DNA of 44,657 nucleotides from a virus. The notes under the pieces were generated by a model. It was given only the letters and a program-made list of their open reading frames with translations, had not been told where the DNA came from and ran no database searches. Positions 1-44,657 of the stretch are shown here, piece by piece (positions within the stretch are counted from its first letter, which is position 1; the number at the start of each line of letters is the position of its first letter). Position numbers and translations under genes: made by a program. Where the stretch lies: positions 1 through 44,657 of the IMG/VR virus record IMGVR_UViG_3300042307_000516; one strand, given 5' to 3'.

Positions 1-6
1 TTTATT

Positions 7-271
7 GCTAGCCGATCCCTGCCTCACGTACTCAAAATTTCAATATCGGCAGTGTTTGCAGTGTCTATTGAATTGCTACGCATCACCGCGAGCGCTTTGG
101 GCACTGTCTATACCGCAATTTGGCAACATCGCATCACATTCCATTCATTCCCTTGATAGGTTTTACAATTTTTGCCATCTCAATGAGATTTATTAGGCCC
201 TGTGCGCCTCGTACGCGCCACGGCGATGCTCAGGGTATGAGATAACCCCGCTAGCATCTCAATGGCGCTAG
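7..271. repeat. Left copy of 265-bp imperfect direct repeat
   Basis: Aligns without gaps to 44393-44657 (offset 44386) with four differences, at 58, 69, 70 and 144. It holds no convincing gene. Read leftward it contains the upper part of a hairpin terminator, a 13-nt palindrome (177-189), an operator-like box (131-152), a -10 candidate (TATAGA on the minus strand, 112-107), a hairpin (72-39) and the GGCTAGC leader half (13-7). The six bases left of it (1-6) match the other SD leaders (TTATTGCTAGCC also at 1041 and 1610) and do not match the flank of the right copy. It may be a terminal repeat, a duplicated regulatory region or a variant-bearing circular overlap. Confidence 0.9.
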
Positions 272-276
272 CGGGG
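246..276 (-). terminator. Hairpin terminator after the 289-579 gene
   Basis: A perfect 10-bp stem (CCCCGCTAGC, 246-255, with GCTAGCGGGG, 267-276) closes an 11-nt loop. On the minus strand it starts 13 bases beyond the stop codon of the 289-579 gene and is followed by a weak TTATCTC stretch, so termination leftward is plausible but the U-tract is poor. Confidence 0.65.
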
Positions 277-288
277 CTCTCAGGGCTG

Positions 289-579
289 TTAGAGGTATAT
301 AGCCTCAGACTTGGCAATATCCCAAATACTGATTTGCTTGTGCTCCCTGCCTCGCTTCAGTGCTTCTTCTAGGTTGATTTCATAGGTCGTAACATCGTAG
401 TAACGCTGTCCGTCTTCTGGGTCGGTCCAGATGCCTATAAAGTTGCCTAGCTGTGCTTCGTCGGTGCTCTCAATGGATCGAATTCCTATCCAATAGCCGG
501 CAATAGGTGGCACGATGGTTTCAATGCCGGTAAGGCCAAGGATGTAGGTTCCATCTTCGATGCTCTCTAATTGGTTCAT
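289..579 (-). CDS. Hypothetical accessory protein (96 aa)
   Basis: An unrecognised small acidic protein with no obvious membrane segment or catalytic motif. It has alternating hydrophobic stretches such as YWIGIRSIES and IGIWTDPEDGQRYYDV that suggest a compact beta-rich domain. The ATG at 579 is preceded by a good SD (GAGAGGAAT), a leader hairpin at 599-617 and the repeated operator-like box at 651-672, and the gene is followed by a hairpin terminator at 246-276. It is therefore its own leftward transcription unit in the accessory region. Such separately promoted small genes in phages are often host-takeover or anti-defence genes, but nothing in this sequence proves that here. Confidence 0.75.
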   Translation of the reverse strand: MNQLESIEDGTYILGLTGIETIVPPIAGYWIGIRSIESTDEAQLGNFIGIWTDPEDGQRYYDVTTYEINLEEALKRGREHKQISIWDIAKSEAIYL

Positions 580-583
580 GTTT

Positions 584-672
584 ATTCCTCTCTAGATTGT
601 TAGCCGGTATGGCTAGCAATATTTACTTTACACTGTGCCAAGGCATCAGCGCATCACATTCCATTCATTCCC
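584..672 (-). promoter_or_regulatory. Repeated promoter/leader unit B
   Basis: Leftward order: operator-like box GGGAATGARTGGAATGTG (651-672), -10 candidate TAAAGT (630-625) at a distance that puts -35 over the box edge, leader hairpin GTTAGCC/GGCTAGC (599-605 with 611-617), then a CTAGAGAGG SD. The same arrangement recurs upstream of 1025, 1593 and, in part, at both ends of the window. Confidence 0.6.
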
Positions 673-736
673 TAGTTTAGAAAATTGTATTTTTGTAGAG
701 CCTTTTTTCGTCATGCTCAGGACGCTAGGGGATAGC

Positions 737-898
737 TTATTCGGCGGGTGGCCACTGTTCTAGGTTGGCCTCCCAGTCCCCGTTAGGGAACTCAGAGTGT
801 TGCTCAACAGCAAGGTCAATAGCATGGTCCTCATCTGTTGCCTTCACCCAATACGTGGCAGAATACTCAACCTGCCAATAGCGCAGATCCTCGCTCAT
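737..898 (-). CDS. Small hypothetical protein (53 aa)
   Basis: Read directly from the minus strand: ATG at 898 and TAA at 739-737, starting MSEDLRYWQVEYSATYWVKA and ending QWPPAE. It is rich in Trp and acidic residues. The pattern W-x-V-E-Y-S-A-T-Y-W-V-K-A-x-(D/E)-E-D-x-A resembles small phage proteins with a beta-beta-alpha fold, but no family is assigned. It follows the 41-aa gene after one intervening base (TGA-G-ATG), so the two are translationally coupled and share promoter unit C. The SD would lie in the upstream gene. No clear terminator follows it. Confidence 0.65.
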   Translation of the reverse strand: MSEDLRYWQVEYSATYWVKATDEDHAIDLAVEQHSEFPNGDWEANLEQWPPAE

Positions 899-899
899 C

Positions 900-1025
900 T
901 CAGTATCCTGCCTTGGTTAGAATGTCCAATGCCTCTTGAATCTGCTCTGGTGTCAGGGCATCAATGGCATCAGTGTTGATTACATCAGGCCCAAATAGCT
1001 CGCCTGCGTTTTGCTCTTCATTCAT
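900..1025 (-). CDS. Small hypothetical protein (41 aa)
   Basis: Read directly from the minus strand: ATG at 1025 and TGA at 902-900. It begins MNEEQNAGELFGPDV and has a predicted helix LTPEQIQEALDIL near the C-terminus. The SD is AGGAG about seven bases upstream, inside promoter/leader unit C. No recognised family. It is the first gene of a two-gene leftward unit with the 53-aa protein. Confidence 0.65.
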   Translation of the reverse strand: MNEEQNAGELFGPDVINTDAIDALTPEQIQEALDILTKAGY

Positions 1026-1029
1026 TTTA

Positions 1030-1118
1030 TTCTCCTCTAGTTATTGCTAGCCGTGATTGGCTAACAGGTATATCTAAACACATCAGGCAACACAGCACAT
1101 CACATTCCACTCATTCCC
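1030..1118 (-). promoter_or_regulatory. Repeated promoter/leader unit C
   Basis: Box at 1097-1118 (same word as 651-672 apart from one C/T change), -10 candidate TAGATA (1076-1071), leader hairpin GCTAGCC/GGCTAAC (1046-1052 with 1059-1065, minus-strand RNA GTTAGCC...GGCTAGC), then AACTAGAGGAG before the ATG at 1025. It is nearly identical over the leader to the unit upstream of 1593. Confidence 0.65.
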
Positions 1119-1133
1119 TGGTTTAGAAGGTCG

Positions 1134-1174
1134 AAAAAAAACCCTGCCAGCGAGAGGGGGACTCGCTGGCAGGG
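1134..1174 (-). terminator. Strong intrinsic terminator of the 1183-1593 gene
   Basis: A perfect 13-bp GC-rich stem (1142-1154 with 1162-1174) around a 7-nt loop. On the minus strand it is followed at once by eight T residues (1141-1134). It starts nine bases after the stop codon of the 136-aa gene. This is the clearest terminator in the window. Confidence 0.92.
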
Positions 1175-1182
1175 TAGCTTTT

Positions 1183-1593
1183 TTAGCCTAGGAACTTAGC
1201 TACATTCTTGAGCAATGTCTGCCCAACTGTTTCCTCGTTGCTTAGCTCTAATAGGTTGATAGTAGCGGTAATCTCGCTGAGCTCATCCTTGCTCTTGACT
1301 CTCAGCGTAGTAGAACCCTGCCTGCCATGCTGAACATAGCTGTTAGGGTTAGTCGGCTCAACTGGCTTCTTGGAGGCATAAGTAGGGTCAATGTCTACCC
1401 TGAACTCATTGCCGTAGTTATTCCAGATTTTGACAATGTGCTTCTTTGCTCCCTCGGTGAACTTTTCAAGCTCAACCTTGTAGGTTTCGTAGTCGCTCAG
1501 TATCTTGGCTAATTCTGCCTCACGGCTAGCCTTGACCTCCTTGAGTCTGGCTACTAGTGCTAGGCGGTTTACCTTGATTGCTGTTGCTGTCAT
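1183..1593 (-). CDS. Coiled-coil hypothetical protein (136 aa)
   Basis: Unrecognised. The N-terminal half (about residues 5-55) is a charged helix with heptad-like spacing, including LALVARLKEVKASREAELAKIL. The middle is beta-like (YGNEFRVDIDPTY) and the C-terminal part (SEITATINLLELSNEETVG) is helical. The ATG at 1593 has SD GAGGGAGA and the conserved leader. It is transcribed alone, diverging from the regulator gene at 1768 and ended by the strong terminator at 1134-1174. It may be under control of that neighbouring regulator, by position only. Confidence 0.75.
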   Translation of the reverse strand: MTATAIKVNRLALVARLKEVKASREAELAKILSDYETYKVELEKFTEGAKKHIVKIWNNYGNEFRVDIDPTYASKKPVEPTNPNSYVQHGRQGSTTLRVKSKDELSEITATINLLELSNEETVGQTLLKNVAKFLG

Positions 1594-1598
1594 TTGTA

Positions 1599-1688
1599 TC
1601 TCCCTCTAGTTATTGCTAGCCCTGATTGGCTAACAGGTCTATCTAAACACGCATCTTGTCCCGCTGTCTACCTTTCCATTCATTCTCT
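1599..1688 (-). promoter_or_regulatory. Repeated promoter/leader unit D (degenerate box)
   Basis: The leader hairpin (GCTAGCC 1615-1621, GGCTAAC 1628-1634) and -10 TAGATA (1645-1640) match unit C closely. The box at about 1669-1688 keeps AGAATGAATGGAA but loses the second half. It lies back to back with the promoter of the regulator gene, so it is the natural place for autoregulation. Confidence 0.55.
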
Positions 1689-1736
1689 AGCATCGAATCT
1701 CTATACACTGCACTACAACTGTGTCTACTATGCATG

Positions 1737-1742
1737 TATAAT
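1737..1742 (+). promoter_or_regulatory. -10 element TATAAT for the regulator operon
   Basis: A consensus TATAAT 25 bases before the ATG at 1768, with SD AGGAGA at 1757-1762. No good -35 is visible at 16-18 bases, which fits a promoter that is activated or contacts an extended region. It drives the rightward 1768-3740 genes. Confidence 0.6.
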
Positions 1743-1767
1743 AAATAGGGAAAGATAGGAGACATAA

Positions 1768-2283
1768 ATGGCTAGAATTTCAGATCACCCAGTGAGACTT
1801 GCAAGGCTTAGATCGTCAATGACGCAAGCCGAGTTAGCAAAGCGAGCAGGCGTGCAAAGATCAGCCGTGACAGCGATAGAAGATGGACGTACTAAGAAAC
1901 CATCTGAAGCCGTGTTAGCCGTGCTTGCACAAGCTATAGGCATATCGCTGCCGGATCTAGAAGAAGACATAAAAACATGGCAAGCAAAACCATCCACCCC
2001 GGATGTGCGTCCTGCCGTGGCAAATCTAATGACCATACCGCCATACGTATTGGGACAGTACTACAAGTCTTTTGTACAGTGGCGCAAAGAAATCGCACCA
2101 TCCCCGACTGCGCTAGCATCGTTACTTAGGCTCAATGCAGCTGTAGTATCTCGCTACGAAGCCGGCGAATACAAACGTGGCATGCCAGAAGTGCTGTCAT
2201 CCAAGCTCCTTAAGTCCTTTGGGCCTTACGGATTAACAACCGAATACATACTAGAACTGGAGAAACTACCCGCACATGAGTGA
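1768..2283 (+). CDS. Tandem-HTH XRE-family transcriptional regulator
   Basis: 171 aa. Residues about 8-62 form a Cro/C1-type HTH: RLARLRSSMTQAELAKRAGV, then a recognition helix QRSAVTAIEDG and the usual LAVLAQAIGISLPDL tail. Residues about 100-150 look like a second HTH: QWRKEIAPSPTALASLLRLN then AAVVSRYEAGEYKRG. It is a likely phage repressor or early-late switch acting on DNA. It is first in its rightward operon and diverges from the unit-D promoter. Operators could be the repeated GGGAATGARTGGAATGTG boxes. No integrase is present, so a lysogeny role is uncertain. Confidence 0.85.
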   Translation: MARISDHPVRLARLRSSMTQAELAKRAGVQRSAVTAIEDGRTKKPSEAVLAVLAQAIGISLPDLEEDIKTWQAKPSTPDVRPAVANLMTIPPYVLGQYYKSFVQWRKEIAPSPTALASLLRLNAAVVSRYEAGEYKRGMPEVLSSKLLKSFGPYGLTTEYILELEKLPAHE

Positions 2284-2557
2284 ATTTAGCGAAGCATTAG
2301 ATAACAAATTTGTTGAAGCACAAGGTCTACTACTAAAAAAACACAAAGATTACGGACCGAAGAATATCTCCCAGAGTCCTGGTAGCCCTATTAACGGACT
2401 GCGAGTTCGCATGCATGACAAGCTGGCAAGGATCAACCACCTGTATGACAGTGGACAAGATCCAGCAAACGAAAGCTTTAGAGACAGCTTTATTGATCTA
2501 GCCAACTATGCCATCATCGGACTCATGGTGATTGATGGAGATTGGCCGAATGAGTAA
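2276..2557 (+). CDS. DUF1599/Nmad1-like protein
   Basis: 93 aa. It matches the short all-alpha domain described as DUF1599 or nucleotide-modification-associated domain 1: KKHKDYGPKNI near residues 21-31, then GLRVRMHDKLARI, and a C-terminal DSFIDLANYAIIGLM helix. The family is common in phages and is placed near nucleotide-modification enzymes in comparative work; its biochemistry is not settled, and no modification enzyme is recognised here. Its ATG overlaps the regulator's stop by 8 nt and its own TAA overlaps the next gene by 8 nt, so the three genes are co-translated. Confidence 0.75.
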   Translation: MSEFSEALDNKFVEAQGLLLKKHKDYGPKNISQSPGSPINGLRVRMHDKLARINHLYDSGQDPANESFRDSFIDLANYAIIGLMVIDGDWPNE

Positions 2558-3311
2558 TTCAGAAGACGTTCTGAATTTAGATTTATCTAAATTTGAATCT
2601 CGAATAGAGTCTGCTAAACCTACCAAGGAGCAGGCTCTATTCGAGCAAGTCTTAGCAGCTGCAGTGGCAGCAGATAGGCGGGGTTTCTTTGTTGAGACCC
2701 AGACTGTGATAGACCAAGATCAAAGATTAACCGAAGACAAAGTAGAATTGGTTTGGTCTACTACAAAGTTTCAGAAAGCGCTTGAGTCCCGTGGTATCAA
2801 GACGGTGGCGAATCCAAACCTAACGCTCCGGCAAGAGACGTTCCTGCAGGCTTATCTGAATCCGCTGAACCTAAAACCACCCCAGGTATTAGCTAAGCAG
2901 ATGAAGATCAGTCTGTCTGAGCTAGATGGCTGGATGCGCGATAAGCACTTCGCTGGCGCATTCTCTGCAAAGAGCGAAGACAACCTAAAGAAGTACCTAC
3001 CGATTGCAGATCAGGCTTTAGGGCAGTTAGTGCAATCTGGGGACATGAAAGCGATCACATTCCTAAACCAGCTGACCGGCAGGTTTGATCCAAACGCTCG
3101 GGCGAACCTGGATGTGCCAGCTTTGCTTATGCAGGTGCAAGATATCATTCTGCGCCATGTTAGAGACCCGATCACAAAGCGCAATATTGCTCGCGAGCTC
3201 GTTGCACTCGCCACAGGTAATTCACCGGCTACAGTAGTGCCAGAGCCCCAGGCAGATGATATACTAACTGTCGAGACAGTTATTGACATTACTGACGCAA
3301 AAAAGGAATAA
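2550..3311 (+). CDS. Putative terminase small subunit (phBC6A51-type HTH)
   Basis: 253 aa from the ATG at 2550; an upstream in-frame ATG at 2532 exists, but 2550 overlaps the previous stop (ATGAGTAA) and has GGAG upstream. The core about residues 92-160 (LTLRQETFLQAYLNP, then PPQVLAKQMKISLSELDGWM and a helical LPIADQALGQLVQSGDMKAITFLNQLTGRFDP) resembles the homeodomain-like small-terminase family that selects phage DNA for packaging. It is on the opposite strand from, and about 17 kb away from, the large terminase (20311-21846), which is unusual. It could instead be another DNA-binding regulator. Confidence 0.6.
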   Translation: MSNSEDVLNLDLSKFESRIESAKPTKEQALFEQVLAAAVAADRRGFFVETQTVIDQDQRLTEDKVELVWSTTKFQKALESRGIKTVANPNLTLRQETFLQAYLNPLNLKPPQVLAKQMKISLSELDGWMRDKHFAGAFSAKSEDNLKKYLPIADQALGQLVQSGDMKAITFLNQLTGRFDPNARANLDVPALLMQVQDIILRHVRDPITKRNIARELVALATGNSPATVVPEPQADDILTVETVIDITDAKKE

Positions 3312-3312
3312 C

Positions 3313-3489
3313 ATGTCTTCTACTCTTACATCTGAATTAGATCTATACAAAGCTGTACCAGGAACCGCAGAGCCTTTTAGGACTACTGACATTAACGCTA
3401 ACTGGGACAAGGTTGACGCTTTTGCTGTCGCTACCCTGGCTTTAATTGCTACCCCTACTGCATCTACCATTAACGGTGGAACTGCATAA
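3313..3489 (+). CDS. Short virion-associated-like protein (58 aa)
   Basis: The start at 3313 has SD AAGGA and lies one base after the preceding stop; the in-frame upstream start at 3283 lies inside that gene and is less likely. The pattern VPGTAEPFRTTDINANWDKVDAFA resembles the conserved 'P-x-x-EPF-x-x-(A/T)D-x-N-x-NWDKID' segment often found in phage tail-fibre or baseplate-associated proteins. It ends in a Thr-rich STINGGTA tail. The function is unknown. The TAA overlaps the next ATG (TAATG). Confidence 0.6.
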   Translation: MSSTLTSELDLYKAVPGTAEPFRTTDINANWDKVDAFAVATLALIATPTASTINGGTA

Positions 3490-3740
3490 TGTCATCGGAC
3501 GCCACTAACGGTGCCCACGTAAAAGTCACAATTAACGATCTTTACAAGGAACAGCAGGAAACCAACAAACTACTAATCCAGCTAGCCAGCGAGCTAAAAG
3601 GATTATCTGACATTCCTGACAGGGTGCGTGGCGTAGAGCTAGAAATAGCCAAATTACAGTGGATCGACATCATTGCTAAGACTGCCCTAGCTGGCGCTAT
3701 AGCTTCATTTATAGGCACTATTTTCTCCCTTTTGCGGTAG
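3489..3740 (+). CDS. XhlA-like membrane protein / putative holin component
   Basis: 83 aa. Residues about 13-55 are a charged coiled coil (INDLYKEQQETNKLLIQLAS and following) and residues about 60-82 form one hydrophobic segment ending in LLR. A coiled coil plus one C-terminal transmembrane helix is the plan of XhlA/hemolysin-type phage lysis proteins, which act at the inner membrane with a holin. The main lysis pair lies far away (31311-32209), so this may be a second lysis or membrane-anchoring protein. Family assignment is by architecture only. Confidence 0.55.
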   Translation: MSSDATNGAHVKVTINDLYKEQQETNKLLIQLASELKGLSDIPDRVRGVELEIAKLQWIDIIAKTALAGAIASFIGTIFSLLR

Positions 3741-3743
3741 AAT
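3738..3743 (+). promoter_or_regulatory. Possible -10 (TAGAAT) before the basic-protein cassette
   Basis: TAGAAT overlaps the stop codon of the preceding gene, 27 bases before the ATG at 3770, with SD AAGGAT between. No convincing -35. Weak candidate for separate expression of 3770-4774. Confidence 0.3.
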
Positions 3744-3769
3744 AAACTAAGACTTACAGAAGGATAATA

Positions 3770-4180
3770 ATGGGCAGCAAGGAAGACATCGAAAGAAACA
3801 TGCGCTTGCGCATGAAAGGCGTAGTTGCGTCACAAGGTTTTTCTGGAGACAAGAATAGCAAGGCAACTGCTAGTGCCGCAAAAGCAGCAGCGTCAAAGCC
3901 TGTAGATCAAGAACGTAACAGACAACTTCGCGAGACTGAAGCAAACAAGCGTTATAACGAAAATAAAGGCAACCGCGAAGCTGCTGCAAGAGCCGCAGAT
4001 CGCGCAACCGCTAACAGACTAAAGCCACCTGCTGCTCCTGCTACCTCCACAGCTTCGTCTGCAAAAAAATCTGCTGTAACCAGAATGATTGAAGGGTTTA
4101 AAAGTGGCGCTGGTAAAGGCGGTCGAATTGGTGGCCTTGGTGCCCTTCGTACCGGCGGCGGCGTCCCGAGGGTTAAATAA
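3770..4180 (+). CDS. Basic, Ala/Lys-rich low-complexity protein (136 aa)
   Basis: Unrecognised. SD AGAAGGAT precedes the ATG. The N-terminus has a short charged helix (KEDIERNMRLRMKGVV), the middle is Ala/Lys/Arg/Asn-rich and probably helical or disordered, and the tail is Gly/Arg-rich (GKGGRIGGLGALRTGGGV). The strong positive charge suggests nucleic-acid binding or packaging with the genome. It heads a cassette of four successive basic proteins (3770-4774) linked by TAATG or short gaps. Confidence 0.7.
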   Translation: MGSKEDIERNMRLRMKGVVASQGFSGDKNSKATASAAKAAASKPVDQERNRQLRETEANKRYNENKGNREAAARAADRATANRLKPPAAPATSTASSAKKSAVTRMIEGFKSGAGKGGRIGGLGALRTGGGVPRVK

Positions 4181-4419
4181 TGGCTGACTACAAAGGCGAC
4201 GACGACAAGTCTCGCGAGAACTACATCGAGTACGAGAAGATGAAAAAGACTACAAAGAGTCCTGAGTACAAGAACTTGCTACAGCAGTTCATGGAAATGC
4301 TAGAGGGTCCTGCTAAGAAGTCTTACAAGCCTAACGTTTCTAAGCGTGGCACTGCAAGAAAAACTGCAGCTGCTAGCCTAAGAAAAAAGTCACAGATTCC
4401 AGCAAGCCCAACTAGATAA
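4180..4419 (+). CDS. Small Lys-rich protein (79 aa)
   Basis: Unrecognised. It starts at the TAATG junction with the previous gene. The first half is acidic-basic mixed helix (SRENYIEYEKMKKTTKSPEY, then KNLLQQFMEMLE), and the second half is a basic tail (RGTARKTAAASLRKK). Part of the basic-protein cassette. The N-terminal DYKGDDDK chance-resembles an epitope tag but is not identical to it. Confidence 0.65.
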   Translation: MADYKGDDDKSRENYIEYEKMKKTTKSPEYKNLLQQFMEMLEGPAKKSYKPNVSKRGTARKTAAASLRKKSQIPASPTR

Positions 4420-4427
4420 GGAAAATA

Positions 4428-4646
4428 ATGAAAGACAAGAAGTACCGCCCAGAAGTGCAGGGCCCAAAGATTCCTAGCCCCCTACCAGCGAAGCCAAAGC
4501 CTGGAGCTGTTAACAAGCCAAAGCCACCAGTAGGCGGTCGCCCTCAGAAGCCTGGCCTTGTAAACAAGCCATCCTTTAACAAGCCAGCTAACGCAAAAGC
4601 AGAGGCCGTAAAGAACTGGCTACTCGGTCAGAAAAAGGGTAAGTAA
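4428..4646 (+). CDS. Pro/Lys-rich small protein (72 aa)
   Basis: Unrecognised, very basic and proline-rich: repeats of the type P-x-K-P, with KPKPGAVNKPKPPVGGRP then a second GLVNKPSFNKP copy. Probably extended or disordered except a C-terminal AEAVKNWLLGQKKGK helix. That tail recalls INWLLGQKLQDY near the C-terminus of the giant virion protein (5012-10516), so the shared NWLLGQK word may mark a common binding partner. SD AAGGA precedes the ATG; TAATG junction with the next gene. Confidence 0.65.
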   Translation: MKDKKYRPEVQGPKIPSPLPAKPKPGAVNKPKPPVGGRPQKPGLVNKPSFNKPANAKAEAVKNWLLGQKKGK

Positions 4647-4774
4647 TGCCAGTCGTAAACGGTAAGGAATACCCTTACACCAAGAAGGGCAAAGCAGCTG
4701 CTAAGAAGGCTGCTGTTAAGGCTACGCGCAAGAAAAAGTTTTCTGGCGTAAGGTCTCAAATTTACGGCGCCTAA
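4646..4774 (+). CDS. Basic 42-aa protein
   Basis: Read directly: ATG at 4646 (overlapping the previous TAA), TAA at 4772-4774. It begins MPVVNGKEYPYTKKGKAAAK and has 13 Lys/Arg in the middle third. Short proteins with an NGK-x-(Y/F)-PYT-x-(K/A)GK start occur among phage virion-region genes, but no role is established. Its stop overlaps the stop of the convergent gene 4771-5001 by four bases. Confidence 0.65.
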   Translation: MPVVNGKEYPYTKKGKAAAKKAAVKATRKKKFSGVRSQIYGA

Positions 4775-5001
4775 GCTTCTGTAGCTTCTTTTTCTTTTAC
4801 AGCAGTCATTGCGTTAGCAATATGTGCTAGTCCATTCATAATAATGTCTGCAGTCTCGCAAGGAAACTCCACTTCGCAGTGAAGGCATTTGCCTGGATCA
4901 TTATCATCTTCTGGCTTCTCTGGCGCGTGTAGCGCGTACACTGCATCTAGCGTGCCAAATGTTAGTGCTAGTACATCATCAAATGTTGGGTTGAGGCTCA
5001 T
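4771..5001 (-). CDS. Small Cys-motif protein (76 aa)
   Basis: Unrecognised as a named family. The centre carries C-L-H-C-E-V-E-F-P-C-E-T (C-x2-C-x5-C), a short cysteine pattern seen in small actinobacterial and actinophage proteins and likely to bind a metal. Flanking helices are acidic. SD GGAGA precedes the ATG at 5001. It is the last gene of the leftward structural block, ten bases beyond the giant virion protein, and converges on the 42-aa gene with overlapping stops. Confidence 0.65.
   Translation of the reverse strand: MSLNPTFDDVLALTFGTLDAVYALHAPEKPEDDNDPGKCLHCEVEFPCETADIIMNGLAHIANAMTAVKEKEATEA
4773..4798 (+). terminator. Weak hairpin and T-tract at the convergent junction
   Basis: AAGCT (4773-4777) and AGCTT (4783-4787) form a short stem followed by CTTTTTCTTTT (4788-4798), suited to end the rightward transcript. 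The stem is only 5 bp, so the T-rich tract does most of the work. It lies inside the 3' end of the leftward 4771-5001 gene. Confidence 0.45.
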
Positions 5002-5011
5002 AGTATCTCCG

Positions 5012-8000
5012 TTATGGGTTAGGTAACATGTTGCTTAGTGCTTTGGACTGGTCAAATGACCACTGTTTCTGTGTCTGTGAAGTTGAGTAATCCTGCAGCT
5101 TCTGACCAAGTAACCAGTTAATCAATAGTCTAGTCTTCTTTTCGGCCTGTTCAGTAGGAGTAAGAGTCTTTTCTGGCTCCTGACCTAGACCTGTGATCTT
5201 GGATATTGTGTTAATACCACCAACCTGATCAATAGCGTACTCTAGCGGGTTTCTAATGTCTCCTCCAGTACCCACCCTGTTACCCGTGGTGAGCTCAGCG
5301 AACCACTTAGGCAATGGTGATAGGTTCTGGCCTGCAAGGTTCTGTGTGCCCCTTGTAACGGCGTCTAGGCCCGTTTGACCTGGCTGTACGGTATAACCGC
5401 TAAATAAGCTGTTTAGGATGTCTAGCTGCGGTACAGCAGGCCCAAAGCCCCATGCGTCGCCTGGACCATTAGGACCCTGGAACTGAGGACCATATAAGTT
5501 GCCTGTGTTCCATGAAGCATATATTCCATTCGGATCCCAAGGATCTCCAAATGACTCTGGGTTGAAACCATTTGCCTCTGCAAACGCATATTGGATCTTA
5601 GAAGGAATAGTAATAGTACCTGGCTGTTGCACAATTAGCTGGAACACCTTAGTTGCCGCAATACGCTGCCAAGTGTAGAAGTAAACAGCACGACGCATGT
5701 ACTTGCGCTCGAACGCAGACAATCCATAAACTGTTGGGTGGTAAGTTGTCACCACTTGTGCAGCTGCAACTGCAGCTTCTTCTAGCGATCCGTAAACACC
5801 ACCCTTTTCAATTTCTTTAATAAAGTGTGCTAGGCGGAAGAAATTATCACGGGCTGCGCTAATTCCAGAAAGTTTGTCATTTACCTTGCTTACGCCACCG
5901 ACAAAACCACCAGAAAGTGCACCAACTCCGCGCATGTCGATATCTTCTACTGCACCGGCACCTCCTCGGATAATTATGCCAAGCTCGTCGGCAAGAGCCA
6001 TAACTGCGCTTTCTGGGACAAGGGTAACAGAACCTGTCGTAGAGTTAACAAAGCTAATTGTGCCAACTTGGTCGTATTTAAGTTGCATACCTTTTGGCGA
6101 AGCGTAATCCATGTATTGCTTAAAAGGATTGTCGCCTGGCTTGTATGTTGTTGAATCGTACTTAGTGAGAATTTCAAAAGCATTGCTGTAATACTTAGGA
6201 GTTACACCAGCAAGGGTATTCATAAGACCTTCACCAACAGAAGTTGTTACGTGGTGTCCAGCTCTCCAGGTTGTTTGAGATGCCTTTAAGACGCTAGTTA
6301 TCATGTCAACCATGTTGACTACTTCTTGCACGGTTTCATTACTAAACGAACGTTCGTAAGTAAGATACTTTTTAATGTATTTCATTCTTTCAAGCTCACT
6401 AGCATCAAACAGCATTTCCGGATCAAGGAATTTACCAAACTCGTCTTCAGGATCGATTTTTATAAAACCCTTACTTATTTCAGCAGGAGTAAGCCCTTCA
6501 TCTTTAAGTTCCCTTAAGGTTCTACCCATAGCAGAGCTATAAGCTTGACCAATACCAATTCGAGTCTGTACTGCATGTAAAGACTGTGCGTAGTTAGCTA
6601 AGAATGTAAGAGAGTTAAACGGCTTACCCTTAGCTCCTTCTTTAAGGGTGCCAACGTCTGCTCTAGCCCAAGAATACTTAACACCCATTGGGCCAAGATC
6701 GCTTGGTAGCTTAAACGCTTGCTCTTCACCAATGTCAAAGAAACCTTTAACAGAGAAAATTCTGTTTAGTTCATCTGCAAAATAAGGCTGCTTAAAGCTC
6801 TGGCTAAACACACCCATTGGGACTCCAGTTGGATCTACTCCAAACAGTGCGTCTACCATAAACGATAGATCATCTGCAATTTCTAAATTAACGTTGCCAA
6901 CTTTTGCAGGTTGCGCCCACTGTAAGAATGGAATCTCAGATCTTCCGGCTTCAAAGTTTTGGTACATCTCCTTACCCCACTGCTGCACAAGCTTAAAGGC
7001 ATCATCAATTTTAGCTATGTCACCTCCGTGCTTCTCGGCCAATCGTTTTAGTGAAAGAGTAAAGTAATGTGTACTTGATGTAATGTTTTTGTATTCAACG
7101 CCACCAATAATAGTTTTTCCGCCAAGACCAATTCCAAATCGACCACTCATTGCGGTCATCAAGCGAGAGCTCATCCTATTATCGGTAACTTCGCCTATGG
7201 CTACAGTTAAGATGTCTTCTAATTCATCACCAGACGCTAAGTTAAAGGATATGTTGCTACCTTCTTCTGATAGCGGTGCAGGGTTTGCAATTTCTTCTGC
7301 AAGTCTTGGTTCCTGTGCTTTTAAAGTCTGTGGAACAAGAGAACTTGCTTTTTGATACTCTTCGGCAGTTGATCTTCTTCTAGCGTCTTTACCCTTTGCC
7401 TTTTGAGTAGGTGTTACTTTCACTGTTCGCTTCGCAGCGCCCATAGCGTCAGTCATTTTAATTTCTTTTTTAGCAGCCTTATAAACTTCATCGAACTGAT
7501 GCGCCACAAAAGAAGCTACCTGTGCAGTTGCATTGTCCCCAATTTTTGCTATTAAGTTCTTGTCCTCAGCATCAACAAGCTTTTTCATAAACATGTTGAT
7601 AATGAGTTCTTTTACTTCGTCTGCTGTTTTGGCGTCCTTAAAAGTACCAGCAGTTTTTGCAGATGAAACCATTAGCGATTTCATAAGACCAGTAATTTTA
7701 TTTAATCCACTGACGCCCTTTGCCGCTACACCAGACGCAAGAAGTTTTGTAGGGTTCCCCGGAGATGCGTTAACTAGATTAGGAAGATCACTTAGGAACT
7801 TAGTTCTAGCATTAAGTAACTCAAACAACTCAAGGAAAAAGTCCCTACTCTTTTGCATAGCCTCAGAAGCCTCAGAAGCCATTACGGCAGCAGCCCTTGT
7901 TGCGTGGATTGACAATAGCTCATCCGAGGTGTCGGCCATTGCCTGAATTACAGTGTCAATTTTTTTATCTAGGTCTGGTATCTTTTTAAGATTTATTACT

Positions 8001-10516
8001 TTACCGTCAACGGTTATTGGTTTAGGGTCAAGGTGCAGTGCTGGAATGAAGAAATCATCAACGTCTTTATTTGTAATTACACCATCTGTTGGGTCGGGGA
8101 GATTGTAGTTTTCGTTAAGACTCTTTTTGATTGCCTCCCACGCTTCGGTCCCTGGCTTAATTTCCTGACCAAGAGACTTGTATCTAGCCAATGTCATAAA
8201 TGCGTATTCAATGTTGCTAGGCATAACGTTTTGATATTTGCTGCCAGGGTAGCGAATGGCAGCAAAAGCGGCTCCCTTGCCTGATCTAATTGCCGCTTGC
8301 AATATATCTGAAAGTGTAAGGTGAAGTCTTTGTGGTACAAAATTCTTACTTAGCTTCGTTCCAATTTTTTGTATACCATCTCGGCGAAGCTGCATCAAAA
8401 GATTTTCCTCTGTGCCAACCGGGACACCTATTAGTCTAAGTAGGCTTTCTTGAGCACCGGATAGCGTTGACTCTTCTGCGATCGCTTGCTCTGGTGTCCT
8501 ATTCTTTTTTCTTACAAGAGCTCTTTCTGCGTTGACAATATTGTTTTGTCCGGAGAAACGAGCCTCAGAGCTAAAGAAGTCTAGCTTTACTGCTTCTGGA
8601 GATATGGAGAATTTAGGATCGTTAATAACACTCTTATTTCCACTTGCTGCGTCTATAATCAAATCTTTTACAGATTTGTTTTGGCTCTTAGCGAGCGCTT
8701 CTAATTTAGCGTACGGTCCATATTCAAGCGCATTTCTAAGAACATACTCAAGCCTAAATCCAGCAGTTTCTGATTCACCTCTGTAGATAGAATCAAGGTA
8801 GCTAATAAGTTCTTCAGCAGAACTTAGTCTTAAGTTGGTGGCATCGTCTACAAGCTCTTCGGTTGTTTTTGCACTTGCGCCGGGCGTACCGCTTACAACC
8901 TCATCGATGATATCGGAGATCTGTTTATCAACTTCACCCTCAAGATCCATTGCTTCTTCAACAATCTTTCCCACCTCAGGAGCGTTAACTATTCCAATTG
9001 CAGCAGCAGCGTTCTCGGTTGTAGCGTTCACTCCCTTGCTTTCAAGGAATCTAGCGTAGCTACTAGCTTCCTCTTCTAGGTCTGCTAATTTTTTAAAGTC
9101 TTTCGACATTTTGATTAGTGTCTTATTTACAAGCTCAACAGTTGTCTGCGCTGGATCGTTAGTGGTTCCTATTGCTTTAGCAAATCTTTCAAGTCTGTTT
9201 GCGGTGGGCTTCAACCTGCCAGCTGCGAGCTCTGCGGAAATGTAATCTAAAAGTTCTTCTTTTGTCGTAGCTGATTCGGATAGCTTCTTACCTGTCTTAG
9301 GGTCAATAACTTTGTTTGCGTAATCGAGAATCTCGGTCTCTATCTGAGAGTAAGAACTTTTAATTTTGCTAGCTTGACGACTTATCGCAGAACGAGTCTT
9401 TTTGCTTGCGTTTATTGCGTCAACTATTTCTGCGCTCTTTAGACTATTACTTGCAGCAACAGTATCCTGTATATCCTGTGCGCTGCCCGGTACAGCAGGT
9501 AAAGCTTCTTCAACAGCCACTGGAGGAGTAATCTGTGCGGCATCTTCAAGTTGAGCAACTTTAGCGGATTCGCTAGCCTTTGCAGCGTCAACCTTTTTCC
9601 CGGTCTTTGGATCAGTAAAGCGGGTGTCCTCTAGAGTCTTAACTTGAGTCTTAAGCTTGTCAAAACGCTTAGAGTATCGCTGTTGCAGAACAGTACTTTT
9701 TGAAACAGCTTCCATAAATTTAGCTCTGTTTATTAAGGCAGTCTCGTTTTTAATTGCACTAGTAGCAGCTTTTCCTAGGTTTCCTCCAGCTTTTACCGCA
9801 CCAATAGCATAAGTAACGTCGCCAGTTTCTTTTGCGTATTTACGAGCCTCTTTATTTATTTTCTTATTGCTTATGTCAGCAGCACGCTCAGCACGCTTAA
9901 AGTCATAACCACGAAGAACTCCAGTTAAATAGTTTCCAAGTTTTTGTCCCTGAGTAAGCGGTTCTGCAACCGGGACAAAAGCGCGAGTAACGTCCGGTAG
10001 ATTCATTGCAGCAGCTTCAGTAGCAGAGCGAACAACTACGGCATTTGCTTTATTCGCAGCTGATGCTAATCGTGTTCCTGCAGCAGCACCTTTTACACCG
10101 GCGATAGTTCCGCCAGTAATGTAAGTTGTTGGGTCTAGACCAATGTCAAGTGCAAGGCCTAACCATGTTGAAACGTTTTTGTCTACGCCTAGATCGCGAA
10201 GGTTCTCACTATAAGTTCTGCGTTCCTGAACACCCTTTACCGCTGCCCCGGGAACAGATAACGGATTAAGAAGATCAAGCAGACCACCAAGATCGCCACG
10301 CTGGATAGCGGAAACATTTTCGCCCACCTTTCTAGTGATACCAGCTGAAGCATATCCTCCTGTAGAAAGTATGTCAATGATCGACTGGCCAAGATTCCAT
10401 GCCCCAGTTTTTTGATTGGCTGACATGCCGGCGTTAGCTGCTTCAGCGTTGAAAGCGCCAGAAGTTTTACCGGAAGCGCCGGCAAGTGCTTTGAGTATCT
10501 CAGGGTTTAGGGCCAT
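5012..10516 (-). CDS. Giant internal virion / ejection-type protein (1834 aa)
   Basis: By far the largest gene. The N-terminus has hydrophobic, Gly/Ala-rich stretches (SIIDILSTGGYASAGITRKV, then LDIGLDPTTYITGGTIAGVKGAAAG), suggestive of membrane insertion. Residues roughly 200-650 are long Lys/Glu helices. The last 400 residues contain aromatic segments (YMRRAVYFYTWQRIAATKVF; WDPNGIYASW) like the C-terminal part of large phage 'polyvalent' or internal proteins. No lysozyme, protease or polymerase motif was recognised. Position at the end of the virion operon after tail genes fits an ejected pilot protein comparable in role to T7 gp16 or P22 gp16. SD AGGAT. Confidence 0.7.
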   Translation of the reverse strand: MALNPEILKALAGASGKTSGAFNAEAANAGMSANQKTGAWNLGQSIIDILSTGGYASAGITRKVGENVSAIQRGDLGGLLDLLNPLSVPGAAVKGVQERRTYSENLRDLGVDKNVSTWLGLALDIGLDPTTYITGGTIAGVKGAAAGTRLASAANKANAVVVRSATEAAAMNLPDVTRAFVPVAEPLTQGQKLGNYLTGVLRGYDFKRAERAADISNKKINKEARKYAKETGDVTYAIGAVKAGGNLGKAATSAIKNETALINRAKFMEAVSKSTVLQQRYSKRFDKLKTQVKTLEDTRFTDPKTGKKVDAAKASESAKVAQLEDAAQITPPVAVEEALPAVPGSAQDIQDTVAASNSLKSAEIVDAINASKKTRSAISRQASKIKSSYSQIETEILDYANKVIDPKTGKKLSESATTKEELLDYISAELAAGRLKPTANRLERFAKAIGTTNDPAQTTVELVNKTLIKMSKDFKKLADLEEEASSYARFLESKGVNATTENAAAAIGIVNAPEVGKIVEEAMDLEGEVDKQISDIIDEVVSGTPGASAKTTEELVDDATNLRLSSAEELISYLDSIYRGESETAGFRLEYVLRNALEYGPYAKLEALAKSQNKSVKDLIIDAASGNKSVINDPKFSISPEAVKLDFFSSEARFSGQNNIVNAERALVRKKNRTPEQAIAEESTLSGAQESLLRLIGVPVGTEENLLMQLRRDGIQKIGTKLSKNFVPQRLHLTLSDILQAAIRSGKGAAFAAIRYPGSKYQNVMPSNIEYAFMTLARYKSLGQEIKPGTEAWEAIKKSLNENYNLPDPTDGVITNKDVDDFFIPALHLDPKPITVDGKVINLKKIPDLDKKIDTVIQAMADTSDELLSIHATRAAAVMASEASEAMQKSRDFFLELFELLNARTKFLSDLPNLVNASPGNPTKLLASGVAAKGVSGLNKITGLMKSLMVSSAKTAGTFKDAKTADEVKELIINMFMKKLVDAEDKNLIAKIGDNATAQVASFVAHQFDEVYKAAKKEIKMTDAMGAAKRTVKVTPTQKAKGKDARRRSTAEEYQKASSLVPQTLKAQEPRLAEEIANPAPLSEEGSNISFNLASGDELEDILTVAIGEVTDNRMSSRLMTAMSGRFGIGLGGKTIIGGVEYKNITSSTHYFTLSLKRLAEKHGGDIAKIDDAFKLVQQWGKEMYQNFEAGRSEIPFLQWAQPAKVGNVNLEIADDLSFMVDALFGVDPTGVPMGVFSQSFKQPYFADELNRIFSVKGFFDIGEEQAFKLPSDLGPMGVKYSWARADVGTLKEGAKGKPFNSLTFLANYAQSLHAVQTRIGIGQAYSSAMGRTLRELKDEGLTPAEISKGFIKIDPEDEFGKFLDPEMLFDASELERMKYIKKYLTYERSFSNETVQEVVNMVDMITSVLKASQTTWRAGHHVTTSVGEGLMNTLAGVTPKYYSNAFEILTKYDSTTYKPGDNPFKQYMDYASPKGMQLKYDQVGTISFVNSTTGSVTLVPESAVMALADELGIIIRGGAGAVEDIDMRGVGALSGGFVGGVSKVNDKLSGISAARDNFFRLAHFIKEIEKGGVYGSLEEAAVAAAQVVTTYHPTVYGLSAFERKYMRRAVYFYTWQRIAATKVFQLIVQQPGTITIPSKIQYAFAEANGFNPESFGDPWDPNGIYASWNTGNLYGPQFQGPNGPGDAWGFGPAVPQLDILNSLFSGYTVQPGQTGLDAVTRGTQNLAGQNLSPLPKWFAELTTGNRVGTGGDIRNPLEYAIDQVGGINTISKITGLGQEPEKTLTPTEQAEKKTRLLINWLLGQKLQDYSTSQTQKQWSFDQSKALSNMLPNP

Positions 10517-10533
10517 AGCTAAATCCTACTATA

Positions 10534-11742
10534 TTAAAAGCTACTAGCGATGGCTTCGATAAGTGCGCCCATTTCCCGTTCAGATAACTGACCACCCGCA
10601 TATTTTGTAGCATCGGCAGTAGCTGCTACTTTGTTCCACTGTGTCAATCCCGCTGAGGTCGGGCTAGTTCCGCGAGTAGACATCCAGTTAAAGTAGGCCT
10701 GCTCAACTTTTGTAGGGTTAAAGTTAGGGTATCCTGCCTGTGTTCCGCGAGCAATTGCTCTAGTAAGCGGATCAGCATTTTTAAGTAATTCTTGAGCTTG
10801 CTCAGCAGCAAACTTATCGGCTGCGTTTTTTGCATTAGCCAAGGCTGCTGCAGCAGATGCTTGTGCGGCTTTCTGAGATTCGCCATACTGGAATTTAGCT
10901 TCGGCAGCCTTGGCTCTAGTTTGGAACTCACCGGTGTCTAGAGACTGTTGGTAATTCTGAAGATCACGCTGAAGACTCTGTATATCTCTACCTTGCTGGT
11001 ATCCATAGCTCTGAACATCCTGAGAGATAACGTCTTGAGCGTTTGCTCCCATTGCGCTAAGTAATCCTTGCCAGTTTGCAGAGTTTACGCCTTCAACGTT
11101 TTTTGCGCTTGCAGCCTGCTCCGAAGCTACGTCACCCAGACGAGCTGAAGAAACATCACCAAGTCCCATGCTTTGTAGTACTGCTTCGTTACCAGAAAGT
11201 CTTGCAGCTTCAGAGGCGTCAATATTTGCGTTAACTGCAGTAGATCTAGATGCGGCAGCACTTGAAAGTGCATTGTATGCTGCGGTTGTGCTTGCTACGT
11301 CGCTTCTTCTTGCAGTAGTTAGCTGACCAAATATGTTTTCAATCTCACCTTTGTTTGCAGCGTAGCGACTATTTGCAGCTGCTCTTTGCTTTTCAATTAA
11401 AGCAAACAGAGGATCAAATATTGCAGCAGTTGGATCTCCTGCAGGTGCGCCAGGTCCACCAAGGCCACCAGGAGTAGGAGTTGGAGTAACAACACCTACT
11501 CTCTTACCGTCCCAGCCATCGCGACCATCAGCGCTTCTTGGGCCAGAACCAAAACCAGTTCCGGCACCAGCACCAGGCTTTGGCGGTGCGGGTTTAGCTG
11601 GCACACCGTAAGGGTTAACTTGAGCTCTTTGTGTTTGCTGACTAACTTCTCCAAACTTTTTTCCAAACTGTCCTAGTCCGGCAAAAAAGTCTGCTATTGG
11701 ATTGTTCTTAAAAGAATTTCCAGTATCACCATAAAGACTCAT
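10534..11742 (-). CDS. Ala/Gln-rich coiled-coil virion protein (402 aa)
   Basis: Residues about 35-110 are Pro/Gly-rich and flexible (YGVPAKPAPPKPGAGAGTG and following). Residues about 110-330 are almost wholly helical, rich in Ala, Gln and Ser, with coiled-coil character (AEAKFQYGESQKAAQASAAA). This composition is typical of phage internal or ejection proteins and tail-needle-like rods. It lies between the small structural genes and the giant protein, 17 bases upstream of the latter's ATG. Role is by position. Confidence 0.65.
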   Translation of the reverse strand: MSLYGDTGNSFKNNPIADFFAGLGQFGKKFGEVSQQTQRAQVNPYGVPAKPAPPKPGAGAGTGFGSGPRSADGRDGWDGKRVGVVTPTPTPGGLGGPGAPAGDPTAAIFDPLFALIEKQRAAANSRYAANKGEIENIFGQLTTARRSDVASTTAAYNALSSAAASRSTAVNANIDASEAARLSGNEAVLQSMGLGDVSSARLGDVASEQAASAKNVEGVNSANWQGLLSAMGANAQDVISQDVQSYGYQQGRDIQSLQRDLQNYQQSLDTGEFQTRAKAAEAKFQYGESQKAAQASAAAALANAKNAADKFAAEQAQELLKNADPLTRAIARGTQAGYPNFNPTKVEQAYFNWMSTRGTSPTSAGLTQWNKVAATADATKYAGGQLSEREMGALIEAIASSF

Positions 11743-11743
11743 G

Positions 11744-12235
11744 TTAGTATCCTAATCCTAGTTCTTTGTACTTGTCGGTCAAGCTAAATAGCTCAGCCAA
11801 AGATGCACGACGAGCACCAGCACCGATTGATCCATAGCTAGTAGGGTCTTTGAAGAAGCCCCCTAGGTTTGGATTTGCTCCGTAAAGAACATCTTGCTGG
11901 TTTTGCTGAGCGTTTATGCCAGCCTCTTCTTCCCTGCGCTGAGCAGCGGTTCTACCCTGAATGCCAGCAAAGTCTTTTGTAACCATCTTTGGAGATCTAA
12001 AGCCACGGGAAGCATATCCACCAGCGGTTCTTTGAATAGCTTCTCTTTGAGCTTGGGCGCGGGTTAAGTCGTTTTCAACTAATCTAGACTTTGACTGCCC
12101 AATGTTGTACTGGCTTTGGGTAAGACCAGGAATATAGGTTTCGTTGTAATAAGCCTTTAAAGCTTCTTGGTATAAAGGGTCGTTAAGAATGCTAGCCATT
12201 GGATCGGCTGCACCAGCGCTTCCTGTAGTTGCCAT
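11744..12235 (-). CDS. Gln/Arg-rich small virion-region protein (163 aa)
   Basis: Unrecognised. Helical, with YIPGLTQSQYNIGQSKSRLV, ENDLTRAQAQREAIQRTAG and a Gln/Asn-rich AGINAQQNQQDVLYGANPN segment. It begins at the TAATG junction with the 70-aa gene. By order (after the gp10-like gene, before the two large internal proteins) it is a candidate internal/ejection protein like P22 gp7/gp14 or a tail-needle piece. Confidence 0.6.
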   Translation of the reverse strand: MATTGSAGAADPMASILNDPLYQEALKAYYNETYIPGLTQSQYNIGQSKSRLVENDLTRAQAQREAIQRTAGGYASRGFRSPKMVTKDFAGIQGRTAAQRREEEAGINAQQNQQDVLYGANPNLGGFFKDPTSYGSIGAGARRASLAELFSLTDKYKELGLGY

Positions 12236-12447
12236 TATTTACCGTACCTTAAGACACTGGAGCTAGCAAAGGCACCTTTTTGATTTGCCTTAGTTCTGGC
12301 TCCAAGAGCGTTCAACTTGACTTTTCTTTTTCTTTCACGGTCAGCATATCCAGTTTTATCAACTGGACCGGCTGTTGGGTTGTAGCGACCGGATCCGTAA
12401 ACCTTTTTGCCGGCAGCGAAAGGATTGTATTGACCTGTGTTAGGCAT
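12235..12447 (-). CDS. Basic 70-aa virion-region protein
   Basis: Unrecognised. Starts MPNTGQYNPFAAGKKVYGSG and contains a basic run YADRERKRKVKLNALGARTK. The start overlaps the preceding stop (TAATG) and its own stop overlaps the next start. Probably a small structural or DNA-associated protein of the head-tail region, by position only. Confidence 0.6.
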   Translation of the reverse strand: MPNTGQYNPFAAGKKVYGSGRYNPTAGPVDKTGYADRERKRKVKLNALGARTKANQKGAFASSSVLRYGK

Positions 12448-14084
12448 TAACTTGTCCTGTCTGACGTCTTAGCTTTTGTTCCAATCATCGGAGTAATGCT
12501 AAATATCTGGGCTGGCGATGTATCAACTGTCCCGTCACAGTTTAAGTACAATTCAAAGTATACCCTACGGAAGCGTAGTCCGTGGTCCAGTTTAAGGCTT
12601 AGGCGCTGTTTGTAGGTGTATCCAGTGTCTACTAGGGTGGACACAAAGCTTGCTGTAGCCGTAGGGTTATCCCAAACACCATCTGCTTTATCCCATGTAA
12701 TAAACTCGGTGTCGCCCGCGCCCGAGTAATCCAAGGCATCCCAGCTTGCCTGTGTTGCTGATAGGGATACAGGGAAAGCTTTTGCTGTGACGGTACCAGA
12801 CGCCATTACGTCAGCGGCCCACCAGTACATTCTTTTCCATTCGGTGGGGGATTGGAAGTCATAGATTTTAGTACGCAAAATACACTCAATAGTTTCAGGA
12901 TCACTATCATCGTGTGTGTGATCAATCATTTTGTACATTTTCCATTTTGCAGCAGTTGCGCTAGCTGAAACACCATAGGCAAACTTAGCTTCGCCAATGT
13001 TATTTGCCTGAGTCGGGACCTGTACTAATCTACCGATTTCAGTGCTTGATTTCCAAGTTGACCATGTTCCGGTTTTAAGCTGGGCAACATAAATCGAACC
13101 ACCGTAATTAACTATTGCTCGAGAACCAAGTATTGATACCGAGTAACGGATCTTTAAGTTCTGAGACCCGGCAGCTTCTTCAAACCTAACTTTTTGATCG
13201 TTTAAGGATGTGAAGTTTCCATTGTTGTAAAGGTATAGCTGATCAGCACTAAGTACAAAAAGGCTGTTCTCGTAACGTGCTATACAGTATTGGTTTTCAG
13301 CTCCAATACCGTCCTGCACTTTAGCAATGACTCCTTCTTCTGGAAGCTCGCTAAATGTGTATCTAAACGTTGAGGCGTTTCTAAAAATTGTAATGTCGTT
13401 GTATCCAGCAACTAGACCAGTGATCCATTGGCCATCTCCGCCATTTACGGAAACTAGGTTGGTTGCAGATTCCCACCAGCGCCAGTCCTTACCAGGGAAT
13501 CCGTCTATTTCTCCCGAGATGTTTGACCAGTACATGATTGATTGAGAAGCGCTGTCTAGTGGGCCAAACAAGAATAAGCGTTCTTGGTGTAGCTCGATAC
13601 CCCTACCGGCTGGCATGGTTGCAATTGTAGAAGTGTTTGATCCCGTTACGGTCCAAAGCCCAGTACCGGCGTTATATCCTGGCGCTCCGTTGGCGTTCCA
13701 GTACGCACCTGCACCGTTGATACGGCACATAATTACATAGTCTTGATACTGCACAAAGTCAGCTGCAGGAAAATTCCAAATCTCAGTCCAAGTGCTAGCC
13801 AAGTTCCAAACGTATGTTTTAGTAGGAGATACAACTATTGCGGATCGCGTACCATTTTGAGACACGTAGTAACCGAGAATGTTAAAGAATGTGTTGGCTT
13901 CAGGGAAGGTTGTACCCGTGTCAAATATAGAAGGCCTAGAGGACAAAGCACCAGTTGGCGAAAATTCTAGGTTCTGCAGGAATGGAACTTCTGTCTCAGC
14001 AATAGCCGAAGGATCCCAGAAGTTGTTTAGACCTCCGGAGAAGTTATTTAGTACGGCAGAGCGTTCCCGTACTATATCAGACAT
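12447..14084 (-). CDS. P22 gp10-like tail hub / head-stabilisation protein
   Basis: 545 aa, beta-rich throughout. The N-terminal motif LNNFSGGLNNFWDPSAIAETEVPFLQNLEF matches the 'GG(L/I)N-x-x-x-(D/N)P-x-x-(I/L)-x-x-x-(E/Q)' start of podoviral tail hub and stabilisation proteins, and repeated Trp/Tyr-rich strands (YVWNLASTWTEIWNF; LFVLSADQLYLYNNGNFTSL) suggest a propeller-like fold. It would plug the portal below the adaptor. The start overlaps the adaptor gene's end by 8 nt (ATGTCTGA). The gene is about 70 residues longer than P22 gp10 as I remember it. Confidence 0.7.
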   Translation of the reverse strand: MSDIVRERSAVLNNFSGGLNNFWDPSAIAETEVPFLQNLEFSPTGALSSRPSIFDTGTTFPEANTFFNILGYYVSQNGTRSAIVVSPTKTYVWNLASTWTEIWNFPAADFVQYQDYVIMCRINGAGAYWNANGAPGYNAGTGLWTVTGSNTSTIATMPAGRGIELHQERLFLFGPLDSASQSIMYWSNISGEIDGFPGKDWRWWESATNLVSVNGGDGQWITGLVAGYNDITIFRNASTFRYTFSELPEEGVIAKVQDGIGAENQYCIARYENSLFVLSADQLYLYNNGNFTSLNDQKVRFEEAAGSQNLKIRYSVSILGSRAIVNYGGSIYVAQLKTGTWSTWKSSTEIGRLVQVPTQANNIGEAKFAYGVSASATAAKWKMYKMIDHTHDDSDPETIECILRTKIYDFQSPTEWKRMYWWAADVMASGTVTAKAFPVSLSATQASWDALDYSGAGDTEFITWDKADGVWDNPTATASFVSTLVDTGYTYKQRLSLKLDHGLRFRRVYFELYLNCDGTVDTSPAQIFSITPMIGTKAKTSDRTS

Positions 14085-14739
14085 AATCCAACGGGTCCGG
14101 TAGGATCTGCTCGTACAGATCGTTCTGTGACAGGTTCTCCTTTAGATACATGCGGTCTAGGCCTTCTCTAAACTGTCCAGCTTTTGCTTGTGCAGCTGCG
14201 TAGTTTTCGTCAAACTCAAGAGCTTGAATCATGCAGTAGTTAACAAGCTCATTAAGGTAACGGTCTGGAATAGCTAAGGCGCTTGCTGATGTGGTTACAT
14301 CGGTAGGCATCTTAACGTATTCGAGCTTTAATCCGTTTGTGTAATCTTTGTCTGGGACTGGGTAAAAAGTAATTATGCCGGCACGCTCGTACCAGATAAG
14401 TGGCATGTCTGCTTTTTGCTCTGACTGAGGGTCCTGCTGAAGAATGTACTCTCTAGCTCCCTGAGCAGAAAGGTTTCTTACCGGTCTGTTATTTACCGAA
14501 ACAGCCTCAATGTACTGAACCTTGTCAGTTGGGAAGCTGTATTCAGCCTGACCCTTTACAACGTTTGAGTACTTGACGTCTTTTAGAATTGCGTTATTGT
14601 TTACGATCTCCTGTTGGCCATCGTTGATCCAGCGAATAATCGCCTCATCGGTGATCTGGGCTCCAGAGGAGTCTCCAAACTGAGTCTTAACGCGGGTTAT
14701 GACGTCTAGGGCAGTTTTAGTAAATAGTTCTGCTGGCAT
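14077..14739 (-). CDS. Head-tail adaptor (P22 gp4-like position)
   Basis: 220 aa. N-terminal helical part: LDVITRVKTQFGDSSGAQIT, then DEAIIRWINDGQQEIV, the usual opening of phage adaptor/connector proteins ('(D)-x-x-(I/L)-x-R-x-x-x-x-x-x-D-x-x-x-x-x-(I/V)-x-x-(D/E)-x-(I/L)-x-x-(W/Y)-(I/L)-N-(D/E)-(A/G)'). The middle is beta-rich (YIEAVSVNNRPVRNLS; GIITFYPVPDKDY) and the end is helical. It is directly before the gp10-like gene, as gp4 precedes gp10 in P22. No muramidase activity can be read from the sequence. Confidence 0.7.
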   Translation of the reverse strand: MPAELFTKTALDVITRVKTQFGDSSGAQITDEAIIRWINDGQQEIVNNNAILKDVKYSNVVKGQAEYSFPTDKVQYIEAVSVNNRPVRNLSAQGAREYILQQDPQSEQKADMPLIWYERAGIITFYPVPDKDYTNGLKLEYVKMPTDVTTSASALAIPDRYLNELVNYCMIQALEFDENYAAAQAKAGQFREGLDRMYLKENLSQNDLYEQILPDPLDYV

Positions 14740-15161
14740 TACTTCCTAAGTACCTTTCCATTGTGGCGGTATTCGTTCTTGCGGGAACTTACGATGGACT
14801 TCATCATGTCCTTCTTTTCCTCCATCCATTCTAGCTCACGCTTGGCCTTCATGGCGGCTTCAGCCATTTCTAAAATCTGAAGCCTATTTACTTTTGAGTT
14901 TGGGTCGTGCATGTTGTTTTCTACAAGCCAAGCAACAAGCCTTTGATCCACTTCAGACTCCCGCATGTACCTGATTACGTACGGAGGTAGCATGTGGGGC
15001 TCATCTACTAGCGCAAATGGCCGTTCTGGATCAAAAGATGGATGTAGCGAATCTACTCGGATTAATCTAACTGTCGGAAAAAGGTCCCGAATAACCTCAG
15101 CAACCCTACGGTGATCCGTTGAGTATAGCCCGTCAATCTTGTCAAATTCTATATAGCTCAT
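14739..15161 (-). CDS. Virion-region hypothetical protein (140 aa)
   Basis: Unrecognised. The first 65 residues look alpha/beta (STDHRRVAEVIRDLFPTVRL, then PFALVDEPHMLPPYVIRYMRESE) and the last 50 are a strongly basic helix (EAAMKAKRELEWMEEKKDMM) with a basic tail. SD AGGAGG is strong. It is the first gene after the coat terminator and overlaps the adaptor gene by one base. It could be a decoration, completion or scaffold-related protein. Confidence 0.65.
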   Translation of the reverse strand: MSYIEFDKIDGLYSTDHRRVAEVIRDLFPTVRLIRVDSLHPSFDPERPFALVDEPHMLPPYVIRYMRESEVDQRLVAWLVENNMHDPNSKVNRLQILEMAEAAMKAKRELEWMEEKKDMMKSIVSSRKNEYRHNGKVLRK

Positions 15162-15195
15162 ATTTATTGCCTCCTAAGTTAAGTATAAAGTAAAA

Positions 15196-15232
15196 CCCGT
15201 GGGGATAGATGAGACGGGTCTATCCCCACGGG
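15196..15232 (-). terminator. Intrinsic terminator after the coat gene
   Basis: A perfect 14-bp stem (15196-15209 with 15219-15232) and a 9-nt loop, followed on the minus strand by TTTTACTTT. It separates the coat gene (stop at 15247) from the downstream connector genes and probably lowers, without abolishing, read-through. Confidence 0.9.
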
Positions 15233-15246
15233 CAATTATTTACTGT

Positions 15247-16479
15247 TTACTTCTCGGTGATGTTAGATAGTACCGCGTGTGCGTTTCTGCGGTAGGTACC
15301 TAGCTGAGAGTACTGGTAGTAACGTGCTTCGTATGCGTCGGTGTCTGCGACACGTGACCACATAGAACCATCGCGGTCCATCCATGCCCAGTCGCGCTTG
15401 CGGTTAACCACAATCTCTTTCGAGCTTAGCGCGTACAAGGTGCTTGGTGGAGCTGCGTAGTCCGATACGAACTTGATTGGCTTGCCAACTGCGTCGAATG
15501 AGAACGCACGCTGACCACCCTCAAGGGTTGCACCGTTGGTGAACTGACGTAGACCCTGTAGCAAGTCCCAGTAAGCGTTGAAAACGCCTGGGCTAGCTAG
15601 GATTACATCTACATCTCCACCCTGCTTGTCAACCTTCTGAACTAGGTTGATCAAAGCCAACTCAGTTAGAGCGCCAGTGGATACTCCTGGGGTTCCAAGA
15701 GCAACCTCTGTAGCTGCCCATACTGGGTAGCTGGCTGGGTCGATTTCGTGTAGTTCACCAGTAGCCTTAACGATTGCACCTAGACCAGTCCATTCCTTAC
15801 CGAAGGAGTTTACTCCGTTGGAAGAACGAACTAGGAAGTCACCAGCGCTGATGTTGGTGTTGAAGGTACCAAGAGTACCGGACACTGTAATTACGTTGGT
15901 TGTTTCGTTAATTGCTGTGATTTCTAGCGAGCTTGCTGCACCTGACTGCTGCTTTACACCAGTTGTTGGGTCAACCACGTCAAAGGTCATTCCGACCTGT
16001 AGGTAGTGGTCAGTGTCAACGGTCAAGGTTGAAGAAGAAGGCTGAGCAGTAACTACTGCCAACTTACCTGAGCCATCTCCGTAAACCTGACGGTTTAGAT
16101 CGTTAGCTAGGTCTTTTCTTAGGCCCTTGATTTCGTTGTCAACAACGTTGATGAATGACTGGTAGTTCTCGGATGCCTGCTCGAATAGCTGTCCGTCAAC
16201 CTCAATAGAACCGTATAGGTTTGTGAGGTATAGGTGAGCTTGCTTGTACTTCTGAGCTCCGGCAACTGGTAGCTTCTCGCGAACGCCACGTGCACCGATT
16301 CCCTGGTTACGTCCAATGTGAGTATCGAAGATAACTTCTTTACCGTTTTGTGTAATGTTAGCTGCTGAAGACTCAATGAGCTGTAGCGCAGGGTTCTTGT
16401 CCCTTAGCTGCTCGTGTAGATCTCCATAAACCAACTTGATTGCTTCTGACGCAAAGGTCAGAATTGAGGTTCCTGCCAT
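15247..16479 (-). CDS. Major capsid protein
   Basis: 410 aa. It starts with a helix-rich arm (EAIKLVYGDLHEQLRDKNPA), then a beta-hinge pattern GKEVIFDTHIGRNQGIGARG, an E-loop-to-spine region, an inserted beta domain at about 140-225 (TLTVDTDHYLQVGMTFDVVD, then ISAGDFLVRSS), and a C-terminal axial part ending YQYSQLGTYRRNAHAVLSNI. This fits an HK97-fold coat with an I-domain-like insertion as in P22-type capsids. The gene has its own promoter (16565-16573), a strong SD (AGGAG) and terminators on both sides, as expected for the most abundant virion protein. Confidence 0.85.
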   Translation of the reverse strand: MAGTSILTFASEAIKLVYGDLHEQLRDKNPALQLIESSAANITQNGKEVIFDTHIGRNQGIGARGVREKLPVAGAQKYKQAHLYLTNLYGSIEVDGQLFEQASENYQSFINVVDNEIKGLRKDLANDLNRQVYGDGSGKLAVVTAQPSSSTLTVDTDHYLQVGMTFDVVDPTTGVKQQSGAASSLEITAINETTNVITVSGTLGTFNTNISAGDFLVRSSNGVNSFGKEWTGLGAIVKATGELHEIDPASYPVWAATEVALGTPGVSTGALTELALINLVQKVDKQGGDVDVILASPGVFNAYWDLLQGLRQFTNGATLEGGQRAFSFDAVGKPIKFVSDYAAPPSTLYALSSKEIVVNRKRDWAWMDRDGSMWSRVADTDAYEARYYQYSQLGTYRRNAHAVLSNITEK

Positions 16480-16564
16480 GTGAATGACTCCTATGATTTA
16501 AGAAAGAGGGATTATTAGTATCATTTGGCCCTGACTCGGAATCGGCTGTACCACTGACATACCT

Positions 16565-16573
16565 AGAATACCA
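16565..16573 (-). promoter_or_regulatory. Extended -10 promoter of the coat gene
   Basis: On the minus strand TGGTATTCT (TG-N-TATTCT), with no need for a good -35. The expected transcript start is near 16558, giving about an 80-base leader before the ATG at 16479. The same nine bases occur at 22286-22294 in the divergent late promoter, which suggests a shared late promoter type. Confidence 0.55.
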
Positions 16574-16596
16574 TAAATCCTCGGGATACAAGCAAA

Positions 16597-16625
16597 CCCG
16601 TCCACTGCTTTCGCTAGTGAACGGG
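16597..16625 (-). terminator. Terminator between scaffold and coat genes
   Basis: Stem CCCGTTCACT with AGTGGACGGG, one bulged A, and two more pairs closed by a GAAA tetraloop; followed on the minus strand by TTTGCTTGT. It lies 13 bases after the scaffold stop codon. With the promoter just downstream it resets transcription for the coat gene. Confidence 0.8.
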
Positions 16626-16637
16626 CTTACTTATGTA

Positions 16638-17507
16638 TTAAATAGAGTTTCTTTGAGCTTTGGTCTGCTCTTCAAACATCTGAATAAGCATTGCTTTTTT
16701 GTCGTTAAAGTCCTTAGGAATAGTAAGGGGTGTTGTCTGAATAGAGTTTCCTCCATTAGCACCTATTACCGTTGGGGCTGGCTGGCTTGGGAGCTGGCCT
16801 TTTTCGTTGTAACGAATGCCGGTGATCTCAGCAAGTTCACGTGCTGCTGTGTAGACAGTTGCGTCTTCACCACGCTCTAGCTGGATCTCCATTAAACCTA
16901 AAATACGGTTCTGAAGTTCCGGAGAGATGTCGTACTTAGAGTTTAGATCTTCAAGCTGCTGGCCAAGCACTTCCTGCTCTTTAGCAACTTCAGCTTCAAA
17001 CTGAATGTTTTCTAAGTACTCTTGCTGCTTAGAAATTAGCTGGTCCCGAGCTTCAAATTCTTTTCTAATTGCCGGGTTTAGCTCGTAGTTCTCATCTTCG
17101 CCATCTTCAATAGCATCAGCCTGCTCTTCTACGGCTTCAGCTTCTTCCAATAGACCCTGCTGACGTAGGTTTTCTGCAAGTGTACGGTAAAGGTATACCG
17201 GATCATTTAGCGCAACGTCTGCTAAGCGAAGACTATCGCGGATAATGTCAGGCTGTAAACCGTTGTCAATAAACTCCTTAAATGGAGTGAACTTTTCTAG
17301 CTGCTGCTGAAAGTTACGATCCTGTTCCTGAAGGTGAGGAATTACCTTACTGTGCCATGCTTCCGGAATTTCGGCAAGCAACCCATCGTAAGCCGGGTGA
17401 ACCTTAGAGTCGTTAGCTGGCTCTACTGCTGGTGTATCTGGTGTTTCAATTGCAGGGGCTTCCTCAACCGGGGCCTCTGGATTTATATCGAATTCTGTCT
17501 CAGACAT
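16638..17507 (-). CDS. Scaffolding protein
   Basis: 289 aa, acidic and mostly helical. The N-terminus is Pro/Glu-rich and disordered (PEAPVEEAPAIETPDTPAVE), the centre is a long acidic coiled coil (EEAEAVEEQADAIEDGEDEN and FEAEVAKEQEVLGQQLEDLN), and the C-terminus ends with a basic helix (FNDKKAMLIQMFEEQTKAQR) of the kind that binds coat protein. The position between portal and coat is diagnostic for podoviral and siphoviral scaffolds. SD TAGGAT. It is seven bases beyond the portal stop. Confidence 0.8.
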   Translation of the reverse strand: MSETEFDINPEAPVEEAPAIETPDTPAVEPANDSKVHPAYDGLLAEIPEAWHSKVIPHLQEQDRNFQQQLEKFTPFKEFIDNGLQPDIIRDSLRLADVALNDPVYLYRTLAENLRQQGLLEEAEAVEEQADAIEDGEDENYELNPAIRKEFEARDQLISKQQEYLENIQFEAEVAKEQEVLGQQLEDLNSKYDISPELQNRILGLMEIQLERGEDATVYTAARELAEITGIRYNEKGQLPSQPAPTVIGANGGNSIQTTPLTIPKDFNDKKAMLIQMFEEQTKAQRNSI

Positions 17508-17514
17508 ATGTCTC

Positions 17515-19677
17515 TTATCCTAACTGTTCTTGAGTGAAGCCAGATTGGTCCGGCTGTGTACCTGGTGATTGTTCTTCTTGCATTCCATCAGCTGAAGGAT
17601 CTTCTATGGCACCGCCACGTAGAGCTTCTTGCATTTGCTTCATCATCAAAGCGTTCTCGTGGATCGAGATGTGCTTCTGGAATTCTTTCTTAACAATATC
17701 AGGCAAAATCTCATATGCCTGAGACTTGCGGAACCTGTTGTGAATTTCAATGTGAACTGCGTGGTTATCCCAGCCATTGACTGGGATAACTGCCGGTACC
17801 TGAAGTGGCGCACCGGTTGTTGGGTCGATCTTGTCTATGTCACCGTTTGCAGCTCCAGCATTCCAAGCTTCCTCAACTTGCTGTGCAATTTCATCAGTAA
17901 TCTTCTTCATCATCAAGTTCTCACGCTGAGCAGCGTTTTCGTCGATCTTGATTACGTTGTAGTACTGCTTGAGCATACCCATCTCTAGGATACGTAGGCC
18001 ATCTTCTGGGCTAATGAAGCCCATCTTCATCCATTCAGTAACTAGGGCCTGGCGAGCAGACTTGCTAGTTGGAAGAGCTGATCCGGACTCGATCTTAATG
18101 TCAGTTCCAGAAGCAACGTCAGATCCAGAAAGCATCATAGCGTCGAATGAGCCATCGGATCCGGTGATCTTGATCATGCGCTTTTCTTCTACGTACTGCA
18201 CAAAGAGAGACAATGCCTGACGAGCAATCTTTTCAACACCAGCTTCGATGCTGTTAAAGATTGTTGTTAGATAAGCATCGTCGCGCTCGCCAAGGTAAGC
18301 CAAGGCGGTTGCTGCTGTAACCCCGGATCCAGACTCGCCACGGCTAATCTGGTGCTGGCCTGAGATGTCCTCAAAGTCCTGCTGAAGCTGAGTAATCTCT
18401 TGAAGCACGTAGTTAGGTAGTGGCTGAATAGGAACTGGGGTAGGCATGGAGAATCCTGGGCGTACTGGAATCCAGATACCAGCGCGAGCTGTGATCTTCT
18501 TTGGATCTACAGAACCTTCGGCGTACATCATCTGTGGCTTAGCCATCAGGTTCTTTGCGTGGATAATCTGTGATCTTGTACGGTTAAGCTCACGCTGCAA
18601 CGGGATTAGCGTCTTTATAACTGACCGACGGTAGAACTTTCCGTTCTGGATGCCGTGTAGGTGAGCAAAAGGGTATTGTCCATGGTGGTAAGGAATACCA
18701 GTGTTGGACAACTGAACTATCTCACTGTCTACGATTGTTACAAGGCCACCCTGAGGTAGGTAGGAGATTTGGTTTGGCTTGATCCAAGCCTCAATTACCA
18801 ATACGGCATCAGGCTTAGCCGTGTCTACTCCACGAAGATCCATGATGGCTGCATCCTGAATTTCACTTGCGTTTACTTTTGTTGGAACAAAGTCTTTAGG
18901 TAGTACGGACTTAAAGTTCTGCTTTACCCATTGCTCGCTCTTGGTGTATACGTTAAAAATATAAGGCTGTTGTTCTAGATCTTCTTGAGATAGATCTGGG
19001 ATAAACAAATGGAACGGAGAAACTACTTCAAACTTAACGTCACCAGTAGCGGAAACTGCCCTTCGGACTGTCTTTCTTCCCGTCATTGGGTCTACAAGTG
19101 TCTGGTTTTCATAGTGCTTGATGGTTGGATCCCAGAAGCATTTAATGAATCCATTACCGCAAACTGCACGCCAAAACTCTGCCTTCTGAAGAATCTCAGT
19201 TTGAAAATTGTTCCTGTCATATACGGATTGCCAAACTTGCTCACCGGCAGTTGCGCTTAGTAGATCTTCTTCATCGTTTGAAGCTGGCACTACGGCTGCG
19301 GATGGTTGCTGGGATGTAGTCTTTGCAATCTCTGTGCGGATTACTGGCTCAATACGGTTAACGGTAATGCGTGGTAGATTGGCTGGGTTAGGCTCTTCCA
19401 TAAGGCCTTCTTTGCCGTTAATGGTTCCCCAGTTGTGGTACTGCTTGCCGTTGTAAAAAGCAATCTGAAGGTACCAGTCAATTTCTTCGTTCTTTCGAGC
19501 TGACTTGCACTTCTCGTATTCGGCTTTGATCCAAGCTACTAGCTTCTTTGAGTCTTGGTCTTTTTTAAACTTATTAAGAATACTGTCTTCAACAAGCTCA
19601 CCAGGCATGGCTGGATCCTTTTGGTAGAGGGCTTGATCGGCTACGGTAATTTCCTTGCCGAGTTCGTCAGTCGCCAT
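17515..19677 (-). CDS. Portal protein (P22-like)
   Basis: 720 aa, matching the length class of P22-type portals. Early wing: AWIKAEYEKCKSARKNEEID, WYLQIAFYNGKQYHNW, then LPRITVNRIEPVIRTEIAKT, a typical portal segment. Middle: FWRAVCGNGFIKCFWDP and FEVVSPFHLFIPDLSQ. Crown/stem region: SRGESGSGVTAATALAYLGERDD and a helical C-terminus with Gln-rich tail. It forms the dodecameric DNA channel at one head vertex and the docking site for terminase. The ATG lies within the last codons of the preceding gene (11-nt overlap). Confidence 0.88.
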   Translation of the reverse strand: MATDELGKEITVADQALYQKDPAMPGELVEDSILNKFKKDQDSKKLVAWIKAEYEKCKSARKNEEIDWYLQIAFYNGKQYHNWGTINGKEGLMEEPNPANLPRITVNRIEPVIRTEIAKTTSQQPSAAVVPASNDEEDLLSATAGEQVWQSVYDRNNFQTEILQKAEFWRAVCGNGFIKCFWDPTIKHYENQTLVDPMTGRKTVRRAVSATGDVKFEVVSPFHLFIPDLSQEDLEQQPYIFNVYTKSEQWVKQNFKSVLPKDFVPTKVNASEIQDAAIMDLRGVDTAKPDAVLVIEAWIKPNQISYLPQGGLVTIVDSEIVQLSNTGIPYHHGQYPFAHLHGIQNGKFYRRSVIKTLIPLQRELNRTRSQIIHAKNLMAKPQMMYAEGSVDPKKITARAGIWIPVRPGFSMPTPVPIQPLPNYVLQEITQLQQDFEDISGQHQISRGESGSGVTAATALAYLGERDDAYLTTIFNSIEAGVEKIARQALSLFVQYVEEKRMIKITGSDGSFDAMMLSGSDVASGTDIKIESGSALPTSKSARQALVTEWMKMGFISPEDGLRILEMGMLKQYYNVIKIDENAAQRENLMMKKITDEIAQQVEEAWNAGAANGDIDKIDPTTGAPLQVPAVIPVNGWDNHAVHIEIHNRFRKSQAYEILPDIVKKEFQKHISIHENALMMKQMQEALRGGAIEDPSADGMQEEQSPGTQPDQSGFTQEQLG

Positions 19678-20020
19678 TATTTATATCCAAATCTTTCCAG
19701 AGTTCCTGCATGCGCTTTTCGTCGGCCAAAAGTTGCTCGTATTCTTCGCCCGATACATAAGGTCCATTATAGCCTACATCTTTGATTGGCTCCGGTGTAG
19801 CAGCCTGAATCATTTGATAAGCTATTGGGTCTTTACTTGCTAGCAGATTTAATGCTTGGCTTAGTAATCTTTGCTGTTCCTTTGCTGCTTGCCTCTGTAG
19901 CTCCAGCGACGACAGAAGGGTCTCCAGCGTCGGCTTTATTACTTTCAGGTTGAACAGGCTTATTAGTGCTAGCGACGCTAGCAAGGCTAGTGACAAACTC
20001 GCCAAGTAGAGAGTTGACAT
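19667..20020 (-). CDS. Membrane-anchored coiled-coil protein overlapping its neighbour (117 aa)
   Basis: Residues 2-25 are strongly hydrophobic (YLASLSLALLASLALISLF), a signal-anchor-like helix. Residues 30-65 are a Leu/Gln coiled coil, and the C-terminal third is acidic with PYVSGEEYEQLLADEKRMQE. The first 188 bases overlap the 3' end of 19833-20309 in another frame. The start has AAGGAG about ten bases upstream, and its stop overlaps the portal start, so it is likely real. Function unknown; a membrane or virion-assembly accessory in the packaging cluster. Confidence 0.6.
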   Translation of the reverse strand: MSTLYLASLSLALLASLALISLFNLKVIKPTLETLLSSLELQRQAAKEQQRLLSQALNLLASKDPIAYQMIQAATPEPIKDVGYNGPYVSGEEYEQLLADEKRMQELWKDLDINNGD

Positions 20021-20309
20021 TCTGGGTTAGCTCCTTTATTAGTCTCGGTGATGCTTCGATCTGATCTTCTAGTTTTGCAACCTCTGCCTTTAGCTCAGAG
20101 GTGTCTTTCTCATAAACTGCCTTGAGAACAAATCCAGCAAAAAGCGCTAGATCTTGTAGGCACATGTCGCAAAGGTAGGCCCCGCGATTTGTCCCGCTAA
20201 TCATGCCGAGATCCCACAGCTTATTAACATTTGAGCAGGCAAGGCAAACACCAGGAAACGGCGCTCCAGCTTCATAAAATCTGTAACTTCTATCGAATAT
20301 GTTAGTCAT
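19833..20309 (-). CDS. Zinc-ribbon plus coiled-coil protein (158 aa)
   Basis: The N-terminal part holds C-L-A-C (22-25) and C-D-M-C (48-51), a two-knuckle zinc-ribbon pattern. The middle (about 60-110) is coiled coil (ELKAEVAKLEDQIEASPRLI), and residues about 110-158 are Ser/Thr/Ala/Lys-rich and disordered. The disordered tail is exactly the part overlapping the transmembrane start of the next gene, as expected where one frame evolved under another. It follows the large terminase by one base. Function unknown. Confidence 0.65.
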   Translation of the reverse strand: MTNIFDRSYRFYEAGAPFPGVCLACSNVNKLWDLGMISGTNRGAYLCDMCLQDLALFAGFVLKAVYEKDTSELKAEVAKLEDQIEASPRLIKELTQNVNSLLGEFVTSLASVASTNKPVQPESNKADAGDPSVVAGATEASSKGTAKITKPSIKSASK

Positions 20310-20310
20310 C

Positions 20311-21846
20311 TCATCCTTCTAGGTTTTGCGTCGTGCCGAAATTCTTCCAGCTTCTTCCCCAAGAATCGCTGTCGTCAGTATCGGAGATTGGTGTGACGGG
20401 AGAAAAACGTTCATGGAAAAGGCTATGGAACCTCTCGTCAACTTCACGGCCGGCCATCTTGTCTGGGGTCAAGTCGTCCATGAAAGTCATTGCATACTTA
20501 AGAGCATCATAGCAGTGGTTGTTCACGTCTCTAATGTCTTCTTGTTTATTGTGCTGCTCTGCCATCTTAGCAGATGCCCACTTCTTCCATTTGAGTTTTG
20601 GCAACTCAGCTATTAGATGAGGGCAATCATCCGTAATCATCAAGAATGGTTTCTTTGTCTTAGGGTTCATCTTGAAGTACTTTTGAAGCCTCTCCAAGCC
20701 TACCCTACGATCTGTGGGGATAGAGTCAACCGAGATGTAAATTCCGGCTTTCTGGTATTCCTGCAAAATTGAGGTACCGCTGTGCTCCTTGGTCTGCTTG
20801 ATCGCTGGATCTCCAGTAGTTAGCCAAACGTCACAGCCATAGTTATCCTCTATCTCCTTGGTTATTTTATTGACTATCTCTGCATGCTCAGCCACGGTCT
20901 TCTTGGCGGCATAGTGCTCCCTAAACACTGTGATTGTTCCATCCGGAGCTATTGCTAGCCATAACCAAACGGTGGGGTTAGTCCAGCCAGAGTCCATGGT
21001 TCGCACGATTCGATAGCCCTGCTTAGGTATAAAGACACCTTTAGGAATGCAGTGAGTTACCGGTGAGAAGTCTGGGAATACGGCTCCACCAAGGTGCACA
21101 TACTGTCCCTTAGATCTAACTTCTCTCTCTTCAGGAGATAGCATGTCAAGGAACTTCTCAATAGCTTCTTTAGATAATGAAGGGTTGTCATAGATCTCGG
21201 CTTCGGTGATGCCGATGTTCTTCTTACCTTCTTTAGCTGGCGTATAAATCTCGTCAAAGATCCACTCCATACCTTCAACTGGGGTCTGGGACATCCACCA
21301 AACACCTCCGGTGTCAACCAGTCGGGCTAGACACTCCTTAAATATTGACTGTGGGCACTCCTCGTCAAAGTGAATAAAGTGCCTAGAGGATCCGGCAAAC
21401 TTATCTAGATCCTGGTCCTGGGACATAAACTCCACAAACGATCCGTTATTCAGGGTCAGCACGTGGCGCTCTTTAGAGTAGCTTTGCTCCCAGGATCCAT
21501 TGATCAAAAAGCTCTTTGGTAGCCACTGCTTGTAAAGCGGGAGGATGATCTTATCCACACCGTTTAGAAAGTCAACCGCTACTACTCGTCCCCGTATTGG
21601 TCCATCGGGTACGTCTCTAAAAGGATGTGAGGCGGTAAGCCACCAGATTGCTTCAATAGTCGAACCAAGTGACTTACCAGATCGGTTTCCTCCAATGTAA
21701 AGACGATCCGCGTGTACGTCACTGTGGAACTGCTTCTGCTTATCACTCGGGATATAGTCATAGAGATTAGGCTGTCGGCTTGCCTCACTGAGGCCTTCCC
21801 CGAGTTGAAGAAGAACGGAAGCCACATCGTACGTCTCCTTAGCCAT
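20311..21846 (-). CDS. terL: Terminase large subunit
   Basis: 511 aa. ATPase: Walker A GGNRSGKS at residues 52-59; Walker B HFIHFDEE with D161 and E162; coupling motif near SQTP (187-190). Nuclease: candidate metal-binding acids D285 in RTMDSGW, D346 in TTGDPAI and D447 in NNHCYDALKYAM. It cuts and pumps DNA into the head through the portal. The order terminase-portal-scaffold-coat-adaptor is P22-like, which would suggest headful packaging. The recognised small-subunit candidate is far away at 2550-3311. It overlaps the resolvase gene end by 8 nt. Confidence 0.93.
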   Translation of the reverse strand: MAKETYDVASVLLQLGEGLSEASRQPNLYDYIPSDKQKQFHSDVHADRLYIGGNRSGKSLGSTIEAIWWLTASHPFRDVPDGPIRGRVVAVDFLNGVDKIILPLYKQWLPKSFLINGSWEQSYSKERHVLTLNNGSFVEFMSQDQDLDKFAGSSRHFIHFDEECPQSIFKECLARLVDTGGVWWMSQTPVEGMEWIFDEIYTPAKEGKKNIGITEAEIYDNPSLSKEAIEKFLDMLSPEEREVRSKGQYVHLGGAVFPDFSPVTHCIPKGVFIPKQGYRIVRTMDSGWTNPTVWLWLAIAPDGTITVFREHYAAKKTVAEHAEIVNKITKEIEDNYGCDVWLTTGDPAIKQTKEHSGTSILQEYQKAGIYISVDSIPTDRRVGLERLQKYFKMNPKTKKPFLMITDDCPHLIAELPKLKWKKWASAKMAEQHNKQEDIRDVNNHCYDALKYAMTFMDDLTPDKMAGREVDERFHSLFHERFSPVTPISDTDDSDSWGRSWKNFGTTQNLEG

Positions 21847-22270
21847 GAATTAATGATACAAGCTCTCGAAGGGTTAAGCGAACTAGCGTGTCGCTATGGG
21901 TCTCTATGTTGGTTCTTAGGTAGATCAGATCGCTAAGCTTTGCGTAGGCCCACCATTCGCCGGCTCGGGGGTACCCAACACCAGCACGCTGAGTAACAAG
22001 AAAACCAAACTTGCCATCAGCGTTAGCTTTTTCAATTTCGGCTTCTTCATACCATTTCCTTATTTGTTCGTAGCTGGCGTCTTTGGCAGACTTCCCGCCT
22101 TTGATCTCAAATACAATAAGACCATAGCTTTCACGTAGCCAAACGTCTCCTTCATCGGCTGATCCTTTCAATACGTTACGGTGAGCTGTCATTGGGTCAT
22201 AGCCAACTGATAAAAGGTAGTTTCTAACGGCGGTCTCGGCACGTGTGCCAATGTCTTTAGATTTACTCAA
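21839..22270 (-). CDS. Holliday-junction-resolvase-like PD-(D/E)XK nuclease
   Basis: 143 aa. The motif order of archaeal Hjc-type and related phage nucleases is visible: E12 in GTRAETAVRNYL, D42 in EGDVWL, and E55-x-K57 in IVFEIKGGKSAKDA, followed by helix YEQIRKWYEEAE. It probably resolves branched DNA before packaging, which fits its place just before the large terminase. The start is TTG at 22270 with SD GAAGGAGA six bases upstream. It is first in the leftward virion operon, expressed from the compact divergent promoter. Confidence 0.8.
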   Translation of the reverse strand: MSKSKDIGTRAETAVRNYLLSVGYDPMTAHRNVLKGSADEGDVWLRESYGLIVFEIKGGKSAKDASYEQIRKWYEEAEIEKANADGKFGFLVTQRAGVGYPRAGEWWAYAKLSDLIYLRTNIETHSDTLVRLTLRELVSLIHG

Positions 22271-22282
22271 GAGTGTCTCCTT

Positions 22283-22302
22283 CTCTGGTATTCTATTAGC
22301 TA
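22283..22302. promoter_or_regulatory. Compact divergent promoter for both late blocks
   Basis: Only 31 bases separate the TTG at 22270 and the ATG at 22302. The plus strand has TGGTATTCT (TATTCT at 22289-22294), predicting a start at 22301-22302, on the ATG itself. The minus strand has TAGAAT at 22295-22290, predicting a start near 22283 and a mRNA opening with GAAGGAG. The two -10 elements overlap by five bases. Confidence 0.5.
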
Positions 22303-22567
22303 TGGGTTTTTCAGGCGGTACACAACTAACATATCAGGAACTTAAGGATCTTCACCTTAATTCTGATGTTGACGAAAACCCGCTTGCTTACCATCATACA
22401 CTAGGTCCGTTGGCTGGGCAGGCTAGCCCCGGAGATCACGTGCATGATGGTAAGACATCTAAGAGAATAAGTTTTTCTGATATTGAAGGCGGCTTGTGGA
22501 ATATCGACGGCGGTATTCCTAGCACAATTTATACGCCGATCCCAGTTTGGGACGGTGGAGGAGTCTA

Positions 22568-22568
<1 letters not shown>
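22302..22568 (+). CDS. First tail-block protein, likely leaderless (88 aa)
   Basis: Unrecognised. It begins [20 protein letters not shown] and has a [20 protein letters not shown] segment, the 'HTLG-x-x-x-x-QA-x-x-GDH-x-HDG' pattern often seen in phage tail-fibre and virion proteins. No SD precedes the ATG, but a -10 ends eight bases before it, so a leaderless transcript is likely. The longer in-frame start at 22245 would overlap the resolvase start and lacks support. TAATG junction with the collagen-like fibre. Confidence 0.65.
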
Positions 22569-24399
<1,831 letters not shown>

Positions 24400-24403
<4 letters not shown>

Positions 24404-24912
24404 GTGAACTATCTGTAGGTGAGCTACGTGGGCTGACTGTAAACAACAACGTTATTACTATTGCTTCTGGCCACAAACTTTCCATCCCAGGGCATGTTTT
24501 GCAAGTCGTTCAAAGCTCATTTAGCACGCAAGCCTACTCCACCTCAGGTAGCTTTGTGGATACAGGATTAACAGCGACAATTACCCCAACGTCAGCTTCA
24601 AGTAAGATTTTAGTTTTAGTTTCTCAGGGTTTTGCCGTTCAACATAACAACGGTGGAAACTGGGTATCGGGCGAATTTGCTGGCTTCAGGGGAACTACTC
24701 AGCTACAAACTGTTTATCTTGAAGCAAGAGTTGGGTATGGTCAAGGAACCGTCTTGACCGTAGCTTCGAATTACAGCCTAAACTTTTTAGATTCACCTGC
24801 AACCACTTCTGCAACCGTTTACAAAACCCAATTTAAAAATGGTGGAACAGGTACCTATGCTAATTACAACAATACCTTAGCAACAATTACTTTAATGGAG
24901 ATTGCGCAATGA
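24400..24912 (+). CDS. Small fibre protein, paralogue 1 (170 aa)
   Basis: Beta-rich, starting at ATGA overlap with the collagen fibre; GGAG lies about nine bases upstream. Key segments: [40 protein letters not shown] and [18 protein letters not shown], ending [11 protein letters not shown]. The same skeleton (VQVVQ..., (D/T)ITPxxxxSKI, FLDSPAT, xxITLxEIAQ) recurs in 25460-25969 and more loosely in 24909-25463. These probably are alternative or stacked fibre tip domains. Confidence 0.75.
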
Positions 24913-25463
24913 GTACATTAAGGGCAAGTAATATAGAAGACCTTGGTGGGGTAAACCAACTTGTAAGGCCAGGAACCGTTGTGCAGGTGCAAACTGTTAG
25001 AAGTGACTCAAGAACAACTATTGCTTCAAATAACTCAGGTGACGGAACTACTATTACTCAGTTGAATTTGAGCATTACTCCAAAATTTGCAAATAGTAAA
25101 CTAATTATGCAGTGGATGATAAACGCAGAAGGTAACCACGACACTGTTTTTTTAATTCACAAAAACGGCTCTTTAATAACAACCGCTGGCGCAACTGGCT
25201 ATAACGCTGAGTCTGGAAACGTTAGATGGTCTGGAGTTGCAGCTGGAGCCTGGGACAATGATAATTCCACTACTCCTAGCAACTACTTTATTCAATACGA
25301 GTGTATTGCTGGCTCTACTTCCCCACAAGTATTTGCCCCAGCAACAAGAGCTTCCTATGGTACAAGTCAGACTCTTTTCTTAAACAGAACAGTTAGAAGC
25401 ACAGGCCAAGATAATGATGAAACAATGATTTCAAACGGAACAATTTGGGAGATAGCACAATGA
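24909..25463 (+). CDS. Small fibre protein, paralogue 2 (184 aa)
   Basis: Starts four bases inside the previous gene's end. It shares TVVQVQTVRSDSRTTIAS, LNLSITPKFANSKLIMQWMI and the ending ISNGTIWEIAQ with its neighbours, but the middle (EGNHDTVFLIHKNGSL and FIQYECIAGSTSPQVFAPA) is divergent and slightly longer. This is the pattern seen in proteins often annotated as phage tail proteins. It is probably a beta-sandwich virion surface protein. Confidence 0.7.
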   Translation: MSTLRASNIEDLGGVNQLVRPGTVVQVQTVRSDSRTTIASNNSGDGTTITQLNLSITPKFANSKLIMQWMINAEGNHDTVFLIHKNGSLITTAGATGYNAESGNVRWSGVAAGAWDNDNSTTPSNYFIQYECIAGSTSPQVFAPATRASYGTSQTLFLNRTVRSTGQDNDETMISNGTIWEIAQ

Positions 25464-25969
25464 CATCAACAATGAGATTTGACAGATGGCAAAACAGCCT
25501 TGGTCAGCCATACGGTACAGTGCTGCAGGTTGTTCAAGTGGTAAAGACGGATGTGTTTTCTACTGCTAGTTTGACAATGGTTGACATTACTGGACTAGCA
25601 GCATCAATAACACCGCGCTTTGCTTCATCAAAAATACTTGTTCAATTATTTATAGGCACGATAGACCCTTCGACAGATAACATGATGGCTGGAGATATAA
25701 CTAGAAATGGAACAGCTATTGGAATTGCGGATGCCTCAGGAGTAATAATTAGAGCTGGCTGGAACGTTGGTATTGTTGCAGGAAATAAAGGCCAAACCGT
25801 TAAGTATGATTTTTTAGATTCTCCAGCAACCATAAGTCCTATAACCTATCAAGCCAGAATGAGGAACTTTGCTGGAACTGGTTTTATTAACAGAATGTCT
25901 GGAGAAACAAATAGCACTAACTTCTCTCGCACAATCTCAACAATCACATTAACAGAAATCGCACAGTAA
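25460..25969 (+). CDS. Small fibre protein, paralogue 3 (169 aa)
   Basis: The ATG at 25460 overlaps the previous stop by four bases; a longer in-frame start at 25445 is less likely. Segments GTVLQVVQVVKTDVFSTASL, AASITPRFASSKILVQLFIG, YDFLDSPATISPITYQARM and ISTITLTEIAQ parallel paralogue 1 closely. Three such genes in a row suggest duplication followed by divergence of receptor-binding surfaces. Confidence 0.75.
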   Translation: MTSTMRFDRWQNSLGQPYGTVLQVVQVVKTDVFSTASLTMVDITGLAASITPRFASSKILVQLFIGTIDPSTDNMMAGDITRNGTAIGIADASGVIIRAGWNVGIVAGNKGQTVKYDFLDSPATISPITYQARMRNFAGTGFINRMSGETNSTNFSRTISTITLTEIAQ

Positions 25970-25977
25970 GGAAAATA

Positions 25978-26295
25978 ATGAACAGAACATTCGGAATAGT
26001 AGAAGCAATACAGTCTTTAAAGCCTGGTGCACAGTGGAGCCTAAATGGTGACGACTACGTTGGCCTTGACTGGCTAGATGAAGAGCAAACTCAGCCAACT
26101 GAGGAAGAGTGCCTAGCAGAGGCAGCAAAGCTACAAGCTGCTTATGACGCACTAGGGTATCAGCGACTTCGTGCACCAGAGTACCCACCGATTACTGACT
26201 ACCTAGACGGTATTGCTAAGGGTGACAAGGCTCAGGTTGACGCTTACATCGCTGCTTGCAAAGCAGTAAAAGCAAAATACCCAAAGCCTGAATAA
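25978..26295 (+). CDS. Fibre-associated hypothetical protein (105 aa)
   Basis: A conserved-looking small protein of phage fibre regions: AQWSLNGDDYVGLDWLDEEQ, then PTEEECLAEAAKLQAAYDAL, then a C-terminal ITDYLDGIAKGDKAQVDAYI followed by ACKAVKAKYPKP. Proteins of this plan (W-x-x-x-GDDY...EYPP...D-x-x-D-(A/G)-(I/V)-x-KGD) sit beside tail fibres in many marine and freshwater phages and may be chaperones or attachment subunits. SD AAGGAAAA. Function not established. Confidence 0.7.
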   Translation: MNRTFGIVEAIQSLKPGAQWSLNGDDYVGLDWLDEEQTQPTEEECLAEAAKLQAAYDALGYQRLRAPEYPPITDYLDGIAKGDKAQVDAYIAACKAVKAKYPKPE

Positions 26296-26310
26296 ATAAG
26301 GATCTAACTA

Positions 26311-28095
26311 ATGCCCATTGACTTTCCATCTGGTCCAACCACTGGTCAGCTATACACCTACCAAGGTAAATATTGGGTCTACAATGGCGCTGCTTGGGAT
26401 GCCGTTAGCTACAGTAGCGCAGAATTTCCTGTTAGTTTTCTTGTAATTGGCGGTGGAGGTGGTGGTGGTCAACACTACGGCGGTTTTGTTGCTGGCGGTG
26501 GTGCTGGTGCTGGTGGATACAGAACTAACTTTGGCGCATCGGGCGGTAACTCCGCTGCTGAATCATCAATTGTTGTTAACCCAGGCAAAAGCTACCCAGT
26601 AATTGTTGGTGCTGGTGGCGCTCAAAACACTAACGGTGCGAATAGCAGGTTTTCTACTGTTTTGTCGTACGGTGGAGGTAAGGGCGCGAGTACAGCTGCC
26701 ATAAACCAACAACCTGGAGTTGGTGGATCTGGTGGTGGAGGGCAAGGTGCTACTTATTCTGCCATAAATGGTTTCGGTATTCCCTTTCAAGGTGTAAATG
26801 GTTCTATTGGATACGTTAATACTGGTATGAATCAAGGCGGTGCTGGTGGCGGTGGTGGCGCTAGCGGCAATGGTAGCGCTGCTGGTTTGGCTGGTGGTGG
26901 AACTGGCGGTGCTGGACTAGCTAGCACAATTACAGGTACTTCTATAACTCGTGCTGGTGGTGGTGGCGGTGGAGCTGGAAATAACGCTACTTTTGCTGCT
27001 GGTGGTGCTGGTGGCGGTGGAAATGGTGGCGCAACAAGTAGTGGCGTTACAACTGCTGGGACTGTCAATACTGGTAGTGGTGGTGGTGGTGGTGGTTCTA
27101 ATACTGGAGCTGTTGGTTCTTTCAGCAACGGTGGTGCTGGCGGTTCTGGTGTTGTGATACTTCGGTATCCAAATACCTATGTTGCCGCTCTTGGCCCTGG
27201 ATTGGCGGGTGCAACTTCTATTAGTGGAAATGACGCAATAACGCAAATAACCTCTGGCGCTGGAGACATTGCTTGGGGATTTGCAGGTCAAATTTATTCG
27301 GCTACATACTTGCTTGTCGCTGGTGGAGGTGGTGGTGGTGCTGGTGCTGGTGGAGGTGGAGGAGCTGGAGGTTATTTAACAGGTTCAGCGGACTTCTTCC
27401 TTGGCTCTAATCACACAATCACAGTTGGTGCTGGTGGTGTGGGAACAGGCAGCCTTGCTCAAAGCTATTCACAGCCTGGTAGCGGCGGAAACTCTGTATT
27501 TGGTAACCTAATCGCTATTGGTGGTGGTACTCCTGGAGACCAAAACTGGGTAGCTACTGTTGGTGGCTCTGGTGGTGGTGGTGGTGGTGGTACTAACGCA
27601 CCTACACAACAGGTAGCTGCCGCTGGTACATCTGGTCAGGGTAATGCTGGAGCAAATGGTATTCAGAATAACCGAGGTGGTGGTGGTGGTGGTTCAAGCG
27701 CTGCTGGTAGCGTTCTTACTGGCGGTAATGGAACAAGTAACTCTATAACTGGGGCTGCCGTTATTTACGCTGGTGGAGGTGGCGCTGGTGGTTATTCAAC
27801 TTCAGGTAACGGCGGTACTGGAGGTGGCGGTAATGGCACTGCAGGTTCTTCTGTTCGTGGTGGCAACGGAACTGCTAATACGGGCGGTGGCGGTGGCGGT
27901 GGCGGTGGCGTTGGCGCACCTAGTTTTGCTACTGCTGGTGGTGGTACAGGTGGGTCTGGTATTGCAATTCTTAGCTACCCATCGAACCTTACACTTTCAA
28001 TTGGCGCAGGCTTGACAGCTACAACAGCAACAGTTGGAGCAAACAAGGTGACAACATTTACCGCTGGAACTGGCACCGTAAGCTGGGCAATCTAA
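26311..28095 (+). CDS. Double-module glycine-rich adhesin
   Basis: 594 aa. Residues 1-35 form an attachment motif (MPIDFPSGPTTGQLYTYQGK, YWVYNGAAWDAVS). Two full glycine-rich modules follow. Each begins with F-L-V-(I/A)-GGGGGGG, runs through Gly-dense repeats and ends with a beta cap: GGSGVVILRYPNTYVAALGP...GAGDIAW (about 270-325), and GGSGIAILSYPSNLTLSIGA...GTGTVSW (about 545-594). Gly-rich tracts of this type form polyglycine-II sandwiches in known phage adhesins such as gp38 of phage S16. Probably a cell-surface receptor-binding protein. GGT repeats may recombine with the paralogous genes downstream. Confidence 0.8.
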   Translation: MPIDFPSGPTTGQLYTYQGKYWVYNGAAWDAVSYSSAEFPVSFLVIGGGGGGGQHYGGFVAGGGAGAGGYRTNFGASGGNSAAESSIVVNPGKSYPVIVGAGGAQNTNGANSRFSTVLSYGGGKGASTAAINQQPGVGGSGGGGQGATYSAINGFGIPFQGVNGSIGYVNTGMNQGGAGGGGGASGNGSAAGLAGGGTGGAGLASTITGTSITRAGGGGGGAGNNATFAAGGAGGGGNGGATSSGVTTAGTVNTGSGGGGGGSNTGAVGSFSNGGAGGSGVVILRYPNTYVAALGPGLAGATSISGNDAITQITSGAGDIAWGFAGQIYSATYLLVAGGGGGGAGAGGGGGAGGYLTGSADFFLGSNHTITVGAGGVGTGSLAQSYSQPGSGGNSVFGNLIAIGGGTPGDQNWVATVGGSGGGGGGGTNAPTQQVAAAGTSGQGNAGANGIQNNRGGGGGGSSAAGSVLTGGNGTSNSITGAAVIYAGGGGAGGYSTSGNGGTGGGGNGTAGSSVRGGNGTANTGGGGGGGGGVGAPSFATAGGGTGGSGIAILSYPSNLTLSIGAGLTATTATVGANKVTTFTAGTGTVSWAI

Positions 28096-28119
28096 TGACA
28101 CATTATAAGTTAGGTACGG

Positions 28120-28125
28120 TACAAT
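28120..28125 (+). promoter_or_regulatory. -10 (TACAAT) of a likely leaderless transcript
   Basis: TACAAT ends seven bases before the A of the ATG at 28132, the standard spacing from a -10 to the transcription start. No SD is present between them. This is a second case like 22289-22302. Confidence 0.45.
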
Positions 28126-28131
28126 AAGATC

Positions 28132-28296
28132 ATGCCAGCTATTGATTTCCCAAACTCCCCCACAGTAGGCCAACTATTTACAGTTGGTGACATTACTTGG
28201 GAATGGACTGGTACCCTCTGGAAGGGCTTTACGGGATACACAACCGCTAATTCACCAGACGCAAATGCGCAAATATTTACATTGATGGGAGCATAA
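28132..28296 (+). CDS. Stand-alone fibre attachment domain (54 aa)
   Basis: Read directly: ATG at 28132, TAA at 28294-28296. MPAIDFPNSPTVGQLFTVGD then ITWEWTGTLWKGFT closely parallels residues 1-35 of the 26311-28095 adhesin (MPIDFPSGPTTGQLYTYQGK, YWVYNGAAWDAV). It therefore looks like the adhesin's N-terminal domain as a separate gene, either functional on its own or the remnant of a lost adhesin. One intervening base separates it from the next ATG at 28298. Confidence 0.7.
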   Translation: MPAIDFPNSPTVGQLFTVGDITWEWTGTLWKGFTGYTTANSPDANAQIFTLMGA

Positions 28297-28297
28297 C

Positions 28298-28630
28298 ATG
28301 CCAACAACTTACAAGGTACTAGGCCAGTCTGCGCCATCCGCGACTACTAACACAGACTTATACACAGTGCCTGCCGCGACTAGCGCAGTCGTCTCTACAA
28401 TTGTTATTGCCAATAGGGTAGGGACAGATGCAACTTTTCGTATTGCGATTAGGCCAGCTGGGGCAGCCGTAGCCAACCAACATTACATTGCATATGACGT
28501 ACTTGTTGGAGCAGGAGACTCAACTACCTTGACCCTAGGTATAACTTTAGCTGCTACGGACATTATTACTGTTTATGCTTCTACTGCAAACCTTAGCTTT
28601 AACGTATTTGGCTCTGAAATAACGAGCTAG
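28298..28630 (+). CDS. Virion-associated beta-sandwich-like protein (110 aa)
   Basis: Starts MPTTYKVLGQSAPSATTNTD and contains LYTVPAATSAVVSTIVIANR, then ATFRIAIRPAGAAVANQHYI, and a Thr-rich end. The 'LYTVPA-x-x-x-x-V-x-S-x-x-(I/V)-x-N' opening is characteristic of a small conserved phage tail/virion protein seen in many aquatic phages. It is probably Ig-like and exposed on the virion. No catalytic feature. Confidence 0.7.
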   Translation: MPTTYKVLGQSAPSATTNTDLYTVPAATSAVVSTIVIANRVGTDATFRIAIRPAGAAVANQHYIAYDVLVGAGDSTTLTLGITLAATDIITVYASTANLSFNVFGSEITS

Positions 28631-28632
28631 TT

Positions 28633-29538
28633 ATGGGAGTTCAACTTTTGCTAAGCTCAGGCTTACAAAATTATCAAAGACAAAGAAACATGAAGAGACC
28701 TCTTCGTCCCCTGAAAGTTGAATACCTTGTAGTTGCTGGCGGTGGAGGTGGAGCTGGTGATGCTCAGGCTTCAGGTGGAGGTGGAGGTGGAGGGCTACTT
28801 GCAGGTTTTCAGACCCTAGCTACAGGCTTAAATCTTTCCGTAGCTGTGGGAGCTGGAGGACCAGTCTCAGGCTCCGCAAGCGCATCAAAGGGGGGCTCTT
28901 CAACATTTAATCTTGCCGTCGCTCAAGGCGGTGGAGGTGGTGGTCCAGGCCTTAACGCTGCAATTTCAAGTTGCGCAGGTGGTTCTGGTGGCTCTGGTGG
29001 TGGAGGAGGAACAACTAACCAAAACGGAACAACCTCGGCAGGAGCTGCAGTATCGGGGCAAGGATTTTCTGGTGGAACAGGAAACGGTTCGGGAGGAAAC
29101 GAAAGACATTCAGGTGGTGGTGGTGGAGCTGGGGCTGCTGGGCAAAACGCAACAACTACCAAAGCTGGTAACGGTGGAAACGGTCTTTCAAGCTCTATAA
29201 CTGGAGCTGCAACATTTTATGCTGGTGGTGGTGGTGGTGGTGGAAAACTAGCCGCTGGAACAGGTGGACTTGGAGGAGGAGGAAACGGTGGGGCTGGAAC
29301 AGGCGCTAACGGAACTGCTGGAACTGCTAATACTGGTGGTGGTGGAGGACAAGGATTTAATGACGCAGCTCCAGCAACTGGCAATTTTAGAGCTGGTGGA
29401 TCTGGCGTTGTAATACTTCGCTACCCGTCTGTTTACACGATTACAATTGGCGCTGGACTTACTGGTTCAACAGCAAGCGTTGGTTCTGATAGAGTTACAA
29501 CAATCACTGCTGGCACAGGAAATGTCAGCTGGGCATAG
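28633..29538 (+). CDS. Single-module glycine-rich adhesin (301 aa)
   Basis: After a short basic N-terminus (QNYQRQRNMKRPLRPLKVEY), residues 32-40 are VVAGGGGGA, then Gly-dense repeats rich in GGGGGA, GNGGNG and TGGLGG, closed by GGSGVVILRYPSVYTITIGA and GTGNVSWA. The cap is nearly the same as in 26311-28095 and 30471-31247. It lacks the ID-FP attachment domain, which is instead encoded separately at 28132. The start at 28633 follows the previous stop after two bases; a later ATG at 28690 is possible. Confidence 0.75.
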   Translation: MGVQLLLSSGLQNYQRQRNMKRPLRPLKVEYLVVAGGGGGAGDAQASGGGGGGGLLAGFQTLATGLNLSVAVGAGGPVSGSASASKGGSSTFNLAVAQGGGGGGPGLNAAISSCAGGSGGSGGGGGTTNQNGTTSAGAAVSGQGFSGGTGNGSGGNERHSGGGGGAGAAGQNATTTKAGNGGNGLSSSITGAATFYAGGGGGGGKLAAGTGGLGGGGNGGAGTGANGTAGTANTGGGGGQGFNDAAPATGNFRAGGSGVVILRYPSVYTITIGAGLTGSTASVGSDRVTTITAGTGNVSWA

Positions 29539-29550
29539 ATAGGAAAAATA

Positions 29551-29910
29551 ATGGCACATTACGCATTTATAAATGAAAACAACGTTGTCACTGAGGTGAT
29601 CGTTGGTATTGACGAAACTGAGCTTATTGAAGGATTAGATACCGAGACTTGGTATGGCAACTTCAGAGGTCAGACATGTAAGCGCACTTCTTACAACGGT
29701 AACTACCGTAAGAACTACGCTGGTATTGGCTTCACTTACGATGAAAATCGCGATGCTTTTATCGCACCAAAACCTTTTGAGTCTTGGGTGCTAGATGAAG
29801 AAACTTGTCTATGGGAAGCCCCGGTTGCTTACCCTAATGACGGCGAAAGCTATTTTTGGGATGAAGAAGCTGAAGGCTGGGCCCTAATCGAGTCTGAATC
29901 TGCGCTATAA
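29551..29910 (+). CDS. Conserved aquatic-phage virion protein (119 aa)
   Basis: Starts MAHYAFINENNVVTEVIVGI and contains CKRTSYNGNYRKNYAGIGFT, YDENRDAFIAPKPFESWVLD, then TCLWEAPVAYPNDGESYFWD. This is a very characteristic sequence common in cyanophages and other aquatic phages, usually next to tail-fibre genes. Its role is unproven; a structural or host-interaction protein is likely. SD AGGAAAAA. It lies 12 bases after the second glycine-rich adhesin. Confidence 0.8.
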   Translation: MAHYAFINENNVVTEVIVGIDETELIEGLDTETWYGNFRGQTCKRTSYNGNYRKNYAGIGFTYDENRDAFIAPKPFESWVLDEETCLWEAPVAYPNDGESYFWDEEAEGWALIESESAL

Positions 29911-29911
29911 T
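29906..29911 (+). promoter_or_regulatory. Possible -10 (TATAAT) before 29947
   Basis: A consensus TATAAT overlapping the stop of the preceding gene, 35 bases before the ATG at 29947 (SD CAGGAG). No clear -35. A chance match cannot be excluded. Confidence 0.35.
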
Positions 29912-29946
29912 AAGCTTTAGATCAACGCCCAACACAGGAGCATTTA

Positions 29947-30471
29947 ATGCCTAGAGTAAATCAAATTCAAGTACGCAGGGATAGTGCTGCTAACTGGACT
30001 TCAGTCAACCCGACCCTTGCTGCTGGCGAAATTGGTTTTGAGACCAACGTTGGCGCTATCAAGCTTGGAGACGGAACTACTGCTTGGACGTCACTGCCTT
30101 ACTTAAGAGCAACTGAGCCTGCTGGAAACGCTGATGCAGCTAAGACTACTGGCTACGTTGGTATGCCTCAGGTAATTCTAAACACTGGAAACCTTACACT
30201 TAGCAAGGCTCATGCTGGAAAGCACATTTACGTAACTGGTGCAAGCCAGACAATTACAATCCCGGCTAACGGATCAGTGCCTTTTGAAATTGGTACAACA
30301 ATTGTTATTGTAAATGGAAACCTTACTAGCTCAATTGCGATCACTAGCGACACACTTAGACTTGCTGGCACGGCAAACACTGGCGCAAGAACCCTTAACG
30401 CAAATGGTATTGCCACACTTATAAAAATCGAAGCGACTACTTGGATAATTTCAGGTAACGGACTCATCTAA
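29947..30471 (+). CDS. Short tail fibre with Mtd-N-like head (174 aa)
   Basis: Residues 1-55 (VNQIQVRRDSAANWTSVNPT, LAAGEIGFETNVGAIKLGDG, TAWTSLPYL) are a close paralogue of the first 50 residues of the collagen-like fibre at 22568. The rest is a beta-helix/sandwich-like Thr/Ile-rich region (HIYVTGASQTITIPANGSVP, AITSDTLRLAGTANTGARTL). Probably a second fibre using the same docking site. TAATG junction with the third adhesin. Confidence 0.75.
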   Translation: MPRVNQIQVRRDSAANWTSVNPTLAAGEIGFETNVGAIKLGDGTTAWTSLPYLRATEPAGNADAAKTTGYVGMPQVILNTGNLTLSKAHAGKHIYVTGASQTITIPANGSVPFEIGTTIVIVNGNLTSSIAITSDTLRLAGTANTGARTLNANGIATLIKIEATTWIISGNGLI

Positions 30472-31247
30472 TGTCTGGCGTTTTAGGCGGACTGCTTGGA
30501 TCTTTTAGAGGTATCTTAACTGTTCAATCGCTGGTTATTGCTGGTGGAGGCGGTGGTGGTACCGCCGTTGGAGCATATACCAACACCGGAACTGGTGCTG
30601 GTGGAGCTGGTGGTTATCGCGACGTTACCAGTGACAATTTTCAAATAAGCCTAGATTATTTAGTAACCATTGGCGCTGGTGGTCCTGCAGCAGCAGGCGG
30701 TAATTCAACCTTTAGTTCCATTACTTCCATTGGTGGTGGTGCAGGTGGAGTACCAAGCGCCCCTAATGGAAACCCTGGTGGTTCCGGTGGTGGTGGTGGT
30801 TATCACGCATTTGGTACAAGTGCCGGAGGTAGCGGGACAGCGGGACAAGGGTTTGAGGGTGGAAGTAGAAACGGCGACGCCAGCGGTGGAGGTGGTGGCT
30901 CTGGGGGCGCTGGAGGAAGCGGAAGCGGTAATACACCTGGGGCTGGAGGAATAGGTACTGCTAGCTCAATTACTGGTAGTCCAGTTACAAGAGCAAAAGG
31001 TGGTGCTGGAGCTTACGGTGGCACTCCAACTGTAACTGGTGGTGAAAACACTGGAGATGGTGGAGGCGGTGGAGTAAATAACATTAGATCATCTGGATAC
31101 GGTGGTTCTGGTGTCGTAATTTTGCGTTACCCAAACTCATATACGATAACGATTGGAGCTGGTTTGTCCGCTGATCCAACAATAAATGTTGGCTCCGACA
31201 AGGTTACAAGGATTACACAGGGCACTGGAAACATAAGATTTAGTTAA
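30471..31247 (+). CDS. Single-module glycine-rich adhesin (258 aa)
   Basis: Opening: LLGSFRGILTVQSLVIAGGG; Gly-dense middle; closing cap GGSGVVILRYPNSYTITIGA with DKVTRITQGTGNIRFS. It is the fourth glycine-rich module of the region. It lacks the attachment domain but is translationally coupled to the short Mtd-N fibre, which may supply docking. The central repeats differ from the other copies, consistent with receptor diversification. Confidence 0.75.
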   Translation: MSGVLGGLLGSFRGILTVQSLVIAGGGGGGTAVGAYTNTGTGAGGAGGYRDVTSDNFQISLDYLVTIGAGGPAAAGGNSTFSSITSIGGGAGGVPSAPNGNPGGSGGGGGYHAFGTSAGGSGTAGQGFEGGSRNGDASGGGGGSGGAGGSGSGNTPGAGGIGTASSITGSPVTRAKGGAGAYGGTPTVTGGENTGDGGGGGVNNIRSSGYGGSGVVILRYPNSYTITIGAGLSADPTINVGSDKVTRITQGTGNIRFS

Positions 31248-31250
31248 AAG

Positions 31251-31289
31251 TGGTATACTTAAGGCTTGAGACGGCCATTTTGGTAAAAT
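31251..31289 (+). promoter_or_regulatory. Two tandem extended -10 elements before the endolysin
   Basis: TGGTATACT (TATACT 31254-31259) and TGGTAAAAT (TAAAAT 31284-31289) lie 30 bases apart. The second is embedded in an inverted repeat TTGGTA-AAA-TACCAA. SD AGGAG at 31301-31305 precedes the GTG at 31311. They give the lysis genes a promoter separate from the fibre genes. Confidence 0.5.
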
Positions 31290-31310
31290 ACCAACTAACT
31301 AGGAGTCTCA

Positions 31311-31943
31311 GTGTCATCATGGATCAGGCCTGTTGAAGGCAAGATTACCGACAGTTTTGAAGGTCACAAAAACAGAGCAAAGCCTGCAGTAAACCCAGGC
31401 ATTGACTACGGCGTTGCTTTCGGCACGGGAGTAAAAGCTGTTGCTGATGGTGTCGTTTCTGGCATCGTATCAACTTTTACTGGTTCTGGTGGTCGCATGA
31501 TCTTCCTAGACTTTCCATCTGGACACAGAGCTGACTACCTTCACCTATCCCGCATAGACGTGCTACAGGGCCAGGAAGTAAAACAGGGTCAGATTATTGG
31601 ACTCTCCGGAGCTTCAGGCTTGGGTAAAGAATATGGCTATGGCCCACATCTTCACTTTTCATTCCGTGTTGGTGGAAGACCTACAATGGGCGCTGGCAAT
31701 CTTGACTACGAAGCATTCTTAACTCAGCAAGGTGTTGCACCTGCTGCACCTAAAGCACCCGTTGCCCCTAAAGCACCTGCTGCTCCTAAGCCTGCTGCTA
31801 CTGGAACTTATACAGTCAAAAAGGGTGACAACCTTACAAAGATTGCCAAAGCTAACAACACTACTGTTGCCAAGCTGGTAGAACTAAACGAAATAAAAAA
31901 CGCCAACCTTATTAGCGTTGGCCAAATATTGAAAGTGAGCTAA
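31311..31943 (+). CDS. Endolysin: M23 endopeptidase plus LysM
   Basis: 210 aa, GTG start with SD AGGAG. Peptidase M23 (LytM/lysostaphin-type) domain about 5-130: NPGIDYG with D32, YLHLS with H78, and GPHLHFSF with H113 and H115. The position normally held by the first zinc ligand (H in H-x3-D) is N28. A linker of AP-K repeats (about 139-160) joins a C-terminal LysM at 162-210 ([20 protein letters not shown]) that binds peptidoglycan. It cleaves peptide cross-links at lysis. No signal peptide, so it depends on the downstream holin. Confidence 0.88.
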
Positions 31944-31945
31944 AT

Positions 31946-32209
31946 ATGTGGCTAGACATTGCACGTAGAACATTTGCCGTAATTATCTTGAAGGTTACCG
32001 GTATCTTTGTAGGTGGAGCAGTTATTGGTCTTGAGATCACTCAGGCTATAGCTATGGCTGCTTTTGCTGGAATCATTGATGTATCTCAGGAGTTGTCACG
32101 TTCTTACTTGGCAGATGGCAAGATTGATGCTGACGAGATCAACAGAAGCTTTGGCAAAATTGCTGAAAGAGCTCCTGAAAACAAGGGCCCTGTCAAAAAA
32201 GACTTCTAA
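31946..32209 (+). CDS. Putative holin
   Basis: 87 aa, two bases after the endolysin. Residues about 8-47 are hydrophobic (TFAVIILKVTGIFVGGAVIG then LEITQAIAMAAFAGII), enough for two closely spaced transmembrane helices. The C-terminal 40 residues are charged (DGKIDADEINRSFGKIAERA, ending KKDF). Size, topology and place after the endolysin fit a phage holin of actinophage type that opens the membrane for the lysin. No family-specific motif is claimed. Confidence 0.7.
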   Translation: MWLDIARRTFAVIILKVTGIFVGGAVIGLEITQAIAMAAFAGIIDVSQELSRSYLADGKIDADEINRSFGKIAERAPENKGPVKKDF

Positions 32210-32239
32210 AAACGGCTAAAACACGCCACTTTTAGGTAC

Positions 32240-32267
32240 TTGACACGCCTTGTTACTAGGCTAGGCT
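32240..32267 (+). promoter_or_regulatory. Sigma70-type promoter before 32300
   Basis: Consensus -35 TTGACA (32240-32245), 16-base spacer, -10 TAGGCT (32262-32267). The start would be near 32274, with SD AAGGAG at 32288-32293 and ATG at 32300. It likely drives the 74-aa gene and the metallophosphoesterase independently of the lysis genes. Confidence 0.7.
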
Positions 32268-32299
32268 AAACCCTGAAGTACTACATGAAGGAGACGATC

Positions 32300-32524
32300 A
32301 TGCTAAAAGGGCTTACCCCGCCTGAAAAGGAATACATCTGCGCATTCATTAGAACTGCCGTAGACAAGCTAGACAAGGACGACTACAAGATCCTTGAAGA
32401 CAACCTTGCTGACCCTAGATGGAACCATGCTAACCTAGCTAGCGCTCTAACTGAGCGTGGCTTTAAGTGTTATGCTGATCAAGTAAGGCTACATAGAACG
32501 GGCAGGTGTATTTGTGCTAAATGA
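32300..32524 (+). CDS. Small HTH-like phage protein (74 aa)
   Basis: The start at 32300 is chosen for its SD; an in-frame ATG at 32285 is upstream of it. The helical sequence DKDDYKILEDNLADPRWNHA then NLASALTERGFKCYADQVRL HRTGRC (two parts) follows the plan 'W-x-x-x-x-L-(A/S)-x-A-L-x-x-(R/H)-G-(F/V)-x-(C/V)-(S/Y)...HR', seen in small DNA-binding or packaging-associated phage proteins. It ends CICAK. It overlaps the next gene by 11 bases. Function unknown; DNA binding is inferred. Confidence 0.6.
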   Translation: MLKGLTPPEKEYICAFIRTAVDKLDKDDYKILEDNLADPRWNHANLASALTERGFKCYADQVRLHRTGRCICAK

Positions 32525-33479
32525 CTTGAGGCCACAACCTAAATGGGATCTGGTGCAACCAGCTAAACCCGTTTACATTAACAACCCTAAAGAACCCAAG
32601 AAGGTTAAGTCCAAGCAAAAGGTCTGGGTAGTCTTACCTGACCCACAAATTGGCTACCGTCATATTGACAATCAGTGGTTGCCATTTCACGACGAGGGCG
32701 CTATAGATGTAGCGCTTCAAATTACTAACTGGCTTTACCATAACGATCGCGTCGATGGTGTGATCAACCTAGGTGACTTCCTAGATTTACCAAGCCAAGG
32801 TCGCTTTGAACAAGAAGCTGCTTTCGCCGGTACGACTCAGGCAGCATTTGATAGAGGTCATAAGTTCTTGCAAGAGCAACGAGCTGCAGCTGGCCCTAAC
32901 GCTGAGATTGTTTTGATTGAAGGTAATCACGATCGCAGACTTGAGAAATTTATTATGATCAACGCTGCTAGCGCGTGGGGGCTCAAGCGAGCTAACATGG
33001 AAGAGCTGCCAGTAATGAGCATCCCTTATCTACTTAGACTTGATGAGATCGGAGTACAGTACATTGATGCCTACCCAGCGGGAGCCTATTGGCTTACTGA
33101 TAGTCTCAGGGCCATTCACGGAACAAAAGCAAGGTCAAACGGATCAACAGCAGCCGCTTACACCAACGCAGACCCACACATCTCAACCATCTTCGGACAT
33201 TCCCACAGACTTGAAATTCAGTCCAAGACAGTCTTTAACCGTGACGGATCTATTAAATCAGTCGCCGTCAGTCCGGGCTGCTTATGTCGAGTTGATGGAG
33301 CGGTTCCTAGCGTTAATGGATCCACAAACATTGACGGAACTTCGGCCAGGTACTACGAGAACTGGCAGAACGGAATTTTAATCGTAACAATCGAAGACGA
33401 GAAGCCTTACTTTGAGTTAGTGCAGATTAACGATAGCGTGGCTTACTTCAGAGGACAGAAGTTTAAATCTACTTTGTAG
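32514..33479 (+). CDS. Calcineurin-like metallophosphoesterase
   Basis: 321 aa, GTG start with AGGTG upstream. All family motifs are present: D43-P-Q45 (motif I, Gln where His is more usual), GDFLD with D88, GNHDR at 137-141, H202 in AIHG, and GHSH at 228-231. These bind two metal ions for phosphoester hydrolysis. In phages such enzymes occur as nucleases, phosphatases or host-interaction factors; the substrate cannot be read here. It is last in the rightward block, with a hairpin terminator directly at its stop. Confidence 0.88.
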   Translation: MLNDLRPQPKWDLVQPAKPVYINNPKEPKKVKSKQKVWVVLPDPQIGYRHIDNQWLPFHDEGAIDVALQITNWLYHNDRVDGVINLGDFLDLPSQGRFEQEAAFAGTTQAAFDRGHKFLQEQRAAAGPNAEIVLIEGNHDRRLEKFIMINAASAWGLKRANMEELPVMSIPYLLRLDEIGVQYIDAYPAGAYWLTDSLRAIHGTKARSNGSTAAAYTNADPHISTIFGHSHRLEIQSKTVFNRDGSIKSVAVSPGCLCRVDGAVPSVNGSTNIDGTSARYYENWQNGILIVTIEDEKPYFELVQINDSVAYFRGQKFKSTL

Positions 33480-34086
33480 CGTCCTCAACACGACGCTTTT
33501 CAGCTTCTAATAGCTCTTGAGTAGTGGCCTTTGTAACGGCGTCATGCGCCTCGTACGCGCCCTCAGGCACAAAAGGTAGAGTCTGATCAGGGCGCTCGCC
33601 ATAATGCGGGTCATTGACTCCGTGCCAAGTGTTGTGACAATATGAGCAGATCCGGTGAACGTTACCCGGGGCATTGTTCATTGTGTTCTTATCTGGCCCG
33701 TGATGCCTATCTGTAGCAGCTCTGCCAATACAGCCAACGATTGGCACTACGCCACCGCCAGCAAACTTTAAGTTAGCCCACTCGCAGATCATTCCAACCT
33801 CGATAGGGTACATTTCTGCAGCACGCTTACGGCCGGTTGAGATCGGATCTTTATAGCTACCAATGTCTTTTGTGCCACCGTAGCCATCTTCAATGTAACC
33901 TGTGTCGGCTAAGGAAGCTGGGCCTGAAAGGGTAAGCGACCCAGCCTCCTTAACCTCTCCGGTAGGGGAGAAGACTAACCCGCCACCACAGCAGCAAGCT
34001 CCATCGAAGTCTTCTTCCCAAGCTTTTTCACATTCATTGCAAAATCCAGATCTGCAAAGGTAGCAGAACTCATCGCCAATACTCAT
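33469..34086 (-). CDS. HNH endonuclease-like protein
   Basis: 205 aa from ATG at 34086; a GTG one codon earlier (34089) is possible. The N-terminal 35 residues are Cys-rich (FCYLCRSGFCNECE, then ACCCGGG), likely a zinc knuckle. The HNH core is at about 118-157: ATDRHHGPDKNTMNNAPGNV then HRICSYCHNTWHGVN, with DRHH (126-129), N142, H144, C147/C150 and H151/N152/H155. It may nick or cut DNA, possibly in packaging or replication. It overlaps the primase-helicase by 17 bases and converges on the metallophosphoesterase. Confidence 0.78.
   Translation of the reverse strand: MSIGDEFCYLCRSGFCNECEKAWEEDFDGACCCGGGLVFSPTGEVKEAGSLTLSGPASLADTGYIEDGYGGTKDIGSYKDPISTGRKRAAEMYPIEVGMICEWANLKFAGGGVVPIVGCIGRAATDRHHGPDKNTMNNAPGNVHRICSYCHNTWHGVNDPHYGERPDQTLPFVPEGAYEAHDAVTKATTQELLEAEKRRVEDATK
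33478..33500 (+). terminator. Terminator after the metallophosphoesterase
   Basis: AGCGTC (33478-33483) pairs with GACGCT (33492-33497) around an 8-nt loop, followed by TTT. It sits across the stop codon and within the 3' end of the convergent HNH gene, so it serves the rightward transcript. Confidence 0.6.
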
Positions 34087-36556
34087 CACGGTCTTCTTTC
34101 TCGACGATAGATTCAGTTGACATGGCTAAGTTAACCAATTCAACACCAGTAAACATTCTAATGCCTGCTGTATCAGTCTCGCCCACGTTTAGGCGTGATC
34201 TGATCTCACGGGCTATGGCGTTCTGGGTAATAAACTTCTCACCATTATCAATACACCAGTCACGGTAAGCGTTGAAGACTGAAGTCTTTGTCGCGGTACC
34301 AGTTGCAGCAAGAACTAGGCGCTCATCAATAAACTTAGCAATGTGATCTTCTTCGTGACGGTAAGTCAATGTTGCCAACCTAATCGACTCAGGCTCGTTA
34401 AAGCCTTGAGTGGTGACACGTACAGCGCCATCTACCATCCACTGCAAGATTCCAGCACCTTCTTTATCAACCATTAGTTGAGCAAAGTTCTCGCGACGCT
34501 TCTCGCTAGGGATAGTGATGTTGAAGTCAATCTTACGTAGTCTTCTCCAGAAGCCATCACCACCAGACTTTACAGCTGGTAGGTGGTTAACGGCTAGGAA
34601 CAGCGTATGCGTAGGCTTGAAGTCAAAGAAGTTCTGATTCATAAACCGAGCTGACAGCGTGTCGCCACCAGTTAGCATCTTGACTCGCGACTCATTAAAT
34701 TTTCCATCCGGACGGGTCTCAGAGGCCATGGCAAAGCGAACGCCACGCAACCGAGCGATCTCAGTAGGGTGTGTCGTGTTGCTTGCATCCAGCAAGAAGT
34801 TCTCAGGCATGGTTGCAGCGTAATCGCCTAGGATCCCTGCTACTACATCTAGGAGGGTTGATTTACCGTTCGCTCCCGATCCGACAAGCACTGGAAGCAC
34901 GTGGAACCTCGAGTCTCCGAAGAGTGAGGCGCCAAGCAATTCTTGCAGATACGCAATTCTTTCAGGGTCTTGGAGTACGTCTTTGAGAAAGGTATCCCAG
35001 AGAGGAGTGTCAACCTTACTTGGAGATACAGTCGTCTGGCGCGTGACAAGATCAACCCTACGATCTGCCTCACGTATCTCACCCGTCTGTAAATTAACAA
35101 TCCCCTTTGGTGTGCAGAGGTCGTTCGGCTGGGAGTCCATCTCGAGAGCTTGTACCTGGACTTCTGGATCTGTGCCTGCGATCGTAATGGCATTGACTAT
35201 CCTATCTTTGTTAACGGAAGACTGCGCCCATTTGACTTGATCATCGTTCGCAGGTGTTTGTACAATAAATTCAGCAGCGTCGATAGCTGCTTGATACAGT
35301 GCCTTCTCTTTATCCTGAACGAAGCGTCCACCATCCCAGCGGAACCATCCAAGATCAGGCACAAACTTATAATGTCCTTGATTGAAGTAGACTAGGCGAC
35401 GTGCATTAGCCGAGTCAGTGCGTCCATAAGTTCCGTAGCTAGCCCTGTAGACCTCGACAAGTTGATCGAAGTCAAAATCCTGATTAGCTGATGGCTCCCC
35501 AAGGACGCTGGTCGGGTCGCCTAAGAAAAAATCTGAGTGCTTGTGCCTACGTAGTTCTTGCTCAAGCTTGTCAGAAGTAAATGTTTCTACCTTTGCTACT
35601 GCCCACTTGTTAGCGCCTTGGATTTCTCCTTGATGCATTTCACGCTTAGGGGCAAGTGTTAAGAAGTACTTAAACCTTTCTGATACTAGGCCAAACAATT
35701 CTTCATAGGTAGCTTCAGTAATGCAACCATTTCGGTGCGAGGCATTGATCAACACTAACTGCTGTAGTAGCCAGCCGTGTCGAGACTTAGGTGCTCCGTT
35801 GGTCGGCCTAACGCCTGCAAATAGGGATGGGGTGAATTGGCAGTCATGGGCCGCAAACTCCCATTCGCTAGCCCCTGAGATCAGCTCGTACTCACCCGGC
35901 ATTGAGGCTTCTCCGCTAATGCCGTGAGCTACTAGCACATCATTAATCTCATCGATTGTAATCGGACGCCAGTTATCGTGCAGTACTGTTACTACCGGTA
36001 CTGGGTTCTCTGCATCCTTGAAGTTGCGAGATCCCGGAACACGGAAGATCCTTGGTAGATCAAATACGCTGTCGAGCTGAATGTTTTGTGATGCAGCTAA
36101 GAACTTGCAGAATGCTCCCCAGCGATTCAATACACCGGTTGCAAGTGCGTTGTCCATGTGATCATCTTCGATTGCCCAGTAAGGCTGAATGCCGTGGCCT
36201 GAGTAAACAGTTGCTGTTGGTCCAACACCGATTACATCGGTGATCAACTGAACAAAGTCACGTGCAGCTTTAACTGATCCAGCTCCGCCGTCTTTGTAAT
36301 CAATGTCAATGTATACAGCAGCTAACCTCTCAATGTCTCTGGCCATTGCGCGACCGTTAACTGATGATGGGTTAATCTCAAACCATATATTGTTATCAAG
36401 CGCGTCAAGCGCTGAGATAACTGAGTCGGCAAGATCAACCTTAATTGTCTTGGCCATAAACTTTTGCTTAGATGACTGGTAAGCGATAGTTACGTTGTCG
36501 TCCGGCGACCTGCCTAATCTTTCGAGAAGGTCTTTAAATTGGGATGATGAGTCCAC
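34070..36556 (-). CDS. Primase-helicase (AEP-like N-terminus, SF3/D5 helicase)
   Basis: 828 aa, GTG start with SD AAAGGA. An archaeo-eukaryotic-type primase signature lies in the N-terminus: VYIDIDYKD (D84, D86) and VYSGHGIQPYWAI (H121). The D5-type region follows, and the SF3 helicase has Walker A GSGANGKS at 559-566, acidic Walker B in FAMASE (E612), motif C with N657 in FLAVNHLP, and arginines R671/R672. It unwinds and primes phage DNA. No phage DNA polymerase is seen, so the host polymerase is probably recruited. It follows the ssDNA-binding-like gene after a hairpin. Confidence 0.88.
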   Translation of the reverse strand: MDSSSQFKDLLERLGRSPDDNVTIAYQSSKQKFMAKTIKVDLADSVISALDALDNNIWFEINPSSVNGRAMARDIERLAAVYIDIDYKDGGAGSVKAARDFVQLITDVIGVGPTATVYSGHGIQPYWAIEDDHMDNALATGVLNRWGAFCKFLAASQNIQLDSVFDLPRIFRVPGSRNFKDAENPVPVVTVLHDNWRPITIDEINDVLVAHGISGEASMPGEYELISGASEWEFAAHDCQFTPSLFAGVRPTNGAPKSRHGWLLQQLVLINASHRNGCITEATYEELFGLVSERFKYFLTLAPKREMHQGEIQGANKWAVAKVETFTSDKLEQELRRHKHSDFFLGDPTSVLGEPSANQDFDFDQLVEVYRASYGTYGRTDSANARRLVYFNQGHYKFVPDLGWFRWDGGRFVQDKEKALYQAAIDAAEFIVQTPANDDQVKWAQSSVNKDRIVNAITIAGTDPEVQVQALEMDSQPNDLCTPKGIVNLQTGEIREADRRVDLVTRQTTVSPSKVDTPLWDTFLKDVLQDPERIAYLQELLGASLFGDSRFHVLPVLVGSGANGKSTLLDVVAGILGDYAATMPENFLLDASNTTHPTEIARLRGVRFAMASETRPDGKFNESRVKMLTGGDTLSARFMNQNFFDFKPTHTLFLAVNHLPAVKSGGDGFWRRLRKIDFNITIPSEKRRENFAQLMVDKEGAGILQWMVDGAVRVTTQGFNEPESIRLATLTYRHEEDHIAKFIDERLVLAATGTATKTSVFNAYRDWCIDNGEKFITQNAIAREIRSRLNVGETDTAGIRMFTGVELVNLAMSTESIVEKEDRDEYWR

Positions 36557-36585
36557 GATATCCTTTCAAAATTCAATGGAGAAGC

Positions 36586-36619
36586 GCGGGTGCCCGGAAG
36601 AGGAGGACCGGACACCCGC
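36586..36619 (-). promoter_or_regulatory. 12-bp hairpin between ssDNA-binding-like gene and primase
   Basis: GCGGGTGCCCGG (36586-36597) pairs with CCGGACACCCGC (36608-36619) with one G-T pair in the minus-strand RNA and a 10-nt loop. No T-tract follows on the minus strand, so it is more likely an mRNA-processing, stabilising or attenuating element than a terminator. Confidence 0.6.
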
Positions 36620-36648
36620 TAGTATCTTGACGTCTAGAGAGAGAGGGA

Positions 36649-37275
36649 CTAGAAGGTCAAGACGTTTTGTACTGCAGTAACTGATACACCGAGGTTCTCG
36701 GCAATCTCTTCTGCAGTGAAACCATTAGACTGCAATGTCTCAGCGACCTTGGTCTGCTTTGCATCTAGTGTTTCAACTTTACCACCCTTTACTGGCGTTG
36801 CGCCAGATGCAAGGAGGGCATCAACTGCTGAGTTTGACTTAGCAGCTGATAGCTCAATGCCGTAAAGCTTCACGTCATTGTAGCGAGGGTTCTTTGCAGG
36901 CTTGGTGCCAACTAGCGTGATCTTAAAGTTAGATCCGATCTCTAGCTTGGTCAAGCCCTTACGCTTTAGTTCTTCTTTCGCGGCTGTCAACTTCTGACCA
37001 AATAGGAATACACGGCGCTCGCCAGTATCCTCATCATCTGTTGCATCCTTGTAATCGGTGTCAAGTGTGACCTCGATCTGCAGCTTAGGCTTGCCGTCGT
37101 CCCAGAATTCTAGCTTGGTTGGGTCGTCGTAGTTGCGTACCTGTACTGTGCGAAGGCCAATGATGGTTCCTTCGTATGAGTCTCCAACATTAAAATCCTT
37201 AAAGGATAGTGACTTGGAGCCACCGCCGGCTAGTAAATCATCGACGGTAGGTAGTGCCTCGTTGAATTCATTCAT
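36649..37275 (-). CDS. ssDNA-binding-like protein with C-terminal HTH
   Basis: 208 aa. The core about 20-130 is OB-fold-like: NVGDSYEGTIIGLRTVQVRN, WDDGKPKLQIEVTLDTDYKD, GERRVFLFGQKL, then GSNFKITLVGTKPAKNPRYN. This plan is common in actinophage genes placed beside a Cas4-like nuclease and usually taken to bind ssDNA. The last 40 residues look like an HTH (VAETLQSNGFTAEEIAENLG then VSVTAVQNVLTF). Role in replication or recombination is inferred from neighbours. SD AAGGAAA. Confidence 0.65.
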   Translation of the reverse strand: MNEFNEALPTVDDLLAGGGSKSLSFKDFNVGDSYEGTIIGLRTVQVRNYDDPTKLEFWDDGKPKLQIEVTLDTDYKDATDDEDTGERRVFLFGQKLTAAKEELKRKGLTKLEIGSNFKITLVGTKPAKNPRYNDVKLYGIELSAAKSNSAVDALLASGATPVKGGKVETLDAKQTKVAETLQSNGFTAEEIAENLGVSVTAVQNVLTF

Positions 37276-37301
37276 TATAGTTTCCTTAGTTTTTTAGTTT
37301 G

Positions 37302-38051
37302 TCAAATCAGTGACGAGATGTCACCGTCTGTTTGCTCATAGCGTCGGCAACTAAAGCAGAAACCTGCCTTCGGTGCTTTCTCTATGACTTTCTCCCAACC
37401 CACTAGCTCAGCAGCATCGATCATCGATTCGAGCTGTGCTAGTGATTCGAGAGCAAGACTTTGGTTATAACGTAGGAGTACTACTTGAGCCTCTTCTAGT
37501 TTTCCTTCACGTGGTAAGAATGTTAGAGATACGTGCGTAACTTTGTAGCCCTTTTGTACCCATCCATAGCCATATAACATTGCCTGCACTCGGTACTGAT
37601 CTTTGATCTTACCTCGGGCCGCATCTGCTAAAGCTGTCTTACCAACAACCTTCCAATCATTCACAACTCCGGTCCAACCAGCGTTGCCAGTCGATGCGTA
37701 CATGTCACATGATCCGGAGAGTTCAAGATCTTTGTAGCTGTGTACGTGTAAACGATTCTCAAGTAAGTAATCAAGTGGCCAGCGCTCGCGAAAGCCGTGC
37801 TCAAGTGCGTCGTGTACTGCAGTACCGATAAACGGATACCATGCACCATCAGGATTGCGAGGAGTAAGTGCGAGCTTGCGAGCGATGCACTTCTTGCAGT
37901 CCATGCCAACTTCGCTGATACCAATTTGGATCTGCTTAGATCTCTCAGAAATAAATAGCTCTGGGATTCTTCTCATCCATGTATGTGCAGTCTCGATTGC
38001 TTTTGCATCGGTACTGTCTTCAACACTGTCAATCAGTTTTACTGTCGCCAA
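37302..38051 (-). CDS. Cas4/RecB-like PD-(D/E)XK exonuclease
   Basis: 249 aa, TTG start with a perfect AGGAGG. Nuclease motifs: GTAVH (76-80, H80), D116 in SGSCDMY, D132-x-K134 in VVNDWKVV, and QYRVQAMLYGYGW (Q152, Q156). Cys pairs C52/C55 and C232/C235 flank the nuclease, as in Cas4-type Fe-S or metal-bound exonucleases. It probably resects dsDNA ends for phage recombination or host DNA degradation. No cas1/cas2 is nearby. Its start overlaps the helicase end by 23 bases. Confidence 0.83.
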   Translation of the reverse strand: MATVKLIDSVEDSTDAKAIETAHTWMRRIPELFISERSKQIQIGISEVGMDCKKCIARKLALTPRNPDGAWYPFIGTAVHDALEHGFRERWPLDYLLENRLHVHSYKDLELSGSCDMYASTGNAGWTGVVNDWKVVGKTALADAARGKIKDQYRVQAMLYGYGWVQKGYKVTHVSLTFLPREGKLEEAQVVLLRYNQSLALESLAQLESMIDAAELVGWEKVIEKAPKAGFCFSCRRYEQTDGDISSLI

Positions 38052-39543
38052 GTGGGGCCTCCTCTAATCTGCCAGTCAAGTGCTGGACTACTTTACGACT
38101 GAAGTCTACTCCTCTAGCTCCATCTAGCAAGGAGCGAGTGGTTAGTCGGCGTGTCGTGGACACCTCGGCTATGGCTGTGTCGATGGTGGCCCGAGATAGC
38201 AGGTGCCAAATCGAGACCTTGTGCATGTTAGAGGCACGGTGTACTCGGTCCTCAATCTGCTCTAGCTTGTCTGGGTCGTATGGTAGGTCAATCATTATTA
38301 GATCGTCAGCCGTGTCAAGTGTGATACCAACACCCATAGATCCGGATAGCAATACAACCCTGAGTGGGTCGTTCGGGTCTTGAAACCTTCGCTGTACATC
38401 TGCTCGTTGCGTTGCGCTAAGATCACCGGTGAGCAACTCAGCGTGAACATTATGCTCAGCTAACTTACGCTGGAACCATTTCAATGTCTTGACATATTGC
38501 GATGCGAGTACAACCTTGCCGTTGAGTCCTAGGTCCTCCATGTAGCCACGCTCAGCCATCCATTCCAATAACCAATCAAGCTTGCTTGATTCTTCTCCTG
38601 CATATGTTGCAAGCTGTCGAGCAATTGTTGAGAATACCAATAACGATGTCGGTGACTCATCATTCATTGCTTCTGACTGTGCCTTTCTATATTCTTCTCG
38701 ATGTGCCTTGCTAAGTGGTAGCTCAATAAAGTGATACGACTTAGGCGGTAGCTCCGGTAGCACTTCTTCTTTGGTGCGCCTGATCATCAAGTCCTTGTCA
38801 AGCTGTGCCCAATCGTAAGGTCTCTTGAGTGTGCCAATCTTTTTTACTGTGCGCGTGCGCGAGATCTTCTGGTCATAGACATTGAACTTATCTTCAATCC
38901 ATTTCCAGTGCGAACTAGGTAGGTGCGATGGTGCCATAAACTTCATCGTGCCGTATCGGTACTCAAGCTTGCCTCGGTCAGGCGTACCTGAGATTGCTAT
39001 CTTGAATGCAGTTGCATTGTCGTGCACCTTAAGCTTGCTAAGTCCACGCCAGAAGTTTGTAGTCGTGTTGGGCTTGACTACTGGTAACACTAGGTGAGAC
39101 TCATCAATCGCGATTGCACTCCAGTAAGGATCTTGCAGTGCAGGGATCTTTGCGCCCTTCTTGGTATGTGCTAGTGCGTCGTGATTAGCTACTACGATTA
39201 TCGGTTGGGTACCCTCGTCGGCGAGTGCCGAAGATAGTTTCTCCTGCTTCTTCTGACTCGAGCCACTCGATAAATCGATTACTTGTACGTTCGGATACCG
39301 AGGTATCACGAAGCGTTCTATAGTGTCGATCCACGCCGTTCTTGCATTGACAACCGGCGTTAGTATCAGTATCGCGTTGCTGTCGTTCGGGTTGTATAGA
39401 TCCGCTAGCTCGAATGACGCCAGCACCTCTAGTGTCTTCCCCAGCCCGGGCTGATCCGCTAATAAGATCCTCCGTTGTTTTTCCATCCGCGTCGCGGCTT
39501 CTCGTTGATAAGGGTAAAGTACTTCCTGATAAATCGATTCCAA
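38029..39543 (-). CDS. SNF2-family DNA helicase/translocase
   Basis: 504 aa. Q-like motif LYPYQREAATRM, Walker A DQPGLGKT (30-37), DESH box at 147-150, ISGTP (185-188) motif III, SQY (348-350) motif IV-like, LLSGSMGVGITLDTADDLIM (398-417) motif V and QIEDRVHRA (429-437) motif VI. It is a superfamily-2 ATPase acting on dsDNA in replication or recombination. The start is TTG at 39543 with SD GGAGAG; the next ATG would lose the Q-like motif. It starts inside the long 3' half of the 39185-39739 ORF. Confidence 0.9.
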   Translation of the reverse strand: MESIYQEVLYPYQREAATRMEKQRRILLADQPGLGKTLEVLASFELADLYNPNDSNAILILTPVVNARTAWIDTIERFVIPRYPNVQVIDLSSGSSQKKQEKLSSALADEGTQPIIVVANHDALAHTKKGAKIPALQDPYWSAIAIDESHLVLPVVKPNTTTNFWRGLSKLKVHDNATAFKIAISGTPDRGKLEYRYGTMKFMAPSHLPSSHWKWIEDKFNVYDQKISRTRTVKKIGTLKRPYDWAQLDKDLMIRRTKEEVLPELPPKSYHFIELPLSKAHREEYRKAQSEAMNDESPTSLLVFSTIARQLATYAGEESSKLDWLLEWMAERGYMEDLGLNGKVVLASQYVKTLKWFQRKLAEHNVHAELLTGDLSATQRADVQRRFQDPNDPLRVVLLSGSMGVGITLDTADDLIMIDLPYDPDKLEQIEDRVHRASNMHKVSIWHLLSRATIDTAIAEVSTTRRLTTRSLLDGARGVDFSRKVVQHLTGRLEEAPLGDSKTD

Positions 39544-39739
39544 AATCTCTCTCCAATTTCGATTCGTATGAGTCTGCTATATCTTTTGATAGGTACGTTA
39601 GTGTCTGAATGTATTTGTCTTGTGTCATATCTTTGGTCCCTCGAGCCGACTCAAAAAAGTCAAGCGCGTCCATCAGCCCAAAGATCCAAGCATCGTGCTC
39701 TTTGTCGGTATCTAAATACCTTGGTTCTAAGTTAGGCAT
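39185..39739 (-). CDS. Hypothetical protein with 359-nt overlap into the helicase gene
   Basis: 184 aa as read. The first 70 residues (LEPRYLDTDKEHDAWIFGLM, then DALDFFESARGTKDMTQDKY) look like a normal acidic helical protein. The remaining 115 residues overlap the helicase in another frame and are Arg/Ser/Thr/Gly-rich, as expected of a shadow. Either the overlap is genuine, the C-terminal part is tolerated, or a frameshift error removed an earlier stop. The start overlaps the whiB end by 8 bases. No family recognised. Confidence 0.55.
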   Translation of the reverse strand: MPNLEPRYLDTDKEHDAWIFGLMDALDFFESARGTKDMTQDKYIQTLTYLSKDIADSYESKLERDFGIDLSGSTLPLSTRSRDADGKTTEDLISGSARAGEDTRGAGVIRASGSIQPERQQRDTDTNAGCQCKNGVDRHYRTLRDTSVSERTSNRFIEWLESEEAGETIFGTRRRGYPTDNRSS

Positions 39740-40034
39740 TCTTACTCCATATCTCTTTGCGGTCGTTGTAGCTCATGCCACCCCATATGCCATCTTCTTC
39801 TCGATGTCTAATTGCATATGTTGCGCACATGGTAAGCACTGGGCAACTCTGGCATGCTTTCTTAGCCATCTTTGCATCCATTGCAGCTGTTCCGGTGCCT
39901 CCCTCAGGGAAGTATAGATCCGGTGCTTGTCTGCAAGGGATCTGCCCTGCTACATCATCAATTGCATTGTTCAAGTCAAGCCATTCGCGCATCTGTTGAT
40001 TCACGCTATAGTTTCTAGCTTTCTGTATTCCCAT
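39732..40034 (-). CDS. whiB: WhiB-family transcriptional regulator
   Basis: 100 aa. The four Fe-S cysteines C34, C61, C64 and C70 have the family spacing (C-x26-C-x2-C-x5-C), followed by the DGIWGG turn (81-86) and a basic end (DRKEIW). WhiB proteins are found in Actinobacteria and their phages; they bind a 4Fe-4S cluster and the principal sigma factor to change promoter choice. It therefore marks the host phylum and could redirect host RNA polymerase. SD GAGGA about nine bases upstream; the gene sits at the end of the Cys-rich run of the early operon. Confidence 0.93.
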   Translation of the reverse strand: MGIQKARNYSVNQQMREWLDLNNAIDDVAGQIPCRQAPDLYFPEGGTGTAAMDAKMAKKACQSCPVLTMCATYAIRHREEDGIWGGMSYNDRKEIWSKNA

Positions 40035-40233
40035 TTTGTTCGTCCTCTTTCTTTAGCCATGTGTAATATTCGTCCGGTAGGTACTCGTTGGGCTTACCGT
40101 AGTAAGATCCTTCGATGGTCGCGCAGAATAAACATAAGATCTGGTCGCGATATATAACTGTGTCTTCGCCCTTGATTATTTGGTCGCAAGACATGCATAA
40201 GTAATCCTCATTCTTGTGATTCAAAGTACTCAT
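40015..40233 (-). CDS. Small zinc-ribbon protein (72 aa)
   Basis: The start at 40233 gives MSTLNHKNEDYLCMSCDQII; an in-frame start at 40314 exists but lies deep in the previous gene. Cys pairs C-M-S-C and C-L-F-C, 21 residues apart, form a typical zinc ribbon. The C-terminal half is acidic/aromatic (YLPDEYYTWLKKEDEQNG). It overlaps both neighbours (26 bases upstream, 20 bases into whiB). Probably a DNA- or protein-binding early factor; not recognised. Confidence 0.65.
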   Translation of the reverse strand: MSTLNHKNEDYLCMSCDQIIKGEDTVIYRDQILCLFCATIEGSYYGKPNEYLPDEYYTWLKKEDEQNGNTES

Positions 40234-40387
40234 CTGCTTTCTGCTCTTTGTATGCTTCATATTGTGAGTCGCAGTCGCATGACCGGTCACAAATTGAGCA
40301 ATACGATGGGTCATTGTAGTTGCATTCTTCTAAGCTCCCGCAGTCTTCTTCATTCATTCCGCAGTAGCTACATAGTGCCTCAGCCAT
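40208..40387 (-). CDS. Cys-rich small protein (59 aa)
   Basis: The ATG at 40387 has SD GAGGAAG; a longer frame from 40414 adds a basic stretch without SD. Nine Cys in 59 residues: CSYCGMNEEDCGSLEEC then CSICDRSCDCD. Probably binds two zinc ions. Similar dense Cys patterns occur in small actinophage genes near whiB. Function unknown. Confidence 0.65.
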   Translation of the reverse strand: MAEALCSYCGMNEEDCGSLEECNYNDPSYCSICDRSCDCDSQYEAYKEQKADEYFESQE

Positions 40388-40523
40388 TGTCTTCCTCTTT
40401 CTTCTCTTCTTCATGTTTAGGGCATTCGCTTACGCGCTTGCCACACTTATTGCACACTGGTAAATAAATATCATTCACGTACCTGAGTGATCCTTCACTT
40501 TCTTTTATCCAAACGTATGTCAT
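40380..40523 (-). CDS. Small CxxC protein (47 aa)
   Basis: Read directly: ATG at 40523 (4-nt overlap with the previous stop), TGA at 40382-40380 (8-nt overlap with the next start). Begins MTYVWIKESEGSLRYVNDIY, with C-N-K-C and a third Cys in VSECPKHEE, then an acidic/Lys tail. A likely single zinc-knuckle protein. Confidence 0.65.
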   Translation of the reverse strand: MTYVWIKESEGSLRYVNDIYLPVCNKCGKRVSECPKHEEEKKEEDNG

Positions 40524-40756
40524 CTTATGTCCTCCCATGGATCGTATTCTTTTGCTGGATGTTCAGGTACGCTAAACCCGATTGACGATCTTTCTAACTC
40601 GCCGGGGCTACCGTGCACTGCTTGTATCTCTTTGTTCTCTGGCTTGCAACTGTGATTAGATCTCCAAGCCTTGATCGATGCAAGGGCGTTAGGGAGAGGC
40701 GCGTCGTTGATTTCCATCTCAGCTCCACAACTACACTTCTCCCTAACGCTTGGCAT
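40520..40756 (-). CDS. Zinc-ribbon-like early protein (78 aa)
   Basis: Pattern C-S-C-G-A-E-M-E-I near the N-terminus, then AWRSNHSC (W-R-x-x-H-x-C). This C-x-C...W...H-x-C arrangement is a recurring small actinophage/actinobacterial ribbon. The C-terminal part is acidic and Pro-rich (SVPEHPAKEYDPWEDIR). It overlaps the previous gene by one base (TAATG). Function unknown. Confidence 0.65.
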   Translation of the reverse strand: MPSVREKCSCGAEMEINDAPLPNALASIKAWRSNHSCKPENKEIQAVHGSPGELERSSIGFSVPEHPAKEYDPWEDIR

Positions 40757-41130
40757 TAGTGAACCGTCAATCGAGTCTTATTGATTCGCTTGTATAGTTC
40801 AGGGTACTCACTTATCGGGAATGTTTCTTTTACCGTGTCGGTGATCAGCGATGTTTCGCGCCACCTTGCGATGCTTGCAACCTTCGCGCCGTGAATGTGT
40901 AACTCATCGTTGCTACCAATCATGTCCTTGATAATGGCGTCAACTTCTTTGAGCTCATCCTCAAGGCGCTTCTTGGCATCGTAAAGCGAGCTACGCTTGG
41001 CAAGTAGTTCATTCGCTAGCGTTAGATCTGCTGGCTCAGTGACCTTTACCTTAGCCTTAGATTCTTTAGGCTTGCTAACTAACTTGGACTTAGCCTCGTC
41101 AATTAGATCTCTAGTAGTCGTTGTTTCCAT
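40756..41130 (-). CDS. Coiled-coil early protein (124 aa)
   Basis: Residues 1-30 are Lys/Glu-rich and flexible, 35-75 are a coiled coil (LANELLAKRSSLYDAKKRLE, DELKEVDAIIKDMI), and the end (HIHGAKVASIARWRETSLIT, PISEYPELYKRINKTRLTVH) resembles the small phage proteins found beside Cas4- or YqaJ-type nucleases. A partner or regulator of the recombination enzymes is possible but inferred. It starts 28 bases inside the upstream gene. Confidence 0.65.
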   Translation of the reverse strand: METTTTRDLIDEAKSKLVSKPKESKAKVKVTEPADLTLANELLAKRSSLYDAKKRLEDELKEVDAIIKDMIGSNDELHIHGAKVASIARWRETSLITDTVKETFPISEYPELYKRINKTRLTVH

Positions 41131-41501
41131 GATTCCTCTTCTCTGTCATATTCATGTATTACCGGTGTGTACTCAGGTAGATCAGTTATAAACCGAGCTA
41201 TCCGAGCTGGTACCTTGTCTCTGGTTACAAAGTCAAGGCCTACCCATTCATCATAGTCGGTGAGTGGGTAATGATTGATATATAAGTCATCAAGTAGGTA
41301 CTCAATCTCTTTTATATCTTCTGGTGCCGTAAATCTAATGCTGTGATATCTACTGCTGTTGGTCTGGATGTTATTGAAACCAAACGCTCCCGCGAAACTG
41401 AGTTCATAAGCTGTAAGCGCTAGTTCTCCACTCGCTTGCGACCAAATATTGAAGTCATAAGCTGACTCCAAGCCGAGCTGATCAATTAGTTGCTTGTTCA
41501 T
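41103..41501 (-). CDS. Early hypothetical protein (132 aa)
   Basis: Unrecognised mixed alpha/beta protein: ESAYDFNIWSQASGELALTA, then RYHSIRFTAPEDIKEIEYLL, then WVGLDFVTRDKVPARIARFI. No metal or nucleotide motif. It overlaps its neighbours at both ends (20 bases upstream, 28 bases downstream), which supports translation as part of the early operon. Confidence 0.65.
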   Translation of the reverse strand: MNKQLIDQLGLESAYDFNIWSQASGELALTAYELSFAGAFGFNNIQTNSSRYHSIRFTAPEDIKEIEYLLDDLYINHYPLTDYDEWVGLDFVTRDKVPARIARFITDLPEYTPVIHEYDREEESWKQRLLEI

Positions 41502-41751
41502 ATTCTTCCTCCCTGTAGTCTTCGTGCCATAGATCTTTTGCTAGGCACCATGGGTGATAGAAACCGGACTCATCTTTATCCTTGACTTCTGCATCAAGGT
41601 AAATATCTTTACCGCAACTATCGCATTCGTAGCCTGAGCATTGAGCGCAGGCCCATCCATCATCGTATCCAATACGGTTCACAAACCTGCCGTATCCGAA
41701 CGCTGTACTCTCTCCACAATGTGCGCATGGATCTTCTATCTTCTTGGTCAT
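41482..41751 (-). CDS. LIM-like zinc-finger protein (89 aa)
   Basis: C-A-H-C, then WACAQCSGYECDSCG, then FYHPWCLAKDLW: seven Cys and two His arranged as two zinc sites, close to a LIM-type double finger. It likely mediates protein-protein contact. SD AGGAGGAA is strong. One of six Cys-rich genes in this early stretch. Confidence 0.7.
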   Translation of the reverse strand: MTKKIEDPCAHCGESTAFGYGRFVNRIGYDDGWACAQCSGYECDSCGKDIYLDAEVKDKDESGFYHPWCLAKDLWHEDYREEEYEQATN

Positions 41752-41761
41752 TATTCCTCCT

Positions 41762-42064
41762 CTATTTGATTCTCTGTATTACTTGCTCATCTGGTTCAGT
41801 ATCAAGTATGATCCTCCAGAATTCCGGTTCCTCGATGCTAGCGGTGTTTAGCTCACTTGCTTCGTGGATGACGTAAAGGTAATTACCAAATACGCCAGTG
41901 AAATATCCATGGTACTCAGCAATTTGCAACAAACTCAGCATTGAATTGTCAGTGCTAAAGTATCGAGTTAGTTTCTTTACTGCCTTTTTCAGTGATCTCT
42001 CTGTAGTGCTGTTTATCCGTACTGTTATTATCTCTGGTGCTGTTCTTGGGTCAAATATTCTCAT
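41762..42064 (-). CDS. Early hypothetical protein (100 aa)
   Basis: Unrecognised. RTAPEIITVRINSTTERSLK, KAVKKLTRYFSTDNSMLSLL, then YLYVIHEASELNTASIEEPE suggest an alpha/beta fold of about 100 residues. SD AGGAGGAAAA directly upstream. It is separated from neighbours by about 10-25 bases, within the leftward early operon. Confidence 0.65.
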   Translation of the reverse strand: MRIFDPRTAPEIITVRINSTTERSLKKAVKKLTRYFSTDNSMLSLLQIAEYHGYFTGVFGNYLYVIHEASELNTASIEEPEFWRIILDTEPDEQVIQRIK

Positions 42065-42088
42065 CTTTTCCTCCTCTTGCTCATTCTT

Positions 42089-42328
42089 TCAGTTGGTAGT
42101 GTCGCTTGTCAAGTATTTTATTAGCGTGTCTTGGTCCATCCCATCAGTAAGGCCGGGCCGATCAGGGTACTCCACGACGATCGCATAGCGTCCCTTGTGA
42201 GTGCTACTTGGTTGGATGTAGAGCTCAGCTTCAGGCTTGCGATACTTAGATACCTGAGCCGTGCTGTTGATCTCCTGCCATCCACTTTTGGATAGCGCTT
42301 CAATGAGTCTCTGGGTTAGCTTGGCCAT
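42089..42328 (-). CDS. Early hypothetical protein (79 aa)
   Basis: Unrecognised. N-terminal helix LTQRLIEALSKSGWQEINST, then strands KYRKPEAELYIQPSS and KGRYAIVVEYPDRPGL. The fold could be a small double-stranded-RNA-binding-like or ferredoxin-like domain, but this is a guess from the helix-strand order. TAATG junction with the HTH gene upstream. Confidence 0.6.
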   Translation of the reverse strand: MAKLTQRLIEALSKSGWQEINSTAQVSKYRKPEAELYIQPSSTHKGRYAIVVEYPDRPGLTDGMDQDTLIKYLTSDTTN

Positions 42329-42933
42329 TAGTCCAACTTACTTGGTGGCACTTCGCCGACCGGTAGCTCGATGATCTCTTGGTCAGTGATCTCATGGCCT
42401 CTGACTTGTGCTACTGCCTTGCGCATCGCGAAAGTAATGCTAGGCCAGAATCTTAGGGGATCCTCAGCTCGCATCTTATAGAATGCAGACTTAGGGTAGA
42501 GCTCATCCAGATCTTCTCCGGTGCTAAGTTTCCATAGCTCAACCTGCCACTTGCGCGTGTCTCCATATGGATCTTTCCATCCAGATTGATCAGTGAACCA
42601 TGTATACCATTTTGTCCATGAGTTGCGCGTGGTGATCTTCGAGAGCTCATCTAGGTACTCCTTGCGCTGGCCAACTGCAGACTCGTTTACTAGGGGTGTC
42701 GCGATAGACTCAGGGCCTCCGATATATTCCCATTCACTGCCTCCGTTGATCTCAATGTAGGCGTCGACGTCAGACTTGCGATACCAACTCGTGCCTCCCT
42801 GTCGAACGAATTTGATCGGGGATGTCTCCGGTTTGGTCCTCTGGTTGCGAAGCTGGTTCATGGTGAAGCCGGTCAGATCCGAGACTTCTCTCGATGTCAA
42901 AAGCTCACCGTATTTGGGGTGATAGGTGCTCAA
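42328..42933 (-). CDS. MerR/AlpA-like HTH protein (201 aa)
   Basis: TTG start at 42933 with SD AAGGAGA. Residues about 8-58 are a winged HTH of the excisionase/AlpA type: GELLTSREVSDLTGFTMNQL, then KFVRQGGTSWYRKSDVDAYI. The rest (about 80-200) is an uncharacterised Trp-rich helical part (WTKWYTWFTDQSGWKDPYGD). No integrase is present, so regulation or replication initiation is more likely than excision. It is first in its transcription unit after the 245-base region with inverted repeats. Confidence 0.7.
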   Translation of the reverse strand: MSTYHPKYGELLTSREVSDLTGFTMNQLRNQRTKPETSPIKFVRQGGTSWYRKSDVDAYIEINGGSEWEYIGGPESIATPLVNESAVGQRKEYLDELSKITTRNSWTKWYTWFTDQSGWKDPYGDTRKWQVELWKLSTGEDLDELYPKSAFYKMRAEDPLRFWPSITFAMRKAVAQVRGHEITDQEIIELPVGEVPPSKLD

Positions 42934-43178
42934 TGTGTCTCCTTGTAGTAGGTAAGTAGATTGTATTACAGATCTACAGAATGATTATGATTTTGTCAGT
43001 TTAGCTGTTTTTTGTATTTTGTGTGAAATTTTTTGGGGTGTTTTGGCCTTTAGTTTTCTCAAAACACCGTTTTCCAATTGATCTCCTAAGAAAGACACTT
43101 ACTACTTACTAATCTACTACTTAGCCGATTAGTAAGTAGTAAGTGTCCGTATAGGGATGCTGGTTGGATTTGCATTAT
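42934..43178. other. AT-rich intergenic region with two inverted repeats
   Basis: No gene is seen. It contains the promoter region of the 42933 gene (TACAAT and TAATAC in the TGTAATACAAT run, minus strand), an AT-rich stretch (42980-43080), a 9-bp inverted repeat (GGTGTTTTG 43037-43045 with CAAAACACC 43060-43068), and the 21-bp perfect inverted repeat at 43094-43147. GTAAGTAG-type words recur at about 42949 and 43132. It is a reasonable candidate for a control region or replication origin. Confidence 0.5.
43094..43147 (-). terminator. 21-bp perfect inverted repeat after the 43179 gene
   Basis: Arms 43094-43114 and 43127-43147 are fully complementary, with a 12-nt loop (TACTACTTAGCC). On the minus strand it follows the 43179 stop by 31 bases and is followed by TTTCTTAGG, so it can act as a terminator; being AT-rich and repeat-built (ACTTACTACTTACT) it could equally be an operator or origin element. 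Confidence 0.6.
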
Positions 43179-43592
43179 TTATCCGTAGACGATCTCTCCG
43201 AATAGGCCAACTTGAATGATCACGTCGAGAGCTTCGTCGTCTATGTATCCATAATCAAGTCCCTCAGCAAGGTCCTGAGCAATACTCCTCCGGATCGCTT
43301 CGTTGACTTGTGTAGCTCCGTTCAATACGCGTTCAATGCCTTCGATAATCGTATTGACGGTGATCAGGTACCAAAGATCATCCACTAGGACTTCAAATTG
43401 GTACCAGTTGCGGTGCCCAGACTCATCCGGTAATCCGCGTTTTGCGTTTCTACTCGCCTCGGCCCAGTAGGCAATAGCGCCTCCATCGTAAGCGGTATCA
43501 ACAAGGCTGATCAAGCTGGATACCCTGACTCCCTGTCTGATCTTCAATGCCACTGTATCGGTTGGGAATAGTACTGTTTGTGCTGTTTGCAT
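43179..43592 (-). CDS. Early hypothetical protein (137 aa)
   Basis: The start at 43592 (MQTAQTVLFPTDTVALKIRQ) has SD AGAAGG and a TAATG junction; a TTG at 43622 would add ten residues inside the 36-aa gene. AIAYWAEASRNAKRGLPDES, WYQFEVLVDDLWYLITVNTI and AIRRSIAQDLAEGLDYGYID look like a compact alpha/beta protein of the kind found in actinophage early regions. No catalytic motif recognised. Last gene before the 21-bp inverted repeat. Confidence 0.7.
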   Translation of the reverse strand: MQTAQTVLFPTDTVALKIRQGVRVSSLISLVDTAYDGGAIAYWAEASRNAKRGLPDESGHRNWYQFEVLVDDLWYLITVNTIIEGIERVLNGATQVNEAIRRSIAQDLAEGLDYGYIDDEALDVIIQVGLFGEIVYG

Positions 43593-43702
43593 TAGTTGCC
43601 TTCTTTCTTTATGTAGCTCCAAATTACTAGGGATGTGAATAGCGCCAGTAGTGTGAATAGTGCTGTTATGGTAATTGAATAGATAATTAGAATTAGCTCC
43701 AT
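43592..43702 (-). CDS. Single-span membrane micro-protein (36 aa)
   Basis: Read directly: ATG at 43702 and TAA at 43594-43592, both shared as TAATG with the flanking genes. MELILIIYSITITALFTLLA then LFTSLVIWSYIKKEGN: about 27 hydrophobic residues and a basic C-terminus, a classic small transmembrane protein with the tail in the cytoplasm. Perfect coupling at both ends argues that it is translated. It may act on the host membrane, for example in superinfection exclusion, by analogy only. Confidence 0.7.
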   Translation of the reverse strand: MELILIIYSITITALFTLLALFTSLVIWSYIKKEGN

Positions 43703-43986
43703 TAGCATTCCTCTTCTTCAGTAATCCAAGCGTCCAAGTGGTGCGCTTCGATCAGGTTGCGAGCTGGTGCGGTGGTGTTGCCTCTCCAACTGATCCCTTC
43801 AGGCAGATCGATCTCACGTGCAAGATCATCTTCCCAATAGGCATCTATGGCTTCGATGCAAGGCCGGACCATGCTTAGTGGTACCGGTGGATAATGATTA
43901 CTTCTCAGGTGAATCGCTAGTTGATCTTCTAGGGTAATTGTGCCTAGTGTGCCATCAGCTAGTTCGTGCGCGAAATTGCTTCCCAT
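43702..43986 (-). CDS. Early hypothetical protein (94 aa)
   Basis: Unrecognised. LEDQLAIHLRSNHYPPVPLS, then CIEAIDAYWEDDLAREIDLP, then WRGNTTAPARNLIEAHHLDA. The combination 'NHYPPVP...CIEAIDA...G-x-x-W(R)-x-x-x-APA' is a recognisable small protein of actinobacteriophages without known function. TAATG junctions on both sides; SD AGGAGGC lies in the upstream gene. Confidence 0.7.
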   Translation of the reverse strand: MGSNFAHELADGTLGTITLEDQLAIHLRSNHYPPVPLSMVRPCIEAIDAYWEDDLAREIDLPEGISWRGNTTAPARNLIEAHHLDAWITEEEEC

Positions 43987-44276
43987 TAGTTTGCCTCCTC
44001 TGTGTTGTATAGCTCCGCATGTGCGCGGGTTGCTAGATCGTAGTAGTAATTGAATAGATCGATACCCATTAGGGAATAGATCGTTGAGTCAGGCGCGACT
44101 CCGTAATCCTGCCAAGTATCTTTGTACTCAGCATCTAGATCGGTCCACTCCTGAACGATCTCACTGTAATAGATCGGGACTAGACCATCTGCATATTGGT
44201 GCAGATCGTCCTCAGGGTAATCGTGTCCTTGAAAGGGTGCTAGACCCTCCTTGATATCTTCGTAGCTAGTTAGCAT
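43986..44276 (-). CDS. First gene of the early operon (96 aa)
   Basis: Unrecognised acidic protein: YEDIKEGLAPFQGHDYPEDD, YSEIVQEWTDLDAEYKDTWQ, then IDLFNYYYDLATRAHAELYN. It has a strong SD (AGAGGAGA) and the leader hairpin 44296-44319, under the promoter 44328-44356. Tyr/Asp-rich and strongly negative, so a DNA-mimic or antirestriction role is imaginable but not supported by a motif. Confidence 0.7.
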   Translation of the reverse strand: MLTSYEDIKEGLAPFQGHDYPEDDLHQYADGLVPIYYSEIVQEWTDLDAEYKDTWQDYGVAPDSTIYSLMGIDLFNYYYDLATRAHAELYNTEEAN

Positions 44277-44295
44277 TCTTATCTCCTCTATTTGC

Positions 44296-44319
44296 TTAGC
44301 TGGCGGGGTTGCTAGCTAA
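44296..44319 (-). promoter_or_regulatory. Leader hairpin of the early operon
   Basis: TTAGCT (44296-44301) pairs with AGCTAA (44314-44319) just upstream of the SD. It resembles the TAGCC/GGCTA leader hairpins of units B-D in place and partly in sequence, though the loop is GC-rich here. Confidence 0.45.
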
Positions 44320-44326
44320 TAAGTTC

Positions 44327-44356
44327 ACTCTAATAGTCGGTTAGTCGATTAGTCAA
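44327..44356 (-). promoter_or_regulatory. Early leftward promoter
   Basis: Minus-strand -35 TTGACT (44356-44351), 18-base spacer, -10 TAGAGT (44332-44327). The spacer contains tandem 8-mers GGTTAGTC and GATTAGTC (44339-44354 on the plus strand), which may be operators. It is placed to drive 44276 to 43179. Confidence 0.6.
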
Positions 44357-44392
44357 GCATATTTTTATAACGGTTTGATAACGGTATTTTAG
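44357..44392. other. Short AT-rich link between early promoter and right repeat
   Basis: No gene. AT-rich, with near-repeat words AACGGTTTGATAACGGTATTTT. With the repeat it makes a gene-free stretch of about 380 bases from 44277 to the window end. Confidence 0.5.
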
Positions 44393-44657
44393 GCTAGCCG
44401 ATCCCTGCCTCACGTACTCAAAATTTCAATATCGGCAGTGTTTTCAGTGTCTATCAAATTGCTACGCATCACCGCGAGCGCTTTGGGCACTGTCTATACC
44501 GCAATTTGGCAACATCGCATCACATTCCACTCATTCCCTTGATAGGTTTTACAATTTTTGCCATCTCAATGAGATTTATTAGGCCCTGTGCGCCTCGTAC
44601 GCGCCACGGCGATGCTCAGGGTATGAGATAACCCCGCTAGCATCTCAATGGCGCTAG
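44393..44657. repeat. Right copy of 265-bp imperfect direct repeat
   Basis: Matches 7-271 with four substitutions and no indels. The window ends inside the hairpin terminator that is complete at 246-276 in the left copy. To its left lies a strong-looking leftward promoter (44328-44356) instead of the SD-type leader seen left of the first copy. Confidence 0.9.

Follow-up and report, generated by a model that had tools for sequence, protein, structure and literature searches.

The near-repeat at the two ends of a 44,657-nucleotide phage contig is most likely an assembly overlap between strain alleles of a circularly mapping genome

The viral contig analysed here (the window, 44,657 nucleotides; IMG/VR record IMGVR_UViG_3300042307_000516) begins and ends with almost the same sequence. 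This raises the question of whether its ends are true termini, separate copies of a regulatory region, a junction of phage variants, or the two sides of a break in a circular map. The initial annotation had reported that positions 7–271 and 44393–44657 align without gaps and with four substitutions, and alignment confirmed this: the 265-base match (E = 2e-132, hence not chance) contains substitutions at 58 (G/T), 69 (T/C), 70 (G/A) and 144 (T/C). The sequences to the left of the two copies had been described as non-matching. These flanks, TTTATT at the left end and TTTTAG at the right, have their first three bases (TTT) in common; the alignment therefore continues ungapped to base 1, and the supposed mismatch consists of three further substitutions. 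The overlap extends over 1–271 and 44387–44657 with seven substitutions (4, 5, 6, 58, 69, 70 and 144), starting at the first base of the contig and ending at its last. The window almost certainly goes once round an actinophage-like genome that maps as a circle of ∼44,386 bp (44,657 minus 271), its ends carrying the alleles of two strains at a single intergenic region. The features of the overlap are as follows.

1–271, no strand: left copy of the end overlap, read as strain allele 1; gap-free with 44387–44657, seven substitutions
4–6, no strand: the 'flank mismatch', three substitutions (ATT in the left copy, TAG in the right)
145–271, no strand: exact 127-base word, the longest common to the two ends; presumed assembler k-mer vertex at which the two alleles merge
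44387–44657, no strand: right copy of the end overlap, read as strain allele 2; same alignment, reaching the last base of the contig
44531–44657, no strand: second occurrence of the 127-base word, at the contig end; identical to 145–271

The longest exact word common to both ends is 127 bases long (145–271 and 44531–44657) and runs up to the contig's final position. Given four to seven differences per ∼270 bases, an exact run of just this length has a chance of ∼0.1–0.2%. The value equals an assembler k-mer length and is the same in six relatives with exact end overlaps. We infer an assembly step at k = 127 and the presence of two strains in the sample. The end overlap is most likely an ordinary assembly effect rather than a new kind of genome end.

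When the window is closed into a circle, the order at the junction becomes gene B (minus strand), one block, gene A (minus strand), with the following elements.

43986–44276, minus strand: gene B, 96 aa, left neighbour of the block; weak match to the ocr-like anti-restriction family phrog_2568 (E = 1e-5)
44277–44392, minus strand: promoter and leader region of gene B, with TTGACT-18-TAGAGT hexamers (read by eye) and the SD sequence AGAGGAG
246–276, minus strand: terminator hairpin following gene A (CCCCGCTAGC...GCTAGCGGGG); the sequence spanning the closed junction folds at −30.2 kcal/mol
289–579, minus strand: gene A, 96 aa; adjoins the block on its right once the circle is closed

At 44657 the right copy is cut off partway through the gene A terminator hairpin, which is whole at 246–276. 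The same arrangement is present in relatives, which join the genes lying at the two ends of the window. Each of the five relatives with the 265-base block (G001, G021, G022, G023 and G024; 89–94% identical) has one copy of it, and the promoter/leader region of gene B is kept beside it in each. In G021–G024 the block (91–94% identical) is bordered on one side by a homologue of gene B (82–94% identical) and on the other, in the position of A, by a gene that is 97% identical to gene A in G023, 69% in G022 and G024, and 35% in G021; the corresponding gene in G001 is 64% identical. A pattern search with the junction sequence matched exactly these four A/B-bridging contigs, which are partial sequences of 8–24 kb (G021, 23,688 bp; G022, 22,229 bp; G023, 7,929 bp; G024, 8,863 bp). 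G001 is near-complete (42,951 bp) and has the single block in its interior, at 13189–13452, flanked on one side by the A homologue and on the other by the same promoter region; another gene stands at the place of gene B there, with the promoter region kept. The closest relatives are 6–9% away in the block, so none of the records showing the closed junction comes from the same strain. In the collection of cultured phages, the end region had no DNA match beyond 185 bases at 69%; an Rfam search of the window gave no match and ARAGORN found no tRNA in it.

The presence of one block in all five relatives, joining the end-flanking genes in four of them, speaks against two of the readings put forward in the initial annotation, namely true imperfect terminal repeats and a duplicated regulatory region in a genome that extends further. 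That the block is a genuine second copy in this strain, with a longer or terminally redundant genome, copies 2.6% diverged and an unseen gene to the left of base 1, is very unlikely.

The disputed flank can be followed in the same relatives. To the left of the block, all five read ...ATAACGGTTTGATAACGGTATTT, then a variable site (TAG in G022, G023 and G024; ATC in G021; CA, shorter by one base, in G001), and then GCTAGCC. The ATT of the window's left copy is one base from the ATC of G021, and the TAG of its right copy is that of G022–G024. By this comparison, the disputed bases 4–6 are polymorphic and lie where the promoter region of gene B ends. The flank mismatch had been raised against a simple circular overlap; the argument fails because the mismatch amounts to three substitutions, and relatives vary at this site too. 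Most of the sites at which the two copies differ are polymorphic among relatives. The left copy agrees with G021 at positions 4, 5, 69 and 70, the right copy agrees with G022–G024 at 4–6 and 69, and all four bridging relatives have G at 58, like the left copy, and C at 144, like the right. Judged from these sequences, the two ends behave as two haplotypes of one locus.

The left flank had also been taken to continue a leader word, TTATTGCTAGCC, as if another SD-led leftward gene lay before position 1. The word does occur at 2, 1041 and 1610, and to that extent the observation stands; the likeness is short, however, and it breaks down at base 1, where the leader copies read GTTATTGCTAGCC and the left end reads TTTATTGCTAGCC. 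Where the leaders (1041 and 1610) have G before the word, the left end has T, as do the four A/B-bridging relatives. An extra SD-led gene to the left of base 1 was rejected as a candidate and is not needed, the near-identical flank of G021 (TTTATC) leading to an ordinary promoter region and gene B.

The resemblance to the leader word, together with related leaders and a 21-base box that recur before several leftward genes, would fit a duplicated regulatory region, in which the left copy comes from another locus, a leftward gene lies beyond base 1 and the genome is longer than the window. Paralogous leader copies, however, share only ∼30–110 bases, compared with 271 bases at 97% for the two ends; the first base is the T found at the relatives' B promoter rather than the G of the leaders; and the block occurs once in every relative carrying it. 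Neither the start-to-end overlap nor the exact 127-base run is predicted by such a duplication, which we regard as highly improbable.

A wider view of contig ends was obtained from 20 near-full-length relatives in the IMG/VR clade, found via the terminase and 41.4–46.0 kb in length, bracketing 44.4 kb. Exact end overlaps of 127 bases are present in six of the 20 (G006, G009, G010, G011, G014 and G017), and four more have exact overlaps of other lengths (69 bases in G002, 114 in G003, and 123 in G004 and G016). Imperfect start-to-end overlaps like that of the window are found in another four (G005, G007, G008 and G013). The overlap of G007 covers 1002 bp at 83.7% identity, with an exact run of 127 at the contig end; that of G013 covers 734 bp at 93.3%, with exact runs of 127 and 126 at the contig ends; that of G008 covers 147 bp with one mismatch and an exact run of 126 at the contig end; and that of G005 is a mosaic of ∼1.4 kb with indels. 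The window belongs to this series of genomes with imperfect or k-length end overlaps.

The mappable ends of the relatives fall in the capsid gene (G002, G007 and G013), at ∼14 kb (G006), in the portal–terminase region (G011, G012 and G014), at ∼33–34 kb (G003 and G018), at ∼1.6–1.7 kb (G008) and at ∼3.4 kb (G004), the repressor region being among the sites. No common terminus was found among these mappable ends; the breakpoints are scattered, which argues that there is no fixed terminus. Terminal repeats of T7-like phages are known in a size range that includes ∼270 bp, and those regenerated from concatemers remain identical. Fixed direct terminal repeats of ∼270 bp in a T7-like linear virion genome, with slightly diverged copies, would accord with this size and with a direct repeat that touches both contig ends exactly. 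Against them stand the seven differences between the copies in 271 bases, the internal and single block of the five relatives, the scattered ends and the exact 127-base run, which such repeats do not predict; this possibility is therefore considered even more remote than a duplication.

The scattered ends fit a circular map and would be compatible with permuted virion DNA or with ends elsewhere. The virion DNA could be circularly permuted; alternatively, it could be linear, with its ends at other sites, and form circles or concatemers inside the cell.

The two end copies are different alleles, to which at least two strains contributed, and this would fit a chimeric contig with arms from distantly related phages joined at shared sequence. 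Such a chimera is next to impossible, since G021 and G023 each carry both arms (G023, a 7.9-kb contig, is homologous at 89–93% to window 7–877, 1593–3701, 42587–43611 and 43984–44657, and G021 likewise has stretches homologous to both), so that the arms belong together in one phage lineage. The earlier idea of a junction of two phage variants came nearest among the three readings proposed at the time, with the correction that both variants belong to a single phage, being two of its strains at one and the same locus on a circular map.

The strain-variant overlap of a circular map probably arose as follows. The metagenome would contain at least two near-identical strains of the phage, in which the A–B intergenic region exists as two alleles that give two branches in the k = 127 graph of the assembler. 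The contig would begin on one branch (1–144), circle once, enter the other branch (44387–44530) and halt where the two rejoin, at the 127-base vertex (145–271 = 44531–44657). Neither a missing gene nor a fixed terminal repeat needs to be assumed.

Assemblers are reported to break circular templates at random places and to leave a repeat of k-mer length (CheckV; PMC8116208, Extended Data Fig. 3). The window resembles these k-mer-length 'direct terminal repeats' in having a repeat at contig start and end, an exact part equal to an odd k (127) and scattered breakpoints among its relatives; it differs in that its overlap runs 144 bases further with seven differences, an imperfection due to the two strain alleles at the break. 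Within-population variation is among the causes of contig breaks described for COBRA (PMC10914622), where the assembly graph divides over polymorphic sequence and a shared vertex of length maxK ends the contig, as proposed here. Unlike those breaks, the window has both sides of the break on one contig, because the genome maps as a circle. A paper search on strain heterogeneity combined with overlapping ends gave no hits.

The genome is probably complete and can be closed at ∼44.4 kb. The relevance of this result lies in curation: a test that demands an exact repeat from base 1 would call the record linear. With imperfect overlaps in four of the 20 relatives, exact-repeat tests undercount complete genomes in strain-rich samples.

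The closest known genomes are those of the uncultivated IMG/VR clade (G001–G024), which resemble the window in their portal, capsid and terminase genes and in genome size (41–46 kb). Cultured phages of Arthrobacter, Microbacterium and Cellulosimicrobium (Jasmine, Shocker and DS1) are remote, with one structural protein 26–30% identical, and differ from the clade in giving no longer match to the end region than that stated above. Several rightward proteins encoded in 22547–24403 and 26311–31247 contain collagen-like G-X-Y repeats and long glycine-rich tracts and are probably tail or fibre proteins. The 208-aa protein encoded at 36649–37275 (minus strand) matches HTH and sigma-70 region 4/ECF sigma families weakly, with scores below the cutoff.

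Several non-coding elements accompany the leftward genes. The 21-base box GGGAATGAnTGGAATGTGATG lies on the minus strand in intergenic stretches before leftward small genes, starting at ∼152, 672, 1118 and 44538. At two sites it precedes the start codon by ∼93 bases, and in several cases TATAAT- or TAGAnT-like hexamers follow ∼20 bases downstream of it. The box is present in nine IMG/VR contigs and may act as an operator or as an activator site at promoters in this clade of phages. The leaders of two leftward genes (1022–1081 and 1590–1650) are near-identical, with GGCTAGCAATAACTAGAGG before the start codon and 90% identity over 61 bases, and this leader is also found in G021 and G023. A near-perfect inverted repeat at 43094–43147, with 26-base arms and a 2-base spacer, is located between leftward genes and kept in relatives; it is perhaps a terminator or a replication element.

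Follow-up and report, generated by a model that had tools for sequence, protein, structure and literature searches.

Two genes that lie between the terminase and portal genes of a virus, here called A and B, share a stretch of DNA in different reading frames, and both frames of the shared stretch are almost certainly coding. The overlap is conserved among relatives, selection for coding is detected in both frames, and B adjoins the portal gene. The window analyzed was the whole 44,657-base IMG/VR virus record IMGVR_UViG_3300042307_000516 (positions 1-44,657). Taken as a whole, these observations are best explained by two proteins being made from one stretch of DNA, with B as a membrane-anchored partner of the portal protein, an explanation that we favor tentatively.

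Genomic organization of the overlapping genes

The locus is encoded on the minus strand in the order nuclease-like gene (22270..21839), terminase large subunit gene (20311..21846; 511 aa; phrog_2, E = 6.4e-26), A, B and portal protein gene (17515..19677; 720 aa; phrog_156, E = 1.1e-56; PF16510 P22_portal, E = 2.9e-25), followed by head genes. The original prediction had placed an out-of-frame overlap of 188 nt in this packaging cluster, and both the overlap and its place are real: by their ORF coordinates, A (20309..19833, 158 aa) and B (20020..19667, 117 aa) have 19833-20020 in common, with B in the +1 frame of A, as is also found in relatives. Two further features that had been noticed were borne out. 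A Shine-Dalgarno-like AAGGAG (20036..20031) for B is located inside Lys-Glu codons of A, 10 nt upstream of B's ATG, and the end of B overlaps the start of the portal gene by 11 nt (19667-19677). Since the end of B runs into or up to the portal start, B and the portal protein are probably made together.

The ORF and a structural model indicate that A consists of a zinc-ribbon-like N-terminal domain (CxxC...CxxC), a long helix (residues 63-112) and a disordered tail. The ORF, an anchor prediction and a model of B support the hydrophobic anchor (residues 4-22) and helical stalk (to residue 61) originally proposed for it; these are followed by a KDPIAYQ motif (residues 63-69; 19814..19834) and a C-terminal helix. 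The suggestion that the anchor is overprinted on the disordered tail of A stood only in part, as the anchor lies mostly over the end of the A helix (A residues ~100-118), and it is the coiled coil of B that covers the A tail (residues 113-158). We therefore refer to zone 1 (19952..20017, B codons 2-23), where the B anchor lies over the end of the A helix, and zone 2 (19833..19951), where the B stalk lies over the disordered tail.

Several plus-strand genes elsewhere in the window were also recorded. Three tandem genes at 24388-25969 encode proteins of 174, 184 and 174 aa which all match the end of tail-fibre family phrog_6942, and which look like a repeated receptor-binding cassette. A 618-aa protein with long collagen-like Gly-X-Y repeats is encoded at 22547-24403, and a protein carrying Mtd_N, the N-terminal domain of the major tropism determinant, at 29947-30471. 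At 31311-32209, the gene for a likely M23/LysM endolysin precedes one for an 87-aa protein that contains a hydrophobic stretch; the latter carries a nuclease family label in PHROGs and looks more like a holin by its place and sequence.

The A/B arrangement is conserved in relatives

Window positions 15000-24000 had no DNA-level match among 50,697 phage records, and neither the window DNA, A, B nor the B of the distant viral contig L036 directly matched any cultured phage; cultured relatives were reached through terminase and portal matches. Scans of viral contigs identified 9 loci with A as query, 30 with B and 44 with an alignment of B. Searching the plus strand of the 88 sequences collected for the B motif found it in 85, the three without it being the window's own plus strand (L037) and two phage records (L083 and L084). 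After setting aside L016, L027, L044 and L060, which are cut at the 5' end of B, the motif-selected set comprised 38 distinct pairs: the window, 32 viral contigs and five cultured phages. Both frames were open and B was in the +1 frame of A in 38/38, with overlaps of 95-359 nt, and of 161-191 nt in 27 of the 38. The longest belongs to the distant pair in L036 (4331-5270), in which A (235 aa) and B (196 aa, with a longer coiled coil) are both longer than in the other viral-contig pairs.

We also selected loci independently of B. From the 431 relatives identified by scanning with a terminase alignment, we took the 80 best loci (at least 50% identity in the best segment). Nine were too short after the terminase gene, and the other 71 represented 60 distinct sequences; 41 of the 71 (36 distinct) carried an A/B stretch absent from every earlier viral locus. 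In each we looked for an ORF with a strongly hydrophobic N-terminus ending no more than 90 nt from the portal start, and for an overlapping gene in the right frame. Both were present in 60/60 distinct loci, with overlaps of 161-266 nt, although the length may be overestimated in four of the 60, for which a TTG start is given. The K[DE]Pxx[YF]Q motif was found in all 60 although it was not a selection criterion. The portal start lay between -56 and +14 nt from the end of B in 60/60 and overlapped it in 33; as the search itself required B to end no more than 90 nt from portal, only the tightness of this range is informative. Homologs with one frame broken by stops, named at the outset as the finding that would count against the overlap, were looked for in both sets and numbered 0/38 and 0/60. 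Three contigs (L171, L175 and L176) have an additional gene of 106-118 aa between terminase and A. No relative turned up when bacterial and archaeal genomes were scanned with the B alignment.

The Shine-Dalgarno site of B was stronger than the mean of resampled A codons in 34 of the 38 pairs and among the strongest 5% in only one (L023), and was very weak in relatives L032 and L033. It is therefore suggestive, at most, that this site is stronger than the codons of A require.

Both reading frames are coding

Each A codon in the overlap is made up of the third base of a B codon and the next two bases, so that A acquires a stop wherever the last base of a B codon is T and AA, AG or GA follows. 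We counted such T-ending codons, leaving out codons for K, Q, E, W and M. Among the 60 distinct loci there were none at the positions where A would stop, in either zone 1 (0/52) or zone 2 (0/571), whereas the same stop-risk contexts outside the overlap had T-ending codons at 224/582 places in the B-only part and at 2438/7395 (33%) in the portal gene. The 38-pair set gave the same picture (0/46 and 0/405 versus 134/363 in the B-only part and 1608/4777 in portal). Because some loci belong to both sets and related sequences are not independent of one another, these figures are counts and not probabilities. Even where no stop could arise, T-ending codons were approximately halved in the overlap (176/1152 and 179/1184, versus 522/1376 and 6714/21213), and the composition of A thus seems to be selected too.

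Resampling of codons at local usage led to the same conclusion. With the B protein of the window held fixed, 3.35 stops were expected in the A frame and the probability of an open frame was 0.012; with the A protein fixed, 3.26 stops were expected in the B frame (P = 0.015). Across the 38 pairs, expected stops ranged from 0.17 to 6.42 in the A frame and from 0.07 to 4.83 in the B frame, and the shortest overlap, that of Shocker, was uninformative (P open 0.84). The hydropathy peak of B was matched by at most 1.2% of resamples that preserved A. In the terminase and portal genes, windows of the length of the overlap, which overlap each other, were open in the matching frames at 3662/38229 (+1) and 1831/38229 (+2) positions.

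It is very improbable, in light of these counts, that only one frame is translated in the overlap and that the other is open by accident. The weak sequence constraint on the A tail described below would fit this reading, but it does not account for the lack of a single T-ending codon at 571 + 52 chances to stop A, nor for an A frame that is open in 38/38 and 60/60 loci when approximately 2-4 stops are expected in most. Production of B by frameshifting from A was rejected, since B is provided with a start of its own and, in 36 of the 38 pairs, its frame is interrupted by a stop no more than 15 nt upstream of that start, the exceptions being DS1 and Shocker.

Selection differs between the two zones

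We counted substitutions by their effect in each frame in gap-free, anchored sets of sequences, of which Z, U and J are single pairs. In an unanchored count, sets Y, Z and 'all188' mixed shifted starts (mean identity ~0.5); its W, X and V agree with the anchored count. At fixed effect on A, the ratio of nonsynonymous to synonymous change in B was 0.15 in set W, 0.22 in X, 0.21 in Y1, 0.10 in Y2, 0.35 in Z, 0.30 in Z2, 0.20 in V, 0.24 in U and 0.15 in J, and 0.36 when 19 sequences were pooled. A fake +1 frame in the portal gene, used as a control, gave 0.54-0.91 in the four sets with usable windows (V had none and W only three). The B protein is under purifying selection. For A the ratio was 0.45-1.48 where defined, versus 0.90-2.23 in the fake frame, and was below the control in X, Y1 and Y2 but not in W. 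Because it reached or exceeded 1 in W, Z, Z2, V and U, the constraint on the A sequence over the whole overlap is weak.

In 9 of 10 sets, zone 1 had a lower rate than zone 2 of substitutions that are silent in B but change A (zone 1/zone 2, for example: W 0.108/0.264, X 0.171/0.477, V 0.216/0.511 and pooled 0.297/0.582), the exception being Y2, in which zone 1 was not slowed (0.331/0.224). Both proteins are thus held where the B anchor covers the A helix, whereas in zone 2 B is conserved and A mainly just has to stay free of stops. The codon-level test in both frames that had been proposed for this locus therefore gave a clear answer for B, which is under purifying selection, and a divided one for A, which shows stop avoidance and slowing in zone 1 with weak or absent constraint on its tail.

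Properties of the A and B proteins

The model of A (mean pLDDT 73) has a zinc-ribbon-like start, a high-confidence helix at residues 63-112 and values below 50 for residues 115-158. Its CxxC pair is present in 53 of the 60 distinct relatives and lost in seven, so zinc binding is not universal. A fold search with A gave nothing at E ≤ 0.001, the best match being an unnamed 175-aa viral protein (1.1e-3), and against solved structures there were only weak matches to ribosomal-protein and other fragments, from E = 0.08.

B is modeled with moderate confidence (mean pLDDT 72.6, pTM 0.30) as one helix, residues 2-61, which runs through the anchor, then a break at the motif and two further helices. 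The B protein of the window had no match in Pfam or PHROGs, nothing better than E = 0.039 among solved structures and no match at E ≤ 0.001 in a viral fold search. Of the Lys and Arg residues flanking the anchor, none are located before it and one to three after it in 38/38 pairs, and those after exceed those before in 60/60 terminase-selected loci. Positively charged residues tend to remain on the cytoplasmic side of the membrane (the positive-inside rule), and B is thus predicted to be oriented N-out/C-in, with its C-terminus in the cytoplasm.

B is missed or shortened in the annotation of cultured phages

The nearest cultured phages are members of Arthrobacter Jasminevirus (terminase 41-42% and portal 39% identity), Cellulosimicrobium phage DS1 (42% and 38%) and Microbacterium phage Shocker (38% and 38%). 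The A/B overlap is 329-332 nt in three distinct Jasminevirus sequences, 254 nt in DS1 and 95 nt in Shocker. In 8/8 Jasminevirus records the B frame is kept yet unannotated, with only A and portal annotated under the match; in the Jasmine record it occupies positions 7005-7457. B is also present and unannotated in DS1, where its start is less certain because the frame is open for 231 nt before the ATG, and in Shocker it is annotated from a later start, which drops the anchor. By alignment, the CxxC pair is absent from the A proteins of Jasmine and Shocker; the window A weakly matches the PHROGs family of Jasmine's A (E = 0.0033). A more distant phage, ctEqG8 (terminase 34.6%; L083:5488-6154), has an A-like zinc-ribbon gene and, at the place of B, an overlapping 94-aa coiled-coil ORF with neither anchor nor motif, which may represent B in a form lacking the anchor or may be unrelated to it. 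In ctLwi270, which matches only part of the portal protein, there was no such overlapping pair.

Among open-access papers, judged by titles and abstract openings, we recognized no description of this A/B pair, and the word 'overlapping' is absent from the main text of the Jasmine genome paper (PMC5513430). The cultured relatives lack gene B in their annotation or have it shortened. Gene calling that avoids long overlaps lost B, and similar genes may be missing too.

A possible role for B at the portal

The gene order and predicted topology suggest a mechanism in which two genuine proteins would be made from one stretch of DNA by independent initiation. A would be a soluble zinc-ribbon/helix protein encoded just after the terminase, and the Shine-Dalgarno sequence within its helix codons would start B in the +1 frame. 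B is predicted to enter the cytoplasmic membrane with its N-terminus outside, and to present its stalk, K[DE]Pxx[YF]Q motif and C-terminal helix to the cytoplasm. Coupled to the portal, it could act on the cytoplasmic side to tether the portal or procapsid to the membrane, and so might place portal or procapsid formation, or packaging, at the membrane, in a role similar to that of the portal chaperone gp40 of T4. That B is a membrane-anchored, cytoplasm-facing coiled-coil partner of the portal is a plausible but doubtful proposal, drawn from gene adjacency and prediction. The podovirus-type phages phiEco32 and ctKR88, in which portal directly follows terminase, count against it, as head assembly elsewhere needs no B. 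The broader idea of a large family of actinobacterial podovirus-type phages with a hidden, overprinted portal tether, whose heads are initiated or filled at the cytoplasmic membrane, is somewhat unlikely; if true, a packaging factor and the tether would be bound together in one piece of DNA.

It is unlikely, though in keeping with the location of its gene among virion genes and beside portal, that B is instead a virion protein in the head or at the portal that is ejected upon infection and whose hydrophobic helix would insert into the membrane as the DNA enters. B is small and, in the model, helical, and the cultured relative Jasmine is a podovirus (PMC5513430). However, a separate 1834-aa protein of unknown family (window 5012-10516) would be the more usual type of internal virion protein.

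A role as a lysis protein or lysis regulator (holin or antiholin) in the cytoplasmic membrane would suit the single short anchor and charged cytoplasmic part of B. Lysis genes can also be near, as a peptidase and a membrane protein in Shocker and an acetylmuramidase in ctEqG8 are encoded just upstream of terminase. We nevertheless consider this role decidedly unlikely. The M23-LysM endolysin of the window (31311-31943) is on the opposite strand to B, which lies outside the lysis cassette, and in Jasmine the annotated endolysin gene, which has a holin gene next to it, is distant from B. A holin gene would be expected to adjoin the endolysin gene, but B adjoins portal, with which it stays in 60/60 loci. 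Small membrane proteins of phages frequently serve in host takeover or superinfection exclusion, and B could be one of them, placed before portal by chance. Genes of this kind tend to change place and to be replaced rapidly, whereas B has kept its position and its motif, and has been under purifying selection, over deep divergence; this role is therefore improbable.

The original prediction had noted, with caution, a likeness to the nested Rz/Rz1 genes, and this likeness fails. B has an anchor and a coiled coil and its gene overlaps another, as would an i-spanin paired with A or another overlapping gene, and spanin profile phrog_739 weakly matches 6 of 30 members (best E = 2.5e-4) while phrog_1403 weakly matches the B of L036 (E = 4.1e-4). 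However, the predicted topology is opposite to that of an i-spanin in 38/38 pairs, and A is not a lipoprotein: no hydrophobic signal was found in it, with a peak hydropathy of 0.84 in the first 60 residues of the A of L001, which are the same 60 as in the window. Profile phrog_739 also matches gp3 of Bacillus phage Page (E = 0.0095), where there is no outer membrane to fuse, so the weak spanin matches probably reflect the combination of anchor and coiled coil. A WhiB-like regulator is encoded on the minus strand of the window (39732-40034, also given as 39753-39935) and was found in 6/6 relative virus records searched; in a control search of 14 genomes, WhiB matched only in Corynebacterium. 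Together with the actinobacterial hosts of the cultured relatives, this makes the host of the window very probably a monoderm actinobacterium. An i-spanin function for B is accordingly very improbable.

With B read as a portal partner, as we prefer, it becomes possible to test whether actinobacterial phages assemble their heads in connection with the membrane. Independently of function, a deeply conserved and well-supported overlapping pair is added to the packaging module of tailed phages, and the pair illustrates how, in a +1 overlap, one frame can encode a membrane anchor and a coiled coil opposite, respectively, a soluble helix and a disordered tail in the other.

Comparison with known systems

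Bacillus phage Page, which has a Gram-positive host, encodes directly before portal a 138-aa anchored coiled-coil protein, gp3 (phrog_14137; L089:2305-2721), which resembles B in its N-terminal hydrophobic segment, long coiled coil and short C-terminal motif. However, Page has neither gene A nor a long overlap, and gp3 was dropped as a homolog of B on an hhalign probability of 0.3%. Epsilon15 gp3, also encoded between terminase and portal, is 68 aa long and has no anchor.

In Rz/Rz1, Rz is oriented N-in/C-out and Rz1 is an outer-membrane lipoprotein (PMC6139136). The A/B pair resembles it in that two genes overlap in different frames and one product is an anchored coiled-coil protein (PMC6139136), but differs in having no lipoprotein partner, the opposite predicted topology, probably no host outer membrane and no endolysin gene beside it. 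T4 forms its portal initiator at the inner membrane in a gp40-dependent manner (PMC9958956). The likeness to B lies in the proposed job alone, that of helping the portal initiator to form at the membrane (PMC9958956); we claim no relation in sequence or structure, and the link is made through gene adjacency and the predicted anchor.

The +1 register makes an overprinted anchor cheap, since the T at position 2 of hydrophobic B codons is the third codon position of A. In phiX174, E is a lysis protein encoded inside D. There, a Leu-rich membrane segment arises in the overprinted frame through the displacement of T from the third codon position to the second, and de novo proteins in the +1 frame tend to be hydrophobic (PMC8227390). 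The two pairs are alike in their same-strand overlap and in the register in which the anchor of B stands to A, whereas the A/B overlap is partial, lies in a tailed-phage packaging cluster and joins two genes that each have a long non-overlapping portion. The phiX174 D/E pair is thus the closest precedent for an anchor overprinted by a shift of T, and A/B is a further case of this known +1 overprinting, notable for its conservation and for having been missed.
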